Shown piece by piece: positions 1 through 64,000 of a stretch of 64,000 nt of DNA (positions within the stretch are counted from its first letter, which is position 1; each line of letters opens with the position of its first letter). The notes under the pieces are model-generated. The model saw only the letters and a program-made list of their open reading frames with translations, had not been told where the DNA came from and made no database searches. The stretch lies in contig JAUWYX010000001.1 of assembly GCA_030615625.1 (NCBI GenBank), forward strand, positions 62,001 through 126,000. The letters are read 5' to 3'. Both the position numbers and the translations under genes were made by a program. This DNA is from Dehalococcoidia bacterium. GTDB lineage: Bacteria > Chloroflexota > Dehalococcoidia > GIF9 > AB-539-J10.

Positions 1-2
1 CT

Positions 3-137
3 GGTTTGTACAATAGGCTACCTGACCTCAGTGATAGCTACAAACATGATAAAATAGAACAAGCTATAAAACACCTCAGAGCACAGGGTAGCAATGTTGA
101 GGAGGCGATATTCAGGCTGAAGAATAGCTTTATTTAA
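3..137 (+). CDS. C-terminal fragment of an ORF open at the left window edge; function unknown
   Basis: Open frame from base 3 to TAA at 135-137 (...GLYNRLPDLSDSYKHDKIEQAIKHLRAQGSNVEEAIFRLKNSFI*). Confidence 0.4.
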   Translation, partial: GLYNRLPDLSDSYKHDKIEQAIKHLRAQGSNVEEAIFRLKNSFI

Positions 138-147
138 GGGGAGAATC

Positions 148-276
148 GTGGCAAAAGGATTTGTAAACCTAAATCGTTTCAAGCATGGCCGGGCAATAAA
201 GCGGAATAGCAAACAAAAAGCCGATTTACAGGGCGGCAAGGGTATCAGAGGAAGAAAGGTTAAATTTCGTGGCTAA
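148..276 (+). CDS. Small basic hypothetical protein (42 aa, GTG start)
   Basis: GTG at 148, reads MAKGFVNLNRFKHGRAIKRNSKQKADLQGGKGIRGRKVKFRG*; overlaps the next small ORF. Confidence 0.3.
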   Translation: MAKGFVNLNRFKHGRAIKRNSKQKADLQGGKGIRGRKVKFRG

Positions 277-427
277 AATAGATGAATTTACCTTTGGCTC
301 TGCGGAAAGCTGGGCTAAGGGGAAAAATCTAAGCCTATTGGTTCAGCCAACCTATGACGCCGTAGCCAGGCCAAACGAGCTTGCCAAACAAAAGCAGGTT
401 GCTGCCTTGATTCACACAACCTGCTAA
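269..427 (+). CDS. Small hypothetical protein (52 aa, GTG start)
   Basis: GTG at 269, reads MAKIDEFTFGSAESWAKGKNLSLLVQPTYDAVARPNELAKQKQVAALIHTTC*. Confidence 0.3.
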   Translation: MAKIDEFTFGSAESWAKGKNLSLLVQPTYDAVARPNELAKQKQVAALIHTTC

Positions 428-441
428 GGCATAAATTTATC

Positions 442-876
442 TCAGCGTGATTTCTCTATAATGCTCTCAGTTGTGCTTCCGGTGTTCTCTTTCACATGGA
501 TAAATAAGTAAATAAGTTCCCTAGTTGCAAGCAATAGTAGCCATGCCAGGAATGAGCCAATTATTCCTAGTACAATCCGCAACCCACCTCCAAATCCACC
601 CGTTGTAATTCCCCAAAAAAGCGAACCGATAAAGCCAATTGTCAGTACTATCCATGCTATGACCCTCAAAACACTAATTGCGTATTTTATATAATAGTAC
701 TCCTGTGGCTTGCCTGCCTTACGTCTCCTTTGCAGAAAATTACGTATCCTCTGGGGTATTGGCAGCCGCAGCCTTTTAACGAGTTTGCGGAACAGCGCAC
801 CAATAAAGCCAAGTACGAGTGCTACCCGACCTATGACTCTCAAAATACTACCCCGTGCGCTAGCAAAATATGTCAA
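442..876 (-). CDS. Small membrane protein with duplicated 'VLRVIxxxxLxxGFIGxLF' hydrophobic segment
   Basis: ORF with several hydrophobic helices; 4-nt overlap with the upstream paralogous ORF. Confidence 0.7.
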   Translation of the reverse strand: MTYFASARGSILRVIGRVALVLGFIGALFRKLVKRLRLPIPQRIRNFLQRRRKAGKPQEYYYIKYAISVLRVIAWIVLTIGFIGSLFWGITTGGFGGGLRIVLGIIGSFLAWLLLLATRELIYLFIHVKENTGSTTESIIEKSR

Positions 877-1175
877 TCTGATTCCTTTATAATGCGCTCG
901 GCGGTGTTTCTGGTGTTCTCTTCTACGTCCATAAACAGGTAAAAGAGTTCACTGGCGGCAAGCAAGAATACCCACGCCAGAAATGAGACAATTATTCCCC
1001 CAATAGCCATGAAAATACCTGTAACTGCACCTCCCACTCCACCTATAGCTCCATTGTCAGCGCCGCCCGTCATAATTCCGAAAACAATCGAACCAATAAC
1101 GCCAAGTACCAGTACTATCCACCCCACAACTCTCAAAACCTTGGCTGCAAAGGGTAGAAAACTATACTTTTGCAT
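873..1175 (-). CDS. Small membrane protein, paralog of the 442-876 product
   Basis: Shares VLRVxxWIVLxxGxIGSxxxGIxTGG and the ELxYLFxxVEENTxxTxExI C-terminus. Confidence 0.7.
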   Translation of the reverse strand: MQKYSFLPFAAKVLRVVGWIVLVLGVIGSIVFGIMTGGADNGAIGGVGGAVTGIFMAIGGIIVSFLAWVFLLAASELFYLFMDVEENTRNTAERIIKESD

Positions 1176-1272
1176 CTTGCCTCCTTTCTGTACTCAAAGT
1201 TTTTCAAACAATATCTTGTAGTTGCCTGACTCATCAGGCACAATCACTTCATAACTTGCAGAACCTTGGACT

Positions 1273-1587
1273 TTATTCAAATTCGCCCTTCCCCAAGCTG
1301 ACGAATATAATGGCGAGTATCCCAAGAAGACCCCAAGGACCAAAGAATGCACAGATAGACCCGGCAAGCGCCAGTCCCCAAATCTTTCTTTTTAAGGCGC
1401 ATATACCACCAGTGATAGCAATTATCCCCAATACAATTATGGGAGCACCAATGGCGCTAAACCATGGCATCCAAAAGAACCATCCGATGCTACCGACTAC
1501 AGTAAATACTATACCGACGATCACACCAATGACTCCTGCAATAATACAGAGTATGCCCGCAGCTGTCGGCTTCCATGTTTCCTGCAT
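1273..1587 (-). CDS. Small multi-helix membrane protein (hypothetical)
   Basis: 104-aa ORF, hydrophobic throughout. Confidence 0.65.
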   Translation of the reverse strand: MQETWKPTAAGILCIIAGVIGVIVGIVFTVVGSIGWFFWMPWFSAIGAPIIVLGIIAITGGICALKRKIWGLALAGSICAFFGPWGLLGILAIIFVSLGKGEFE

Positions 1588-1775
1588 TTCTCGTCCCTCC
1601 TTTTTTTACATAACGATATAATCAGAAGCTCTCATTGTCAATACCCCAAAACCTCAATCACCAACGCGGCAGCGGGTTTGCCTGCCGTAACCCAGCCCGG
1701 CGCGGCAACCACCACACCCCTGCCTTGTCGCAATAGTAATCCTCACAACCCCCAGGCAACCATCTAAAGAGCTCA

Positions 1776-1943
1776 TCAAGGCATGCACCAAGGCATGAGT
1801 TCCCAGTGCATGCATACCACGCCCACCTTGAATAGAATGAACATGATTGCCCCGATTATCACAGATATTCCCAGGCTAATAAGAAACATCCTCCACCACA
1901 TTCCCCAAGCTAATTTCCAGGTTGGCTTTACCTCGTTATCCAT
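1776..1943 (-). CDS. Small membrane protein (55 aa), not in the supplied ORF track
   Basis: Reverse strand reads MDNEVKPTWKLAWGMWWRMFLISLGISVIIGAIMFILFKVGVVCMHWELMPWCMP*; purine-rich RBS-like sequence upstream. Confidence 0.6.
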   Translation of the reverse strand: MDNEVKPTWKLAWGMWWRMFLISLGISVIIGAIMFILFKVGVVCMHWELMPWCMP

Positions 1944-2195
1944 CTGCTCTTTCTCCTTTCTTTGTTTTCTCAGGTTCCAAGCCTCTCAATTGATTGAGTA
2001 GCTTCTACGGCCCCTTCACCTCATTATAATTATAGCTATTACTCGATGTCAATACAGTTAAGGGATTGTTTATTAAATCGCTCGTGGTGAGCTTATCGAA
2101 CCATGAGCGGCACTCGAGATCAGACTAGCTTGCCCTTCGACTTCGCTCAGGACGGACGGGTTGCTAAACAGTCTTTCCGAAGGCTTCCAGGCAGC

Positions 2196-3542
2196 TTAAC
2201 CAAGCTCCTTGACCATGTAAGCACCTTCCAGACCATAACCAAGCGAGCGATAATACCCCCTGGCACCGACACCACTAAGCACCGATAATTTATCAGCCTT
2301 AAATTCCCCCCTGGCTGTTCTCTCTGCCTCTCGAAGTAACCTTTCACCGAGACCGTGATGTTGAGCGGCTCGCTCTAGCCTCCCCCCCAGGGGAACTTCA
2401 GGACCAAAAATGTGTAGCTCCCTAACTACCGCTTTTTCCCCATTTATTCTCAACCTCAGCAAGCCAAACAAGGTTTCATTCTCATCCTCGTAGGAAAGGA
2501 AGACCTCCCTCCCCCCCCAGGTTTCATAATCCATCCTGGTTAACCAGGGCTCGCCAATTGCCCAGCCATCCCTCAGGCGATGCCCATATTCCCGACAACG
2601 AATGCAGCTACAGCGAAGTCCTAATTGCCCCATCTTCTTTCTAATAGTTCCTCTGAGCGCTAAGTCTCTGCTCCCGGCAATGATAAATTTGCTGGGAATA
2701 TCCCGCATCAACCTCGAAATCCTTACATATTTGGGAATTAGAGCTTTAATAGCCATAAGCAAATCAATCATTTCTTCATCACCATAAGGCCGGTAGCGAT
2801 TATCCCGATACCAATTCGCTAGCTCACTCCCCCGAACTACCAACGTGGGATAAAGCTTGAGCCCGTCAGGTCGAAAGCGCTCGTCCCCAAACAATTGCCG
2901 CGATAGCTCTAGGTCATGCTCAGGCGTTGACCCCGGTAAACCAGGCATCCAATGATAGTAAACCTTAAAGCCATAATCTCGTAATAGCCTGGTCGCGGAG
3001 ATAACCTCAGCTACCCCATGTCCCCTCTTTGTCAAGCAATGAACCTCATCGTCCAATGTCTGTACCCCAAGCTCCACCCTGGTGGTGCCAAAATCAAGCA
3101 TGCTCCTTATCTCTTCCTCTCCACAAAAGTCAGGCCTGGTCTCGATGCACAATCCCACGCAGCGATGCTCAGCATTTTCATTCAATTCCCTGGCTTCCTC
3201 TAAACTGCTAGAAGGGATGCTGTTCAAAGCATCATAGCAATCCTTAATAAACTGATACTGATAGTCCCGGGGATAAGACAGAAAGGTGCCCCCCATGATG
3301 AGAAGCTCTACCTTATCCTGGGCATGTCCCATTTCAGCCAATGTCCTGAGCCTGACCTCCGCCTGCTTTTTGGCGTCAAAGCCACAACTTCGAGCTCGGA
3401 GCACCGCTGGAGACTCCACGGTATAGCTCTTGGGCGCCTCAGGAGAACTGGGGCAATAAATACATTTGCCGGGGCAAGGAAATGGCTTGGCCATAACTGC
3501 CACCGGGGTTACTCCAGAAATAGTCCGAGATGCTTTCTTCAT
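2196..3542 (-). CDS. elp3: Elp3-family radical SAM/GNAT tRNA uridine-34 carboxymethyl-forming enzyme
   Basis: N-terminal FPCPGKCIYCPSSPEAPKSYTVESPAVLRARSCGFD radical SAM motif and C-terminal GNAT-like HHGLGERLLREAER. Confidence 0.9.
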   Translation of the reverse strand: MKKASRTISGVTPVAVMAKPFPCPGKCIYCPSSPEAPKSYTVESPAVLRARSCGFDAKKQAEVRLRTLAEMGHAQDKVELLIMGGTFLSYPRDYQYQFIKDCYDALNSIPSSSLEEARELNENAEHRCVGLCIETRPDFCGEEEIRSMLDFGTTRVELGVQTLDDEVHCLTKRGHGVAEVISATRLLRDYGFKVYYHWMPGLPGSTPEHDLELSRQLFGDERFRPDGLKLYPTLVVRGSELANWYRDNRYRPYGDEEMIDLLMAIKALIPKYVRISRLMRDIPSKFIIAGSRDLALRGTIRKKMGQLGLRCSCIRCREYGHRLRDGWAIGEPWLTRMDYETWGGREVFLSYEDENETLFGLLRLRINGEKAVVRELHIFGPEVPLGGRLERAAQHHGLGERLLREAERTARGEFKADKLSVLSGVGARGYYRSLGYGLEGAYMVKELG

Positions 3543-3576
3543 GCCATCTCCATGTCACCCTGAGCCTTTTTCCCTA

Positions 3577-3738
3577 ATGTCATTGCGAGCGGAGCGAGGC
3601 AATCCCCTACCCTTCCACGAGATTGCTTCGGCTGACTTCGTCAGCCTCGCAATGACAGGATGGAGGTGTCATTCTGAGGCGAAGGCGAAGAATCTCGCCT
3701 CTCCACTCAATTCCTCTTCACTTCGTTCAGAGTCATAG
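3577..3738. repeat. Dispersed palindromic repeat (GTCATTGCGAG...GCAATCYC family) with a diverged neighbouring copy
   Basis: gtcattgcgagcggagcgaggcaatccc...gagattgcttcggctgacttcgtcagcctcgcaatgaca. Confidence 0.8.
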
Positions 3739-3819
3739 CTTTTGCCCAGGGTGACGGCATAGACAATTGCGACCATGAGCATTTCACTATAATATGCTAA
3801 AGTTTAGCAGAGTGTATCT

Positions 3820-4470
3820 ATGACCACAAATAGAGAAGTTTTCGACCAAATAGCTGAAAGCTGGTATCGGGTGAGGCATTGGCCTTTGTTAAAAGAAGAG
3901 CTAGAAGAGTTGGCGACAAGATGGCAAAGCGGAAAACTGCTAAATGTGGGCTGCGCTCACGGACCGGATTTCTTGCCTTTCAGCCAGGGCTTTGAACTCT
4001 GGGGGGTGGATTCCTCCCCTGCTATGCTCAAGCAGGCTCTGAGATATTCTGCCAAGTTTAAGCTTTATGTCAACTTAATAGTCTCTGATGCCTTGTCCCT
4101 GCCCTTCCCCAATGATACCTTCGATTGGGCAATATCAGTGGCCACTTACCACCACATCAAAGGCAGAGAGGAAAGGAAAAAAGCATTCGTAGAATTAAAG
4201 CGGGTATTAAAGCCCCAGGGCGAGGCTTTTTTAACCGTGTGGAATCACGGACAACCAGGCTTCTGGCTAAAATCCAAAGAGCAACAAGTCCCCTGGAGGC
4301 TAAAAGGAAAGACAATTTACCGCTACTATCACCTTTTCTCTTATGGCGAGCTAAGAAAGCTATTAGTCAAAACTGGCTGGGAAATCGTTACTATGTCACC
4401 GGAGAAGTCCTACTCTTTCCCGATAAAGAATTTCTCACGCAACATATGCGTTCTGGTAAAGAACTGCTAA
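3820..4470 (+). CDS. Class I SAM methyltransferase resembling Trm9/ABH8-type tRNA (cm5U) methyltransferase
   Basis: VFDQIAESWYRVRHWPLL N-terminus, NVGCAHGPDF motif I, DALSLPFPNDTFDWAISVATYHHIKGREERKKAFVELKRVLKPQGEAFLTVWNHGQ. Confidence 0.75.
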   Translation: MTTNREVFDQIAESWYRVRHWPLLKEELEELATRWQSGKLLNVGCAHGPDFLPFSQGFELWGVDSSPAMLKQALRYSAKFKLYVNLIVSDALSLPFPNDTFDWAISVATYHHIKGREERKKAFVELKRVLKPQGEAFLTVWNHGQPGFWLKSKEQQVPWRLKGKTIYRYYHLFSYGELRKLLVKTGWEIVTMSPEKSYSFPIKNFSRNICVLVKNC

Positions 4471-4712
4471 ACTCCAAGCTCTATCAAAATCAAGGCGAAG
4501 ACCCTATCTCAGTCTAAAATTACTGATGTAGACATTCCTCCTAGACCGACCTTTTTGGACTGTCACTAACTCCTTTTCAAGTTCCTGCGCCTGTCCTGCA
4601 GAAGCCTGTCGTTTCTGCATGTCCAGCTCTAGCCAGATGTCTAGGGTTATCCCCACTCCCTTCCATGTCCGAGAGGCAATATTGAATTTTCTCACCTATT
4701 GTGCCCATATTT

Positions 4713-5432
4713 TTATTTTTCCGCTCTCACCAGCCAGTCTTGATCAACGTAGCAAGAGCTTATGTTGATACTCTTAAAACCGACTTCTTGGAGAATTTTT
4801 TGTAAGTCTTCTTTGCCTAAGAAGTGATATTCTTTGCCTTTCCCTTTCTCAATGATGACTTTATTTATCGTGATAACAACTAAATTTACAGGAATGAGCA
4901 AAAGAAATATGAAAATATGATAAATTTTCTTGTAAATTGGAGTGATTTTTTTAAGTGCCGTTAAGTGTTCTCTTATGAGTTCTTTTTCTCCGGCGTTGGG
5001 TTTGGGGTTGGCAATAATCACTGCACCGCCCGGCTTTAAAACTCTGTAAAATTCAAAAATGACTCTATGTGGGTTTTCAAGGGCATAAAGTGTATTAGAA
5101 CAAATCACTTTATCAAAAAAGTTATCGGGAAACTCCAGGTTTTTGTTTAAATCGGCAATTTGAAGCGTTACATTAGAAAACTTTTTACATCTCTTGCGAG
5201 CGCGCTTTATCATTCCCCTGCTAAAATCTAGACCTATAACGCTTATTCTTTTTCCCGTATGTTCTTCAATAACTTTTTCTATTACCAGTCCGGGTCCGCA
5301 ACCAGCATCTAAAATATTCTCCCGTTCTCTGATGTCTAATGTATTATTTAGGTCTTCCAAAAGGCACCCATAAGGGAACGAGTTTCTTAAGGACAAACTA
5401 TAAAAATACGAATATATTTCCCAGAATGGCAT
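4713..5432 (-). CDS. Class I SAM-dependent methyltransferase
   Basis: LDAGCGPGLVIEKV motif I; NTLYALENPHRVIFEFYRVLKPGGAVIIANPK. Confidence 0.85.
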   Translation of the reverse strand: MPFWEIYSYFYSLSLRNSFPYGCLLEDLNNTLDIRERENILDAGCGPGLVIEKVIEEHTGKRISVIGLDFSRGMIKRARKRCKKFSNVTLQIADLNKNLEFPDNFFDKVICSNTLYALENPHRVIFEFYRVLKPGGAVIIANPKPNAGEKELIREHLTALKKITPIYKKIYHIFIFLLLIPVNLVVITINKVIIEKGKGKEYHFLGKEDLQKILQEVGFKSINISSCYVDQDWLVRAEK

Positions 5433-5549
5433 TTTAAATTACAAATATTTAATCAAAAATAAAAAGTCAAAGTGACGAATTAAAATGCAAGAAATGTCTC
5501 ATTTTCTTCTCTTTCAGAGTAGTATGCAGGCGGCAAGTATGTTAGCAAT

Positions 5550-5882
5550 CTATGTGGCTTCCCTTAGAAGTTTGTTAACGGTGTCTTCGCCACCTCTGCC
5601 TGAAGCCCTGAGCAATCCTAGCCAAAACTTGCATTCATTTGCCGACTTCAGTGCATAAGTAGAGAAATCGGTATAATCCTTCCTTGAGGAGGCTGCCTCA
5701 GCCTCAATCACGTTAGCGCCAATGCTGGTAGCACTTCGTAACAATTGGTCACTGATAACCCTCGAAGCTTGTTCCATTGGCAGTTGCTCCATGAATCCTA
5801 TTGCATCCAGTGCAAATTCATAGACACGTTCCTTGAATCCATCTTTGAATTTTGACTGGTCATTTTGGTTTTTGCCTTCCAA
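5550..5882 (-). CDS. Four-helix bundle protein (23S rRNA intervening-sequence/S23 family)
   Basis: QLLRSATSIGANVIEAEAASSRKDYTDFSTYALKSANECKFWLGLL matches the family pattern. Confidence 0.85.
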   Translation of the reverse strand: MEGKNQNDQSKFKDGFKERVYEFALDAIGFMEQLPMEQASRVISDQLLRSATSIGANVIEAEAASSRKDYTDFSTYALKSANECKFWLGLLRASGRGGEDTVNKLLREAT

Positions 5883-5914
5883 TTTTTGATGTTGTTTTAG
5901 GATTTCTAGCTGTA

Positions 5915-8900
5915 CTATGGATCTGATTGTTCGCTGGATGCATCTTGACCTATCTTCACTCTCTCAGAAAGACTGGCCTCGATAATGCCAATGAAGACCT
6001 CCACCAACTTAGGGTCAAACTGAAGCCCGGCACCTTGCCTGAGTTCTTTTACCACCTGCTCAAGGGACAATGCAGGACGGTAAGGACGGACAGAAGTCAT
6101 AGCCTCAAAGCTATCAACTATGGCGAGGATGCGAGCTTCTATGGGAATCTCTTCGCCTTTCAGCCCTTCAGGATAGCCACCGCCATCCCACCTCTCATGG
6201 TGATGTAAAATGCTATTTACATAGGGAACTAGATGGGGCATGGTACCGACGATATTTGCCCCTAGCCTGGGATGAGCCTTAATCGCTTCCCAATCCTCTC
6301 CACTAAGCTTCCCTTTTTTGTTAAGCACTTTATCGGGAATGCCAATTTTGCCAATGTCGTGAAGCAAAGCAGCAGTGCTCACCTTAGATACCTCATCCGG
6401 CGATAGTCCAATCGCTCCCGCTAAAGCCACGGCATAAGTGTTAACTTTCTTGGAATGACCAGAAGTATAGGAATCTTTAGCCTCCACTGCCGAGACTAAG
6501 GCATAAATAACACTCAGACTATCACTTCTGGTATCAATCCCAGTAATTCCTCCATTGTCCGGCGGCTTAGGCAAAATCTTGGAGGAAAGGTAGATTCGAT
6601 TACCTCCAGTCCGCTTGGCATAATAAAGAGCATTATCAGCCACGGCAACAAGTTCATCAGCTACCACTCCATCTGCAGGATAGTTAGCCAAACCAATGCT
6701 GCAAGTCACAGCAATTGCCTTCTTCTCCATCTCCTCGGCAATCTGCCCTCGAACTCGCTCAGCTACGACATAGGCATCACCCCTAGCTGTCTGGGGCAAA
6801 ATGACAACAAATTCATCGCCGCCATAGCGAAAAGCCTGGTCAACATTCCTGACAGAGCCTTTGATAATTTTCCCTATCTGGCTCAGAAGAATGTCCCCGG
6901 CGGGATGCCCATATGCATCGTTATAAGTCTTAAAGGTATCCAGGTCAAGCATGAATATGGAGAACAAATCGCCATAACGAGAATGCCGGGAAACCTCCTC
7001 TTTGAGTTGTTCTTCAAAATGACGTCGATTAAATAGCCCGGTAAGCACATCAATACGAGCCCTTTGTTCCAATTGGGCATAAAGTTGAGCATTCTCAACG
7101 GGCGCAGCAATCTGCAAAGCCACCTTTTCCAGAAGTTGTATTTGCCTGCGGTTGTAAGCATTAGGTTTGCGACTGGCCAAAATCAGGCTGCCAATAATAC
7201 GGTCTGTGACACTCAAGGGCAGGTAAGCAATAGAACAAATCCCTTGCTTCAAGTGACTCTCCCATGTCCAGAATCTGTGGTGTCGTTTCAGATCAGGTTC
7301 ATATACGGCCTGCTTCTCCCGGCATGCCAACTCCGTAGCCGTCCCTTCAAGCGGTATCCTTTCCTCCGGTTGCCAAGTAGAACCTATTGTGCTGGATAGA
7401 GCTAGAAAATAAAGCTCGTTTCCATCAATTAAAGCAATTGTTGCCCAATCAATATCCACCACTTTCTTTAGTTCCTGGGCGAAACCTTCAAATATCATCT
7501 GAATGCTCATGCTGGAGGTTATGATTGCGGTTAAACGATTAACTAGGGTTGTTTCTTCGTCTTGTTCCTTCAATTGCTCATGGGAATACTCCTTTTCCAT
7601 GCTCGCTGCCACTTTGGTGGCGATAAACTCCAATAAATCAATATCCTCAACGGCGTAAAACTTCCCATCTCGCCTAGCACTTATTGCCAGAACAGCCACA
7701 AGCTCCCCCCGGTTCATTAAAGGAACGAACATCTCTACTCCTGCCAATTGGATTTCTTCTCTCTCCTCCTGCCATATAGATTGTAATTCAGGAAAGATAG
7801 CGAGTTTCCTTTCCGGTAATATGGTGCTTTCGTGCTCCAGCCAGGTCACAATAGGACTATCCTGCCTTAATTTCAACTCCCCCATAGGATTATCCTCCAC
7901 AGGAGGGTAGATAAATTGGGCGCTAAAATCTCCATTTCCAGCCTCGGGCAAAAGCAGACAAGCTCTCCGACAGTCAATGGACTGAGCAAGCAGTGATATG
8001 AATTCGCTGCCCAACTGCTCCAGTGTGAGAACATCGTGTATTCTGGCGATAAAGTCAGATAACTGCCTGCGATAGGAGTATCTTGCGCCGATAAAGGCTT
8101 CCTCCACCTTTCTTTGCCAAAGGTCATGCACCTTGTGAACAAGAAACAGGATAGCTGGAATTCCCAGACCAATGGTTACCGCTAAAGAGGCAAAGTTAAG
8201 CTCAATGCCGACGAACCGGTGAGCGAGAGTGAAAAGCAGTAATACAATGCCAACACTACCGCCATAGAGGACTACGTATATAAGGGCTTGGCGGAATACA
8301 ACCCTGATATCCAGCAGACGGTAGGTCACAACAGCATAGGTTAAGACACAGGCAATCATAAGGTTGCCAATATGGCTCACAGGAAATTCGCCTCCACGGG
8401 GACCAATAGCGCTGAGAATGAACACCGTGAAGATAGCAATACCAGCAAATAAATAAACAATCTGATTACGCTCCGATGGGTTGGGTGAGAGCTTGTACTT
8501 TTGTATCAAGGAATATATATCCCTGGCGCCTACTGTGGAAAGAAAAAGTAAACCTATGGCAATGAGCCAGGGACCATAGTCAACATTGATGCCGCTGGCA
8601 GTGATTCCAACATTCCGGGGTATGTAGCCCAATGCCGCCAGGACAATGGTGGCTACCAGGAAAAGATAAGCCAATGGTATTTTGATGCGCTCGGACTGAT
8701 AAAAAGAACGTACAAAGTAATGGAATTGGACCAGCATCAAGATAGCAATACAAAGGACAATTTTAACTTCGAGTGGTTTATTGTGTATTAACAAGTCGCT
8801 CATACTAAGGAAGGTGCTGAAGCTCCAGAGTACGGCAGGAATGAGAAACAAAAGGAAAAGCTTATGCCTTTGTTGCCGTGGCCGAGTAGATAGCAAAATG

Positions 8901-8959
8901 ACAAATAAGGGGATATAAGCAATCGTAGCAATTAAGGGAATTAAAACATTGGCATTCAT
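5915..8959 (-). CDS. Multi-TM sensor with GAF-like domains, GGDEF diguanylate cyclase and HD-GYP phosphodiesterase
   Basis: N-terminal TM segments; RNVDQAFRYGGDEF (RxxD I-site plus GGDEF); HDIGKIGIP and HHERWDGGGYPEGLKG. Confidence 0.9.
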   Translation of the reverse strand: MNANVLIPLIATIAYIPLFVILLSTRPRQQRHKLFLLFLIPAVLWSFSTFLSMSDLLIHNKPLEVKIVLCIAILMLVQFHYFVRSFYQSERIKIPLAYLFLVATIVLAALGYIPRNVGITASGINVDYGPWLIAIGLLFLSTVGARDIYSLIQKYKLSPNPSERNQIVYLFAGIAIFTVFILSAIGPRGGEFPVSHIGNLMIACVLTYAVVTYRLLDIRVVFRQALIYVVLYGGSVGIVLLLFTLAHRFVGIELNFASLAVTIGLGIPAILFLVHKVHDLWQRKVEEAFIGARYSYRRQLSDFIARIHDVLTLEQLGSEFISLLAQSIDCRRACLLLPEAGNGDFSAQFIYPPVEDNPMGELKLRQDSPIVTWLEHESTILPERKLAIFPELQSIWQEEREEIQLAGVEMFVPLMNRGELVAVLAISARRDGKFYAVEDIDLLEFIATKVAASMEKEYSHEQLKEQDEETTLVNRLTAIITSSMSIQMIFEGFAQELKKVVDIDWATIALIDGNELYFLALSSTIGSTWQPEERIPLEGTATELACREKQAVYEPDLKRHHRFWTWESHLKQGICSIAYLPLSVTDRIIGSLILASRKPNAYNRRQIQLLEKVALQIAAPVENAQLYAQLEQRARIDVLTGLFNRRHFEEQLKEEVSRHSRYGDLFSIFMLDLDTFKTYNDAYGHPAGDILLSQIGKIIKGSVRNVDQAFRYGGDEFVVILPQTARGDAYVVAERVRGQIAEEMEKKAIAVTCSIGLANYPADGVVADELVAVADNALYYAKRTGGNRIYLSSKILPKPPDNGGITGIDTRSDSLSVIYALVSAVEAKDSYTSGHSKKVNTYAVALAGAIGLSPDEVSKVSTAALLHDIGKIGIPDKVLNKKGKLSGEDWEAIKAHPRLGANIVGTMPHLVPYVNSILHHHERWDGGGYPEGLKGEEIPIEARILAIVDSFEAMTSVRPYRPALSLEQVVKELRQGAGLQFDPKLVEVFIGIIEASLSERVKIGQDASSEQSDP

Positions 8960-9168
8960 AATATCACCCTCTATATATCACCCGCTATATCATAAGGCTA
9001 TTATTGATATAAATTTGGAAACTGTCAAGAAGGACTTTAGTAATCCCCCAAAAGTACTAGGTGTTCTCAGTCACGGTTCTCCCAGCATAAGGCGGGCTTG
9101 AAGGTTTGCCTTTGTCATTCTGGGCTGCTGGCGAAGAACCTGCGAAAGACTTGAAGCTATAAACGAAA

Positions 9169-9188
9169 GGGCGAGGTTAAAACCTCGC
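9169..9188 (-). terminator. Hairpin terminator candidate downstream of the GH3-family gene
   Basis: ggcgaggttaaaacctcgcc palindrome; on the minus strand followed by CTTTCGTTT. Confidence 0.6.
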
Positions 9189-9240
9189 CTTCCTTGTCTT
9201 GGTAAGGTGCCCTGCCTTTCTCTAAACTATGCTACTGTCA

Positions 9241-10905
9241 TCAAGCAGCCGCACGTTCGGCTTCAGTTACCGGCGCAGCCTCCACCACAACCTTGGGTGC
9301 TCCGAGTAAGGAAAGCATTTCATCCGAAGGGTTAATATGTGGTGGCTTCAGGTGACCTAAATCGGCGCCCTCAGCTTGCCGTTGAGTCATATAGCTGGAA
9401 AAGGCGCCTTGGGGGAGCAAAGTAACCTCTAGGGGCTTTAAGCCAAGCACAGTTTCCATATTGCCAATAAGGCTGTAGAAGTTGCACCGATATTTCCTAT
9501 CTAATTTCTTAAATTGCTCGCGTATCGCTGCTGCCATACCTTCCTCACTGGCAATATATTCATCTCTAGGCTCAAGATAGAGATGCAGCGCAGGTTTATT
9601 ATCAATTAGTTCCTTGCGTGCTACCCAATCCACATAGGCGATGCCAGTGTTTTCAACTGCCTCCTCGATTACCCTTCCTGTCAGCCGACCAAGACTAGCA
9701 ATATCAATAAGGTCATCAGCCCTGCTATAGAATACCATCTGCGGGATATCAATATTCAGTTTTTCATTTCGCAGCGAACTTATCCTGACCATATCGCCAG
9801 GTCTATATCGAGTCATAATACCGCCATGGAAATTGGTGATGACTATCTCGTAATTCTCGCCTGCCTTTACCTCGTCCAGCAAAATAGTCTTCGGCTGGTA
9901 GGAATGGTCAAGTTGCCATTTGAAGTATTCCCTCTCGGGAATGAACTCAAAGAAGTTGAGGTTGGGAATAAAAGTCATACCTTCGTAATCCCAGGTCTGA
10001 ACGGCATAAATACCGCCCTCAGTGCCACCATACAGCTCCAGAGGTTTCCTCCCCCACAGCTCTTCTACCCCTTTCCCGAAAATGGCACTGTCTATGCCAC
10101 CACCCACAACTACCTTAACTGACCATAGATCTTTAGGCAACATAGGACGATGAGCCAACTTGCTCTTGATTAATCCTTTAATGAAGCGAGCAGATGCTTT
10201 GGGATGAGATAGCAAAAAACGAGTATCTACACTTATGGCTCCTCGCTTAAACATTTCCCCGATATAAACCAAGATAGAGGGCAAGCCGCCAAAAGCATCA
10301 AGACCCTGACACAAAGCCTCCTTAAAGCCAGCTTCTATCTTCTTTTGAAATGTCATTTCCTCGGCATTGGAAGGCAGGGGGTCAAAGCCAAGAGCTTGTT
10401 GCATTAAGTATCCCACAACACCTGATCCATAATATCGAGATGCCATAGTGGACAGAGTTTTCAAATGTTCTTTCACGAGAAAATCACCTTGGGCATTACA
10501 GGAGGCAAGAAGCCCAACGCCACCAGCCGTCCTCACAAATTCATATAAGAACCTCTCGGATAAGGGCACCCATTTGAGGTTATATTCACCAGCCCTGCCT
10601 ACCGTATGCACCCACATGGCAGGCTTGGTCGGCAACACGTCTTCCCTTTTTCCCACAAGCTCAGGTAGGTAATCAGAGTAGGTGGTCAATGGCACCTGCT
10701 CCCGGAATTCTTCCACCGTCTCAGGCATGGCACCACGCATCACCCTCTTGCCAAGCTCGCTGTTCTTTAATAGCTCAATCTCCTCCAGAAGCAGTCTCTT
10801 CTGGATAGCCATAAACTCCTCCAGGCTGAGGCCAATAAAGCCGCAGCACATCTGCCACAGCTCTTCTTTTCTCCCCTGACGCAGTAGTTCAATCGGCCTT
10901 GTCAT
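9241..10905 (-). CDS. GH3 auxin-responsive promoter family protein (acyl-adenylating type)
   Basis: YGGTEGGIYAVQ, TRYRPGDMVRISSL, FYSRADDLIDIASLGRLTGRVIEEAV and overall GH3 layout. Confidence 0.8.
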   Translation of the reverse strand: MTRPIELLRQGRKEELWQMCCGFIGLSLEEFMAIQKRLLLEEIELLKNSELGKRVMRGAMPETVEEFREQVPLTTYSDYLPELVGKREDVLPTKPAMWVHTVGRAGEYNLKWVPLSERFLYEFVRTAGGVGLLASCNAQGDFLVKEHLKTLSTMASRYYGSGVVGYLMQQALGFDPLPSNAEEMTFQKKIEAGFKEALCQGLDAFGGLPSILVYIGEMFKRGAISVDTRFLLSHPKASARFIKGLIKSKLAHRPMLPKDLWSVKVVVGGGIDSAIFGKGVEELWGRKPLELYGGTEGGIYAVQTWDYEGMTFIPNLNFFEFIPEREYFKWQLDHSYQPKTILLDEVKAGENYEIVITNFHGGIMTRYRPGDMVRISSLRNEKLNIDIPQMVFYSRADDLIDIASLGRLTGRVIEEAVENTGIAYVDWVARKELIDNKPALHLYLEPRDEYIASEEGMAAAIREQFKKLDRKYRCNFYSLIGNMETVLGLKPLEVTLLPQGAFSSYMTQRQAEGADLGHLKPPHINPSDEMLSLLGAPKVVVEAAPVTEAERAAA

Positions 10906-11071
10906 AGCTATACCTCTTCACTTCATTCAGAATAACAACGCAGGAGCTTCATTATTCTGAAGATAGTATGACAGGGTTAGGAATAGCTTGGGAAGAGATT
11001 ATGTTCTAGAAGATAGTTCTATTTGAAGCTGTGGAGAATGTGATTGTGGAGGAAAATGCGAGGAAAGAAAG

Positions 11072-11398
11072 TCAGGAGCTTTTTACTTTTGACGAGCTAC
11101 CTAGACTTTGCAGTTTCTGAGCTAATTGCTCGAATTCGTTATCGCCAGGTTGCTTGCCTAGCTCCAACCCATAGCTGATAAAGAATTCCAGGAAATTGCG
11201 CAATAGCTCTTTCGTGCCTTCCTGAAACTGGTGAAATTCCTCTCGGGTTACGCTGCCTTGCTTTTTACTTTCTTCTTTTTCCTGCAACTGAGTCTCAATA
11301 AGGAAGTTGATAAACTCAGACCGCCCCATATCATCACGATTGTCATCTACCTTTTTCACCAGCTCAGCATCTACTATCAGCATCCTTTTTTCAGACAT
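11072..11398 (-). CDS. Hypothetical protein with ribbon-helix-helix-like N-terminus
   Basis: MSEKRMLIVDAELVKKVDDNRDDMGRSEFINFLIE pattern. Confidence 0.55.
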   Translation of the reverse strand: MSEKRMLIVDAELVKKVDDNRDDMGRSEFINFLIETQLQEKEESKKQGSVTREEFHQFQEGTKELLRNFLEFFISYGLELGKQPGDNEFEQLAQKLQSLGSSSKVKSS

Positions 11399-11503
11399 AT
11401 ACCGCTCCTATCATACGTAACACTCCTTAGATTTTTATGTTAAATAAGGGGTGACCTCACTCTACTTCCAGGCACCCCTCTATAACTCCGCAACATTACA
11501 GCC

Positions 11504-11779
11504 TCAAGCTCCATTGCCATTTCGGAACTCGAGTACTTCAATTATGCAGTTTATATTTTTGAGCAGTTCTCCCCCTTTGTCCGTTACCTGATAGGTAACT
11601 GCGGGATTTCCCACCTTCACTTTGTTAATGAACCCGTGGCTCAAGAGGAAACCAAGATACTTCTGTATCTGGGCATAGCTCATATTGGCGCTATACATAA
11701 TCTCTGTCTTGCCAGCGCCATTTTTCCCAACCCTGAGCATATCAGCTATTATCTCTATATTAGACCTTCGCCGATTCAT
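11504..11779 (-). CDS. Winged-helix DNA-binding protein
   Basis: RRSNIEIIADMLRVGKNGAGKTEIMYSANMSYAQIQKYLGFLLSHGFI...YQVTDKGGELL. Confidence 0.75.
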   Translation of the reverse strand: MNRRRSNIEIIADMLRVGKNGAGKTEIMYSANMSYAQIQKYLGFLLSHGFINKVKVGNPAVTYQVTDKGGELLKNINCIIEVLEFRNGNGA

Positions 11780-11888
11780 TATATCATCCCAATATATATT
11801 ACCTTTGGCCTATTACTATTATACTACCTCAATGGCACTTGTCAAGCCCCCAAATACTTGGCGGCGCGGGGTGATATAATATGGACTA

Positions 11889-11953
11889 TTGACACCAAAG
11901 GGGATTACATTATACGATAAATCACTGGAGCTAAATCCAAATAACCAGGAAGG
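11889..11953 (+). promoter_or_regulatory. Sigma70-like promoter (TTGACA/TATACG) followed by 5'UTR motif ATCACTGGAGCTAAATCCAAATAACCAGGAAGG
   Basis: Motif 11921-11953 is nearly identical to the pilin leader at 27268-27302 (minus). Confidence 0.5.
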
Positions 11954-11994
11954 TGTTTGAATTAAATATGTAAAGCTTCACCAGGAGGTGGCTG

Positions 11995-12699
11995 ATGAAT
12001 AAGATCAAAGTGATGGTAATTGATGAGCAAGCATTTTTCAGAGCCGGGGTGCGTCAGACGCTGTCTCAACAAGCTGACCTGGAGATATTAGAATGCGACC
12101 CAACTCAGAATGCACTCGAGCTAATTGAAGCTAATCTCCCTGATGTTGCTCTACTTGGCTCTGACCTGGCCAGCCTCAGCGGAATTGAGCTGGGTAGAAA
12201 AATTGCTCAATACTACCCAAATACTAAAGTAATAGTGCTAAGCCCTGACCCTAATGATGAAGAGCTTTTTGAAGTCATTAAAACTGCAGCCGTAGCCTGC
12301 TTGAGTAAGAGCGCCACTGCCGACGAGCTGGTTAGCACTATAAGACGAGCCCGCAAAGGTGAATACCCCATAAATGAAAGCCTGATGACCAGACCCAGGG
12401 TTGCCAGGCAGGTATTAAACCAGTTTCGAGGTATGGGGAGAACTATGGAAGGCATAGCCGCTCCTGTTACCAACAGGGAAACGCAGATTCTAACCTACAT
12501 TGCTGAGGGCAACTCAAATAAAGAAATCGCCCGTATCCTAGAAATCAGCGAACAAACAATTAAGAATCATGTCAGTGCCATCCTTCGTAAGCTAAATGCT
12601 AATGATAGAGCCCACGCTGTTGCTCTCGCCCTGCACAGCGGCTGGATTTCACCCGAAGCAAAACCACGGAGGGTATTAGAAGATTTTGATGAAATTTGA
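11995..12699 (+). CDS. NarL/LuxR-family response regulator
   Basis: Receiver-like N-terminus and C-terminal TNRETQILTYIAEGNSNKEIARILEISEQTIKNHVSAILRKLNANDRAHAV. Confidence 0.9.
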   Translation: MNKIKVMVIDEQAFFRAGVRQTLSQQADLEILECDPTQNALELIEANLPDVALLGSDLASLSGIELGRKIAQYYPNTKVIVLSPDPNDEELFEVIKTAAVACLSKSATADELVSTIRRARKGEYPINESLMTRPRVARQVLNQFRGMGRTMEGIAAPVTNRETQILTYIAEGNSNKEIARILEISEQTIKNHVSAILRKLNANDRAHAVALALHSGWISPEAKPRRVLEDFDEI

Positions 12700-12804
12700 A
12701 TGCCTCTTTATAGGCAATTATAGTGATTTGCAGAAACAGTGACACAAAAGTCATTGTGAGACACCTCCTTATAAAGGGATAAATCCCGAGCACCAAGTCC
12801 TAAG

Positions 12805-12962
12805 CAATATCAAAACCCAAAGCTCAAATGTCAAATCAAGCCCAAAACCCTAAGTAATGACAAAAACAAGTAGCTTTGACATTTGGATTTATCTGGAGCT
12901 TGGGATTTGGAATTTACCCAATGGGATTGCCACGCCCCGACAAGTCGGGGCGTGGCAATGAC
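12805..12962 (+). repeat. Dispersed AT-rich repeat (solo form) plus adjacent CACGCCCCGACAAGTCGGGGCGTG palindrome
   Basis: aatatcaaaacccaaagctcaaatgtcaaatcaagcccaaaa...tagctttgacatttggattt; then gattgccacgccccgacaagtcggggcgtggcaatgac. Confidence 0.75.
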
Positions 12963-13131
12963 TGGTAAAACCAACAACTCCTGTAGGGGAGGGACTTGTT
13001 CCCTCCCAATCCACGAGAGCTCACAAGAGACTCCCCCAAAAGTCCTATTGACAAACTAATACGATATGCTAAATTGTATTTAGCTTGTGGAAGAGGGAGC
13101 TTATTATGCCCTAGTTAGCTCGGGTTAAGAC

Positions 13132-15501
13132 ATGGTTAACAATGTTGACTTCAGCCAATTGGCGAATTACACTTTACCCAAATTGGAGAAAGTGGATGGG
13201 AAGGTGCGTTATATGAAAATTGATTCGGAGCTGAAGGCCCAGATTAGAGGGTATCTGGAGCAGCAGGGGTATGAAGTAACCGAGAGAGCTAAGCTCCTCG
13301 GGAACTCAGGGATTGAGCATACCTTTGATATGCTGGCTCAAAGAGACGATGGTTTTACTAGATACAATATTGCTATCGGCATTGCTGCTGGTGGTGATAG
13401 GGATATAGAAGTGGGCACCATTTTCAGCTTTGCCAATAAAGCCTATGATTGCGGCATCCTTGACAGGATTCTTATTGCCATTCCTGAACTTAGTCAGGAG
13501 ACGAAACAGCTGGCTCGCAAGCAGCGAATAAAGGTTATTGCTGGAGAACAAATTGAGCAACTATTAACCCTGAAACCCGCGCAGCCAGTTAAGCCCGAGG
13601 AGCCGGTTAGGTTTGAGACAAAGGAGGACCTGGTCAAATCTTTAGCCAACCGGGGCTATGGAGTAAAAGAGAATGCCAAAATTAAAGGCCGGTCAGGAGT
13701 TGAATATACCTTTGATATACTGGCCCATGCTGAAAGCGGTCAGGTTGAGCACAAGCTGGCTATAGATTTCCTGAATGGGGAGAAAGAAGTAAACCTGGAA
13801 CAGGTAATGTTATTTGATACTAAGGCCTATGAGGCTGGCGTTGATGAGAAGATCATTGTGGTATCGGTGGAGCTTAGCCCCGAGGCACAGCAATTTGCCC
13901 AGCACCAGCAGATAAAAGTCCTTGGGTTGGGTCAAAAACTAGTTACTAAACCTGTGACTGAAGAGATAACTGTCCAGCCAAAAGGGAAGTCAACTAAATT
14001 AGATAAGCTGAAGAGCAAGCTACTGAGGCAGATGCCCCAGCCTGAGGCACTACAATTGATTCCTGAGGTGATGGCCAGAAGGTATAATGCCATACCCCTG
14101 ACTATATCTGGCAGGACACTGGAAGTGGCTATAGCAGACCCGACTGATATCTTTGCCCTGGAGGCTCTTTCATCCCAGAGCCGAATGAATGTTAAGCCTG
14201 TAGCTGCCACTGTCCAGGAAATCAGGGACGCTATTGACTTCAATTATAAAGCCTATGGCGAAATTGAAAAGCAGATTTCTCGTGTCTCTATCCCGGCTGA
14301 AGAAACTGACGAGAAGCTTGCCCTTAGTGCTGCTACTGATACCCCTCTGGTTCAGGCTCTCAATCTTATAATTGACGAGGCAGTCAAAGCCCGCGCATCT
14401 GACATTCATATTGAGCCAGAAGAAGATAGATTGCGAATACGCTACCGTATAGATGGCACTCTTCACGATACGATGTCTACACCTTTAAGTGTACACCGGG
14501 CACTCATTTCACGAATTAAAATCCTGGCTGAAATGAATATCGCTGACCATTTTCGTCCTCAAGATGGTCAATTCTCTACCGTGGCTAAAGGGCGAGAGAT
14601 AGATGTCAGAGTCGCTACCGCTCCCACTGTCTCAGGTGAGACAGCAACCCTGCGGCTTCTGGATAAGTCACTGGCTACTCTGGGGTTAGCAGAGCTTGGT
14701 CTGCTACCTGACAGCCTGGCAAAGTATGAAAGTATGCTCAAGGTTCCCTATGGTATGATTCTGATTAGCGGTCCTACCGGAGCTGGCAAAACTACTACTC
14801 TATATGCCTCAATCAATTCCCTTGATACTCACGGGAGAAACATCATTACTATTGAAGACCCTGCTGAGTACCGATTTAAGGATATTAACCAGATTCAGGT
14901 TAACCCCCAGGCTGGCATTACCTTTGCCAGCGGCTTGAGGTCCATACTTCGTCTTGACCCTGATGTAATACTGGTTGGTGAGATACGCGATGTCGAGACA
15001 GCTAACATAGCTACTCAGGCAGCCTTAACCGGGCACCTGATGCTGTCTTCTATCCACGCTAATGATGTTGCCGGTGTGCTCTCCCGTCTCCTTGACCTGA
15101 AGGTAGAGCCGTTCTTGATAGTCTCGGCAGTTATTGGTGTTGTCGCTCAGCGGATGGTGCGTCGCATCTGCTCTGATTGTAGCCGCCTTATTGAGGCCCC
15201 CCTGGTCGAACAGATGGCTTATGAAAAGGAAATGGGGGAGAAGCAGACCGAGTTCCTCTACGGTACCGGCTGTAAGTCCTGCGCCTATACCGGTTACCTG
15301 GGGCGGACGGGAATGTTTGAGATTCTACCTATGAGCGACACTATAGGAGTGATGGTCTGTAATCAAGCCAGCAGTAGTGCTGTCCGAGAGCGGGCCATTC
15401 AAGACGGTATGATATCTATGATGAACGATGGTATGCGTAAGGTAAAGGAAGGTATTACCACCCCCTCTGAGGTGCTGCGTAATGCCTACATTACAACTTA
15501 G
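13132..15501 (+). CDS. pilB: PilB/GspE-type T4P assembly ATPase with an extra N-terminal tandem degenerate nuclease-like domain
   Basis: Walker A SGPTGAGKTTTLYAS, EDPAEYR, LRLDPDVILVGEIRDVETA, MshEN-like domain; residues 1-270 hold two ~110-aa repeats. Confidence 0.92.
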   Translation: MVNNVDFSQLANYTLPKLEKVDGKVRYMKIDSELKAQIRGYLEQQGYEVTERAKLLGNSGIEHTFDMLAQRDDGFTRYNIAIGIAAGGDRDIEVGTIFSFANKAYDCGILDRILIAIPELSQETKQLARKQRIKVIAGEQIEQLLTLKPAQPVKPEEPVRFETKEDLVKSLANRGYGVKENAKIKGRSGVEYTFDILAHAESGQVEHKLAIDFLNGEKEVNLEQVMLFDTKAYEAGVDEKIIVVSVELSPEAQQFAQHQQIKVLGLGQKLVTKPVTEEITVQPKGKSTKLDKLKSKLLRQMPQPEALQLIPEVMARRYNAIPLTISGRTLEVAIADPTDIFALEALSSQSRMNVKPVAATVQEIRDAIDFNYKAYGEIEKQISRVSIPAEETDEKLALSAATDTPLVQALNLIIDEAVKARASDIHIEPEEDRLRIRYRIDGTLHDTMSTPLSVHRALISRIKILAEMNIADHFRPQDGQFSTVAKGREIDVRVATAPTVSGETATLRLLDKSLATLGLAELGLLPDSLAKYESMLKVPYGMILISGPTGAGKTTTLYASINSLDTHGRNIITIEDPAEYRFKDINQIQVNPQAGITFASGLRSILRLDPDVILVGEIRDVETANIATQAALTGHLMLSSIHANDVAGVLSRLLDLKVEPFLIVSAVIGVVAQRMVRRICSDCSRLIEAPLVEQMAYEKEMGEKQTEFLYGTGCKSCAYTGYLGRTGMFEILPMSDTIGVMVCNQASSSAVRERAIQDGMISMMNDGMRKVKEGITTPSEVLRNAYITT

Positions 15502-15518
15502 CTGTTGGGAGGTTATAA

Positions 15519-16730
15519 ATGGATTTCGCTTATACAGCCTATACTGAAGATAAGAAATTAGTTCAGGGCAAGGTTTCGGCTATCAGTGAAGAGGCGGCAA
15601 CCGAGCTGCTGGGCTATGGCGGCTACCGGGTAGTCACCCTTAAGAAAGTCGTTCCATTATTTAATAAAGAAAAACTGCTAGCCAGCTTTTCTCGTATAAA
15701 GCCGCAAGAAGTAATCATGTTTTCCCGCCAGCTAGCGCTACTCTTGGAATCCGGCACCGATATCGTTACTTCTTTAGATTTGTTGCAAGACCAGATAACT
15801 AGTCAAACCCTGCGGAAAATAGTTGGTGGGGTAGCCTCGGATATTCGCGGTGGTAGTTCACTGTCAATGGCTCTGGACAAGCACCCTCAGGCTTTCTCTA
15901 CAATGTACTCCCAGGCAATAGCTGCCGGTGAGCAAGGCGGTAACCTGGAGGTGGTGCTGAGGCAAATGGCCGACTATATGGAGAGGGGAGCCGTCACCCA
16001 GAAGAGAATAAAAGGTGCCTTGACCTACCCCATTATCGTGGTTGTTGTCGCTATTGTCGTGGTACTGGTATTGGTCACCCTTGTTTTTCCCACCTTTGTC
16101 AGCTTTTATTCTCAACTCGGGGCTGAGATGCCTCTGCCTGCCAAAATTCTTATGGGCCTTACTAATTGGCTTAACCACTATGGGCTTTATCTTCTGCTCG
16201 TGTTTTTAATTGCTGCTGCCGCACTTTATGTCTATATCAGGACCCCGGCCGGGAGATACCGTTGGGATAAAATGATGCTTGGTTTGCCTGTAGTCGGGCG
16301 TATTGTCCACCTCAGTGAGCTTTCCCGTTGCTGCCGGACTATGTCATTGTTAATCAGAGTCGGTTTACCCCTACCGGAAGTCCTGGCCGTAACCATCCGC
16401 AGTATTACCAATAAGGCCATAAATCAGGGTTTGATCGAAGTTCAGCAGGCGTTAATCAGAGGCGAAGGCTTGTCCCAACCCATGGCTAAGAATGAGTTCT
16501 TCCTGTCCTTAATGACGCAAATGGTGAGAGTTGGCGAAGAAACCGGTAATCTCGAGAATACGCTAGGTACTGTAGCCGAAAGCTTTGAGGCCGAGGCTGA
16601 TGATAAGACCAACTCGGCTGTGGGGCTTATTCAGCCAGTGATAACGATAATTCTGGGTTTGGTGGTTGCTTTTGTTGTTTTAGCTATGTTTTCAGCCCTG
16701 TATTCTGTCTATAATCAGCTAAATATCTAG
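15519..16730 (+). CDS. pilC: PilC/GspF-type T4P inner-membrane platform protein
   Basis: FSRQLALLLESGTDIVTSLDLL, two GspF-like halves, TM segments, downstream of pilB. Confidence 0.92.
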   Translation: MDFAYTAYTEDKKLVQGKVSAISEEAATELLGYGGYRVVTLKKVVPLFNKEKLLASFSRIKPQEVIMFSRQLALLLESGTDIVTSLDLLQDQITSQTLRKIVGGVASDIRGGSSLSMALDKHPQAFSTMYSQAIAAGEQGGNLEVVLRQMADYMERGAVTQKRIKGALTYPIIVVVVAIVVVLVLVTLVFPTFVSFYSQLGAEMPLPAKILMGLTNWLNHYGLYLLLVFLIAAAALYVYIRTPAGRYRWDKMMLGLPVVGRIVHLSELSRCCRTMSLLIRVGLPLPEVLAVTIRSITNKAINQGLIEVQQALIRGEGLSQPMAKNEFFLSLMTQMVRVGEETGNLENTLGTVAESFEAEADDKTNSAVGLIQPVITIILGLVVAFVVLAMFSALYSVYNQLNI

Positions 16731-16749
16731 GTGAGGGTTATCAAGGGGG

Positions 16750-16936
16750 CAATGACAAATGGCAAAGTTCAAAATCCAAAGGGAAAAAGGAGTAGTTTTG
16801 GCATTAAAACATTTCGATTTCAATTGTCATTTGGATTTTGGGATTTGGAATTTAGCCAATGGGATTGCCACGCACTTCCCGCCTGTCATTGCGAGACTGA
16901 CGAAGTCAGCCGAAGCAATCCCGGCGGGGTAAGGGG
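16750..16936 (+). repeat. Dispersed AT-rich repeat (solo) plus GTCATTGCGAG palindrome
   Basis: aatgacaaatggcaaagttcaaaatccaaa...tttggattttgggatttgg...cctgtcattgcgagactgacgaagtcagccgaagcaatcccgg. Confidence 0.8.
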
Positions 16937-16942
16937 ATTGGC

Positions 16943-17422
16943 GTGAGCATTTTTGAGAAAATGAAAAGGGTAAGACTGAATAGCAAAGTAAGGAAAGCCT
17001 TTCAAGGCCGCTCCCGGGGGTTCTCCCTGATTGAGGTGGCGATAGCTATAGCCCTTATCGGGGTAATTACTGTCGCCATTCTGGGTGCCCTATCTTACGC
17101 CTCCACGGTTCTTATCATCACTGATAGGCAGGCCACTGCCGAAAGCCTGGCCAAAAGCCAGATGGAATATGTTAAAAACCAGGACTACATTGACTATTCT
17201 GAGTCTGGCCACGACGATTATGACTTGATAACCGTTGACGGTGAAGGGTATGAGATTGAGCTCGTTGTTGACGAGCTCGTTGTTGACCCAGATCAGTCCA
17301 AGCTTCAGAAGATAACGGTGATTGTCAGCTATGAGATTGTGCGCCCTGAAAATAAAGTAGTAGGAGAACAATTTATCCTGGAGGGCTATAAAAGACAGCC
17401 GGCGGACTATACAGAGGTGTAA
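16943..17422 (+). CDS. Type IV minor prepilin (PilV-like)
   Basis: Prepilin leader GRSRG/FSLIEVAIAIALIGVITVAILGAL. Confidence 0.85.
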   Translation: MSIFEKMKRVRLNSKVRKAFQGRSRGFSLIEVAIAIALIGVITVAILGALSYASTVLIITDRQATAESLAKSQMEYVKNQDYIDYSESGHDDYDLITVDGEGYEIELVVDELVVDPDQSKLQKITVIVSYEIVRPENKVVGEQFILEGYKRQPADYTEV

Positions 17423-17464
17423 AGAGTTCAGAAATCCCAAATTACAAACGGCGGCTGAATCATA

Positions 17465-18028
17465 ATGAATATGAAAAAGCTAAATAAAGACCAGAGGGGA
17501 TTTACCATGGTTGAGCTGCTGATAGCCATGCTTCTTACTGGCATCGTGGCCACCGCCATCACCGGGACCATTCTTTATGCGCTTAATGTGAACTTCAGCA
17601 TTGCCAACCGCATGTCGGCTGTCCGCCAGGTACGCAATGTTGGCTTCTGGATCAGCCCCGACGTCCAGATGGCTCAATGCGTGGAGCCCAGCGGAGGTTC
17701 GGGGTTTCCGCTCACCTTAAGCTGGACTGGTTGGGCAACTAATTATACGCATGAGGTTATTTATACTTTGGAGAATATGCCGTCTAGCGAATTTAAGAGA
17801 CTCCAGCGAGAGCATAAAATTGACTCAGACCCTCCTTCTATTACCATAGTGGCTGAATATATTGACCCGGCAGAGACTAGCTGTGTTTGGGATTGTGATT
17901 GTGATTGTTTTTGGGATGAGGATTGTGATTGGGATGATGCATGGCTTACTTTCACGGTGACCGCCACCGTGGGCGGACAAAACGAGACCCGGATATATGA
18001 AGTTGAACCCAGACCGGGCTCACAATAA
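17465..18028 (+). CDS. Type IV minor prepilin (PilW-like) with Cys/Asp/Trp-rich insert
   Basis: DQRG/FTMVELLIAMLLTGIVATAITG; CVWDCDCDCFWDEDCDWDDAW segment. Confidence 0.85.
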   Translation: MNMKKLNKDQRGFTMVELLIAMLLTGIVATAITGTILYALNVNFSIANRMSAVRQVRNVGFWISPDVQMAQCVEPSGGSGFPLTLSWTGWATNYTHEVIYTLENMPSSEFKRLQREHKIDSDPPSITIVAEYIDPAETSCVWDCDCDCFWDEDCDWDDAWLTFTVTATVGGQNETRIYEVEPRPGSQ

Positions 18029-18037
18029 CATCCCCCT

Positions 18038-18482
18038 GTCATTGCGAGGGGCCTTCTTCCTTTGTCATTGCGAGGCACGACAGTGTCGAAGCAATCTCTG
18101 AAGGGGAAACCCCAAACAATGACAAATTACAAAGCTCAAATGCCAAATCAAGCTCAAAACCCAAATGAGAAAAAGAAGTGGTTTTGGCATTTAAGCATTT
18201 GGATTTCAATTGTGATTGGGATTTTGACATTTGGATTTGTTTGGAGCAATGACACTCCCCTCCTGTCATTGCGAGTCACGAGATTCCTCACCTGTGGTTC
18301 GGAACAAGCTCCGCAATCTCTGAAGGGGAAACCCCAAGCAATGACAAATGACAAAGCCGAAGGAGCCAAACTGTCTTGCCACCTGAGAGTACCCTGATTT
18401 AATCAATTTTTTCGAAGCGACGAAGCAATCTGGGAGGCGTTTTCAGGCGCCAGTGGTTGCCACGCTTCGCTCGCAATGACAA
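18038..18482. repeat. Cluster of dispersed repeats (palindromic GTCATTGCGAG and AT-rich families)
   Basis: gtcattgcgaggcacgacagtgtcgaagcaatctc; caatgacaaattacaaagctcaaatgccaaatcaagctcaaaacccaaatga; a second copy near 18265-18360. Confidence 0.8.
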
Positions 18483-18589
18483 AAGGAAAATAGTGGTTTA
18501 CGAAAACCGTAACACAAAAATGTAGTGGCGGAGTTTATCTCCGCCTTACCCGGGCGGGGACGAGCCCCACCCCTACGGAGGGAAAATCC

Positions 18590-19015
18590 CAAGCACCAAA
18601 TCCTGAGCATACGCATTCAACCATCAGCAGCCAGTTTTCAGTTTCCTTGCCTGCGGAAAGCCACACTATTGTCTACTGTCTACTGACCACTGATTACTGT
18701 ACGCCTTTGTCATTTGGATTTAGGCATTTGGGTTTCTTCTTGTTGGTTCGTAGGAAATCCCCCAAAAGTACCGGAAAGGCGAGGGAATTTCGCTTTTCCA
18801 GCGACTAATAATATGACGAAGGTAATAGGTTATTCATACTATGAGACGCATGGAAAGATATGGCGGTCGTGAAGAGCTATTGGCAATCTCGGGCTCCACT
18901 TGTCTTTGCGAGGCACGGGATTCCTTGCTTACGCTTGGAACAGGCTCCGCAATCTCTGTCCACCCGTCTTTGCGAGGCGCCTTTCCGCAATCTCTGCGTT
19001 GGGCAGTGGGATTGA
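18590..19015. repeat. Further degenerate repeat copies in the intergenic region
   Basis: ccaagcaccaaatcctgagc; cctttgtcatttggatttaggcatttggg; gtctttgcgaggcgcc...gcaatctctg. Confidence 0.6.
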
Positions 19016-19104
19016 CGGGACCGGCGTACTAAATTGACGAGAGGAAACACCGAAGCTATAATGTTATTAATGGACCGTAATCCGGTACTATTGCGGGTGA
19101 AATC

Positions 19105-20262
19105 ATGAAAACTATGATGAAGAGATTAGCAAGAGACGAAAAGGGGGCGGCGCTGGTCATGGTCCTGATTCTGCTCCTGATTAGCGGGCTCATCATCGGT
19201 CCCCTGCTGTCTTATATGGGCACCGGGCTTATCACCGGTGAAGTCTATGAGACGAGGACGGCTGAGCTTTATGCCGCCGATGCCGGGGTAGAGGACGCCA
19301 TATGGAAGATACAGAATAACGAAGGTAACCTGCCTTGTAGTCCGGGCCACTCCTGGTCTTACAATATAACCGATGTTAATGGCAAAAGCCTGCAAATATC
19401 TATAGAGTATGTAGGTGAGGGCATTTACAGAATTACCTCGATAGCCGTCACCGACGATGGTGGTGGTACTGCGGCCATCACCGGTACCGAAATAGAGGCT
19501 TATGTTACCGGTGTGAGTGCTGACTTTTCTGGCTTACTAGATAACGTTATTACCAGTCAGAATGGAATTGAATACCCACCATCTCGGGACATCAACTATC
19601 CTGAAGGACATGGCCCGGTAGACTATTATGGTGGTCTCTGGCCGACACCGGAGGGACTCGCCGAGTTCTACTGGCCGAATGTCGCAGGCGTGGAGCCATA
19701 CGATTCAGACATCTTAGACCTTGAAGGCGAGGACGATTCGTTGGGGCCGTTCTATAGAGACGGCGGATTGGAAATCCTGAACTCGATTAAGACTGACCCT
19801 CCACCTACTTTAACCCTTACTGGAACTGTTTACATTACCGGTGACACAGAAATCGGCGGCACGAAACACGACTTTACCCTTGACTTAAACGGTCAGACTA
19901 TCTTTGTTGCCAGCAATTCTTCTGCCCCCGAGAAAGCACTTTGGATAGGGGGGAAGTGTAGCATCATCGGTCCCGGCGTCATTATAGCTGTAGGGGACGT
20001 CTATTTTGAGCCAAATATACCAGTAGGCATGACCGACCCCATATTTATATTGTCAGTTTCGGGCGAAACCACTTTACAGCCCGGAGGTGCTTTCTATGGT
20101 GCCATAGCTGGTAGTGTCGAGGTGGATTTACAACCCAACACAAGCCTAAATTATCCAGAAGCGGGTTTTGGAGACGGCATTAACTTCCCCGGTTTTGGTG
20201 AACCTACGCAGCTAGTTTACAGCATTGATTCCTGGGAGGTTATCCCGCTTTGGCGGGAGTAG
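19105..20262 (+). CDS. PilX-like pilus-assembly protein, tandem paralog 1
   Basis: DEKGAALVMVLILLLISGLIIGPLLSYMGTG...AADAGVEDAIWKIQ. Confidence 0.75.
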   Translation: MKTMMKRLARDEKGAALVMVLILLLISGLIIGPLLSYMGTGLITGEVYETRTAELYAADAGVEDAIWKIQNNEGNLPCSPGHSWSYNITDVNGKSLQISIEYVGEGIYRITSIAVTDDGGGTAAITGTEIEAYVTGVSADFSGLLDNVITSQNGIEYPPSRDINYPEGHGPVDYYGGLWPTPEGLAEFYWPNVAGVEPYDSDILDLEGEDDSLGPFYRDGGLEILNSIKTDPPPTLTLTGTVYITGDTEIGGTKHDFTLDLNGQTIFVASNSSAPEKALWIGGKCSIIGPGVIIAVGDVYFEPNIPVGMTDPIFILSVSGETTLQPGGAFYGAIAGSVEVDLQPNTSLNYPEAGFGDGINFPGFGEPTQLVYSIDSWEVIPLWRE

Positions 20263-20304
20263 CCCGGCGGGTAATAAGAGTCGCTAACGATACTGAGATT
20301 AAGG

Positions 20305-20338
20305 AAAGAGGGCGGCATATAAAAGCCGCCCTCTTTTT
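20305..20338 (+). terminator. Rho-independent terminator
   Basis: aaagagggcggcatataaaagccgccctctttttgg. Confidence 0.85.
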
Positions 20339-20440
20339 GGTCTTCACATTCGGATTTCGGATTTGGCCAATATAGCCTCTCTTTCATGGCGACCTCTTCA
20401 CTGAACACTCGAGCGTGGCAAAATCATAGGACTTTGTCAC

Positions 20441-20484
20441 TATTACCAATGGGTGATTGACGCGGAACAGGATTGCTATATACT
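20441..20484 (+). promoter_or_regulatory. Promoter with shared upstream box TATTACCAATGGGTGATTGACG
   Basis: -35 TTGACG and -10 TATACT; box resembles those at 24405, 27335 (minus) and 58651. Confidence 0.55.
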
Positions 20485-20525
20485 GGTATTTAGCATAACG
20501 GCGAGGTGAAGCGAGGAAAATTGAT

Positions 20526-21680
20526 GTGAAGAGATTAATAAGAGATGAAAAGGGGCAGGCGCTGGTCATGGTCCTGATTCTGCTCCTTGTCGGCGGGCTC
20601 ATCAGCGGTCCCCTGCTGTCTTATATGGGCACCGAGCTTAACACCGGTGAAGTCTATGAGAGGAGGACTGATGAGCTTTATGCCGCCGATGCCGGGGTGG
20701 AGGATGCTGTCTGGAAGATACAGCAAGGAGAGGTGGCGCTTTGCCCTGGAGACCCGACGCACTCTTACAACATGTCCGATGTTAATGGCAAAAGCGTGGA
20801 TGTTACCATAACATCTTTTGATGGTTCAGGTAACCTGACCTTGACTTATCGCGTCGTAGCAACGGCTACCGGCGATGGCAGCGGGACCGAAATAGAGGCT
20901 TATATTTTCGGTGTCAACCCGTATGGTGATTATGCCGGCCTACTGGGTCAAGTTATTACCAGCCTGAATGAAATTGAGATCGCCCCAGGGGCGAATATCA
21001 CCCCTCCAGTGGGAGAAGAGCATGGCCCGATAGAGTATTATGAGGCCTCCTGGCCGACAGGGGAGGAACTTGCCGATTTCTACCTGGATGATGTCGCAGG
21101 CGCGGAGCCATACGATTCAGCCACCCTAGACCTTGACGGCGAGGACGATTGGATAGGGCCGTTTTATAGAGACGGCGAACTGGATATCGTGAGCACAAGC
21201 AATACTCCCGCTACTTTAACCCTTACCGGGACTGTTTACATTACCGGTGACACACAAATATACGGACCTACTTCCGTTGAGCCCTTCAAGCTGACCCTTG
21301 ACTTAAACGGGCAGACCATATTTGTTGCGAGTAATACCACTGGCAGCCATAATGCGCTTGAAATCCAGAAGTGTAACATCATCGGTCCCGGCATTATTAT
21401 AGCTGTAGGGAACATCTATTTTGCACCAAAGGCAGAATCAGGTGTGACCGATCCCATATTTGTAATGTCAGTTGAGGGCATAACCAATGTACAGCCCGGA
21501 GGTGATTTCTACGGTTCTATAGCTGGCAGTGTCGTGGTGGATTTACAACCCAACACAAGCATAAGTTATCCAGAAGGGGGGTTTGACGAATACGAACTTA
21601 ACTTCCTTATTGGTTTTCAAATGCTAATCTTCCACATTGCTTCGTGGGAGGTTATCCCGCTTCCGCCGGAGGAAGTTTAG
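20526..21680 (+). CDS. PilX-like pilus-assembly protein, tandem paralog 2
   Basis: DEKGQALVMVLILLLVGGLISGPLLSYMGTELNTGEVYERRTDELYAADAGVEDAVWKIQ; extensive similarity to the preceding gene. Confidence 0.75.
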   Translation: MKRLIRDEKGQALVMVLILLLVGGLISGPLLSYMGTELNTGEVYERRTDELYAADAGVEDAVWKIQQGEVALCPGDPTHSYNMSDVNGKSVDVTITSFDGSGNLTLTYRVVATATGDGSGTEIEAYIFGVNPYGDYAGLLGQVITSLNEIEIAPGANITPPVGEEHGPIEYYEASWPTGEELADFYLDDVAGAEPYDSATLDLDGEDDWIGPFYRDGELDIVSTSNTPATLTLTGTVYITGDTQIYGPTSVEPFKLTLDLNGQTIFVASNTTGSHNALEIQKCNIIGPGIIIAVGNIYFAPKAESGVTDPIFVMSVEGITNVQPGGDFYGSIAGSVVVDLQPNTSISYPEGGFDEYELNFLIGFQMLIFHIASWEVIPLPPEEV

Positions 21681-21721
21681 CGGGTAATAAGACTTGTTAG
21701 TGAGGTTGAGATTAAGTAAGG

Positions 21722-21743
21722 AGGCGGCATATAAATGCCGCCT
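21722..21743 (+). terminator. Hairpin terminator candidate
   Basis: aggcggcatataaatgccgcct, similar to 20305-20338 but with a weak T-tract. Confidence 0.5.
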
Positions 21744-21829
21744 AAAAATATGGAAAAGGCAAAAATATTTGGGAAACCACTAGACAGACTTTTTAGACGA
21801 TGGTATATTAGAAGGAAGCAGAGTAGGTT

Positions 21830-22414
21830 ATGAAGCTGAGTAAGAAAGTCGGGCTGATTGTCGGAATCGTCATTTTAGCTGTTGTCCTCGGCATCCTGTT
21901 CACGATTTACGCCGGGCAGGCTAGAGAGAGGGGGGACTTGCAGGATAGGCTGTCGAGAGATCAGACTCTCTTACCCACGCTTATTAAACAAAGGGACAGC
22001 CTGGAAGACCAACTGGCTCAAGCTCAATCATCGCTTGATAGCAGTCAGTCAAAATTCCCGGAATTGGTGGAGAGCATCGAGTACGGTGAGGACTTTTTTA
22101 AGATTGCTTATGGTCAGAAGTTATATACGATGGCAGGTGGGTGTGGGGTGGAGTTAACCAGGCTAACCGCATCACAGCCGATTAATAAAAAAGTAGGGAC
22201 TGTTACCTATTCTATTTCTTCATTTGTAGTAGTTGTCGAGGGCAACACCGATAATATACTCAAGTTCATCGATGCTATAGGAACTGGTATTGATTACGAC
22301 CTATCCTGGAGCTTCCAGCTACCCTGGAGCGTTGACGTGCATAGCATAAACATAGAAGTTAACAAGTCAAAAGCTACCATCTCGCTGAATATCTACGGCT
22401 ATAAAGGTACATAA
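21830..22414 (+). CDS. PilO-like T4P assembly protein
   Basis: N-terminal TM helix, coiled coil, gene position before PilM/N. Confidence 0.6.
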   Translation: MKLSKKVGLIVGIVILAVVLGILFTIYAGQARERGDLQDRLSRDQTLLPTLIKQRDSLEDQLAQAQSSLDSSQSKFPELVESIEYGEDFFKIAYGQKLYTMAGGCGVELTRLTASQPINKKVGTVTYSISSFVVVVEGNTDNILKFIDAIGTGIDYDLSWSFQLPWSVDVHSINIEVNKSKATISLNIYGYKGT

Positions 22415-22417
22415 AGC

Positions 22418-23842
22418 ATGGCGAAAAGAGTTACCACGTTATTTATCAGGGATAATAGCATTAACCTGCTGGTCATGAAGGGCGAAAAGGTGGAAAAGTG
22501 GGCTAGCTTACCACTGGAGCCAGGTCTGGTTAGCCAGGGGCTCATTGTTGACGAAGAGCAGGTAGCCGACAAGGTTAAGCAGGTATTTAAAGAGACAGGA
22601 GCAAAGGCAGGCAAGGTCATCAGCGCTTTAAGCGGGCATGATTCTCTGTATCGCGTCATATCCCTGCCCGAGCTGCCTGAAGCTGTAATTCCTGAGGCGG
22701 TGAGGCGTGAGGCACAGAGAACGATACCAACACCTTTAGAAGAGGTTTACTTTTCATACCAGAGCCTTCCTTCTCCGAGGGGAGAAAGTCGTGTTTTCCT
22801 GACCACCTTCCCCCGCAACGTGGTTGACGTTATGGTCAGAACGCTGCGCCAGGCCGGTGTTAAGCCACATATTATGGACTTAGCTCCCCTGGCCTTGTGC
22901 CGAATCCCGGATGAGCCCCGAGCAATCATTGTAAATGCCCGGTTAGACCACCTTGATCTCATAGTTCTGGCAGACAGGCTCCCTCAGGTCATCCGCAGGT
23001 TATCCCTGCCCACTGAGACTGAATCCTTAGAGGAAAAGCTGCCGTTTATCGCTGAAGAGTTCAACAGGACTGTTGCCTTCTATAATTCCAGCCATATGGA
23101 AAAGCCTTTAGATTCTACTGTGCCCGTGTTTGTCTGCGGCGACCTGGCAGAAGAACCGGATACCTGGCAGTCAGTGGTTGGCGGGGCAGGCTATTCGGTG
23201 TCAGCGTTGCCATCGCCTGTGGAACCCGCCGAGGGCTTCAACCCCAACGAATTCATGGTCAATATCGGGCTGGCTCTCAAGGAACTGCTGCCGGAAAAGG
23301 AAGAAGCTAACTTTTCATTAGTGAATTTTAATGCCCTCCCTGAAGCCTATGTGCCCCCGCGTTTCTCTATGGTACGAGTACTGATCCCCGTTGTTACTGT
23401 CATCGGTATCGGCCTGATTATCCTCGCCGTAATTCTTATCCTGTATAATCGCACCGAGATTGCGACATTGCGTTCCGAGGTGACAATTGCTGAGACCAGC
23501 GTTATCCAGCTGCAGCTGGACACAGCGACATTGAAAGCACAGGTTGGGTCGGCAAAAACTATCGCCGATGCCCTTAATGCCAGATTTATCACCATGGAAC
23601 GGGGGCGGGCGAGCGTTTATCTGGATTTACGCGAGATTGTAGACTTAGCGAACCAGAATGTGTTCTTCGTCCAAGTTGAGCATAAGGGCAGCTCAATAAT
23701 TGTGAAGGGGGCGGCTCCAAATGTGGGACTCATTTACAGTTATGCCCGAGATTTGAGGGAGAGCCCCAGATTCTCGAGAGTTTGGGTCGCGCGTGTCCAG
23801 GAGGACGGCCCGTGGAGTTTTGAGTTCTCCTTAACCAAATAA
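22418..23842 (+). CDS. PilM-PilN fusion-type T4P assembly protein
   Basis: PilM-like VISLPELPEAVIPEAVRREAQRTIPTPLEEVYFSY; C-terminal TM plus PilN-like coiled coil. Confidence 0.75.
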   Translation: MAKRVTTLFIRDNSINLLVMKGEKVEKWASLPLEPGLVSQGLIVDEEQVADKVKQVFKETGAKAGKVISALSGHDSLYRVISLPELPEAVIPEAVRREAQRTIPTPLEEVYFSYQSLPSPRGESRVFLTTFPRNVVDVMVRTLRQAGVKPHIMDLAPLALCRIPDEPRAIIVNARLDHLDLIVLADRLPQVIRRLSLPTETESLEEKLPFIAEEFNRTVAFYNSSHMEKPLDSTVPVFVCGDLAEEPDTWQSVVGGAGYSVSALPSPVEPAEGFNPNEFMVNIGLALKELLPEKEEANFSLVNFNALPEAYVPPRFSMVRVLIPVVTVIGIGLIILAVILILYNRTEIATLRSEVTIAETSVIQLQLDTATLKAQVGSAKTIADALNARFITMERGRASVYLDLREIVDLANQNVFFVQVEHKGSSIIVKGAAPNVGLIYSYARDLRESPRFSRVWVARVQEDGPWSFEFSLTK

Positions 23843-23889
23843 AGTTATTCGCAAAAATGGTGGCAGGGATTTATTCCCCGCTTCTACAA

Positions 23890-24375
23890 AAGGATAAATC
23901 CCGAATCCCAAGCACCAAATCCTAAACAATATCAAATGACAAGGTTCAAATGCCAAATCAAGCCCAAAATTCAAATGACAAAAAGAAGTACGACCTTGAA
24001 GAACGAACTGCACAATTCGGCGAAGCAATTATTGAACTTGTAAAAACTTTCCCTAAAGACCCTATCAATAGTCCATTTATCAGTCAAATAGTAAGAGCAG
24101 GAACCAGTATCGGGGCAAACTACGTGGAAGCAGACGGAGCACAATCCAGGAAAGATTTCCGACATAAAATTTCTATCTGCAAAAAAGAGTCAAAGGAGAC
24201 AAAGCATTGGCTCAGAATGATTGCCAAGGCAAATCCCACTAGGCGAGATGAGTGCCAAAAGTTATTGAGGGAAGCCCAAGAGCTTAGTTTGATATTTTCT
24301 TCCATTCTTTTGCCGAAGAAGTAGGTTTGGCATTTAGGCATTTGGATTTCAATTGTCATTTGGATTTTGGCGAAT
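23890..24375 (+). repeat. Dispersed AT-rich repeat, ORF-containing form
   Basis: Left half 23890-23990 and right half 24317-24375 match the solo copies; the four-helix-bundle ORF interrupts at AGAAGTA (23984-23990 and 24317-24323). Confidence 0.75.
23950..24324 (+). CDS. Four-helix bundle protein (23S rRNA intervening-sequence/S23 family)
   Basis: IVRAGTSIGANYVEADGAQSRKDFRHKISICKKESKETKHWLRMI; N-terminus encoded by repeat sequence. Confidence 0.88.
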   Translation: MPNQAQNSNDKKKYDLEERTAQFGEAIIELVKTFPKDPINSPFISQIVRAGTSIGANYVEADGAQSRKDFRHKISICKKESKETKHWLRMIAKANPTRRDECQKLLREAQELSLIFSSILLPKK

Positions 24376-24404
24376 GGATTTGGGGGAAAGAGGATGGTGA
24401 GACT

Positions 24405-24461
24405 AATACTATATTCCTATTACTAATGGGGTATTGACAGTAAGGATGAAGGAAGCTTACA
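24405..24461 (+). promoter_or_regulatory. Promoter region of pilT with shared box AATACTATATTCCTATTACTAATGGGGTATTGACAG
   Basis: 34/36 identical to minus-strand 27370-27335 upstream of the pilin gene. Confidence 0.6.
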
Positions 24462-24543
24462 CTATATTATAAATATACTTAAATATACTACAAATCAGCG
24501 GTAAAATTTGGGATTTATGTGATTTCTATAAGAGGGAAAAGAT

Positions 24544-25617
24544 ATGGATGTTTTTTCATTGCTTCGGACAGGTAAGTCAAGACGGGCTAGCGATTTACAT
24601 ATGGTTGTTGGCAGCCCGGCAACGTTCCGCATCGACGGCTCCCTGGAACCAGCAGACGGTGTAGCTCCACTAACTCCTGAGGATGTAAACGAAGCTTTTC
24701 TCCAGCTAACCACGCCTGAGGAGAGGGAACACTTCCACCGCCAACTGGAGCTTGATTTTGGCTATACGTTACCTGATGTCGGTCGTCTGCGATGCAATGC
24801 CGCTCAGCAGCGCGGGTCTATCAGCCTTGCTCTGCGCCTGTTGCCACCAAAAATCCCCACCCTGGACGAGCTGGAGCTGCCTGCGATATGTAAGGAGCTT
24901 GCCATGAAGCCCAGAGGACTGGTAGTGATTACGGGACCTACCGGCAGTGGTAAAAGTACCACCATGGCAGCTATGATTCAACACTTGAATACTCATGAAA
25001 CCCGCCATGTAGTTACCATTGAAGACCCCATAGAATATGTTCACACCAGCATTAAATGTGCTGTGACCCAGCGTCAGTTGGGCACTGATACCTTATCCTT
25101 TGACAATGCTCTGAAACACATCTTAAGGCAGGACCCGGATGTGATTCTGGTCGGCGAGATGAGAGATCCGGAGACTGCCGACGCTGTCCTTACCGTAGCT
25201 GAGACAGGGCACTTTATATTAACTACCGGTCATGCCCCCAGCGCTACTCAGGCAATAGAGAGAATAATTGATTTGTTCCCACCTCATCAGCGCCACCTGG
25301 CCCAGACACGGCTGGCTTCTTTACTTATTGGTGCGCTATGTCAGGTGCTTGTGCCCCGGGCTGATGGTTCAGGGAGGGTAGCCGCCGTAGAAGTCATGCT
25401 CGGCAATCCGGCAGTGAAAAACCTCATTCGGGAAGGCAAAATCTACCAGTTACCCAATGTAATCCGTACCCACCGGGACATGGGCATGATTTCGCTTGAC
25501 GAAGCCCTGGTCGAGATCTACCTCAAGGGAATCATCACTGGCAAAATCGTGCTCGATTTCTGCAATGACCGCCAGGAAGTGGAAAAGCTCGTTGGCAAGA
25601 TTATAGTAACCGCCTAA
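24544..25617 (+). CDS. pilT: PilT-type T4P retraction ATPase
   Basis: ITGPTGSGKSTTMAAMIQHLN, VTIEDPIEYVH, LRQDPDVILVGEMRDPETADAVLTVAETGH. Confidence 0.93.
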   Translation: MDVFSLLRTGKSRRASDLHMVVGSPATFRIDGSLEPADGVAPLTPEDVNEAFLQLTTPEEREHFHRQLELDFGYTLPDVGRLRCNAAQQRGSISLALRLLPPKIPTLDELELPAICKELAMKPRGLVVITGPTGSGKSTTMAAMIQHLNTHETRHVVTIEDPIEYVHTSIKCAVTQRQLGTDTLSFDNALKHILRQDPDVILVGEMRDPETADAVLTVAETGHFILTTGHAPSATQAIERIIDLFPPHQRHLAQTRLASLLIGALCQVLVPRADGSGRVAAVEVMLGNPAVKNLIREGKIYQLPNVIRTHRDMGMISLDEALVEIYLKGIITGKIVLDFCNDRQEVEKLVGKIIVTA

Positions 25618-25689
25618 CACGACCTCCCTTCGCCCCAGATTTTTGTAGTTGCCTGATTTATCAGGCACTTCTCTTTTTGTGGCGTGACC

Positions 25690-25925
25690 CCTCAGGGTTA
25701 TGCGGCAATCCCCTGCCCTACAAGGTTGCTTCGGCACTGTCGTGCCTCGCAACGACAAAAGGGGGTGTCATTGCCTCAAAGAAGCCCAAATGTCAAAATC
25801 CAAATGACAATTGAAATCCAAATCCCAAAATGCCAAAAACATTTCTCTTTGTCATTTGAGCTTTGTCATTTGATATTGTTTAGGGTTTCCCCTTCAGGGC
25901 AAGGAAGAAGACACCTCGCAATGAC
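25690..25925. repeat. Composite repeat copy 1 (palindrome plus AT-rich element)
   Basis: ggttgcttcggcactgtcgtgcctcgcaacgacaaaagggggtgtcattgcctcaaagaagcccaaatgtcaaaatccaaatgacaattgaaatcc. Confidence 0.85.
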
Positions 25926-25934
25926 ATGGCCAAC

Positions 25935-26153
25935 CTATAGCTTTTCCCAGCTATCCTTGTCTATGCTTGCCTGCTTAAGAATCCTCGAGAGTAATTCCCT
26001 GCCGACGTCTCCCCGGTGCGGATTAGGAAGTCGCAAGCGAATCGTGCCTTTGAACATAAATTGGTGTTTTCCACCAGAATAGGGACCTTCAAAACCTAAG
26101 ATTTGTAAATATCTGATTAGCTCAGCTCTTTTTATAGTCCCAAGGCGGGGCAC
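25935..26153 (-). CDS. hicA: HicA-type toxin
   Basis: MPRLGTIKRAELIRYLQILGFEGPYSGGKHQFMFKGTIRLRLPNPHRGDVGRELLSRILKQASI. Confidence 0.85.
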   Translation of the reverse strand: MPRLGTIKRAELIRYLQILGFEGPYSGGKHQFMFKGTIRLRLPNPHRGDVGRELLSRILKQASIDKDSWEKL

Positions 26154-26395
26154 TAAACTGCTTCCTCTACTACCAATTTAATTCCGTCGACAATTGGCAA
26201 CGGTAGATGACGAGATATGCCAAGCATAATCCATTCCTCCAGGACTTCTTTCAGTTCGCTACGGCATGTTTCCAAGTCCTCAGCATTGGCATAAACACCA
26301 TCAAACCCAGGGATATATCCGTAAAATGTATTGTCATCACAGAGAATTTCATATTTTGCCTTCCTCATGGCTGCTTCGATATATTCTGTTAGCAT
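26153..26395 (-). CDS. hicB: HicB-type antitoxin (start revised from 26509)
   Basis: MLTEYIEAAMRKAKYEILCDDNTFYGYIPGFDGVYANAEDLETCRSELKEVLEEWIMLGISRHLPLP; the longer ORF start lies in repeat sequence. Confidence 0.8.
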   Translation of the reverse strand: MLTEYIEAAMRKAKYEILCDDNTFYGYIPGFDGVYANAEDLETCRSELKEVLEEWIMLGISRHLPLPIVDGIKLVVEEAV

Positions 26396-26474
26396 GACTA
26401 CTCTCTGTGCCAATTGTAGTATAAGCCAGCGAGCATTGTCAAAAGAAATTGTTCCAAGTGTAAGTGGGAAATTC

Positions 26475-26660
26475 CGCCGAGATTGCTTCGGCATTGCCGT
26501 GCCTCGCAACGACAGGGAGAGGTGTCATTGCCTCAAAGAAGCCCAAATGTCAAAATCCAAATGACAATTGAAATCCAAATGCTTAAAAGCTAAAACTACT
26601 CCGTTTTGTCATTGGGATTTTGAGCTTGATTTGACATTTGAGCCTTGTCATTTCAGTCTG
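26475..26660. repeat. Composite repeat copy 2
   Basis: gattgcttcggcattgccgtgcctcgcaacgacagggagaggtgtcattgcctcaaagaagcccaaatgtcaaaatccaaatgacaattgaaatcc. Confidence 0.85.
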
Positions 26661-26696
26661 TCCTTCGCGAGGGTTGACCGCTGACTACTTAGATAT

Positions 26697-26740
26697 AAAA
26701 AAGCCTACCGGCGGAGTCGCGTTAAGCAACCCCGCCGGTA
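26697..26740 (-). terminator. Rho-independent terminator of the pilin gene
   Basis: Minus strand: TACCGGCGGGGTTGCTTAACGCGACTCCGCCGGTAGGCTTTTTT. Confidence 0.85.
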
Positions 26741-26772
26741 AGTTATTCCAGATTATCTGTCTCGCCTCTTCG

Positions 26773-27177
26773 TTATGGTGTTACGACTCTCTTCCACTTC
26801 CCGTGAAACCCAGTCGCGCCGGTCTCGTAGTCAGTAAATTCAATTAAGACGTTCCAAGTACTATTCGACGCTCCTACTAACCACCCAAAATCATCATCGA
26901 TGTCGTAGATAGCCCCCGGCGTTCCTGAGATGTAGTCGGGCACCAGGAGGCTTGAATCGGCGGGCCACTCACCATACTCACCAAAGTAGCCCAGCGACCC
27001 CGTTTTCACCTGCTCTGCCTCGGAGTTGGCTGCGGACAGTTCGCCGGTAATCATAAACCCAGAGATGTTGGGGATAACCACGGCGGCGATAATGCCCAGG
27101 ATGGCCACCACGATAAGCAGCTCAATCAGGGTGAATCCTTTCTCTCCACGGTGCGCTATTTTCATAAATCTTCCCAT
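26773..27177 (-). CDS. Type IV pilin (possible major pilin)
   Basis: HRGEKG/FTLIELLIVVAILGIIAAVVIPN class III leader. Confidence 0.92.
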   Translation of the reverse strand: MGRFMKIAHRGEKGFTLIELLIVVAILGIIAAVVIPNISGFMITGELSAANSEAEQVKTGSLGYFGEYGEWPADSSLLVPDYISGTPGAIYDIDDDFGWLVGASNSTWNVLIEFTDYETGATGFHGKWKRVVTP

Positions 27178-27204
27178 TTTTTTGTTTTTCCTCCTTTCTT
27201 TAAA

Positions 27205-27370
27205 ATTTTTTGGATTTAGCTCCGATAATCTGCTTTATAGATATATTACTGTCTACTCTTCTTTCACCTCCTTCTGGTTTTCTGGATTTAGCTCCAGTGA
27301 TTCATTTATATTTATTGTAGCAGGATATTCGTAGCTGTCAATCGCCCATTAGTAATAGGAATATAGTATT
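27205..27370 (-). promoter_or_regulatory. Pilin promoter (shared box plus TTGACA/TACAAT) and long 5'UTR with two GGAGCTAAATCC motifs
   Basis: Minus strand: aatactatattcctattactaatgggcgattgacag; motifs at 27268-27302 and 27205-27228. Confidence 0.6.
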
Positions 27371-27384
27371 GGCCCCGCCATATG

Positions 27385-27800
27385 GGGGTGTCATTGCGAG
27401 CGAAGCGTGGCAATCCCCATCCTCACCAGCCCCACCACTGAGATTGCTTCGGCACTGTCGTGCCTCGCAACGACAGGGAGAGGTGTCACACCGAGATTGC
27501 TTCGACACTGTCGTGCCTCGCAATGACAAAGAAGGGGTGTCATTGCGAGCGAAGCGTGGCAATCCCCATTCTCACCAGCCCCACCACTGAGATTGCTTCG
27601 TCGCTATGCTCCTCGCAATGACAAAGGAAGAAGGTGCCTCGCAATGACAAAGGAAGAAGGTGCCTCGCAACGACAAAGAAGAGGTGTCATTGCCGCAAAG
27701 AAGCCCAAATGTCAAAATCCAAATGACAATTGAAATCCAAATACTTAAATGCTAAAACTACTCCGTTTTGTCATTGGGATTTGGTGCTTGGGATTCAGAG
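27385..27800. repeat. Repeat array: several palindromic GTCATTGCGAG copies and composite copy 3
   Basis: gtcattgcgagcgaagcgtggcaatccccat(c/t)ctcaccagccccaccactgagattgcttcg occurs twice; AT-rich element at ~27700-27800. Confidence 0.85.
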
Positions 27801-29185
27801 TTTCCCTCTCCAGATGGCTCTGACTCCAGTTGTTCAACCTCAAAGACCCTTATCCCCTGACGCTCAGCAAACTGCATGGCTTCCTTGGTGAGTCCAGGAA
27901 CAGCAATAAGGACCTTGTCCATAATACTTGCATCATAAGCCCTGTCGTCAAAGTCAAATACCCTATCCAGTTCCATCGGCTTCTTATCCACATCGATGCC
28001 GATAGCAATACGATGAGTAATGATGCCCTCTTCCTTGGTAGCCAGTATGTCTATGTTATGGGCAGCGCCAGACCGGCCTTTGACTTCAGCATTTTCCTTT
28101 ACTCTGTAGCCCTGTTTCCTCAGGTATTGTATGAGCTGTGATTTGGACTTAAATTCAAAAGGCTCCTTCACTATTTCCGGGCCTCGCTGGGGACCGCCAG
28201 TCAGCACTATTTCCAGGTCCTTGGGTTCAAGCACCTTTATCCTATGGTAGCTGGCAAATTTCGCCGCCTCTTCACCTAACGTGGGGATGATAATCAGTAC
28301 TTTATCGTGAATGCCGCTATCGAAGGCTTTGACATCAAAATCCAATATCCTGTCCAGTCCTATCTTATCCCTGGCAATCTCAACCCCGATAGCGACATTA
28401 TGGGTAACTACGCCGTCATCCCTGGTAGCCAGCATATCTATGCTATGTTCTGCCCCCGACCTTCCCTGCACCCTGGCGTTTTCCGTTACCTCGTAGCCGT
28501 GCCGCCTCAAGAATTCAAGGAACTGCACTTTAGGCTGAATTTCAAATTCCAGCCAGTTTCTCTTCGATTCATCAAGGGTATACGCGTAGATATTTACCTC
28601 GTCAATCGCATCCTCATTGGCAAGCGAGGAACATTTCAGGCAGCGCCACTTTAGCAACGGCACGTTAAATATCTCGCCGCAATCACGGCACTTGCGCAGC
28701 ACCCCCCGGCTATGGTAGTCGGTGCCCAGAGTTCGCAGCTCCAGTTTACACCTGGGGCATATATATTTACCCTTGGCCGCAAATTCGTCTTCAACTCCGA
28801 CATAACCGCAGGCCGAGTGCTCGAGGATTCTGCCCCGGACAATATCTCCTGAGCTGCATTTAGGGCAGTGAGTGCTTGGTCTTAAATTTATTGACTGGCA
28901 CCGGGAACAACGGAGGATCCTATCAAAGAAGCTCCTTTTCAATATCTCCTTATCAGTCAGGGATTCCACAATTGCTACTGCTTCCGTGCCTTTGACCTTT
29001 ACTGTTTGCTCAACGACTGGATAGATGAAGCCCAGTTCAGTGGTGAAATCAAGCTGGGGTTTAATATCAACAATCTTCGACTCCAGCATTGCCGCCACCA
29101 ATTTCAGCGCCCTCTCATCCTTCTCCATATCGCTTATGGCTTGGGGGGCTTCTGTTGCTTCTACCTCTTTATCGACTTCTTTCAT
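27758..29185 (-). CDS. TackOD1-type zinc-ribbon protein with two C-terminal degenerate nuclease-like domains
   Basis: RCSRCQSINLRPSTHCPKCSSGDIVRGRILEHSACGYVGVEDEF...ICPRCKLELRTLGTDYHSRGVLRKCRDCGEIFN, then two GYxVxENAxxxGRSGAxHxIDxLAT repeats. Confidence 0.75.
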   Translation of the reverse strand: MKEVDKEVEATEAPQAISDMEKDERALKLVAAMLESKIVDIKPQLDFTTELGFIYPVVEQTVKVKGTEAVAIVESLTDKEILKRSFFDRILRCSRCQSINLRPSTHCPKCSSGDIVRGRILEHSACGYVGVEDEFAAKGKYICPRCKLELRTLGTDYHSRGVLRKCRDCGEIFNVPLLKWRCLKCSSLANEDAIDEVNIYAYTLDESKRNWLEFEIQPKVQFLEFLRRHGYEVTENARVQGRSGAEHSIDMLATRDDGVVTHNVAIGVEIARDKIGLDRILDFDVKAFDSGIHDKVLIIIPTLGEEAAKFASYHRIKVLEPKDLEIVLTGGPQRGPEIVKEPFEFKSKSQLIQYLRKQGYRVKENAEVKGRSGAAHNIDILATKEEGIITHRIAIGIDVDKKPMELDRVFDFDDRAYDASIMDKVLIAVPGLTKEAMQFAERQGIRVFEVEQLESEPSGEGNSESQAPNPNDKTE

Positions 29186-29311
29186 GCCTTGCCTCCGTTC
29201 ACGTAGTTAAAACAGTATAATTCGCAATATTACAGAAGTCAATGACAAAAAAGTACTGCCTTCAAGTGATAAAAGCGGGTAACATTCCGGACGGCCATGG
29301 GGTTAGTTTAC

Positions 29312-29394
29312 TGCCGAGGGAGGGACTCGAACCCACACTCCCTTGCAGGAAGCGGATTTTAAGTCCGCCGCGTCTACCATTCCGCCACCTCGGC
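29312..29394 (-). tRNA. tRNA-Leu (anticodon TAA)
   Basis: GCCGAGGTGGCGGAATGGTAGACGCGGCGGACTTAAAATCCGC...GGGTTCGAGTCCCTCCCTCGGCA. Confidence 0.93.
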
Positions 29395-29415
29395 CTGACA
29401 ATTGATAGCTCAAGA

Positions 29416-29488
29416 AGGCGGCGGGCGGATTCGAACCGCCGCATCGGGGTTTTGCAGACCCCTGCCTTAACCTCTTGGCTACACCGCC
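29416..29488 (-). tRNA. tRNA-Cys (anticodon GCA)
   Basis: GGCGGTGTAGCCAAGAGGTTAAGGCAGGGGTCTGCAAAACCCC...GGTTCGAATCCGCCCGCCGCCT. Confidence 0.93.
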
Positions 29489-29508
29489 GCAACTACCAGA
29501 TTTACTGG

Positions 29509-29580
29509 AGCGGAAGACGGGATTCGAACCCGCGACCTCTTCCTTGGCAAGGAAGCATTCTACCGCTGAACTACTTCCGC
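29509..29580 (-). tRNA. tRNA-Gly (anticodon GCC)
   Basis: GCGGAAGTAGTTCAGCGGTAGAATGCTTCCTTGCCAAGGAAG...GGTTCGAATCCCGTCTTCCGCT. Confidence 0.93.
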
Positions 29581-29629
29581 TCTGAATAAATTTTACCGTC
29601 TTTTCCCGGTTCCCGCAAGCTGATCTTGG

Positions 29630-29713
29630 TGCCGAGGGGGAGATTTGAACTCCCACGGGCTTGCGCCCACCACCCCCTCAAGATGGCGTGTCTACCTATT
29701 CCACCACCTCGGC
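29630..29713 (-). tRNA. tRNA-Leu (anticodon GAG)
   Basis: Anticodon stem CCATC/GGTGG with loop TTGAGGG; long variable arm. Confidence 0.88.
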
Positions 29714-29717
29714 CTGG

Positions 29718-29791
29718 CAGGGGTGGCAGGACTCGAACCCGCGACCTGCGGTTTTGGAGACCGCTGCTCTAGCCAACTGAGCTACACCCCT
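29718..29791 (-). tRNA. tRNA-Trp (anticodon CCA)
   Basis: AGGGGTGTAGCTCAGTTGGCTAGAGCAGCGGTCTCCAAAACCGC...GGTTCGAGTCCTGCCACCCCTG. Confidence 0.93.
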
Positions 29792-29815
29792 GAATCAGCG
29801 TAATTATATCAAAAA

Positions 29816-29888
29816 TACCCCTGGGGCGACTCGAACGCCCGACACGCGGTTTAGGAAACCGCTGCTCTATCCACTGAGCTACAGGGGC
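29816..29888 (-). tRNA. tRNA-Arg (anticodon CCT)
   Basis: GCCCCTGTAGCTCAGTGGATAGAGCAGCGGTTTCCTAAACCGC...CGTTCGAGTCGCCCCAGGGGTA. Confidence 0.93.
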
Positions 29889-30041
29889 ACGCTACTACCA
29901 AAACCCTCGCTGTGTCACAGGTCTTTCGCAAGTTTTCCTGATTTTTATGTTAACCAAAAGCCTTAACTATATCTCCAGAGAGACCCTTCGTTAGCTCGGT
30001 TTCCCGAAGGGCACTCCAGCCATCTTTCCAGAATTTCATGG

Positions 30042-30114
30042 TGGAGATAGGGGGATTCGAACCCCCGACCTCTGCGATGCGAACGCAGCGCTCTCCCAAT
30101 TGAGCTATATCCCC
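30042..30114 (-). tRNA. tRNA-Ala (anticodon CGC), with encoded CCA at 30039-30041
   Basis: GGGGATATAGCTCAATTGGGAGAGCGCTGCGTTCGCATCGCAG...GGTTCGAATCCCCCTATCTCCACCA. Confidence 0.92.
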
Positions 30115-30202
30115 AAATTCAATTCTAGCAATGCCCCGAGTGCAGGTCAAGTCAACTGCTCCTTGCCCTTGCCTGATAACACTGCTATACTGAGCGAAAG
30201 CT

Positions 30203-31639
30203 ATGACCTATGAAATCGTCATCGGCCTGGAGGTTCATACTCAGCTATTGACCAAGAGTAAGATGTTCTGTAGCTGCAGCGCTGAGTATGCCAGTGCTCC
30301 TCCTAATACTCACGTCTGCCCCATTTGCCTGGCCATGCCCGGCGTTCTCCCCGTCATCAATGAAAAAGCAATAGAATATACAGTGATGACCGCCCTGGCT
30401 TTAAATTGTAACATCCCCGAATATACCAAATTCGACCGCAAGAACTACTTTTACCCTGACCTGATGAAAGGTTACCAGATTTCCCAGTATGATGCTCCCA
30501 TTGGAAAAGGAGGTTTGCTAACCATTGATAGCAACGGTACCAGGAAAAGAATCAATATCACCAGGGTGCATCTCGAAGAAGATGTCGCTAAATTGTGGCA
30601 CAGGGGGGATTACAGTCTGATAGACGTCAATCGCTCCGGGGTGCCCTTGATGGAGATTGTTAGCGAGCCCGAAATAGGTTCCCCCGAGGAGGCTCGGGAT
30701 TATCTTATCAAGTTACACAATATCTTGCGTTATCTGGGAGTGTCCACCGCCAATATGGAGGAAGGAAGCTTTAGATGTGATGCCAACATAAGCATCCGCC
30801 CGTTGGATAGTAAAGAGTTTTTGCCCAAGGTGGAAGTTAAAAATATGAATAGCTTCAAAGCAGTTTACCAGGCCCTTGAATATGAGTCGAGGCGACAAAG
30901 AAAGGTGCTTGAGGAAAGTGGAGAACTGGTACAGGAAACCAGAGGTTGGATAGAGGAAAAAGGTATAACAGTGACCCAGAGAACTAAAGAGTATGCTGAT
31001 GATTACCGATATTTTCCCGAACCTGATTTGCCTCCCCTGGTTTTGGACCGAGCCTGGATAGAGGAAATCCGAGCAAGAGTCCCTGAATTACCCGAAGCAC
31101 GCAGAGACCGATTTATGACCCAATATGGCTTGTCTTTGTACGATACTAATATTCTAACTAGCTCCAGGGCCATGGCGGATTATTTTGAAAACTGCGTTAA
31201 GCTAGTGGACCCTGGCAAGGCAAAGACGGTTAGTAACTGGCTTTTAGGAGATTTCAGCCGACTGCTTAACGCTACCAACACTGAGGTTGAAAATGTTAAA
31301 ATAAGTCCGAAACATCTAGCAGAAATGCTTGACTTGGTAGATAATGGCACTATAAGCGGACCGGCTGCCAAGGCGGTGTTTGAGGAGATGTTTCGCAGTG
31401 GCAAGGGAGCCAGCGAGATTATAACGGAAAAGAAACTCAGCCAGATTAGCGATGCCGGTGAAATAAGGGAAGTGGTAAAACAAGTGATGGCCAACAATAC
31501 CGGGGCAGTAGCAGATTATACCTCTGGCAAACAGCAAGCTTTGACGTTTATTATAGGGCAGGTAATGAAAGCTACCAGAGGAAGGGCTAATCCAGCCGTG
31601 GTGAGAGAGATTATTACACAGGAGCTAGGAGGTAAATAA
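30203..31639 (+). CDS. gatB: Aspartyl/glutamyl-tRNA amidotransferase subunit B
   Basis: YEIVIGLEVHTQLLTKSKMFCSCS, KNYFYPDLMKGYQISQYD, DVNRSGVPLMEIVSEPE. Confidence 0.97.
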   Translation: MTYEIVIGLEVHTQLLTKSKMFCSCSAEYASAPPNTHVCPICLAMPGVLPVINEKAIEYTVMTALALNCNIPEYTKFDRKNYFYPDLMKGYQISQYDAPIGKGGLLTIDSNGTRKRINITRVHLEEDVAKLWHRGDYSLIDVNRSGVPLMEIVSEPEIGSPEEARDYLIKLHNILRYLGVSTANMEEGSFRCDANISIRPLDSKEFLPKVEVKNMNSFKAVYQALEYESRRQRKVLEESGELVQETRGWIEEKGITVTQRTKEYADDYRYFPEPDLPPLVLDRAWIEEIRARVPELPEARRDRFMTQYGLSLYDTNILTSSRAMADYFENCVKLVDPGKAKTVSNWLLGDFSRLLNATNTEVENVKISPKHLAEMLDLVDNGTISGPAAKAVFEEMFRSGKGASEIITEKKLSQISDAGEIREVVKQVMANNTGAVADYTSGKQQALTFIIGQVMKATRGRANPAVVREIITQELGGK

Positions 31640-31640
31640 A

Positions 31641-31859
31641 TTGCCCACTTCTTTTTTAATCGCCCAGATACTAATAGCAATAGCCTTAATTGCTACTGTA
31701 CTATTTCAGTTACGCGGTGGAGGTATAGGGGGTATCTTTGGGCAAGCTGACTCAGTGTATCGAACTCGGCGAGGGATAGAAAGCACCCTTTTCAAGCTGA
31801 CCATAATCTTAGCTGTCGTGCTTGTCGTTTTTGCTGTTTTAATCGCTAATCTGGCTTAG
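31641..31859 (+). CDS. secG: Preprotein translocase subunit SecG
   Basis: Two TM helices; QLRGGGIGGIFGQADSVYRTRRGIE. Confidence 0.88.
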   Translation: MPTSFLIAQILIAIALIATVLFQLRGGGIGGIFGQADSVYRTRRGIESTLFKLTIILAVVLVVFAVLIANLA

Positions 31860-31868
31860 TATCTATAG

Positions 31869-32708
31869 ATGAGTTCCATAATAACCCTGACTACCGATTT
31901 TGGCTATGATGATGCTTACGTTGCTGCTGTGAAAGGCGCTATCTTAAGCACTAACCCTGAAGCTAATATTATAGATATCAGCCATTCTATCGAGCCGCAG
32001 AATATCCTTCAGGCTGCTTTCATACTTGGTACTGCTTATCGCTACTTCCCTAAGCAAACAATTCATGTGGCTATTGTTGACCCCGGCGTAGGTAGTGAGC
32101 GCCAGGGGATAATACTGAAAACACCTTCGGCCCTCTTTGTTGCCCCCGATAATGGCATCCTCAGCTATATAATTGATGATTTATTTCTCGTTGAAAGTCG
32201 CTCGTTAACCGAACATACTCATGACCTCAAAGAGATAGTATTTAAGACAGGCCTTGAAGCTGTAGCCATTACCGACCCTCGCTTCTGGCGACATCCAGTC
32301 AGCCCTGTCTTCCATGGAAGAGATGTTTTTGCCCCCGTGGCTGCCGGCCTCTCTCTGGGCATTTCCCTTTATGAATTCGGGGAGAAAGTTAACTCCCTGC
32401 ATGTCCTCCCCATACCCAAGCCGTCCCTCGATCCAGAGGGTAATTTAGTTGGCCGAGTCTTACATGTTGACCGCTTTGGCAACTTGATTACAAATATTAA
32501 AAGCAATGATTTACCTGGAAAGGATGTCGTGGTTGAGGTGGCTGGGCACCGTATTCAAGGTATCAGCAGTTACTACGCGCAAAATGAAGGGGTAATGGCT
32601 ATCGTGGGCAGCAGCGGTTATCTCGAAGTATCGCTAAGAGACGGAAGCGCTTGCGATTTCTTGGGCACGGTGGTGGGAGACGAAATAAAGGTGATTTCAG
32701 CTGTATAG
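31869..32708 (+). CDS. SAM hydrolase (DUF62 / adenosyl-chloride synthase superfamily)
   Basis: ITLTTDFGYDDAYVAAVKGAIL, VDPGVGSERQGIILKT, FHGRDVFAPVAAGLS, VDRFGNLITNI. Confidence 0.9.
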   Translation: MSSIITLTTDFGYDDAYVAAVKGAILSTNPEANIIDISHSIEPQNILQAAFILGTAYRYFPKQTIHVAIVDPGVGSERQGIILKTPSALFVAPDNGILSYIIDDLFLVESRSLTEHTHDLKEIVFKTGLEAVAITDPRFWRHPVSPVFHGRDVFAPVAAGLSLGISLYEFGEKVNSLHVLPIPKPSLDPEGNLVGRVLHVDRFGNLITNIKSNDLPGKDVVVEVAGHRIQGISSYYAQNEGVMAIVGSSGYLEVSLRDGSACDFLGTVVGDEIKVISAV

Positions 32709-32784
32709 TGAGGAGATATAGTGATAATATATATGACGCCCTGGATACAGGCTTGAACGAAAGAGGCTTTAAGGAGAGAAACTA

Positions 32785-33729
32785 ATGAACAAAAAAAGAT
32801 GGCTCGTAATTATTGTAATCGTAGCGGCAGCAGTGATACTGGCGATTCTACTTGACACGATGCTGGCCAATCATCGGCCAGCCATCACCAGTCTGGAAGC
32901 TGAGCCGGAGAGAGTTATCCCTTCAGGAAGCTGCCAGATTGTGTGTACTGCTTCAGACCGTGATGGCGACGAGCTAAGCTATAACTGGTCGGCTAGCGGA
33001 GGCGAAATAAATGGGGAAGGAGCTACGGTTACCTGGACCGCCCCTCGCTCTGAAGGTTCATACAATGTCACAGTCATCGTGACCGATGGCCGCGGCGGCA
33101 AGGTCATGGATCATGTAATCATCGAAGTGAAAGTCAATAGGTCGCCACAAATTACTAACCTGGTGGCCAATGCAGACTGGACCACTCTTTCCGGTAGTAT
33201 CCAGGTGACGTGTACTGCGTCGGACCGCGACGGCGACGAGGTTAACTATGAATGGTCAGCCGACGAAGGCGATATTTCTGGCACGGGTGCAGTTGTAAAC
33301 TGGACCGCTCCCGCAGAGGTTGGCACATACTACATCACAGTCGTGGTTAGCGATGCTCATGGTATGGAGGGCACATGGCCATCGCTACCTCTTAGCGTGG
33401 TAACTGGTACTCCGCCCATTATTGAAGACCTGACTGTTACTGCCGAGCACAAATATTTGAGGGAAACCTCCTATGGGTACATGGTCGGAGAAACAAAAGA
33501 ATACGATATTGAGTGCAGTGTTTCAGACGCGAGCGTCGGAGTATCCTATAATTGGTCATGCGATGAGGGCGAGATTTCCGGGGGCGGCTCTATGATTACC
33601 TGGACTGCCCCAGCTATAAGGGACGCTTACTTTACAGTCACGGTAATAGTGTCTGATGTCGCTAACAATAGTGTGGGTAAGAGCGTAGTCCTAAAAGTGG
33701 TACGTTGTTCAGGATGTACTTTCGGATAA
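32785..33729 (+). CDS. Membrane-anchored Ig/PKD-like repeat protein, C-terminal CSGCTFG
   Basis: N-terminal TM; repeats of CTASDRDGDELSYNWSASGGEI...VTWTAP. Confidence 0.75.
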   Translation: MNKKRWLVIIVIVAAAVILAILLDTMLANHRPAITSLEAEPERVIPSGSCQIVCTASDRDGDELSYNWSASGGEINGEGATVTWTAPRSEGSYNVTVIVTDGRGGKVMDHVIIEVKVNRSPQITNLVANADWTTLSGSIQVTCTASDRDGDEVNYEWSADEGDISGTGAVVNWTAPAEVGTYYITVVVSDAHGMEGTWPSLPLSVVTGTPPIIEDLTVTAEHKYLRETSYGYMVGETKEYDIECSVSDASVGVSYNWSCDEGEISGGGSMITWTAPAIRDAYFTVTVIVSDVANNSVGKSVVLKVVRCSGCTFG

Positions 33730-33925
33730 AATCAGGAGATAGATAGTATTCTAGCTAAGGGCATAGTCTTCCAGGTGGCGACCTGCACACCATGGGCACT
33801 TCATACAGAAGATGCCTGAAAAGTCATGCAAACGGTAGTTTCCATCACCCTTATAAGAGTGGTAATATATTATGTGATGCTCTGGATTCAGGCTTGAACG
33901 AAGGAAGCTCCAGGGAGAGAAACTA

Positions 33926-34594
33926 ATGAATAAAAAAAGATTTCTAGCGATTATGGTAATTGTGGCGGTAGCAATGCTGCTCTTGGCCTCATCTTGCACG
34001 GACAACTATCAGCCAATTATCACCAGCCTGGAAGCTGAGGCAGACTGGACCGCTCCTTTGGATAGTCTTCAGGTGACATGCAATGCTTCAGACTATGATG
34101 GCGACGAGCTAAGCTATAACTGGTCGGCTAGCGGAGGTAATATTACTGGCACGGGGCCTGAAGTTATCTGGACTGCTCCTGAAGAAGTTGGTATGTATGA
34201 CATCACAGTTGTGGTTGATGATGGCCAGGGTAAGAACGCCACAGGATCGATAGAGCTCATCGCATCAAATGGTCCTCCGCCAATTATTGAAGGCCTGATT
34301 GTTACTGCCGAGCACAAGTATTTGAAAAAAACCACTACTGGGTACAAGGTCGCGAAAACAAAAGAATACGATATTGAGTGCATTGCTTCTTCAAACACAA
34401 GCGGCGAACTGGTTTACGAATGGTCATGCGATGGTGGCGAAATTTCCGGGGAGGGCTCTACGATTACCTGGACTGCCCCGGATACGGCCGGTGACATTAT
34501 GGTCACGGTGAAAGTGTTTGATAGCTTAGGTAATTGGGTCAGGAAGAGCATAGTTCTCGAGGTGGTGTCTTGTTCATCATGCGTGTTTGGGTGA
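33926..34594 (+). CDS. Ig/PKD-like lipoprotein paralog, C-terminal CSSCVFG
   Basis: Lipobox-like LLASSC; repeats similar to the 32785-33729 product. Confidence 0.75.
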   Translation: MNKKRFLAIMVIVAVAMLLLASSCTDNYQPIITSLEAEADWTAPLDSLQVTCNASDYDGDELSYNWSASGGNITGTGPEVIWTAPEEVGMYDITVVVDDGQGKNATGSIELIASNGPPPIIEGLIVTAEHKYLKKTTTGYKVAKTKEYDIECIASSNTSGELVYEWSCDGGEISGEGSTITWTAPDTAGDIMVTVKVFDSLGNWVRKSIVLEVVSCSSCVFG

Positions 34595-34657
34595 TGTTAG
34601 GAGATAAATAAAGATTCTAGCTAAGGGCATAGTCTTCCAAATGGTGACCCGCACACC

Positions 34658-35974
34658 ATGTGCCTTTCATGTGAAAAATCCCAAACAGGGGAGGCTATCT
34701 TGAAGTGGCATTTGTCAATTCACAACAGGTTGACCAATTTTTTGAGAAACACTTTCCAGGACCGCTTCAGGAGGTACTTGATTATATCCCTGATAATCTT
34801 AGGAATAGTCATCGGATTCACGAGTCAGGGAACGTCGAGTACCGGTGAAGGTGTTGAGGTCCATTTCTTTCATCTTCCTGGCTGTTCAAGTTGTGAGGAA
34901 CAAGAGCCATTCAATGAAAAACTAGAAAGTGAATACCCTTCAATTAACATTACTCGCCACGATGCCACTACACCTGCAGGAAGTGCCCTATTGTCTGAGG
35001 AGCTTGCAGAGCTAGGAGTAGAAGACGAGCCAGAGTTTCCCATAACAATCATAACCATCTCCGAAAATCAAGTATTTATTAGTGGTTGGGTATCTGGTGG
35101 CTGGGAATCCGAGGAAACAACGGGCAGAGCGATTGAGGAAGCTTTGCAACAATGTCTGGCAGGGAACTGCCCGCCGCCGGCAGGTGAAGAACCCGGAGAT
35201 GGAATCGTATTGCCCTTCTGGGGGGACTTTGTACCTGGTGATTATTCGCTTCCAGCTTTGGCTGTAATTCTGGGTCTTGTGGACGGCTTCAACCCCTGTG
35301 CTATGTGGGTACTTGTTTACCTTATATCCCTAATAGCGACCTTAAGAGATAGAAAAAGAATATGGCTGATTGTCGGCTCTTTTGTTTTGGCTTCAGGAGT
35401 CCTGTATTTTCTGTTCATGACAGCGTGGCTCAATGTTTTCCTATTCATCGGCTATGTCAAGTCAGTGACAATTGTGATTGGATTGGTAGCTCTGGGTGGA
35501 GGGATATTGCAAGTAAGGGAAGTGATAGAGACAAAAGGCGCCATTGTCTGTGAAGTTACAGACGAAGAATCCCGAAAAAAGACGATGACCAGAGTGCAGA
35601 AGATTGTGTCCTCCCCCATAACCTGGGGAACGATAGTGGGAATTATAGCTATGGCCTTTGCGGTAAATTCTATCGAATTCGTCTGTTCAGCGGCAATTCC
35701 GGCGGTTTTCACTCGCGTTCTATCCCTGGCTGGTCTCTCCACCTTCCAACACTATGGCTACATCCTGCTGTATGTTCTCTTTTTTATGCTTGACGACCTT
35801 ATTATCTTCGGCACAGCCGCTTTTGCTCTGACTTCACGCCTGGGAGACCGGTATGCAAAGTATTCCAGACCAGTAGGTGCCACAATACTGATAATTCTGG
35901 GAGTACTGCTCCTTGGCTGCCTTTACTCTAGTCAGTTCGAGTTTCTGAAACCCATATGTAGCATACTCTGGTAG
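34658..35974 (+). CDS. Thioredoxin/glutaredoxin-like domain fused to DsbD/CcdA-like membrane domain
   Basis: VHFFHLPGCSSCEEQEPF redox motif; DGFNPCAMWVLVYLISLIATLRDRKR and further TM helices. Confidence 0.8.
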   Translation: MCLSCEKSQTGEAILKWHLSIHNRLTNFLRNTFQDRFRRYLIISLIILGIVIGFTSQGTSSTGEGVEVHFFHLPGCSSCEEQEPFNEKLESEYPSINITRHDATTPAGSALLSEELAELGVEDEPEFPITIITISENQVFISGWVSGGWESEETTGRAIEEALQQCLAGNCPPPAGEEPGDGIVLPFWGDFVPGDYSLPALAVILGLVDGFNPCAMWVLVYLISLIATLRDRKRIWLIVGSFVLASGVLYFLFMTAWLNVFLFIGYVKSVTIVIGLVALGGGILQVREVIETKGAIVCEVTDEESRKKTMTRVQKIVSSPITWGTIVGIIAMAFAVNSIEFVCSAAIPAVFTRVLSLAGLSTFQHYGYILLYVLFFMLDDLIIFGTAAFALTSRLGDRYAKYSRPVGATILIILGVLLLGCLYSSQFEFLKPICSILW

Positions 35975-36020
35975 TCCAGTAAGTGCGGCGATGCCGCCGA
36001 TTTTTGGTGCCTTTTAGGGC

Positions 36021-36854
36021 TCAAAGCCCTGTGCCCGGTTTAAATACGCCAATCATCTTTAAGCCCGCGTAGACCATAAAAGCAATAAAGATATACCTTA
36101 GTGGTTTGGCCGGCAGAGCATGTGCTGCCCGGGCTCCAAGCTGGGCCAAGGGTATGCTAGTAGCTGCCAGGCATAGCCATATTGGCAAATTTATATAGCC
36201 TAGGGAATAAGGGAGGAGTTCGGGCACTCCCAGCCCATTTACGATATAGCCGACAATACCACCAAGGCTGGCGAATATTATTGAAGCCACCGATGTTCCT
36301 ATAGCAATATGCATGGGAAAATTTAATACCAACACCAGCATGGGGACTATCAGTGCCCCACCACCAAGCCCGGTCAACCCGCTGACCATGCCTATAGGGA
36401 AACCGCAAGCCGCGACAAGACCGCGATTTTCACGTAGCTCCTCAGCCCCCCTTCTCAACCTTGGAATTATCCCCAAGCCCATCCATAAAGCAATAGCCAG
36501 AACCAGTCCCCCAAAGCCTTTCTCCAGTATCTCGCCAGGGAGATGAGCAGCCAGAGTAGCTCCAACTACGCCCCCAACCAAAGCGCATGGGCCTAAAACC
36601 AAGGCGGTTTTCCAGTGAACTGCCTGCTTCTTATTATGTCTCCAGGTACCACTTATCGCTGTGGGCAGAATCACCAGCAAACTTGTCCCGAAGGCTATTA
36701 GCGGAGCAATATCAGGGGAGATGCCCATAGCCAGAATAAGCCAGTAGCTGGCCGGGACCATGATGAGCCCACCACCCACTCCCAGCAGTGCGCTGGCAAA
36801 ACCAGCACCCGCCCCTGTAGCCAGCAGTATGCCGATATGAGTCGCTGTCAGCAT
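36021..36854 (-). CDS. TauE/SafE family sulfite/anion exporter (likely start 36854 rather than 37034)
   Basis: MLTATHIGILLATGAGAGFASALLGVGGGLIMVP; GLTGLGGGALIVPMLV. Confidence 0.85.
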   Translation of the reverse strand: MLTATHIGILLATGAGAGFASALLGVGGGLIMVPASYWLILAMGISPDIAPLIAFGTSLLVILPTAISGTWRHNKKQAVHWKTALVLGPCALVGGVVGATLAAHLPGEILEKGFGGLVLAIALWMGLGIIPRLRRGAEELRENRGLVAACGFPIGMVSGLTGLGGGALIVPMLVLVLNFPMHIAIGTSVASIIFASLGGIVGYIVNGLGVPELLPYSLGYINLPIWLCLAATSIPLAQLGARAAHALPAKPLRYIFIAFMVYAGLKMIGVFKPGTGL

Positions 36855-37312
36855 CTGTCCTTTCCCAGCTTGCCTTCGAGCCAGCCAAGTTTGACAACCG
36901 GCCTTTCGTCTATTGAAGGAATACATGGCTTGATGTCTAAAAGGGGGGTGCCGTCTATGGCGTCCAGTCCTTTCACCCTGAGGATATTCTTTTCCCTGGC
37001 TACCAGCTCCACGACAGTCAACCCCAGGGGACAAGGTCTATGTGGTGATCTGGTAGCGAAGAGACCATGTAAAATATCGTCCCAGGGTGTCTTAACCAAC
37101 AGATGGTATCCCTGAGATTTATGAAACCAATAAATAACGATAATATGAGAAAATCCCTCAATGTCTTTTAAGCCCTCCTCGAATTCCTTAAATACCTCTA
37201 TCTGAGAAATCTCCTCGCTTTTATAGCCCTGATAAGGGACTGCTCCCGTATTCTTGTAAGGAGAATGAATTATCCCGATGGGGTTCAATTCCAGGCTACG
37301 CCTTTTCCTCAT
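36848..37312 (-). CDS. trmO: TrmO/TsaA family tRNA (N6-threonylcarbamoyladenosine-37-N6)-methyltransferase
   Basis: PIGIIHSPYKN, FEEGLKDIEGFSHIIVIYWFHKS, GLFATRSPHRPCPLGLTVVEL. Confidence 0.9.
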   Translation of the reverse strand: MRKRRSLELNPIGIIHSPYKNTGAVPYQGYKSEEISQIEVFKEFEEGLKDIEGFSHIIVIYWFHKSQGYHLLVKTPWDDILHGLFATRSPHRPCPLGLTVVELVAREKNILRVKGLDAIDGTPLLDIKPCIPSIDERPVVKLGWLEGKLGKDRC

Positions 37313-37356
37313 CCCTCAAGCCTTACTAACTAAGCTATCAATGCTTACTTCAAATT

Positions 37357-37818
37357 CTAACGACCCTTATAGGCCTTTTTCCATGGTTCTTTCTTAAAAG
37401 CCAGGTAGTCCTTGATTGCTTCTTTAAGCGCATTGGCCGCCAGGAGGGCACTGTGGAGATTATTCTCAGGTAGTCCCCCTAAGGCATCCAATATATCGTC
37501 TTGGGTAATCTTCTGAGCCTCCAAAACGCTCTTCTCTTTAGCCAGTTCGGTGACCATGCTACCCGAGGCAATAGTGGGGCCACAGCCATCTGTCCAGAAA
37601 GAAGCATTTATAACCCTGCCATCTCTCACCTTAAGGTATATTTCCATAATATCCCCACAGGGACCAATTATCCTGCCAAATCCATCGGGGGTGGGAATTT
37701 CACCCAGATTTCTGGGGTTCAGAAAATGGTCAATCGTTTTCTCTGAGTAGATCTCTTTCATATCATCCATGACGGCTTGCTCCAGTTCTTTGAAAGGGTC
37801 ATCAAATTCCTCTGCCAT
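37357..37818 (-). CDS. NifU/IscU-like iron-sulfur cluster scaffold protein
   Basis: DHFLNPRNLGEIPTPDGFGRIIGPCGD, ASFWTDGCGPTIASGSMVTEL. Confidence 0.85.
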   Translation of the reverse strand: MAEEFDDPFKELEQAVMDDMKEIYSEKTIDHFLNPRNLGEIPTPDGFGRIIGPCGDIMEIYLKVRDGRVINASFWTDGCGPTIASGSMVTELAKEKSVLEAQKITQDDILDALGGLPENNLHSALLAANALKEAIKDYLAFKKEPWKKAYKGR

Positions 37819-37878
37819 TTTCTCTACTCCTCTAAAAAAGATTTCACAGGCTAGGCCCGCTTGCCTGACTGCGTATAG

Positions 37879-38892
37879 CTACTCTTCACTCTTCCCGTTT
37901 AGAGCTGCAACCACATTGACAAAAAGTTCAGACACAGCATCTGAGCTATATCTCTCAATTTCTCCTTCGTCACACAACTTGGCTAACTCCGGGTCAATGG
38001 GCAACCTCCCTAAAAGAGGAGCTCTGGAAGCCTTAGCCATTTCCTCCCCCTTGCTCCTACCGAAAACCTCCAGCTTCTTACCTGTCTCAGGCAGTACGAG
38101 ATAGCTCATGTTCTCCACTACTCCCAAAACTCGAACATTCATCTTTTGTGCCATTTTCACTGCTTTTTTGACTATCATCTCAGTCAACTCCTGGGGCGTA
38201 AAAACAGCGATTACCCCTGAGATGGGTATTGCCTGCAGCACCGTCAATGGGGCATCTCCAGTGCCCGGGGGCAGGTCTATTATGAGATAGTCCAGCTTGC
38301 CCCAAAGAACCTCCTCCCAGAATTGTGTGATAGCCTTAGACATGAGGGGACCTCTCCAGATAACCACTTCATCTTCACTGGGCAAAAGCAGGTTCATGGA
38401 CATAATTTCGATTCCAGACCTCGATAATATGGGCAAAATACCTGTCTCGCTACCGCTGGGGCGAGCATTTAAACCAAACATCCTAGGGATACTGGGGCCA
38501 GTGATATCAGCGTCTAGTATGCCCACGTCCTTTCCTTCCCGAGCAAAAGAAGTAGCTAATAAACCAGCTACCAGAGATTTGCCGACTCCCCCTTTACCAC
38601 TCATGACTGCTATTATTTTCTCAATCTGATTAAGTTCTTTGGGCCTGGCTTCGACAAGGTCAACAGTTACTTCCTCCACCCCGGAAACCTCGCTAACCGC
38701 TGCCGCTGCTTTGTCCTTCAGCCAACTATGATATTGGTCAGGGACAGCAGTCGAAGCTAAACTTATTTTCGCCTTGCCATCCTTAACTCCCGTGCTTCGA
38801 ACCAGGTTCATCTGTACCAAGCTACGCATTGTCCCGGGAACAAGCACTTTATTCAGTGCTTCTTCCAATTTTGCCTCGATTTGATTCACCAA
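37879..38892 (-). CDS. mrp: Mrp/NBP35-type P-loop ATPase
   Basis: AVMSGKGGVGKSLVAGLLA, LDADITGPSIPRMFG, LIIDLPPGTGDAPLTV. Confidence 0.93.
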   Translation of the reverse strand: MVNQIEAKLEEALNKVLVPGTMRSLVQMNLVRSTGVKDGKAKISLASTAVPDQYHSWLKDKAAAAVSEVSGVEEVTVDLVEARPKELNQIEKIIAVMSGKGGVGKSLVAGLLATSFAREGKDVGILDADITGPSIPRMFGLNARPSGSETGILPILSRSGIEIMSMNLLLPSEDEVVIWRGPLMSKAITQFWEEVLWGKLDYLIIDLPPGTGDAPLTVLQAIPISGVIAVFTPQELTEMIVKKAVKMAQKMNVRVLGVVENMSYLVLPETGKKLEVFGRSKGEEMAKASRAPLLGRLPIDPELAKLCDEGEIERYSSDAVSELFVNVVAALNGKSEE

Positions 38893-39065
38893 ATCACCTC
38901 CTGCTGGTAATCTGTTTAATTCACCGGCGGCTTATTTTCCGCAGTGACACTTCCACTCCTCCGACCCCTTCACTTTGACCAAAAAACTGCTGATAGCGGG
39001 GAGGCATAACTGAGGATATGTCAAGTTAAGAGCTGGCATAGGTATTGTTAACGAAGGTCTCCCAC

Positions 39066-39683
39066 TTACCTCTGTTTTCTATGTTGCTCTCCTTTCCTTA
39101 ACAAAGAATATATTTCCTCTACCTGCTTCTTTGTCTCTTCAAGCGGGCCATCATTGTTAATGACAAAATCGGCAGATTTAAGCTTTTCCTCAAGAGGAAG
39201 TTGGGACTTTATCCTGTTTTGGGCATCCTCCCGACTCATCCCTTTTTCCTCTAATCGTCTTAATTGAGTTTGTTCACTGGCAGAAACAACAATTATTTTA
39301 TCCACAAACATAGGGCGAACGACTTCAAACAGTAACGGAATGTCCTTGATAATTAGAGCATTGAGGTCAAGGCTTTTGATCTCATTTGTAATTCTTTCGT
39401 CTTCCTTAAACACCTCGGGATGAACTATCTGATTTAGCCTTGTCACCTTTTCTTTGTCGGAAAATACTATCTCAGCCAGCTTCTGCCGATTTATGGTCAG
39501 GTCTTCATTTAAGAAATCCTTCCCAAAATACTCTACTATTTCTTTCCAAGCCCTTAAGTGAGGACGGGTTACCTCCCGAGCTAGCTCATCCCAATCAATT
39601 ATATAAGCCCCCAGTTCTCTAAAAAAATTGGTTACCGTGCTTTTGCCCGTGCCCACACTTCCTGTCAGACCAACAATAATCAT
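39066..39683 (-). CDS. coaE: Dephospho-CoA kinase
   Basis: IIVGLTGSVGTGKSTVTNFFRELGAYIIDWDELAREVTRP. Confidence 0.92.
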   Translation of the reverse strand: MIIVGLTGSVGTGKSTVTNFFRELGAYIIDWDELAREVTRPHLRAWKEIVEYFGKDFLNEDLTINRQKLAEIVFSDKEKVTRLNQIVHPEVFKEDERITNEIKSLDLNALIIKDIPLLFEVVRPMFVDKIIVVSASEQTQLRRLEEKGMSREDAQNRIKSQLPLEEKLKSADFVINNDGPLEETKKQVEEIYSLLRKGEQHRKQR

Positions 39684-39892
39684 TTGTTCCCTATTTTTGC
39701 CTCCTTAATCACATCCTCAGGGTTCAAATTGCTATCGGTGGAAAATACTTTCGTTTTGTCTCCTTTTTATCGTTTGCCTTAATGGTCAACATGTATTATC
39801 GCCTGTTGCTAACTCGCCTTTTATATAATCCAGAACAGCCTTCTCGGAGTCATCACCAAGCACGCCAACAGCGACTTCAATTCTCTAGCTCT

Positions 39893-40375
39893 TTACTTTT
39901 GGATTAAAGCCACAGCCTGGGCAGACATTCCCTCTCCCCTGCCGATGAAGCCCAAACCGTTGGTGGTGGTGGCTTTGATCGTCACCTGTGTTGAATCTAC
40001 ACCTAAGGCCTGACCTATGCGTTTTCGCATCTCGGGGATGAAGGGTGAAAGCTGGGGGCTTTGAGCTATGATAGTAACATCAATGTTGACTACTTTAAAT
40101 CCTTTGGCTTTAAGTAGTTCACCGGTTTTGCTTAACAAAACCAAGCTTGAAATATCTTTATATTCCGGTTCCTGAGAAGGGAATAAGGTGCCAATGTCGC
40201 CCAGATCAGCAGCGCCACATAAAGCATCTATTATGGCGTGTGTTGCCACGTCAGCGTCACTCCAACCTGACAAGCCTTTGTCATAAGGGATATCAACGCC
40301 TCCCAAAATTAGCCTTCGCCCCGAAACCAGGGGATGGCTATCACAGCCAATGCCGACCCTTAATTCCTTTTCCAT
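39893..40375 (-). CDS. ispF: 2-C-methyl-D-erythritol 2,4-cyclodiphosphate synthase
   Basis: RVGIGCDSHPLVSGRRLILGGVDIPYDKGLSGWSDADVATHAIIDALCGAADLGDIG. Confidence 0.95.
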   Translation of the reverse strand: MEKELRVGIGCDSHPLVSGRRLILGGVDIPYDKGLSGWSDADVATHAIIDALCGAADLGDIGTLFPSQEPEYKDISSLVLLSKTGELLKAKGFKVVNIDVTIIAQSPQLSPFIPEMRKRIGQALGVDSTQVTIKATTTNGLGFIGRGEGMSAQAVALIQK

Positions 40376-41064
40376 TCTCCTGCGATGATTCTTGCCAACG
40401 CCAAATCTTCAGTTGTGGTCACCTTTATATTTTTATAATCGCCCATATAAAGCTGCACCTTGTGTCCCAAGCGTTCCACAGCAGTGGCATCATCGGTAAC
40501 CTCTGCTGCGAGGTTCTCATAAGCCTTGGTTATCATATCAAAGCTGAATATCTGGGGGGTTTGTGCTGCCCATAACTTGTCGCGCTGAAGCGTTTCCTCA
40601 ATCAATCTCTCATCAGCAGCAAGCTTAATAGTGTCTTTAACCGGCACTGCAGCTACAACAGCCTCAATCTCCCCAATTATCTTCAGGCCATCCTCAATCA
40701 AATCTGGAGTCAAGAAAGGCCGAGCTCCATCATGAATCATGACTAAATCACAATCCCTTATTTGTCTTAGTCCTTCCCTCACCGAATCCTGTCGCCGTGC
40801 GCCACCTGGGCATAAAGTAACTTTGGACCAGCCCCTCTCTTTTTTCAATTTCTGCCCCCGAGCCAAATCCTCAGCGTTCAATACCAGGACTATCCGCTGA
40901 ACCAAGCTGTATCTCTGACAAGTATCCACGGACCAAGCCAGCAAAGGTTTTCCCCCTAGAGGAACAAAGAGCTTGTTTATACCCTCCATCCGCTGGCTAG
41001 TTCCGGCAGCGACTATAACCGCGCCTAACTTACTACCTTTATTCATTATCTTGCTTCTCAACAA
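40360..41064 (-). CDS. ispD: 2-C-methyl-D-erythritol 4-phosphate cytidylyltransferase
   Basis: VIVAAGTSQRMEGINKLFVPLGGKPLLAWS, IHDGARPFLT, AAQTPQIFSFD. Confidence 0.94.
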   Translation of the reverse strand: MLRSKIMNKGSKLGAVIVAAGTSQRMEGINKLFVPLGGKPLLAWSVDTCQRYSLVQRIVLVLNAEDLARGQKLKKERGWSKVTLCPGGARRQDSVREGLRQIRDCDLVMIHDGARPFLTPDLIEDGLKIIGEIEAVVAAVPVKDTIKLAADERLIEETLQRDKLWAAQTPQIFSFDMITKAYENLAAEVTDDATAVERLGHKVQLYMGDYKNIKVTTTEDLALARIIAGEWKRN

Positions 41065-41135
41065 GGAAAGGCTCTAAAGTTGATTCGAAATTAAAAAGTC
41101 AAAGATAAAAATCAAAGTGCAAAAACTTCCCTTTC

Positions 41136-42581
41136 TTATTCTTGCCCTGTATTTTTGCCCTTTGCATTTTGCATTTTACTTTCCCTTGTAAGTCCCAGCC
41201 TCAGGGCTTCAGCCACCGAACTAACCTCGATTAGGTGAATGTCCGCAGAGCGAAGGGATTGCTTCACTTCGCTCGCAATGACAGGGGGAAGTCTAGGCAT
41301 AAGGCAGGATTTAAAGCCCAACCTGATGGCCTCAGCAATTCTTCTCTCCACGTGTGATACCCCTCTAAGCTCTCCATTCAACCCCACCTCTCCCAAAGCA
41401 ACCAAGCCTGAAATTGGCTTTGCATCACGAAAACTGGAGGCAATGGCTGAGGCAATTCCTAAATCAACCGCTGGCTCATTAACCCTTAAGCCACCAGTAA
41501 CGTTGACTATAATATCCTGGTTGAAAAGCTTTAATCCGGCACGCTTAGTAAGCACAGCAATTATCACCAGTAGCCGATTAAAATCAACGCCGTTAGCGAT
41601 GCGCCTTGGTGGAGTAAAATTATTAGGAGTAGTCAAAGCCTGAATCTCTACCAACAAAGGGCGATTCCCTTCAAGAGTGGGCACCACCACTGAGCCCATA
41701 GTTCCATCCTTGTATGCGGATAAGAAAACTTGAGAGGGATTACTTACTTCTATTAGTCCCCTATCGCCCATCTCAAATATTCCCACCTCGTGAGTGGAAC
41801 CGAAACGGTTCTTTACGCTGCGTAGCACTCGGTAACTACTAAATGGTTCGCCTTCGAAGTAAAGCACCACGTCAACGATATGTTCCAGCGTTCCTGGACC
41901 TGCGATGGCCCCTTCCTTGGTCACATGCCCAGTGATTAACAGGGGCACATCATTCTGTTTTGCCCACCTCTCCAACCTCCAAGTGCACTCCCGCACCTGG
42001 GAAATACTGCCCGGCATCCCAGCTGCATCCTCTAAATACATAGCCTGAATGGAATCGATAATCGCCAATTCAGGAGAAAGTCCTTCCAAGCATTCTAATA
42101 CGGCAGCTAAATCGGGCTCAGAGAGAAAGTATATCCCTTTGCCCCCTATGCCGAGGCGCTCACTTCTAAGTTTAACCTGATTAATAGATTCTTCACCGGA
42201 GATATAGGCGACAACTTTATTATTCTCAGCCATCATCGCCGAAATCTGGAGTAAAAGCGTAGACTTGCCTATTCCCGGCTCGCCGCCAACAAGCACCAGA
42301 GAGCCTGGAACTAAACCACCTCCCAGAACTCGATTCACTTCAGCAAAACCAAGGTGAAAGCGAGGAAAGTCACCCTTCTCTACTTGGGAAAGTTCCTGGG
42401 GTCTATTTCCTCTAGAGTAAAGCTGGCTGGGAGCGCGGGATGAAGTGACCCTAGTTTCTACGAAGCTATTCCACGTCTGGCAATCAGGGCAGCGTCCTAA
42501 CCACTTGAGACTTTCTTTGCCGCACTGCTGACAAATGAAAACATTCTTGAATTTGGATTTGCCCCGCTCGTTAGATTTCAA
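41136..42581 (-). CDS. radA: DNA repair protein RadA, with repeat-derived internal peptide
   Basis: FICQQCGKESLKWLGRCPDCQTWNSF, GGEPGIGKSTLLLQ, VNVTGGLRVNEPAVDLGIA. Confidence 0.94.
   Translation of the reverse strand: MKSNERGKSKFKNVFICQQCGKESLKWLGRCPDCQTWNSFVETRVTSSRAPSQLYSRGNRPQELSQVEKGDFPRFHLGFAEVNRVLGGGLVPGSLVLVGGEPGIGKSTLLLQISAMMAENNKVVAYISGEESINQVKLRSERLGIGGKGIYFLSEPDLAAVLECLEGLSPELAIIDSIQAMYLEDAAGMPGSISQVRECTWRLERWAKQNDVPLLITGHVTKEGAIAGPGTLEHIVDVVLYFEGEPFSSYRVLRSVKNRFGSTHEVGIFEMGDRGLIEVSNPSQVFLSAYKDGTMGSVVVPTLEGNRPLLVEIQALTTPNNFTPPRRIANGVDFNRLLVIIAVLTKRAGLKLFNQDIIVNVTGGLRVNEPAVDLGIASAIASSFRDAKPISGLVALGEVGLNGELRGVSHVERRIAEAIRLGFKSCLMPRLPPVIASEVKQSLRSADIHLIEVSSVAEALRLGLTRESKMQNAKGKNTGQE
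41243..41290. repeat. Palindromic repeat copy in-frame within radA
   Basis: cgcagagcgaagggattgcttcacttcgctcgcaatgacaggg, same family as the 27385-27690 copies. Confidence 0.8.
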
Positions 42582-42599
42582 GTCCCCTGGCCAAGATAA

Positions 42600-42821
42600 C
42601 TAATACTCGATAACAGCTATCTTTTCTCCAGTCTTAACTATCTGCCCTGGTGAAACTGCCACCTCTATAACTGAGGCTTTTGCAGGAGATAATATAGGAT
42701 TTTCCATCTTCATAGCTTCTATGGTGCAAATCACGCCACCCTCTTTAACTGTATTACCCACGGTTACCTCAACGCGTATTATTTTCCCCGGTAGTGGCGC
42801 TTCGATTATTTCTTGAGCCAT
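42600..42821 (-). CDS. Biotin/lipoyl carrier domain protein (biotin carboxyl carrier-like)
   Basis: EAMKMENPI biotinylation motif in a ~73-aa biotinyl domain. Confidence 0.85.
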   Translation of the reverse strand: MAQEIIEAPLPGKIIRVEVTVGNTVKEGGVICTIEAMKMENPILSPAKASVIEVAVSPGQIVKTGEKIAVIEY

Positions 42822-42823
42822 AT

Positions 42824-45283
42824 TTATGCAGTCTCTTTAACCAAGGGTCTCATTACAATTTTCTCCTCGGCACAATCCACCACCACCGTGTCTCCAGGCA
42901 AGAATTCACCACGCAGCAAAGCCTCGGAGAGCTGGTCCTCAACCAAATTCTGGATGGTGCGACGCAAGGGGCGGGCTCCAAAAACGGGGTCATAACCCTT
43001 GTTGCCTATAAAATCCCTAGCTTCATCAGTTACTTCCAAAGTGATATTCTTCTCTCCAAGGGAAGCGACAACCTGGTTAAGCATTAGATCAACAATCTGG
43101 CGGATATGCTCTTTGCTTAAAGCATGGAACACGACCGTGTCATCAATGCGGTTAAGGAACTCAGGCCGAAATTTTTCCTTCATCTTGTCGAGCACTTGTT
43201 TCTTCATTTTCCCGTACTCCATCTGCTGTTTCCCCTCGCCCTCGACATGAGCAGCAAAACCGAGGGTCATATCACGCTTAATAAGCTCGGCACCGACATT
43301 GCTGGTCATGACTATGATGCTATTACGGAAATCAACCCTTCGCCCTTTGGCATCGGTCAAATGACCATCATCGAAAATCTGGAGCAGGATATTGAATACC
43401 TCTTCATGCGCCTTTTCAATTTCATCGAGAAGAATAGCACAATATGACTTCCGCCTTACTGCCTCAGTTAATTGACCACCTTCCTCATAACCAATATAAC
43501 CTGGTGGTGCTCCGACTAAGCGAGCTACAGTGTGACGCTCCATAAACTCCGACATGTCAAGCCTGACCAAGGCATCCTCGCTACCAAACATGAACTCGGA
43601 CAAGGCCCTTACCAATTCAGTTTTACCCACTCCTGTGGGGCCCAAAAAGACGAAGACACCAATGGGACGCCTCGGGTCTTTTAACCCAGCTCGAGCCCTC
43701 CTTACCGCTTTAGCCACGGTAGTTATGGCCTCATCCTGGCCAATGATACGGCGATGTAGAGCCTCCTCCATCTGTAAAAGGCGGCTGGTTTCATCGATAG
43801 TCAACTTTATCACAGGTATGCCCGTCCACATGCTGGCTACCTCGGCAATATCCTCTGAGGTAACTACAGGTCGGCCTTGTTCCTTCTTAACCTGCCACTC
43901 CTTCTCCATTGTCTCGATTCTCTCCGTTAGCTGAAGCTCACGATCACGCAACTCACCGGAATACTCATACTGTTGAGCTGCGATAGCTGCTTCTTTTTCT
44001 TTGCGTACACTTTCCAAGGCCCGCCTTGCCTCAGCTAATCCAATGGGGGCGCTACCCCGTTTAATGCGTACTCGAGAACTAGCTTCATCTATCAAATCAA
44101 TAGCCTTATCAGGCAAAAAACGGTCCGCTATATATCTGGTAGCCAGCGTAGCCGCTGTCTGCAAGGCTTCGTCGCTTATGTCCAATTGGTGAAATTCTTC
44201 ATATCTGTGTTTGATGCCCCGCAATATTTCCAGGGTTTCCTCCATAGTAGGTTCGGCTACCAAGACAGGTTGAAACCGCCGTTCCAAAGCTGGGTCCTTC
44301 TCCACATGTTTGCGATAGTCGTCCAAAGTAGCGGCGCCAATACATTGAATCTCGCCACGCGACAACGAAGGCTTCAGGATGTTAGAGGCATCAACCGCAC
44401 CTTCAGCTGCTCCGGCACCCACAATAGTCTGCATTTCATCAATAAATAAGATGCAATTACCGGCAGTTTTCTCTTCTTCAATAACTCTCTTCAGCCTCTC
44501 CTCAAATTCACCACGATATTTTGTTCCCGCCACCAGGGCACCTATATCTAATGCGACTATTCTCTTGCCCTGTAATATCTCAGGAACCTCCCCGGCTATT
44601 ATGCGCTGGGCTAACCCTTCAACAATAGCTGTTTTGCCTACACCTGCTTCACCTATAAGCGCGGGATTATTTTTAGTACGACGACTTAGTATTTGAACTA
44701 TCCGTTCAATCTCCTTGTTACGCCCAATAATAGGGTCAAGTTTATCCGCCCGGGCTAGGGCAGTTAAATCGGTCCCAAGTTGATCCAGGGTCGGTGTGCG
44801 TGAGGCAACGCGACCTGTGGTACGAGTTCGCACAGCTTCCTGCTTAGCAACTCTATTGACCTCATCACGTGTTCGCTCCAAGGTAATACCAAAACTCTCT
44901 AAAACACTAAAAGCTACCCCTTCGCTTTCGCGCAGTAATCCGAGCAAAAGATGCTCAACACCTATATAGCTGGAATTAAGACGACGTGCCTCATCCACAG
45001 CAAACTCGATGGCTCTTTTCGCCCGGGGAGCAAGGTCAACCTCTCCCTTGGTAGCTCGACGCTCTCCTTTTCCAATTACAAATTCTACAGCCGCCTGTAT
45101 CTTATTCACCGAGATACCAAAATTACTCAAAACTTTGGCCGCAATCCCCGACTCCTCTCCTGCTATCCCCAATAATATGTGCTCAGTATCGATGTAATTG
45201 TGGCCCAGGCGTTGTGCCTCTCCTTGAGCCCGAGTCAGCACTCTACGAGCTCCTTCAGAAAACCTTTCAAATCCTGTGCTCAT
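42824..45283 (-). CDS. clpC: ClpC-type AAA+ ATPase
   Basis: Clp N repeats, two Walker A motifs ([27 protein letters not shown]), central coiled-coil. Confidence 0.95.
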
Positions 45284-45428
45284 TTCAATCCTATTCGCAG
45301 TTTTAACCTAAAGTATAGAACATACTACCCTTTCAGTCAACAAGCCTGGCTTACTTGAACTAAGCGATAGAATAGTAATATACTATAATACCATAATATC
45401 ACGAAATTATTATTGAAGGTTAATAGAA

Positions 45429-45977
45429 ATGCGGGTCACTGGTGGTAAAGTAAAGGGAACTCGTTTAAAAACTCTATCAAGGCACTCCATTAGACCCACG
45501 ACCAGTGTGGTAAAGCAAGCTATATTCTCTCTTTTGGAGAACAGAACTACCAATTGGCGTCAAGTTCTTGATTTATACGCCGGCAGCGGTGCTCTGGGTA
45601 TCGAAGCTCTGAGCCGTAGGGCAGAATGGGTCGATTTTGTTGACTACAGAAAAAGTTGCTGTGACATTATCAGGACCAACTTGGAAAAAATAGGGGAACT
45701 ACATCGGGCTCATATTTACTGCTGTAGTGTGAACAAAGCACTTGCCTTCCTTAACAATAGTTATGACATTATCTTCATAGACCCACCTTACTCTGCCCTT
45801 TCTACAAATAATTTACTAATAAATCTAGCTAAGTCGAAATTGCTGGGAAAAAACTCTATAATCGTGCTTTGCCACGCAAACCGTTTCCCCTTAAATTCCG
45901 ATTATGATGGACTTCATCTTGTTGAGCAACGCCGCTACGGTGACACTTTTATTTTTATATACCAAAAGGAGGTTTAA
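45429..45977 (+). CDS. rsmD: 16S rRNA (guanine-966-N2)-methyltransferase
   Basis: MRVTGGKVKGTRLKT...RPTTSVVKQAIFSLLE, LDLYAGSGALGIEALSR, FIDPPY. Confidence 0.92.
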   Translation: MRVTGGKVKGTRLKTLSRHSIRPTTSVVKQAIFSLLENRTTNWRQVLDLYAGSGALGIEALSRRAEWVDFVDYRKSCCDIIRTNLEKIGELHRAHIYCCSVNKALAFLNNSYDIIFIDPPYSALSTNNLLINLAKSKLLGKNSIIVLCHANRFPLNSDYDGLHLVEQRRYGDTFIFIYQKEV

Positions 45978-45979
45978 CT

Positions 45980-46492
45980 ATGGTCGTAGCAGTTTATCCA
46001 GGCACCTTTGACCCCCTCACCTACGGGCACATGGACATTATCGAACGAGCAGCAGCCTTGGTCGATAAGTTAATTGTCGGCATCTATGAAAATCCTGCTA
46101 AACAGCCGCTTTTCCCTCTGGAACAAAGGGTAAGGTTAGTGGAAGAGGTGATAACTGGCTTGTCCAACGTCCGTGTTAAAGCTTTCAAAGGGCTGACCGT
46201 AGATTTTATACGCCAGGTAGGAGGAAAGGTTATGATCCGTGGTTTGAGAGCAAATTCTGACTTCGAACGGGAATTTGAAATGGCGCTGATGAACAGAAAG
46301 CTGGCGCCAGATATTGAGCTACTTTGTTTGATGACTAGCTCTCAATATCAATTTCTTAGCTCTACCCTGATCAAGGAAGTAGCTAAGTTAGGAGGCTGTC
46401 TTGAAGGCATGGTTCCTGACAATGTGGCTGTAGCTCTAAAGGAGAAGTTTTCTGTGCCTATTGAGCTTGCCACTGGTAAGGGTAAAATGTAA
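45980..46492 (+). CDS. coaD: Phosphopantetheine adenylyltransferase
   Basis: AVYPGTFDPLTYGHMDIIERA, RGLRANSDFEREFEMALMNRKL, SSTLIKEVAKLGG. Confidence 0.96.
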   Translation: MVVAVYPGTFDPLTYGHMDIIERAAALVDKLIVGIYENPAKQPLFPLEQRVRLVEEVITGLSNVRVKAFKGLTVDFIRQVGGKVMIRGLRANSDFEREFEMALMNRKLAPDIELLCLMTSSQYQFLSSTLIKEVAKLGGCLEGMVPDNVAVALKEKFSVPIELATGKGKM

Positions 46493-46527
46493 AATTAAGA
46501 GCCAAAAATTAAGGAGGTAATAGAAAG

Positions 46528-46794
46528 ATGGCATACAAAATTACTGAGGAGTGCATTAGTTGTGGTGCCTGCGAACCAGAATGCAAAAATGAGGCCATAA
46601 CTGAGGGGGAAGAAATTTATATTATTGACCCTGATAAATGCACTGAGTGTGTTGGCTGGTTCGAGACACAAAAGTGTGTTGAGGTCTGCCCTGTGGAATG
46701 TTGCATTCCTGACCCTGATCACAAGGAAACACGGGAGCAATTGTTGGAGAAATGGCACAAGCTACATCCCGGTGAGACTCCAGTTGTCACTTAA
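46528..46794 (+). CDS. 2[4Fe-4S] ferredoxin (YfhL-like)
   Basis: CISCGACEPECKNEAI and CTECVGWFETQKCVEVCPVECC. Confidence 0.9.
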   Translation: MAYKITEECISCGACEPECKNEAITEGEEIYIIDPDKCTECVGWFETQKCVEVCPVECCIPDPDHKETREQLLEKWHKLHPGETPVVT

Positions 46795-46814
46795 GATAAA
46801 GCCTGTCAAATATT

Positions 46815-47807
46815 TCAGGCGAAAAGCCGTTTGGTGTAGTGAGGGATACTTTTCATGTGATTCAAAACTGATAGCTCGCTATAAGACCTTAGTGCGACAT
46901 AGCAGCTACTACATGGGTTAGTTCGGGAGAATTTTTCTACCATCTCTTTTCGAGTAGCGTATTTGCTGCGGTGCAGTGAACAGGGAACTAAGCTTCCGTC
47001 AGGCATTACGACAAGAGATCTTATGCCAGCCTTACAATCTGGCATGTAACCTTGTTCAAAAAATTTCAGGGTATTGAGAAGTACAGCTTCAGGGTTGGCT
47101 ATATGATTGTCTCGTTTTCTTAATGCTACAAGTTCGTTAATGGCCTGGCGTAAAATTCCCAAATCCTCTCCATTGTTGAGGCAATAATCCTCATTCCCTG
47201 TTCGCAGCGCAGTATATGCACTATATGATATGTCTACACCCCACTCAGTGGCCTTTTTTGCCAAAGGCAATATTTCCCTCAGATTGGCTTTAGTTATAGC
47301 TGTGTTCAAGATAATATCCCGAAAACCAAGCTTCGCTAGCCGGGGAAGCCTTTGCTCCAACCGCTTGTACAGACCCGGCCGCCGTCGAAATTCGTCATGC
47401 CGCTCATCAGGGAAGTCAAGCGATACGGAAAATTGATTCACCCCTGCTTCACGTAATTGCAGATAATTGCTCTCGTTTAGCAGCACTCCATTGCCAATGA
47501 GTATCAGGTATGGTGTCCCATCAGATTGCTTGACAGCCTTGACTATGGCTGCTATATCCTTACGTAGAAGTGGCTCACCACCAGAGAATAGCACTACAAC
47601 TGGACTCAGGCGTCGAGTTAAGTCTCCATACTCCTCTGGTTTAATTTGCTTTTCACCCTTTATTAACCCCCCAAGGTCACAGTGGCGGCAATTGCAGTTG
47701 CAGGAAAGCGTTACTTCATAAGCAACTACTAGGAGACGCTTAGTTATATAGTTATGTATTCCCCTTCTAACAAGCCTAATCGCTTGCCATGAAGAAACAT
47801 TTGCCAT
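46815..47807 (-). CDS. Radical SAM protein with SPASM-like C-terminal Cys motif, paralog A
   Basis: LSCNCNCRHCDLGG (CxxxCxxC), SGGEPLLRKD, CSLHRSKYATRKEMVEKFSRTNPCSSCY. Confidence 0.85.
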   Translation of the reverse strand: MANVSSWQAIRLVRRGIHNYITKRLLVVAYEVTLSCNCNCRHCDLGGLIKGEKQIKPEEYGDLTRRLSPVVVLFSGGEPLLRKDIAAIVKAVKQSDGTPYLILIGNGVLLNESNYLQLREAGVNQFSVSLDFPDERHDEFRRRPGLYKRLEQRLPRLAKLGFRDIILNTAITKANLREILPLAKKATEWGVDISYSAYTALRTGNEDYCLNNGEDLGILRQAINELVALRKRDNHIANPEAVLLNTLKFFEQGYMPDCKAGIRSLVVMPDGSLVPCSLHRSKYATRKEMVEKFSRTNPCSSCYVALRSYSELSVLNHMKSIPHYTKRLFA

Positions 47808-47818
47808 TTATTATTCTC

Positions 47819-47905
47819 CTATTTGAAACCAATTACTGTACAGTTAGCTAGTGTTGAGGGATATGTTAACACGATTTTATTCATAATTTTGCCTAAAGTA
47901 AAATT
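47819..47905 (-). pseudogene. Relic of the C-terminus of the 49002-49931 methyltransferase
   Basis: Reverse strand reads KIMNKIVLTYPSTLANCTVIGFK*, versus KIMNKLTLAYPSRLDNCTVIGFK* in the intact gene. Confidence 0.85.
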
Positions 47906-47949
47906 AAGGGAAGATAAATTTCTTAACGGCTTGTATAATTAAGGTTTGT

Positions 47950-47982
47950 GCCGCTCGTGGTTCGACAAGCTCACCGTGAGCG
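47950..47982. repeat. Palindromic repeat (CCGCTCGTGGTTCGACAAGCTCACCGTGAGCG family)
   Basis: gccgctcgtggttcgacaagctcaccgtgagcg; related copy at 2079-2110. Confidence 0.7.
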
Positions 47983-48990
47983 ATTTGTAAATATCTCCCA
48001 GTGAAAAAGCATTTGCTGTATGTACGTAGGGAGATTTTTCGTGTGACTCAAAAATGACATCTCACTGTAGGACCTTATAGCGACGTAACAATTACCACAT
48101 CGGTTAGTTCGAGAAAATTTTTCTATCATCTCTTTTCGAGTAGCGTATTTGCTGCGGTGCAATGAACAGGGGATCAGGCTCCCGTCAGGCATTACGACAA
48201 GAAAGCTTATGCCGGCCTTACAATTTGGCATGTATCCTTGTTCAAAGAATTTTAAAGTATCTCGGAGCGTGAGATCTGGGTTAACTAGATGAGTGCCCTG
48301 TTTTTTTAATATTATTAGTTCGTTAATGGTCTGGCGTAAAATTTCCAAATCCTCTCCATTGTTGAGGCAATAATCCTTATTCCCTGTTCGCAGCGCAGTA
48401 TATGCACTATATGATATGTCTACACCCCACTCAGTGGCCTTTTTTGCCAAAGGCAATATTTCCCTCAAGTTGGCTTTAGTTATAGCTGTGTTCAAGATAA
48501 TATCCCGAAACCCAAGCTTTGCTAGCCAGGGAAGACCTTGCTCCAAACGTTTATAGAGACCCGGCCGTCGTCGAAATTCGTCATGCCGCTCATCAGGGAA
48601 GTCAAGTGATACGGAAAATTGATCCACCCCTGCTTCACGTAATTGGAGATAATTGCTCTCGTTCAGCAGTGCCCCGTTGGTAACAAGTATCACGTATTGT
48701 GCCCCAGATTGCTTGATAGCCTTGACTATGGCTGCTACATCCTTGCGGAGAAGTGGCTCACCACCAGAAATTTGCGCTGCAAGCGGCTTCAAGCGTTGAG
48801 TTAAGTCCCCATACTCCTCCGGTTTAATTTGCTTTTCATCCTTTATTAACCCCCCAAGGTCACAGTGATGACAATTGCAGTTACAAGAAAGCGTCACTTC
48901 ATAAGAAACTACTATAGGGCGATTAGTTATGTAGCTATGTATTCCCCCTCTGACAAGCTTAATCCCTTGTAATAGAGAAATATTTGCCAT
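47971..48990 (-). CDS. Radical SAM protein with SPASM-like C-terminal Cys motif, paralog B
   Basis: LSCNCNCHHCDLGG, SGGEPLLRKD; extensive near-identical blocks shared with paralog A. Confidence 0.85.
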   Translation of the reverse strand: MANISLLQGIKLVRGGIHSYITNRPIVVSYEVTLSCNCNCHHCDLGGLIKDEKQIKPEEYGDLTQRLKPLAAQISGGEPLLRKDVAAIVKAIKQSGAQYVILVTNGALLNESNYLQLREAGVDQFSVSLDFPDERHDEFRRRPGLYKRLEQGLPWLAKLGFRDIILNTAITKANLREILPLAKKATEWGVDISYSAYTALRTGNKDYCLNNGEDLEILRQTINELIILKKQGTHLVNPDLTLRDTLKFFEQGYMPNCKAGISFLVVMPDGSLIPCSLHRSKYATRKEMIEKFSRTNRCGNCYVAIRSYSEMSFLSHTKNLPTYIQQMLFHWEIFTNRSR

Positions 48991-49001
48991 TTATTGTCCG
49001 C

Positions 49002-49931
49002 CTATTTGAAACCAATCACTGTACAGTTATCTAATCTTGAGGGATATGCTAACGTCAGCTTATTCATGATTTTACCTGAAGTGGAGCTAGGATGGAATAG
49101 ATCTTTTGCTCGTTCATACACTTTCAAATGTTTTAGCAGCGGTATAACCAGCATGGATAGACTTGTGTATTCCTTATAACCGATGGAGAATACATTCTTG
49201 AATCCAGCGCGATTCAGCATATCCGTAAGGGTCTTCGCCGTAAATTGGTTTATATGCAGCCTCCTTAGATTCCACCATTTTCTTTGGAAGATTTTTGCCA
49301 GCATGCCCTCAATATCTGGGGTTGATGTTGCCAGCAACCCCCCAGGCTTGAGTATCCTATGAACCTCTTTGAGAACCATGAGTGGGTACGGCACGTGTTC
49401 CAGAACTTGCCATAGAGTAACTACATCGAAATAGTTTTCGGCAAACCGCAGTTCTTCAAAGGGCTTTGCTTCTACATCCAAGCCAAATTCCCTTCTCGCA
49501 TATTCTGCCGCATCTTGTGATAATTCAATCCCTTTAGTAGTATATCCAGCCTTGGAGGCATTAAAGAGAAAGAAACCTTCTCCACAACCTATATCTAAGA
49601 GTGTTGTGCCGCTCTTGTACTTCTTGATTAATCCCAATTGTGATTTAGCTGCGCGCAAACGACTTCCCCGAATAATGGGAGCATCGGTATTTCCCATCTT
49701 AGAATAGTCACCATTGATTTTGCTCGCTTTCTCAATAGGATTTACATATAGAAGATGACAATTCTTACACTTGACGTGCCTCCCATGTGTCTCCCCCCAT
49801 AGCATATATACAGTCTTTATGCCTTTTTGGAGATCGGCTTCCTCAATATTGGAATCAAAGATCACAGTGAAATCGTCCCGTCCACAGTTGGGACAATTGC
49901 GATATTCAAAAAGTGAATCCATCTTATGCAA
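49002..49931 (-). CDS. Zinc-ribbon plus class I SAM methyltransferase
   Basis: CPNCGRDDF, CKNCHLLYVNP, LLDIGCGEGFFLFNASKAGY, LWQVLEHVPYPLMVLKEVHRILKPGG. Confidence 0.88.
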   Translation of the reverse strand: MHKMDSLFEYRNCPNCGRDDFTVIFDSNIEEADLQKGIKTVYMLWGETHGRHVKCKNCHLLYVNPIEKASKINGDYSKMGNTDAPIIRGSRLRAAKSQLGLIKKYKSGTTLLDIGCGEGFFLFNASKAGYTTKGIELSQDAAEYARREFGLDVEAKPFEELRFAENYFDVVTLWQVLEHVPYPLMVLKEVHRILKPGGLLATSTPDIEGMLAKIFQRKWWNLRRLHINQFTAKTLTDMLNRAGFKNVFSIGYKEYTSLSMLVIPLLKHLKVYERAKDLFHPSSTSGKIMNKLTLAYPSRLDNCTVIGFK

Positions 49932-49934
49932 CTC

Positions 49935-50726
49935 TCAAAGGCGTTCAGCTTTTTTATAAGCAGCAGCCACAGCCTCAAGAAGGAGAGAACGGAATCCTCC
50001 CTTTTCCAATTGATGAAGAGCTTCGGTGGTAGTTCCCCCTGGCGAGGTAACCATGTTCCTCAAATCAGCAGGATGTTTGCCCGTCTTCTCAACAGTGCAA
50101 ATAGAGCCAAGTATAGTTTGTATCACCAATTCTTGGGCCATATCCCGAGGCAGGCCAATATGCACACCAGCGTCGACAAGTGCCTCGATAAAAAGAAAAA
50201 CGTAAGCCGGACCGCTGCCGCTTAAAGCAGTGGCCATAGCTAAATATTTCTCATCAGTAACATAAATTTCTTTACCCAGAGCCCCCAGTACAGTCTGAGC
50301 TAACTCTTTTTGCCTCTGCTCAGTCTCAGCAGTTGCTGTCCAGATAGTCATTCCTTCGCCAATTTGCGCTGGCATATTAGGCATAGCTCTAATTACAGAG
50401 GAATGGTTTAAACCCTGGCATAAGCTGGACAGAGTAGCGCCAGCTACTATAGATAACACTAGCTGCTCGAGAGCTAAACCTTTTATCTCTTCCATTACCC
50501 GAGGCAAATTCTGAGGCTTCACTGCCAGGAGAATCAAATCGACATTTGTCACCGCTTTTCTATTATCAGCTAAAGTGCTAACTCCATATTCCCTGCTCAA
50601 TAATTCACGCCGCAACGGACTGATATCGCTAACCGCCATATCTTGTGGCGCAGCCACCTTTTTAGTCAAAAGACATTTAACCATCGCTTCCCCCATAGCC
50701 CCCCCGCCAATAAATGCTATCTTCAT
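49935..50726 (-). CDS. proC: Pyrroline-5-carboxylate reductase
   Basis: IAFIGGGAMGEAMVKCLL, RAMPNMPAQIGEGMT, SGSGPAYVFLFIEALVDAGV, MVTSPGGTTTEAL. Confidence 0.95.
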   Translation of the reverse strand: MKIAFIGGGAMGEAMVKCLLTKKVAAPQDMAVSDISPLRRELLSREYGVSTLADNRKAVTNVDLILLAVKPQNLPRVMEEIKGLALEQLVLSIVAGATLSSLCQGLNHSSVIRAMPNMPAQIGEGMTIWTATAETEQRQKELAQTVLGALGKEIYVTDEKYLAMATALSGSGPAYVFLFIEALVDAGVHIGLPRDMAQELVIQTILGSICTVEKTGKHPADLRNMVTSPGGTTTEALHQLEKGGFRSLLLEAVAAAYKKAERL

Positions 50727-50757
50727 TTTTCCTTTTCCTTGCTTCTTCGCGCTTCTG

Positions 50758-53205
50758 TCATGATGCTACCACAATATTTACTACTCGCTTGGGGACATAA
50801 ATGACTCTGGTAAGTTTCTTACCATCAATATAAACCTTCACTCGCTCTCGACCCAACGCTAAATCCTTGGCTTCAGCTTCATTTATGGAAGTGGGCACAA
50901 GCACCTTATCGCGAATCTTGCCATTTACCTGAATGACTAAGGTAATCTCTTCTTCCTTGGCTAGCTCTTCGTCATACTCAGGCCATGGTTGATTATGAAT
51001 ACTGTAGGGATGCTCAGTCCTGGTCCACAACTCCTCGGCAAGATGAGGAGCGGTGGGGGCAAGGAGAAGCAGAAAATAGCTAATAGCTTCCCACCATAGA
51101 GAACCTGACACCACCCCGCGCTCTTTAACCTTAGATAGGTAGTTGCTGAATTCCATAAGGCTGGCCACCATGGTGTTGAAGCGGAACTTTTCCAAATCAG
51201 CAGTCACCTCTTTAATTGCCTTATGCGTTAAATGGAGGAATTCTTTCTCAGCCTCAGGGTCAGCAACACGGCTAGTATAGTCTGTTGTTATTAAGCCCCA
51301 CACCCGGTTTAGCCAGCGGCTGACGCCCACAATACCCCTATCATTCCATTCTCCCCCCAGCTCCCAGGGACCGATAAACATGAGATACCCACGAGCGGCA
51401 TCAGCTCCTAACTCAGCCACATATTCGTCGGGGGCAATTACATTGCCTCTAGATTTGCTCATCTTATCACCACGATAAATTATAGTCCCCTGATTGAATA
51501 GACGAGTAAAGGGCTCATCGAAGTTGAGCAGGCCCATATCTCTCAATGTTTTGATAAAAAAACGAGCGTAGAAGAGATGCATAACTGCGTGCTCAGCCCC
51601 ACCGGTATATAAATCCACAGGCAACCAGAATTTCACTTTGGTAGCATCGAAAGGAGCATCCCTAGTTTCCGGACTGGTGTACCTTAAGAAATACCAGGAA
51701 GAACACATAAAAGTATCCATGGTATCAGTTTCTCTTCGTGCTGGCCCAGAGCATTTGGGACAGGTGGTATTAACGAATGACTGACAATATTTCAGGGGAG
51801 ATTCCCCAGTAGGTTTAAATTCCGCATTGGGAGGAAGCAGAACAGGCAAATCCTCCTCAGGCACAGGGACTATGCCACATTTATCACAATAAATTATAGG
51901 TATGGGCGCTCCCCAATACCTCTGTCTGGAGATAAGCCAATCACGAAGGCGATAAATAACCGTACGCTTGCCCCATCCTTTCTCCTCCAATAAAGCACAG
52001 ATTGCCTCGTATCCTTGTTCACTGGGTAAACCGCTAAACTCTCCAGAATTTACCATTGTACCTGAGCCAGTATATACTTCCGTCAATTCTTCACCTGTCC
52101 AACCCGGAGGAGCAATAACTGTTTGCACAGGTATCTTAAACTTCCTGGCAAACTCCAGGTCTCGTTCATCATGAGCCGGCACTGCCATCACTGCTCCGGT
52201 GCCATAAGTTGGCAATACATAATCAGTAATCCAGATGGGCACTCTCTCTCCGCTTAGAGGATTGACAATGTAGCTTCCCAGAAAGACCCCTGTTTTATCC
52301 TTGCCTAGTGCTATCCGTTCGTACTCAGTTTGCCGCCGACACCAAGCAATATATTCGTCTACTTCAGCTTTACACTCTGGGATAGTTAATTGAGAAACTA
52401 AAGGATGCTCCGGAGCCAGGAGGAAGAAAGTCACCCCAAAAATAGTATCAGGGCGAGTGGTAAACACCTTTATCTCTCTTTGCTCTACCCTCTCATGCTC
52501 TAGCCGGAAGGAAATTTCAGCGCCCTCGCTCTTGCCTACCCAGTTCCTCTGCATTATCTTTATGCGTTCTGGCCAGTCCAGACGACTATGATCGAGCAGT
52601 TCCTCGGCGTATTTAGTAATCCTGAAGAACCACTGCTCCAGCTCTCTTTTAGTCACTGGCGTGCTGCACCTCTCACAAAAACCTTCCCCTATCACTTGTT
52701 CATTAGCCAACACTGTCTGACATCTAGGACACCAGTTAACAGGCGCTTCAGCCCGATAGGCCAGACCAGCGTGATAAAATTTAAGGAAAAACCACTGCGT
52801 CCATTTGTAATAGTCCGGCAGGCAAGTAACTACTTCACGATTCCAGTCATATATTGCCCCTATACTCTTGAGTTGCCGACGCATATTCTCTATATTTCTC
52901 ATTGTCCAATCATAAGGATGAATTCCATGGTTGATGGCAGCGTTTTCCGCCGGTAAGCCAAAGGCGTCAAAGCCCATAGGATGAAGCACATTATAGCCCT
53001 GCATCCTTTTAAATCTGGCATAAACATCTGAGGGCGCCATGGCGTACCAATGACCAATGTGAAGGTCTCCCGAGGTATAGGGGAACATGGTCAGGGCATA
53101 AAATTTCGGGCGTCTACTATGCTCCTTTACCTCATAAATATGGTCAACTGCCCACCTCTGTTGCCATCTCTTTTCGATTTCTTGAGGGTTATATTTCTGA
53201 GCCAT
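50758..53205 (-). CDS. leuS: Leucyl-tRNA synthetase
   Basis: MFPYTSGDLHIGHWYAM, MSKSRGNVIAPDEYV, typical length and layout. Confidence 0.97.
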   Translation of the reverse strand: MAQKYNPQEIEKRWQQRWAVDHIYEVKEHSRRPKFYALTMFPYTSGDLHIGHWYAMAPSDVYARFKRMQGYNVLHPMGFDAFGLPAENAAINHGIHPYDWTMRNIENMRRQLKSIGAIYDWNREVVTCLPDYYKWTQWFFLKFYHAGLAYRAEAPVNWCPRCQTVLANEQVIGEGFCERCSTPVTKRELEQWFFRITKYAEELLDHSRLDWPERIKIMQRNWVGKSEGAEISFRLEHERVEQREIKVFTTRPDTIFGVTFFLLAPEHPLVSQLTIPECKAEVDEYIAWCRRQTEYERIALGKDKTGVFLGSYIVNPLSGERVPIWITDYVLPTYGTGAVMAVPAHDERDLEFARKFKIPVQTVIAPPGWTGEELTEVYTGSGTMVNSGEFSGLPSEQGYEAICALLEEKGWGKRTVIYRLRDWLISRQRYWGAPIPIIYCDKCGIVPVPEEDLPVLLPPNAEFKPTGESPLKYCQSFVNTTCPKCSGPARRETDTMDTFMCSSWYFLRYTSPETRDAPFDATKVKFWLPVDLYTGGAEHAVMHLFYARFFIKTLRDMGLLNFDEPFTRLFNQGTIIYRGDKMSKSRGNVIAPDEYVAELGADAARGYLMFIGPWELGGEWNDRGIVGVSRWLNRVWGLITTDYTSRVADPEAEKEFLHLTHKAIKEVTADLEKFRFNTMVASLMEFSNYLSKVKERGVVSGSLWWEAISYFLLLLAPTAPHLAEELWTRTEHPYSIHNQPWPEYDEELAKEEEITLVIQVNGKIRDKVLVPTSINEAEAKDLALGRERVKVYIDGKKLTRVIYVPKRVVNIVVAS

Positions 53206-53254
53206 ATTTGCTAAAGTTTAACCTAAGTCAGGGTGAATTAAAAGCCCCTCTCCA

Positions 53255-54022
53255 TTGCTGGAAATCAACGTGGAAAAGGAAATTCTTAGCAAAATTCGGC
53301 TGTATGAACTTTTGTCCAGACTCGAAAGCAGCCCTGGAGACTATATAAGTCTGTATATAAAACCTTCTTCTTTTCCCTATTGCACAAATGGACTATCGCT
53401 TCAGCCTCAATACAATACATATGCCCACGAAATTAAGGAATTAGTCAACATCAAAGCTGTAGCTCGAGTAGTTGAAAGGTACAACACGGGAGTAGCTATA
53501 TATTGGCAAAAGAACGGCAGTAAATATATAGTGTTGCCGCCATTTCCTATTACTGAAGATAAAATTTCACTAGGTAAGTTTGATGCTTCCCCCCTATTAG
53601 CAGCCCTGGAACGAGCATATGTTATCGGTGTGGTGCTGGTAACATGGGGGACATACTCCATAGGAATTTTCCATCGTGACAATCTAGTAAAATCAAAAAC
53701 GGGCACAGGGTATATCCATAAGGAACATAGGAAAGGGGGGAGAAGCGAAAAAAGATTTGCCCGCAGAACTGAAGAACAGAAGAAGGATTTTCTGAGGAAG
53801 GTTAGCAATAGAATTGAGGAAGAATTTAAGAATTGCACGCTGGATTATATATTTTTGGGAGGGAATAGATTAATCCGCGCACCCTTATTAAGAGAATGCA
53901 AATACCTTCAGCGAGAAGCCCAGAAAATTTCCCAGAGGGTTTTGAATCTAAGATGTGCAGACAAGGAAGCCTTGCATCACAGTCTTAGGGAGATAACAAA
54001 CTCTCTGGTCTTTACTTTTTGA
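53255..54022 (+). CDS. VLRF1-like (Vms1-like release factor) / eRF1-fold protein
   Basis: TGTGYIHKEHRKGGRSEKRFARRTEEQKKDFLRKVSNRIEEEFKNCTLDYIFLGGNRLIRAPLL. Confidence 0.65.
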   Translation: MLEINVEKEILSKIRLYELLSRLESSPGDYISLYIKPSSFPYCTNGLSLQPQYNTYAHEIKELVNIKAVARVVERYNTGVAIYWQKNGSKYIVLPPFPITEDKISLGKFDASPLLAALERAYVIGVVLVTWGTYSIGIFHRDNLVKSKTGTGYIHKEHRKGGRSEKRFARRTEEQKKDFLRKVSNRIEEEFKNCTLDYIFLGGNRLIRAPLLRECKYLQREAQKISQRVLNLRCADKEALHHSLREITNSLVFTF

Positions 54023-54170
54023 GACTATTCTCAAAAAGATATCAGAATATCCCGGGAAATAAATATCCCCTAAAGATTCAAGCCCACTCGCTTGTGGATT
54101 TCACGCAAACGCAGATAGCAGCACTATCGATGCGTGACCCCTCTCAACACCCAGTGACCGCCGTAGAAAT

Positions 54171-54314
54171 TTAGGCTTTCTCTATTCTGAATACTTTTGT
54201 GCCGCAGTTAGGGCAGACACCTTGTGTTGCTGGTCTGCGGTTCTTGAGTGTAACCCGCCTTGGGTTCCTTATCTCTACCTTTCTCCTGCACTTCATGCAA
54301 TAAGCTGTTGCCAT
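54171..54314 (-). CDS. Small zinc-ribbon protein (47 aa, DUF5679-like), not in the supplied ORF track
   Basis: Reverse strand reads MATAYCMKCRRKVEIRNPRRVTLKNRRPATQGVCPNCGTKVFRIEKA*. Confidence 0.8.
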   Translation of the reverse strand: MATAYCMKCRRKVEIRNPRRVTLKNRRPATQGVCPNCGTKVFRIEKA

Positions 54315-54487
54315 CATGCCCTCCTTTTAATTTTGTTACACCTATATTGTTACTATAAGAACAAAGCTTTGTCAATACCCTTTGGGCTTTCAAAGCAAAG
54401 ATTGTAAAAATTTAACCATTTTAGCAAGCTAGGCAAGAACCAAAAACTATTTAGAGTCCCGCTACTAAACTACATGTGGCATTCTAG

Positions 54488-55948
54488 TTAAAATAAACCC
54501 GATAGCCGCTGCAATGCCGTATCGAATCGTTTCAGGCAGTTCTCCTTTCCCAATACTGCCATGGTCTGAAATAATGGTGGTGCCGCAGTACGCCCTGTAA
54601 CAGCTACCCTTAACAAACCGAAGAATTTCCCCGTACCTAAGTTTAGCTCTGCGGCCAAAGGACGCAGGATACCCTCGAGCGTAGTGGCATCCCAGGTCGT
54701 TACTTCTTTTAACTTTTGCAAAGCAATCGTGATAGCTTTAGCAGCCGATTTAGCATCCAGCTCTCTGCTTAAAAGCAGGCTTGTATCGTATTGCAGCTCA
54801 TCAAGGAAAAAAAAGATAGCAAGCTGAGGAATCTCAGCTAAGGTTTTGGCTCGCTCCTGAATGAGAGACAGAACCTGGCTGACGTAATTGCTATCCAATG
54901 GGCGTTTTACCGACTTTGGCAACTCTCTATCTAAAAATGGCATGGCTTGCTGGACAAATTCTCCCAGGCTTAGTTTGCGCAAATAAACCCCGTTCATCCA
55001 TTCTAGCTTATCTTTATTAAAGATAGCCGCTGTTTTGCCTACCCTTTCCAGAGAGAAGTGCTTTATTAACTCTTCTTGGGATAATAACTCAGTTCGATCA
55101 TCAAGCGACCAGCCCAAAAGCACCAAGAAATTGACCATTGCATCTGGGAGGTATCCCTGCTTTTGATATTCAGTGATAGTGGTCGCACCGTGCCTTTTGG
55201 ACAGTTTGGCACGGTCAGGTCCCAGAATCATAGGTAAATGAGCAAATTGTGGAGCTTGCCAGTTTAGAGCTTGGTAAAGCAAAACATGGCGAGGAGTGCT
55301 GGAAAGCCACTCATCAGCCCTGAGAACATGTGAGATAGCCATTAAATGGTCATCTACTATACTGGCCAGGTGATATGTGGGATAACCATCGGATTTGAGC
55401 AGGACAAAGTCATCCAGGACATCGTGCTTGAAAGTTACCGGGCCATGAATTAAGTCGTAGAAAGTGGTTTCGCCTTCAAGAGGCGTTTTAAAGCGAATCA
55501 CGAGAGTAATACCTGTTGCTTTTAACTGAGTTCTTTCATGTTGTGTTAAATCTCGACAATGGCGATCATATTTTGGTGGCTGTTTGTGTTTTGCCTGCTC
55601 TTGGCGCATCGTCTCTAATCGCTCTGCAGAGCAGTAGCATAAATATGCATGACCCTCCTCAAGCAAGCTATTGGCAATTTCATGGTAAGTGGGCAATCGT
55701 TGTGATTGGAAGTAAGGCCCTTCATCCCAATTTAACCCCAGCCACCGCAAGCTATCTAGTATTACCTCCACTGCGCCTTCTACCTTACGGGTAATGTCAG
55801 TATCTTCAATTCGTAAGATAAACTTGCCGCCGTGATGGCGAGCAAAAAGCCAGTTGAATAGAGCAGTCCTGATGTTGCCTAAATGGGGATACCCTGTAGG
55901 ACTGGGCGCAAAACGAAGTCTAATCGATGTTTCCGCCTCAGACTGCAT
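54488..55948 (-). CDS. gltX: Glutamyl-tRNA synthetase
   Basis: RFAPSPTGYPHLGNIRTALFNWLFAR, KLSKRHGATTI. Confidence 0.96.
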   Translation of the reverse strand: MQSEAETSIRLRFAPSPTGYPHLGNIRTALFNWLFARHHGGKFILRIEDTDITRKVEGAVEVILDSLRWLGLNWDEGPYFQSQRLPTYHEIANSLLEEGHAYLCYCSAERLETMRQEQAKHKQPPKYDRHCRDLTQHERTQLKATGITLVIRFKTPLEGETTFYDLIHGPVTFKHDVLDDFVLLKSDGYPTYHLASIVDDHLMAISHVLRADEWLSSTPRHVLLYQALNWQAPQFAHLPMILGPDRAKLSKRHGATTITEYQKQGYLPDAMVNFLVLLGWSLDDRTELLSQEELIKHFSLERVGKTAAIFNKDKLEWMNGVYLRKLSLGEFVQQAMPFLDRELPKSVKRPLDSNYVSQVLSLIQERAKTLAEIPQLAIFFFLDELQYDTSLLLSRELDAKSAAKAITIALQKLKEVTTWDATTLEGILRPLAAELNLGTGKFFGLLRVAVTGRTAAPPLFQTMAVLGKENCLKRFDTALQRLSGLF

Positions 55949-55974
55949 TGCACTATATTTTGCGTGACTTAACC

Positions 55975-56235
55975 TTACTTAGAGAGAGTTTGATGTAGCT
56001 TTTTTAATCGCTCCAGATGTTTCCTGAGCCTCTGAGCAAGCTGCTCAACCTGGTTCAAGGCATTTGCAGTATCTTCCATCTCCGTGGTTATTTTGAACAA
56101 AATTTCGCTTTGCCGCCCGCTTAGCCCGGCCTCAAAATCAGCCAATTCCTCTACCCCAGCCTCTCCCATTAACTTGGATAAGAGGGTGCTTTCTCTGTCC
56201 GCTTGCTCTTTAGCGAGTTCCTCATAGGACTTCAT
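55975..56235 (-). CDS. Coiled-coil hypothetical protein (likely start 56235)
   Basis: MKSYEELAKEQADRESTLLSKLMGEAGVEEL...; the upstream part of the longer ORF looks non-coding. Confidence 0.5.
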   Translation of the reverse strand: MKSYEELAKEQADRESTLLSKLMGEAGVEELADFEAGLSGRQSEILFKITTEMEDTANALNQVEQLAQRLRKHLERLKKLHQTLSK

Positions 56236-56408
56236 GTCATCAGTTTCCTTTCTTTTATATCGAGGATGCCAAATTTTAACATGGCTTGATGTCTCAAACA
56301 AGACCTTGATTTGACACGGCACCTGTAGATGGTGCTGCTCCTTTACCTGATTATGCAAATTTCGTTGTTTCTTATATATTAAGGGTTGTTGTTTTTTTAT
56401 TGTGGTGA

Positions 56409-58409
56409 GTGACCCCGATGCCCCAGTTTAAAATAGTTTCCGATTTTCGTCTTACCGGCGACCAGCCTCAAGCCATAGACAAACTGGTCGAGGGTTTGAA
56501 CAAAGATTACCAAGAACAGACACTGCTTGGAGTCACCGGCAGTGGCAAAACCTTCACCATGGCTAACGTCATTGAGAGAATACAGAGGCCAACCCTGGTT
56601 ATTTGTCACAACAAAACTTTGGCCGCTCAGCTAGCAACCGAGTTCAAGGAATTTCTTCCCGAAAATGCTGTGGAGTATTTTGTCAGCTACTATGACTATT
56701 ATCAGCCGGAGGCTTATATCCCAAGCACCGACCTCTATATTGAGAAGGAAACCGATATAAATGAGGAAATTGACAAACTACGGCATGCCGCTACCAGGTC
56801 TCTCTTCACCCGCCGAGACATAGTTATTGTCGCTTCGGTCTCCTGTATTTATAGTTTAGGCGCACCTGAGGAATATCATGGCTTTGCCCTTACTATTGAA
56901 AGGAACAAACACTACAAGCGAAACAAACTGGTCCGCCATTTGGTGGATATGCAATACGAGAGAAACGATTATGATTTCACCAGAGGTAGATTCCGTATTC
57001 GAGGCGACACTCTAGAGATCCAGCCGGCTTATGAGGAGACAGCCCTCAGAATCGAATTCTGGGGGGACGAGGTTGAGCGCATTGTAGAGGTTGACCCCCT
57101 AACTGGTGAGGTGCTGGCTTACCGCGATCAAGTGGATATTTACCCCGCAAAGCACTTTGTTACCTCCCACGATAAGTTGATGGCGGCAATCGAGGATATC
57201 AAAGTCGAGCTAGAGGAAAGATTAAAGGAGTTAAGGAGCCAGGGAAAGCTACTGGAGGCTCAGAGGCTTGAGGCGCGGACCAATTATGATATCGAAATGC
57301 TTCAGGAAGTAGGGTACTGCACCGGGGTGGAAAATTACTCCCGGCATCTCCAGCGGCGGGCACCGGGAAGCACACCCTGGACTTTGCTGGATTATTTTCC
57401 CTATGACTTCTTGTTGTTCATCGATGAATCACATATGACCCTGCCGCAGATAAGGGGCATGTATCACGGTGATATTTCTCGAAAGCAGACACTGGTTGAT
57501 TACGGCTTTCGCCTCCCTTCAGCCCTGGATAACCGTCCATTGAATTTTGAGGAGTTTAATAAGCACGTCAACCAGGTTATTTACGTCTCTGCTACACCCA
57601 AGCCCTATGAATATGAGCGCAGCCAGCAAGTAGTGGAGCAATTAGTCCGCCCCACTGGTTTACTGGAGCCTACCGTGGAGGTTAAGCCAGTTAAGGGGCA
57701 AATTGACGACCTTATTTATCAGATAAAAAGCAGGGTAGCCAAAGGGGAGCGCTGTTTGGTGACTACCTTGACCAAGCGAATGGCGGAGGAATTAAGCGAC
57801 TACTTGAGGGAAATGGAGATTAAGACTCATTACTTGCATTCGGAGGTAGAGACTTTAGAGCGAGTGGAGATTCTCCGTGACCTCCGCCTTGGCGTCTATG
57901 ATGTGGTAGTGGGTATTAATCTCCTTCGTGAGGGTTTGGACTTGCCTGAGGTGAGCCTGGTAGCCATACTCGATGCTGATAAAGAAGGCTACCTTAGGTC
58001 TGAGGAAGCGCTAATTCAGACCATGGGGCGTGCTGCCAGACACATCAACGCTCATGTCATAATGTATGCTGACAGCATTACCCAATCCATGCAGAAAGCG
58101 ATAGAGGAAACCGGGCGCCGCCGTCAGATTCAAGAGGCTTATAACAAGGAGCACGGTATAACTCCCCAGGGAATCAAAAAGGCAATTAAGGATATAACTG
58201 AGAGGGTTCAAGCAGTAGCCGAGACAAGGGCTCCTTATACGGTTACTCCCATTTCTAAAGAAGAAATGGCTCAACTCATCAGGCAACTGGAATCCCAGAT
58301 GAAGGCAGCGGCCAAGAATCTGGAGTTTGAAAAAGCTGCTATGATTCGCGACCGCATCATCGAATTAAGAAAAGACGAAGAACTAGATTCGCCCATCGTG
58401 AAGCGATAA
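56409..58409 (+). CDS. uvrB: Excinuclease ABC subunit B
   Basis: [48 protein letters not shown]-type motif, UVR domain at the C-terminus. Confidence 0.97.
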
Positions 58410-58650
58410 TCGGGACAGTTGTTCACCAGGAGTTTGGTCCACTTGAGGCCACCTCCTTGTCCTCCTGGTTGGGGAAATCGACCCATCTCGTCTCGCGTCC
58501 CACTATAGTCCGAGGATGATAAATGTGGCGATCCTACTCCACTGGTGACCAGTCGGAATAGAGCACCGTAGAAACAGTGCCAGTGCTTTGTATCAGGTAT
58601 CCGACCGACAGGAGTCGCTGAACAGGCCAGGACTAAAGTAACGAAATAAC

Positions 58651-58696
58651 CGGTACAAATGGGTGATTGACGCTTTCCCAAAACATGAGCCATAGT
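58651..58696 (+). promoter_or_regulatory. Putative promoter with shared box CGGTACAAATGGGTGATTGACG
   Basis: AATGGGTGATTGACG matches 20449-20462 exactly and resembles 24405/27335. Confidence 0.45.
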
Positions 58697-58746
58697 ATAT
58701 TAATAGTATAGTATGGTATAGCTGAGTAGTTTTATGAGAGGAAGAT

Positions 58747-58965
58747 ATGCCTGTTGTTATTAATGGCCAGACCTATTACAGAACAGTCGAAGTTTGCCGG
58801 ATGGTCGGCATCAGTAGAAATACCCTTTTCAGATGGTTGAAGGAAGGGATATTTTTTGATGTCGAGTACCGGGATTGGCGGGGTTGGAGACTATTTACCG
58901 CAGCTCAGTTGGAGACCGTTAGAACGAAGACCAACCACGTTACCGCGATAAATCAGAGCGGCTAA
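58747..58965 (+). CDS. MerR/excisionase-type helix-turn-helix protein
   Basis: YYRTVEVCRMVGISRNTLFRWLKEGIFFDVEYRDWRGWRLFTAAQLETV. Confidence 0.8.
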   Translation: MPVVINGQTYYRTVEVCRMVGISRNTLFRWLKEGIFFDVEYRDWRGWRLFTAAQLETVRTKTNHVTAINQSG

Positions 58966-58977
58966 GGAGATGGACAG

Positions 58978-61900
58978 ATGAAATCAATGAAATCAACGGT
59001 CGAACGAACGAATGAAGAAGAGGTGCTAAAGATTCTGAGCGAGCAAGCGCCAGTTGGAGTTTGCATAATGCAGGATGGAAAGTTTTGCTATGTCAACTCC
59101 TACTTCTCAATCGTCACCGGCTACGCGGCAGATGAATTGGTGGGCAAGGATTCTTTTGTGCTTGTCGCTCCCGAAGATAGGGAGATGGTCATGGAAAATG
59201 CCATAAAGATGCTGAAGGGAGAGCTCACTTCGCCATATCAATTCAGGGTAATTTGTAAGGACGGTAACATTATTTGGGTTATGGCGACAGTTAAATCCAT
59301 CCAGAACCATGGGAGACAGGCAGCTCTGGGGAATTACATGGAAATCACCGAACGCAAGCAGATAGAAGATGCAGTGCGACAAAGCGAGGAAAAATATAGA
59401 GCTTTGAGTGAGCAAGCGCCAGTTGGAGTTTGCATCATGCAGGATGGAAAGTTTTGCTATGTCAACTCCAACTTCCCAATCGCCATCGGCTACACGGTAG
59501 ATGAATTGGTAGGCAAGGATTCCTTGGAGATTGTCGTTCCCGAAGATAGGGAGATGGTCATGGAAAATACCATAAAGATGCTGAAGGGAGAGCTCCCTTC
59601 GCCATATCAATTCAGGGTGATTCATAAAGACGGTAGCATTATTTGGGTTATGGCGACAGTTAAATCCGTCCAGTACCATGGGAGACGGGCAACTCTGGGG
59701 AACTACATGGAAATCACCGGGCGCAAGCAGATGGAGGAGACACTTCAAGTCGAGAAGAACAAGCTGCAATCAGTAATAGATGCCATGGCTGATGCCCTCA
59801 CCATACAGGATACAGAATATAACATTATTTTTCAGAACGAGCCGTCGAAGATAGCTTATGGTGACCACCCGGGGGAGAAATGTTACCGAATTTATGCAGG
59901 CAGAGAGAAGAAGTGTGCCAGGTGCCCGGTAGAAGAGGCATTTAAGGATGGTAAGCCACGCACCGTGGAGAGGAGGAAAGTAATGCCCTCGGGAGAGGTT
60001 GCCTTCTGGGAGCTTACGGCCAATCCCATCAGAGACGCTGGGGGAAGAATTGTTTCCTGTCTTGAGATTGGCCGGGACGTTACCGAGCGCAAGAAGCAGG
60101 AGCAGGCGCTGGCTGATGAATTGACACGGCGCCGTCTCCTCGTTGACCAGTCCCTGGACGGGATAGTCGTCCTTGATGTCGACGCCAAGGTAGTAGAGGC
60201 CAACCAGCGCTTTGCCGAGATGCTGGGCTATACCCCTGAGGAAGTCCGTGAGCTCCATACCTGGGACTGGGATAGAAATTTTCCCCCCGAGAAAATACTG
60301 GAGATGGGGCGGAATGTTGACGAGAAGGGTTTACACTTAGAGACGAAGCACACTCGCAAGGATGGCTCGGTCATTGACGTTGATATCAGTATCAACGCAG
60401 CTATGTTCAGGGAGCAGAAGCTGATCTTCTGCGTCTGCCGGGACGTCACCGAGCGTAGGAAAATGGAGGAAGCACTGCGACAAAGCGAGGAAAAGTATAG
60501 AGCTTTGTTCGATAGCTCGGTCATCGGCATGTTTGTTATGGACTCTGAAACTATGAAAATAGGGATGTGTAATCAAGCTGCTGCGAAAATGTTTGGATTT
60601 AGTTCTGTAGAGGAAGCCATCGGAATAAATCCGCTTGACTTCATTCTTCCCGAGGAGAGGGAGAAAGCCCTTGAGATTATTATAGAGGAGATGTTTGGAC
60701 AGGATTTGCGGCGGACTCACGAGTTCCGGGTGGTAAATAAAGATGGTATAGAAGGATGGGTAAGTGTGACGGGTGCGAGGATTATGCATGAGGGCAGATT
60801 AGCGGGTCTAGTTTCAATTACAGACATCACTGAGCGTAAGCAGGCAGTGGAAGCACTGAGGCAATCTGAGGAGAGATACCGGACTATACTGGAGGAGATG
60901 GAAGATGCCTATTTCGAGGTTGATCTCGGTGGACACTTCACCTTTGTCAATAATTCGGTGTGCCGCGACTTGGGATACTCGAGGGAAGAGTTGATTGGAA
61001 TGAGCTATAAAGACTTTACAGTTGAAGATGATATCGAATCCGTATTTCGAATCTTTAATGAAGTGTACCAGACCGGTGTGCCAAACAAGGGCTTCCCTTG
61101 GAAGACCATTCGCAAAGACAGGATCCGTGGGTTTGCCGAAACATCGGTCTCTGTTCTGCGAAACGACAAGGGCGAAATTATCGGGTTCCGTGGCGTTGGG
61201 CGTGACATCACCGAGCGCAGGCAGGCAGAGGAGAAACTGCGACAAAGCAAGGAAAATTATAGAGCTTTGTTCGATAGCTCAGTCACTGGCACGCTTGTTG
61301 TGGACGCTGAAACTATGAAAGTAGTGATAGGTAATCAAGCCGCTGTGAAAATGTTTGGATTTAGTTCCGCGGAGGAAGGCGTTGGGGTAAATCTTCTTGA
61401 CTTCGTTCCTCCGGAGGAGAGGGAGAAAGCTCTTGAGCTTATTAAGAAGGAGCTGTTTGAACAGGACTCGCGGCGAGCCTTCGATCTTCAGGCGGTGACC
61501 AAAGATGGCAGAAAAATATGGATAAGTGCGACGGGTGCGAGAATTACCCATGGGAGCAGATTAGCGGGTTTACTTTCTTTTACTGACGTCACCGAGCGCA
61601 AGCAGACAGAAGAGAAGTTGCGACAAAGCGAGGAGAATTACAAGACTTTGTTCAATAGCTCGGTCATCGGCATGTATGTTCTGGACGTTGAAACTATGCA
61701 AGTAGTGATGGGGAATCGAGCCGCTGTGGAAATGGCTGGATTTGGTTCTGCAGGGGAAGGCATTGGAATGAATCCGCTTGACTTTGTTATTCCAGAGGAC
61801 AGGGAGCAAGTTCTTGGGGTTGCCGCGAAAGAGTTTGAACAAGACTTGCGGCGGACTCACGAGGTTCGGGTAGTAGGCAAAGATGGCGGGACAGGATGGA

Positions 61901-63084
61901 TAAGTATTACGAGTGCGAGGATTATGCATGAGGGCAGATTAGCGGCTTTAGTTTCTTTTACAGACATCACCGAGCACAAGCAAGCAGAGGAGGCGCTGCG
62001 GCAAAGCGAGGAAAATTATCGAGTTTTGTTCGATAGCACGGTCATCGGCACGATTGTTCTGGATGCTGAAACTATGAAAATAGCGATGGTTAATCAAGCC
62101 GCTGCGAAAATGTTTGAATTTAGTTCTGCAGAGGAAGCTCGGGGAGCAGACCCGTTTGACTTCGTTCGTCCGGAAGACAAAGAGAGAATTTCTAAGATTG
62201 CTGCGGGGAATTTGTTTGGGCAAGACTCGCGGCAGACTTACGAACTGGGGATGGTGACCAGGAATGGGAGAGAAATATGGATAAATGCGACGGGTGCGAA
62301 CATTATGCATGAGGGCAAATTGGCGGGCTTAATTTCTTTTACAGACATTACTGAGCAAAAGCGGCAAAGAGAACGGCTTATGGTGACTGACCGGCTGGCT
62401 TCCCTTGGCGAACTGGCAGCCGGCACCGCCCACGAACTCAACAACCCGCTCACGAGCATTATCGGTTTCTCCCAGTTGCTTATGGAGAAAGAAACCCCTG
62501 ACGACATCCGCGAGGACCTGAAGCTTATCAACAACGAGGCTCAGCGCGCCGTCAAAGTAACGAGGGATCTCCTTACATTTGCCCGAAAGCACGCACCTGT
62601 GAAGCAGCATAACCAGATAAATAACATTATTGAAGACGTGCTGGAATTACGTGCTCATCTGCAAAAAATGAATGGTATCGAGGTCGAGAGACAGCTTGAC
62701 CCTGACCTTCCTGAAATCATGGTTGATTATTTCCAGATGCAGCAAGTTCTCCTCAACATCATTATCAACGCCGAATATTTTATGACTCAGGCGCATAATA
62801 AGGGGACTCTGACCATTACCACCAAAAAACAGAACAGTAGCGTGGTGATTTCAATTGCTGATGATGGCCCGGGTATGCTGCCGGAAAATCTAGGGCGGAT
62901 ATTCGACCCCTTCTTCACCACCAAAGAAGCAGGCAGCGGGACCGGGCTTGGTTTGAGCATCTGCCACGGGATAGTGACCGAGCATGGCGGGCAAATATAT
63001 GTCAAGAGCCAACTGGGTAAGGGAGCCACTATTTTTGTCGAACTGCCCATTAACAGGCGCGCCCATATTAAGAGTATGCTATAA
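58978..63084 (+). CDS. Soluble multi-PAS sensor histidine kinase (about nine PAS domains)
   Basis: Repeated PAS/PAC blocks ending in ITERKQ; HisKA SLGELAAGTAHELNNPLTSIIGFSQLL; HATPase GSGTGLGLSICHGIV. Confidence 0.92.
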   Translation: MKSMKSTVERTNEEEVLKILSEQAPVGVCIMQDGKFCYVNSYFSIVTGYAADELVGKDSFVLVAPEDREMVMENAIKMLKGELTSPYQFRVICKDGNIIWVMATVKSIQNHGRQAALGNYMEITERKQIEDAVRQSEEKYRALSEQAPVGVCIMQDGKFCYVNSNFPIAIGYTVDELVGKDSLEIVVPEDREMVMENTIKMLKGELPSPYQFRVIHKDGSIIWVMATVKSVQYHGRRATLGNYMEITGRKQMEETLQVEKNKLQSVIDAMADALTIQDTEYNIIFQNEPSKIAYGDHPGEKCYRIYAGREKKCARCPVEEAFKDGKPRTVERRKVMPSGEVAFWELTANPIRDAGGRIVSCLEIGRDVTERKKQEQALADELTRRRLLVDQSLDGIVVLDVDAKVVEANQRFAEMLGYTPEEVRELHTWDWDRNFPPEKILEMGRNVDEKGLHLETKHTRKDGSVIDVDISINAAMFREQKLIFCVCRDVTERRKMEEALRQSEEKYRALFDSSVIGMFVMDSETMKIGMCNQAAAKMFGFSSVEEAIGINPLDFILPEEREKALEIIIEEMFGQDLRRTHEFRVVNKDGIEGWVSVTGARIMHEGRLAGLVSITDITERKQAVEALRQSEERYRTILEEMEDAYFEVDLGGHFTFVNNSVCRDLGYSREELIGMSYKDFTVEDDIESVFRIFNEVYQTGVPNKGFPWKTIRKDRIRGFAETSVSVLRNDKGEIIGFRGVGRDITERRQAEEKLRQSKENYRALFDSSVTGTLVVDAETMKVVIGNQAAVKMFGFSSAEEGVGVNLLDFVPPEEREKALELIKKELFEQDSRRAFDLQAVTKDGRKIWISATGARITHGSRLAGLLSFTDVTERKQTEEKLRQSEENYKTLFNSSVIGMYVLDVETMQVVMGNRAAVEMAGFGSAGEGIGMNPLDFVIPEDREQVLGVAAKEFEQDLRRTHEVRVVGKDGGTGWISITSARIMHEGRLAALVSFTDITEHKQAEEALRQSEENYRVLFDSTVIGTIVLDAETMKIAMVNQAAAKMFEFSSAEEARGADPFDFVRPEDKERISKIAAGNLFGQDSRQTYELGMVTRNGREIWINATGANIMHEGKLAGLISFTDITEQKRQRERLMVTDRLASLGELAAGTAHELNNPLTSIIGFSQLLMEKETPDDIREDLKLINNEAQRAVKVTRDLLTFARKHAPVKQHNQINNIIEDVLELRAHLQKMNGIEVERQLDPDLPEIMVDYFQMQQVLLNIIINAEYFMTQAHNKGTLTITTKKQNSSVVISIADDGPGMLPENLGRIFDPFFTTKEAGSGTGLGLSICHGIVTEHGGQIYVKSQLGKGATIFVELPINRRAHIKSML

Positions 63085-63182
63085 AACAAGCTGACGCTAA
63101 CGAGAAAGGTATTCTAGTGGTTAAAGATGAAAAGGAGCTAAAACAATGACCAAAAATGTTTTGGCCGGGAAGGAGTGAGGGT

Positions 63183-64000
63183 ATGCCTAGCCAGCGAGAA
63201 ACATTGCTTATCGTCGATGATGAAGTTGCAATCAGGCAGCTCCTTCGCCGGAAATTATCAGGAGAAGTCTACCAGTGTGAGGAAGCGGATACTGCTGTGC
63301 AAGCCCTGAATATGCTGGCAAACAGCCCGATTGCTCTGGTTATGCTGGATATAAAGATGCCCGGTAAATCAGGAATCGAACTCCTACCGGAAATAAAGTC
63401 AGGCTACCCTGACACAGCGGTTATTATGGCTACGGCTGTTAATGATATTAATGTTGCCGTTGAGTGCCTGAAGCAGGGGGCTGATGACTATATTTGCAAG
63501 CCTTTTAACCTGGATGAGGTTTCCCTGAGCGTCCAAAGAGCTCTCGAGAAAAGGCGTCTACAATTCGAGGTCAGGGATTACCAACAATTCCTGGAGGAAA
63601 GGGTTGAGGAGCAGACGGGAGAGATTAAAAAACTTTTCCTTGGCGCCATTGAGGCACTGGTATCCGCCCTCGAAGCTAAGGACAGGTATACTGGTGGGCA
63701 TTCCCGCCGGGTGACCGAGATAGCGTTAGCTTTAGGCAATGAACTTGGTCTATCTGTAAAAGATATGGAAGACTTGCGCTGGGGAAGTTTACTCCATGAC
63801 ATCGGGAAGATTGGGATTCACCAGGTTATCCAGAATAAACCTGATAAGCTAACATCTGAAGAGTACGAGCACATTATGACTCACGCTCATGTCGGCGCCT
63901 ACATTGTGAAGCCGATGCTTAATGGAAAAATAAGCGAGATGATTGAGCACCACCACGACCATTATGACGGCAGCGGACTTCATCAGGTTATAGCGGGCAA
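63183..64000 (+). CDS. Response regulator with HD-GYP domain, truncated by window end
   Basis: ATG at 63183, MPSQRETLLIVDDEVAIRQLL...LVMLDIKMPGKSGIELL...HDIGKIGIHQVI...HHHDHYDGSGLHQ, open at 64000. Confidence 0.92.
   Translation, partial: MPSQRETLLIVDDEVAIRQLLRRKLSGEVYQCEEADTAVQALNMLANSPIALVMLDIKMPGKSGIELLPEIKSGYPDTAVIMATAVNDINVAVECLKQGADDYICKPFNLDEVSLSVQRALEKRRLQFEVRDYQQFLEERVEEQTGEIKKLFLGAIEALVSALEAKDRYTGGHSRRVTEIALALGNELGLSVKDMEDLRWGSLLHDIGKIGIHQVIQNKPDKLTSEEYEHIMTHAHVGAYIVKPMLNGKISEMIEHHHDHYDGSGLHQVIAG

Follow-up and report, generated by a model that had tools for sequence, protein, structure and literature searches.

The stretch of DNA considered here (64,000 nucleotides from a Dehalococcoidia bacterium, hereafter the window) encodes a PilB/GspE-type pilus assembly ATPase, ahead of whose motor core stand two copies of a domain resembling restriction endonucleases (REase), and the question raised by this locus is what a nuclease fold does on a pilus motor. 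The open reading frame of 789 aa contains the T2SSE motor domain (Pfam, E 3e-124). Since it scores below the cut-offs of both the PilB equivalog model of NCBI (TIGR02538, 499 vs 675.65 bits) and the GspE equivalog model (510 vs 630 bits), it is filed here as a PilB/GspE-type ATPase and not as an equivalog, and is called PilB for brevity. Its parts are as follows:

13132–15501, plus strand: PilB/GspE-type pilus assembly ATPase, 789 aa (open reading frame, Pfam)
13216–13572, plus strand: REase-like repeat 1 (R1), residues ~29–147; D66 kept, E/Q site G83, Lys site A85 (Pfam, model, alignment)
13609–13929, plus strand: REase-like repeat 2 (R2), residues ~160–266; D195 and D212 kept, Lys site L214 (Pfam, model, alignment)
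14017–14247, plus strand: C-terminal half of MshEN (ND1), residues ~296–372; no RLG c-di-GMP motif
14332–15480, plus strand: T2SSE motor core, residues 401–783 (Pfam)

The preliminary description of this DNA had placed tandem repeats of about 110 aa at the head of PilB, and they are confirmed at that place: R1 and R2, about 105 aa each, are identical at 38 of 103 positions, and their alignment score of 188 compares with a mean of 28 for shuffled sequences (SD 4.4; maximum 51 in 1000 shuffles). The first ~27 residues of the reading frame are doubtful, as residues 1–26 are of low pLDDT in the AlphaFold model and an in-frame TAG lies in three relatives within matches beginning at PilB residue 1–2, so that translation may in fact begin nearer M28. 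The order of domains proposed earlier, with the repeats preceding MshEN, is right, but of MshEN only a part was found: residues 293–372 match the C-terminal half of the MshE N-domain (Z 12.7, model), the half with the c-di-GMP motif (ND0) appears to be missing, and the RLGxx motif of MshEN_N is absent from the whole PilB protein. The tandem thus occupies the place held in other PilB/MshE motors by the c-di-GMP-binding ND0 (MshEN_N). Upstream of the pilus locus the minus strand encodes a large signalling protein (5915–8959), GGDEF- and HD-GYP-like as judged from its sequence, which is present although PilB is here without the c-di-GMP motif.

A likeness of the repeats to Mrr/PD-(D/E)XK folds had been suspected, and it was borne out by both family and structure comparison. 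The Pfam family Mrr_cat (PF04471) matches both PilB repeats (40.6 bits for the pair vs a cut-off of 21), its scores ranging from 36.1 to 40.6 bits against the gathering score of 21. The family NA-iREase1 (PF22722), which likewise comprises an inactive REase fold used as an accessory domain and is named for NACHT proteins, matches the isolated pair at 28.3 bits (cut-off 27) and the whole PilB at 24.9 bits, which is below the cut-off. In the AlphaFold model of PilB, built from 22 relatives (pLDDT 74), both repeats have the REase order of elements, and structure comparison returned REase folds and not an ordinary MshEN duplication, the alternative that the preliminary description had itself named. 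The closest solved structure is AF1548 (1y88; Z 13.5 over 107 residues, rmsd 3.5), and the structural neighbours include the cyclic-oligoadenylate-dependent nucleases Cdn1/Can2, matched mainly in their nuclease part. In some of the structure matches the model ranges cross from R1 into R2, which could reflect either swapped strands or an artefact of the tandem repeat. A sequence-profile search of solved structures gave chance matches only.

For the active site, 82 repeats were aligned with 12 intact Mrr-type proteins from related genomes. The catalytic Lys, present in all 12 of the latter, is found in none of the repeats, for which reason the repeats, by this alignment, are related to nucleases but lack the Lys needed for catalysis, in agreement with the non-catalytic module assumed earlier. 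The E/Q position is lost in nearly all of them, being mostly Gly, with Asp in R2 of PilB (D212); the residues at the (E/Q)xK site of the window's protein are G83/A85 in R1 and D212/L214 in R2. The earlier remark that (D/E)xK is not apparent therefore stands as regards (E/Q)xK, lost in both repeats, but it needs to be supplemented, as about 76 of the 82 repeats retain the first active-site Asp (D66 and D195 in PilB). The tandem thus shares with Mrr-type restriction endonucleases (PF04471; AF1548, 1y88) the fold, the element order and the first active-site Asp, and differs from them in the lost (E/Q)xK and in being an accessory pair on a pilus motor or a regulator. The motifs GxSGxEHxFD and FDxKAYDxGI are strongly conserved in it, and the PilB copies are acidic (pI 4.6–6.4).

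The locus around pilB includes PilC-like, PilM, PilT-like and pilin genes:

11995–12699, plus strand: NarL/LuxR-type response regulator; several families with a fused pilB also keep it upstream of that gene
15519–16730, plus strand: PilC-like platform protein (by sequence and position), adjoining pilB in relatives too
22418–23842, plus strand: PilM (PF11104; family match)
24544–25617, plus strand: PilT-like ATPase (T2SSE; family match)
26773–27177, minus strand: pilin-like protein (N_methyl; family match), beside the TackOD1 gene described below

Between pilM and pilT lies a gene for a four-helix protein of the 23S rRNA intervening-sequence type (PF05635, 23950–24324). The order NarL-type regulator, pilB, pilC, pilins is kept in several families with fused PilB.

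The tandem was matched in 52 of 100 relatives and in 18 of 400 genomes spread over the phylum, all 18 belonging to the class of the window; the fusion of the tandem to PilB extends across Dehalococcoidia and is not a one-off. The matching genomes include complete single-contig ones of family f16, one of which we take to be Dehalococcoides mccartyi 195, so that this genus is probably among the Chloroflexota with the tandem on the pilus motor. A scan of named genomes, carried out with peptide patterns specific to close relatives and therefore uninformative on other phyla, returned only Chloroflexota/Dehalococcoidia records and two labelled as Deltaproteobacteria (L135, L138). In the latter two the regulator, PilB and PilC are 59–76% identical to those of the window and stand in the same order, in view of which mislabelled bins appear likelier than horizontal transfer.

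Within the genome under study, Mrr_cat matches only PilB and one further protein, encoded in the same window 14 kb from PilB, which carries a second copy of the tandem:

27758–29185, minus strand: TackOD1-(REase-like)2 protein, 475 aa
28574–29125, minus strand: its TackOD1 domain (PF18551; 142 bits vs a cut-off of 32)
28196–28546, minus strand: its REase-like repeat 1 (model, alignment)
27827–28144, minus strand: its REase-like repeat 2 (model, alignment)

Its AlphaFold model (pLDDT 80) has the REase order of elements in each repeat, and its tandem is also nearest to AF1548 (Z 14.2). Over the phylum, the TackOD1 family gave strong matches only in the order of the window, the rest being weak and under the cut-off. 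In the sections that deal with it in two papers (PMC5847659, PMC4858521), TackOD1 is described as a zinc-ribbon output domain whose function is obscure, and arCOG06883 is placed in thaumarchaeal pilus loci. The window's protein is likewise a TackOD1 protein in a pilus locus, and REC-TackOD1 forms exist as well; a C-terminal REase-like tandem is not mentioned in those sections, and here the domain is linked to a bacterial PilB by adjacency and by the shared tandem.

How the tandem came onto the motor is suggested by comparison of 42 genomes with a close PilB orthologue (down to E 8e-187). It is fused to PilB in 30 of them (one cut by the contig end), while in nine (G052, G053, G055, G057, G061, G062, G065, G068, G071) all of sister families, a TackOD1-(REase-like)2 gene lies directly upstream of a tandem-less pilB, in the same direction; the two arrangements thus stand in for each other among relatives. 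In G072 the tandem is not fused to PilB, both genes being at contig ends, and in the two remaining, incomplete genomes (G069, G076) there is neither a tandem nor a TackOD1 gene upstream of pilB, from which the tandem appears dispensable. Where the spacing was measured, an in-frame start of pilB follows the stop of the TackOD1 gene by 9–27 bases (7/7; one has an earlier, overlapping candidate start); the two genes share a reading frame in five of the seven, and in three of these five they are parted by the stop codon alone. In the tandem-less PilB orthologues, too, the ND1 half is preceded by no more than a short stretch. The pilB orthologues of L117 and L118 have no tandem or TackOD1 gene, and upstream of each stands a divergently transcribed gene whose N-terminus is similar.

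In a tree of 41 tandems, those of PilB form one clade (100/99). A branch supported at 97/95 separates this clade and the TackOD1 tandems whose genes adjoin pilB from the tandems of REC-TackOD1 and stand-alone TackOD1 proteins, among them that of 27758–29185 in the window. In a separate tree of single repeats, R2 of PilB groups with R2 of the adjacent-gene tandems (98), from which, together with the clade placement, it follows that the pair moved as a unit. Some lineages evolve fast, as seen from long branches in the tandem tree. The simplest history, as we infer it, would be fusion from an adjacent TackOD1 gene accompanied by loss of TackOD1, the direction of the fusion resting on a long outgroup branch.

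The tandem is not specific to pili, since REC-TackOD1 forms occur in nearly complete genomes having no close PilB match (G066, G081, G082). The longer proteins of this kind in family f2 are built of REC, a proline-rich linker, TackOD1 and (REase-like)2, and the REC-TackOD1 genes adjoin those for a GAF histidine kinase, an OmpR-type regulator and a GT2 glycosyltransferase/synthase, as well as for epimerase, UDP-sugar dehydrogenase and deacetylase-like proteins. One such cluster (L205:6352–13350) encodes a GAF histidine kinase, an OmpR-type regulator, REC-TackOD1-(REase-like)2, a GT2 synthase and an epimerase. By these gene surroundings, the tandem is the output part of regulators for at least two surface systems. 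Forms with more repeats are found too: L169 has a REC-TackOD1 protein with three repeats, followed after a few bases at most by the opening of a GT2 frame, and in L151:4953–8261 (a Chloroflexota MAG) a frame of 1103 aa in the PilB region contains four.

To the reading which, in our opinion, fits these data best we give an even chance: the tandem would be a non-catalytic docking or regulatory cassette of REase fold, which a gene fusion transferred to the motor from a TackOD1 regulator. In the ancestor, a TackOD1-(REase-like)2 regulator would have acted on the pilus motor from the adjacent gene, and a fusion in which TackOD1 was lost would have joined the regulator's output pair to the motor itself; there the pair might gate or position the PilB hexamer through partner binding. 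For the pair of the REC-TackOD1 paralogues the target would be an exopolysaccharide synthase, to which it would relay a phospho-signal. The candidate partner is another REase-like pair, such as that of the locus's own TackOD1 protein, or a platform protein; as no TackOD1 protein is seen in many of the genomes with a fused PilB, this protein cannot always be the partner. Binding of regulators in this part of the motor is known from Xanthomonas citri, where PilZ-FimX docks on the N-terminal ND0/ND1 region of PilB (PMC8389850). Counting against pure docking is the fact that R2 of PilB keeps two metal-site acids, which docking alone does not need.

The kept acids bear on another explanation, according to which the tandem binds nucleic acid without cutting it and so couples the motor either with the uptake of DNA or with the chromosome: this is suggested by the REase fold itself and by the first metal-site Asp retained in most repeats, but it seems improbable. 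The net acidic character of the PilB copies speaks against simple binding to DNA; ComEC, taken as a marker of DNA uptake, occurs in nearly all of these genomes and hence shows no correspondence with the tandem; and the same tandem terminates regulators in exopolysaccharide loci. That the motor bears an active nuclease or a defence effector, as the Mrr_cat matches taken by themselves might imply, is very unlikely, the Lys being missing from all 82 repeats and the E/Q from nearly all.

Rather unlikely, in our estimate, is a sensor that replaces the missing ND0 half and binds a small molecule, either a nucleotide or some second messenger. The position of the tandem in a PilB with no RLG motif left would accord with such a sensor, the two conserved motifs would suit a pocket, and Cdn1/Can2 are among the structural neighbours, though mainly through their nuclease part; yet the tandem-less PilB proteins also have a short stretch before ND1, so there was no one-for-one swap. 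If, finally, the tandem were a relic or spacer left without a specific role by a chance fusion, its dispensability in two orthologues and its fast evolution in some lineages would be readily understood, but one PilB clade keeps it across several families of the class with the invariant motifs retained, and the forms with three and four repeats (L169, L151) speak against mere decay as well; we hold such a relic to be quite improbable. Returning to the docking cassette, a wider reading of it is possible, though short of probable: the "dead nuclease pair" may be a portable output module linking two-component and TackOD1 signalling to the surface machines of Dehalococcoidia, and, equally tentatively, its forms would be those joined to PilB itself, those in a gene next to pilB, and those borne by response regulators beside exopolysaccharide synthases. 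Were this so, it would give the first functional handle on TackOD1, whose tie to the pilus motor in a class of bacteria, by adjacency and a common unusual module, makes its role testable. The PilB protein, moreover, is a case of a nuclease fold recruited as a non-catalytic motor part where other motors sense c-di-GMP.

The preliminary description did not recognise the architecture as a standard one for PilB, and no paper describing it was found in the open-access literature searched, where neither REase domains of pilus ATPases nor the pairing of TackOD1 with a REase tandem turned up; a machine listing of the REase-like plus PilB architecture may exist, because Pfam's own models already match both repeats. 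Two described motors come near to it. PilB of X. citri also has ND1, and its N-terminal region docks a regulator; the window's PilB has no ND0 and bears the REase pair instead. PilF of Thermus thermophilus, with three N-terminal GSPII domains, two of which bind c-di-GMP (PMC11731258), is likewise a secretion-type ATPase whose motor is preceded by accessory domains in several copies; in place of its GSPII/MshEN repeats, the protein studied here carries REase-like repeats and only half an MshEN.

Follow-up and report, generated by a model that had tools for sequence, protein, structure and literature searches.

The type IV pilus locus

The window, meaning the whole analysed stretch of 64,000 nucleotides from a Dehalococcoidia bacterium, carries a type IV pilus (T4P) locus in which two proteins contain the same repeated domain, here named iRE for the single repeat and iRE2 for the tandem pair. 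The first of these proteins is a PilB-type ATPase of 789 aa (13132..15501, plus strand; T2SSE 415 bits, MshEN 59 bits, Mrr_cat 36 bits), which begins with iRE-1 (13216..13566; profile E 3e-54) and iRE-2 (13597..13935; profile E 1e-52), both over the Mrr_cat cut-off, and continues with the ND1 part of an MshEN domain (14032..14247; Pfam), matching profile positions 12-84, and the T2SSE ATPase core (14332..15480; Pfam). Neither direct reading nor a motif scan recognised a c-di-GMP motif in the MshEN domain. A REC-LuxR response regulator (11995..12699; Pfam) lies upstream and is a conserved neighbour of iRE2-PilB in the loci of relatives. Downstream follow, likewise on the plus strand, the platform protein PilC (15519..16730; T2SSF, Pfam), two pseudopilins (16943..18028, comprising 16943-17422 and 17465-18028; N_methyl, Pfam), two paralogous PilX-like genes (19105..21680, comprising 19105-20262 and 20526-21680; no Pfam match in the one of the two that was scanned), a PilO-like gene recognised by position and conservation in relatives (21830..22414; no Pfam match), a PilM gene that is probably a PilM-PilN fusion (22418..23842; PilM_2 61 bits, TIGR01175) and the retraction ATPase PilT (24544..25617; TIGR01420, 418 bits, over cut-off). 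A PilA-like pilin (26773..27177, minus strand; N_methyl) stands beside the second iRE2 gene, an adjacency that is conserved.

From its gene context, the PilB of the window is predicted to be the pilus extension motor: it combines a T2SSE core with MshEN, PilC adjoins it and PilT is encoded separately, and its scores do not reach the NCBIfam equivalog cut-offs set for type IV-A PilB or GspE. The AlphaFold model of the full protein is poor (pLDDT 55), its alignment being too shallow.

Several other genes were observed in the window. A 23S rRNA-intervening-sequence-type protein (PF05635; 23950-24324) is encoded within the T4P operon, after the PilM gene and before pilT. A GAF-GGDEF-HD protein and a GH3-family protein (5915-10905) are encoded upstream of the response regulator and pilB, and many relatives have genes of both kinds beside pilB or TackOD1 loci. 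Further away, a histidine kinase of 1368 aa (58978-63084) contains, by reading, a long series of PAS-like repeats.

A TackOD1 protein with the repeats of PilB

The second protein (475 aa, ATG start; 27758..29185, minus strand; Pfam, blastp, AlphaFold model) consists of a low-confidence start, a TackOD1 domain and two iRE domains. TackOD1 occupies residues 21-204 (28574..29125; PF18551, 142 bits against a cut-off of 32), and this is its single occurrence above cut-off in the 1.62 Mb genome by profile search. All 12 zinc ligands, in five CxxC and one HxxC, are present (C93/96, C107/110, H123/C126, C143/146, C166/169 and C182/185) and are kept across 34 relatives, in agreement with the 11 Cys (five CxxC and one HxxC) given for the domain in PMC5847659. 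The tie to T4P loci or REC domains that marks this family is also found, in the form of T4P loci and, in two related loci (L127 and L128), of fusion to REC. The AlphaFold model, based on an alignment of 34 sequences, has a mean pLDDT of 86 and places three helices and a strand (H24-34, H56-62, H67-78, E82-92) before the zinc ribbons; Pfam gave no HTH match in this protein. A cluster of seven tRNA genes (29312-30114, minus strand) lies just upstream of the gene.

The repeats of the TackOD1 protein (residues ~213-328 and ~340-455; iRE-1, 28202..28549, and iRE-2, 27821..28168, both minus strand) align with PilB residues ~29-145 and ~156-268. The pairs are 39% identical over 276 aa (blastp, E 9.8e-56), 23 columns are invariant in the four-way alignment, and a search of the complete genome (1.62 Mb) with a profile of the four repeats recovered these four copies and no others (E 1e-52 to 1e-57). 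This homology is far beyond chance. An initial annotation, which had described a zinc ribbon followed by two repeats alignable to those of PilB and had counted four copies at the locus, is confirmed in both respects, there being no fifth copy in the genome.

A nuclease fold that has lost its catalytic motif

On the nature of the repeat the same annotation must be corrected, since it overlooked that the repeat is a catalytically dead PD-(D/E)xK nuclease. The Mrr_cat profile (PF04471), that of a type IV restriction endonuclease, matches the TackOD1 protein with 43 bits and PilB with 36 bits (cut-off 21), and is also above cut-off in several other family members. NA-iREase1 (PF22722), an inactive REase domain of the same fold, reaches 24.9 bits in PilB, just below its cut-off of 27, and has no Pfam match in the TackOD1 protein of the window. 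The model of the latter shows a repeated helix-hairpin-strand-helix-strand order, and its best Foldseek match in the PDB is AF1548 (1y88; E 3.5e-7), with EndoMS, Can2/Cdn1, AspBHI, MspJI and FokI among the further matches, all of them PD-(D/E)xK-fold proteins. Lower down come Rpb5-type subunits (RNA polymerase E-chains), the jaw of which has a non-catalytic REase-like fold. A phmmer search of PDB sequences returned no real homologue, and the profile reached AF1548 at E 0.24 only, a hit later backed by the fold match. Profile and fold therefore both place the repeat in the Mrr_cat/PD-(D/E)xK fold, as summed up for iRE-1 by Pfam, the four-repeat profile, the model, Foldseek and the motif count, and for iRE-2 by Mrr_cat (43 bits for the protein) and the four-repeat profile.

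The motif-II Asp is present in 128 of the 138 aligned iRE copies, preceded by a nearly invariant SG motif, and an [EDQ]-x-K catalytic motif occurs in none of them. Because the catalytic E-x-K is gone in 138 of 138 copies, the iRE is, judged by its motifs, a catalytically dead member of the fold and not an active nuclease. In this loss it differs from Mrr_cat and NA-iREase1, and also in its partners: the iRE is found on a pilus motor and a TackOD1 protein, not on restriction or NACHT-type proteins, and the fusion to a NACHT/STAND NTPase that characterises NA-iREase1 was not found. The mean net charge is negative in all iRE domain groups (-1.9 to -3.4).

Distribution across genomes

In a class sample of 245 genomes, iRE matches (E 1e-5 or better) were obtained in 34, of which 33 have them solely in PilB or TackOD1 ORFs by locus mapping, a few matches having been assigned by ORF length alone or on ORF fragments at contig ends (e.g. 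L063). The exception (G205) is a weak Mrr-like match with E 6.5e-6, located in a frame of its own of 287 codons. TackOD1 is present in 15 class genomes, all 15 of which are also iRE genomes, and in 14 of these TackOD1 shares its ORF with the iRE pair or with the first part of the pair; in the fifteenth (G213) the gene is cut by the contig end. A sample of 350 genomes of the phylum gave no iRE match outside the class and no TackOD1 in other Chloroflexota classes, and a further scan for loci returned 45, all labelled as Chloroflexota and mostly as Dehalococcoidia. These relatives are mostly represented by MAG contigs.

The iRE2 is associated with T4P loci. PilM was found in 28 of 33 iRE genomes versus 64 of 212 others (Fisher p 2.7e-9, for 245 related and hence not independent genomes), and a T4P gene lies within 5 kb in 26 of 38 distinct TackOD1 loci. 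The remaining 12 have none within that distance, and most of these are on short contigs; in two (L095 and L114) no T4P gene appears along about 10 kb of flanking sequence downstream. The statement that every TackOD1 gene lies in a T4P locus was accordingly dropped. Since many PilM-bearing class genomes have no iRE module, T4P do not in themselves require it. Wide occurrence of the domain away from pilus genes, which the initial annotation had named as the outcome that would speak against its reading, was looked for in the class and phylum genomes and not seen. As to its proposal that the domain, as a putative pairing or ligand-sensing module, links a regulator to the pilus motor, the genetic tie holds, with PilB and the TackOD1 protein as the only carriers of the module, and the regulatory part is plausible in view of the REC fusion in a side clade.

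Gene arrangements and history

Three layouts were distinguished. In layout a, that of the window, a REC-LuxR gene is followed by iRE2-PilB, PilC and further pilus genes, and TackOD1-iRE2 is near pilA/pilT, usually 0.1-0.9 kb from pilA. In layout b, TackOD1-iRE2 precedes the gene of a ~520 aa PilB by 9-167 bp, or in one case overlaps it; this PilB has no iRE2 and only a short stretch before ND1. Layouts a and b are Rosetta-stone arrangements, with iRE2 either fused to PilB or encoded just upstream of it. In layout c, that of family f16 (mostly single-contig genomes of 1.4-2.1 Mb), iRE2-PilB is kept and TackOD1 is absent by profile search; iRE2 on PilB must therefore also act without TackOD1.

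In a tree of 69 pairs, TackOD1 pairs and PilB pairs form the two sides of one branch (100/98), and in a single-domain tree, built on a short alignment, the iRE-2 of PilB groups with the iRE-2 of layout-b proteins. This picture is compatible with, though no proof of, iRE2-PilB having arisen when two neighbouring genes fused. The PilB cores that lack iRE2 group in a single clade, within which the iRE2-PilB of one genome (G166) nests, so that gain and loss may have occurred in either order.

The side clade consists of REC-TackOD1-iRE2 proteins (L127, 3884-6241; L128, 4638-6737) with Response_reg over cut-off in Pfam and part of the TackOD1 Cys lost. Both genes are located away from T4P loci, and each immediately follows an OmpR-type REC-wHTH gene (Pfam-checked for L127); in L128, genes for a GAF histidine kinase and a zinc-ribbon KaiC-type ATPase also precede REC-TackOD1-iRE2 in the same run.

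Other variants were encountered. One genome (G145) has a second, divergent TackOD1-iRE2 protein (L067:2-1714) with several zinc-binding Cys lost and a proline/glutamine-rich N-terminus, and one PilB of 1098 aa carries four iRE copies (L074:1570-4866, minus strand). Small, possibly Roadblock-like paralogues adjoin iRE2-PilB in two lineages (L071:9289-11051 and L074:4905-5348, both minus strand): in G166 three of them stand between TackOD1-iRE2 and iRE2-PilB, one with a sub-threshold Roadblock-type match (MAPKK1_Int, 19 versus 25 bits). Immediately upstream of the four-iRE PilB stands a further relative.

Possible role of the iRE2 module

We favour, with a probability of roughly 0.5, a role of iRE2 as a docking module that attaches TackOD1- or REC-type regulation to the PilB motor. 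On PilB the pair is located at the N-terminus, ahead of ND1, where other PilB/MshE ATPases have their regulatory ND0/GSPII modules. Given that the PilB of the window has ND1 but no c-di-GMP motif, and that layout-b PilBs are short before ND1, iRE2 therefore fills the N-terminal regulatory position or is supplied for it in trans. The TackOD1-iRE2 protein may then be a cytoplasmic adaptor carrying regulatory input, through a receiver domain in the side clade, to the motor. Its iRE2 might contact the iRE2 of PilB where present and otherwise ND1 or the ATPase, and this contact could either promote or restrain pilus extension; physical contact, binding surface and direction of effect are inferred. 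A more specific version, in which the dead fold works as a plug and socket for interchangeable adaptors (TackOD1, REC-TackOD1) on the T4P motor by heterotypic iRE-iRE pairing, is put forward tentatively, as the less likely form of the idea.

The N-terminal region of PilB is a known site of regulation and docking. In Xanthomonas citri, PilZ docks on ND0/ND1 of PilB (PMC8389850; PMC11656802), and a PilM-type contact at the N-terminal region of PilB has been inferred (PMC8389850, PMC11656802). The PilB-PilZ-FimX complex resembles the docking inferred here in that a small adaptor on the N-terminal region controls extension (PMC8389850), but the families are unrelated, and here one paralogous module is present on both adaptor and motor. 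PilF of Thermus and MshE likewise have extra N-terminal regulatory modules on an extension ATPase (PMC11656802); their GSPII/MshEN modules bind c-di-GMP, whereas iRE2 has a different fold. TackOD1 (PF18551/arCOG06883) of TACK archaea has the same zinc-rich domain of five CxxC and one HxxC. The arCOG06883 proteins are mostly found in T4P loci of Thaumarchaea (PMC4858521), a record that the initial annotation had overlooked. In archaea TackOD1 is known as an output domain linked to REC, and its function was termed obscure when it was named (PMC5847659). In the present proteins, two dead REase-fold domains in common with PilB come after TackOD1, an architecture of which no mention was found in the available portions of PMC4858521 and PMC5847659.

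Other roles have to be weighed against docking. The TackOD1-iRE2 protein could chiefly regulate the transcription of pilin genes, with TackOD1 binding DNA near pilA and iRE2 tethering it to PilB such that motor state is coupled to pilin expression. The proximity of the gene to pilA in window-type layouts is in keeping with this, as are the winged-helix-like appearance of the modelled helices and hairpin before the ribbons and the archaeal REC-wHTH-TackOD1 proteins described in PMC5847659. However, the layout-b gene is coupled to pilB and not to pilA, a Pfam HTH match is absent and dedicated LuxR/OmpR-type regulators already stand beside these loci, which makes a regulator of this kind rather unlikely. 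A role in anchoring DNA at the base of the pilus, be it incoming DNA during uptake or the chromosome in nucleoid tethering, appears improbable: DNA-binding nucleases share the fold and most iRE genomes have ComEC, but the mean charge is negative in every domain group, and ComEC, found in 188 of 245 class genomes, does not discriminate and is for that reason uninformative on DNA uptake.

We also consider it doubtful, to much the same degree as a DNA anchor, that iRE2 senses a small ligand (a nucleotide or second messenger), an option raised in the initial annotation, in place of the c-di-GMP-binding ND0 of MshE-type motors. Its position, the retained active-site Asp with the SG motif and the frequent presence of a GGDEF-HD gene nearby would suit such a sensor, but no ligand-binding REase-fold relative is among the Foldseek matches, and the match to Can2/Cdn1 is through the nuclease fold, the known sensor of these proteins being a different domain. 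That iRE domains are active nucleases, as the Mrr_cat family match taken by itself would imply, is hardly credible with the motif missing from every copy, and a direct nuclease role was rejected on this ground. A defence role was also rejected, PADLOC having returned nothing for the TackOD1 protein and weak matches only for PilB.

Concluding remarks

The presence of TackOD1 in archaeal T4P loci was already known (PMC4858521), and no report of a dead-nuclease module on a T4P motor was found in the literature searched. The data suggest that a retired DNA-cutting fold has been reused as a docking part for pilus-motor control, an example of how a nuclease fold can enter a pilus ATPase without its catalytic function. 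Fusion and operon logic tie TackOD1 to the PilB motor and provide a direct hypothesis for both bacteria and archaea; if the plug-and-socket reading is true, the TackOD1 part would be a bacterial clue to the role of TackOD1 in archaeal pili. For the Dehalococcoidia, a group with little-studied pili, iRE2 constitutes a new kind of N-terminal module on pilus motors.
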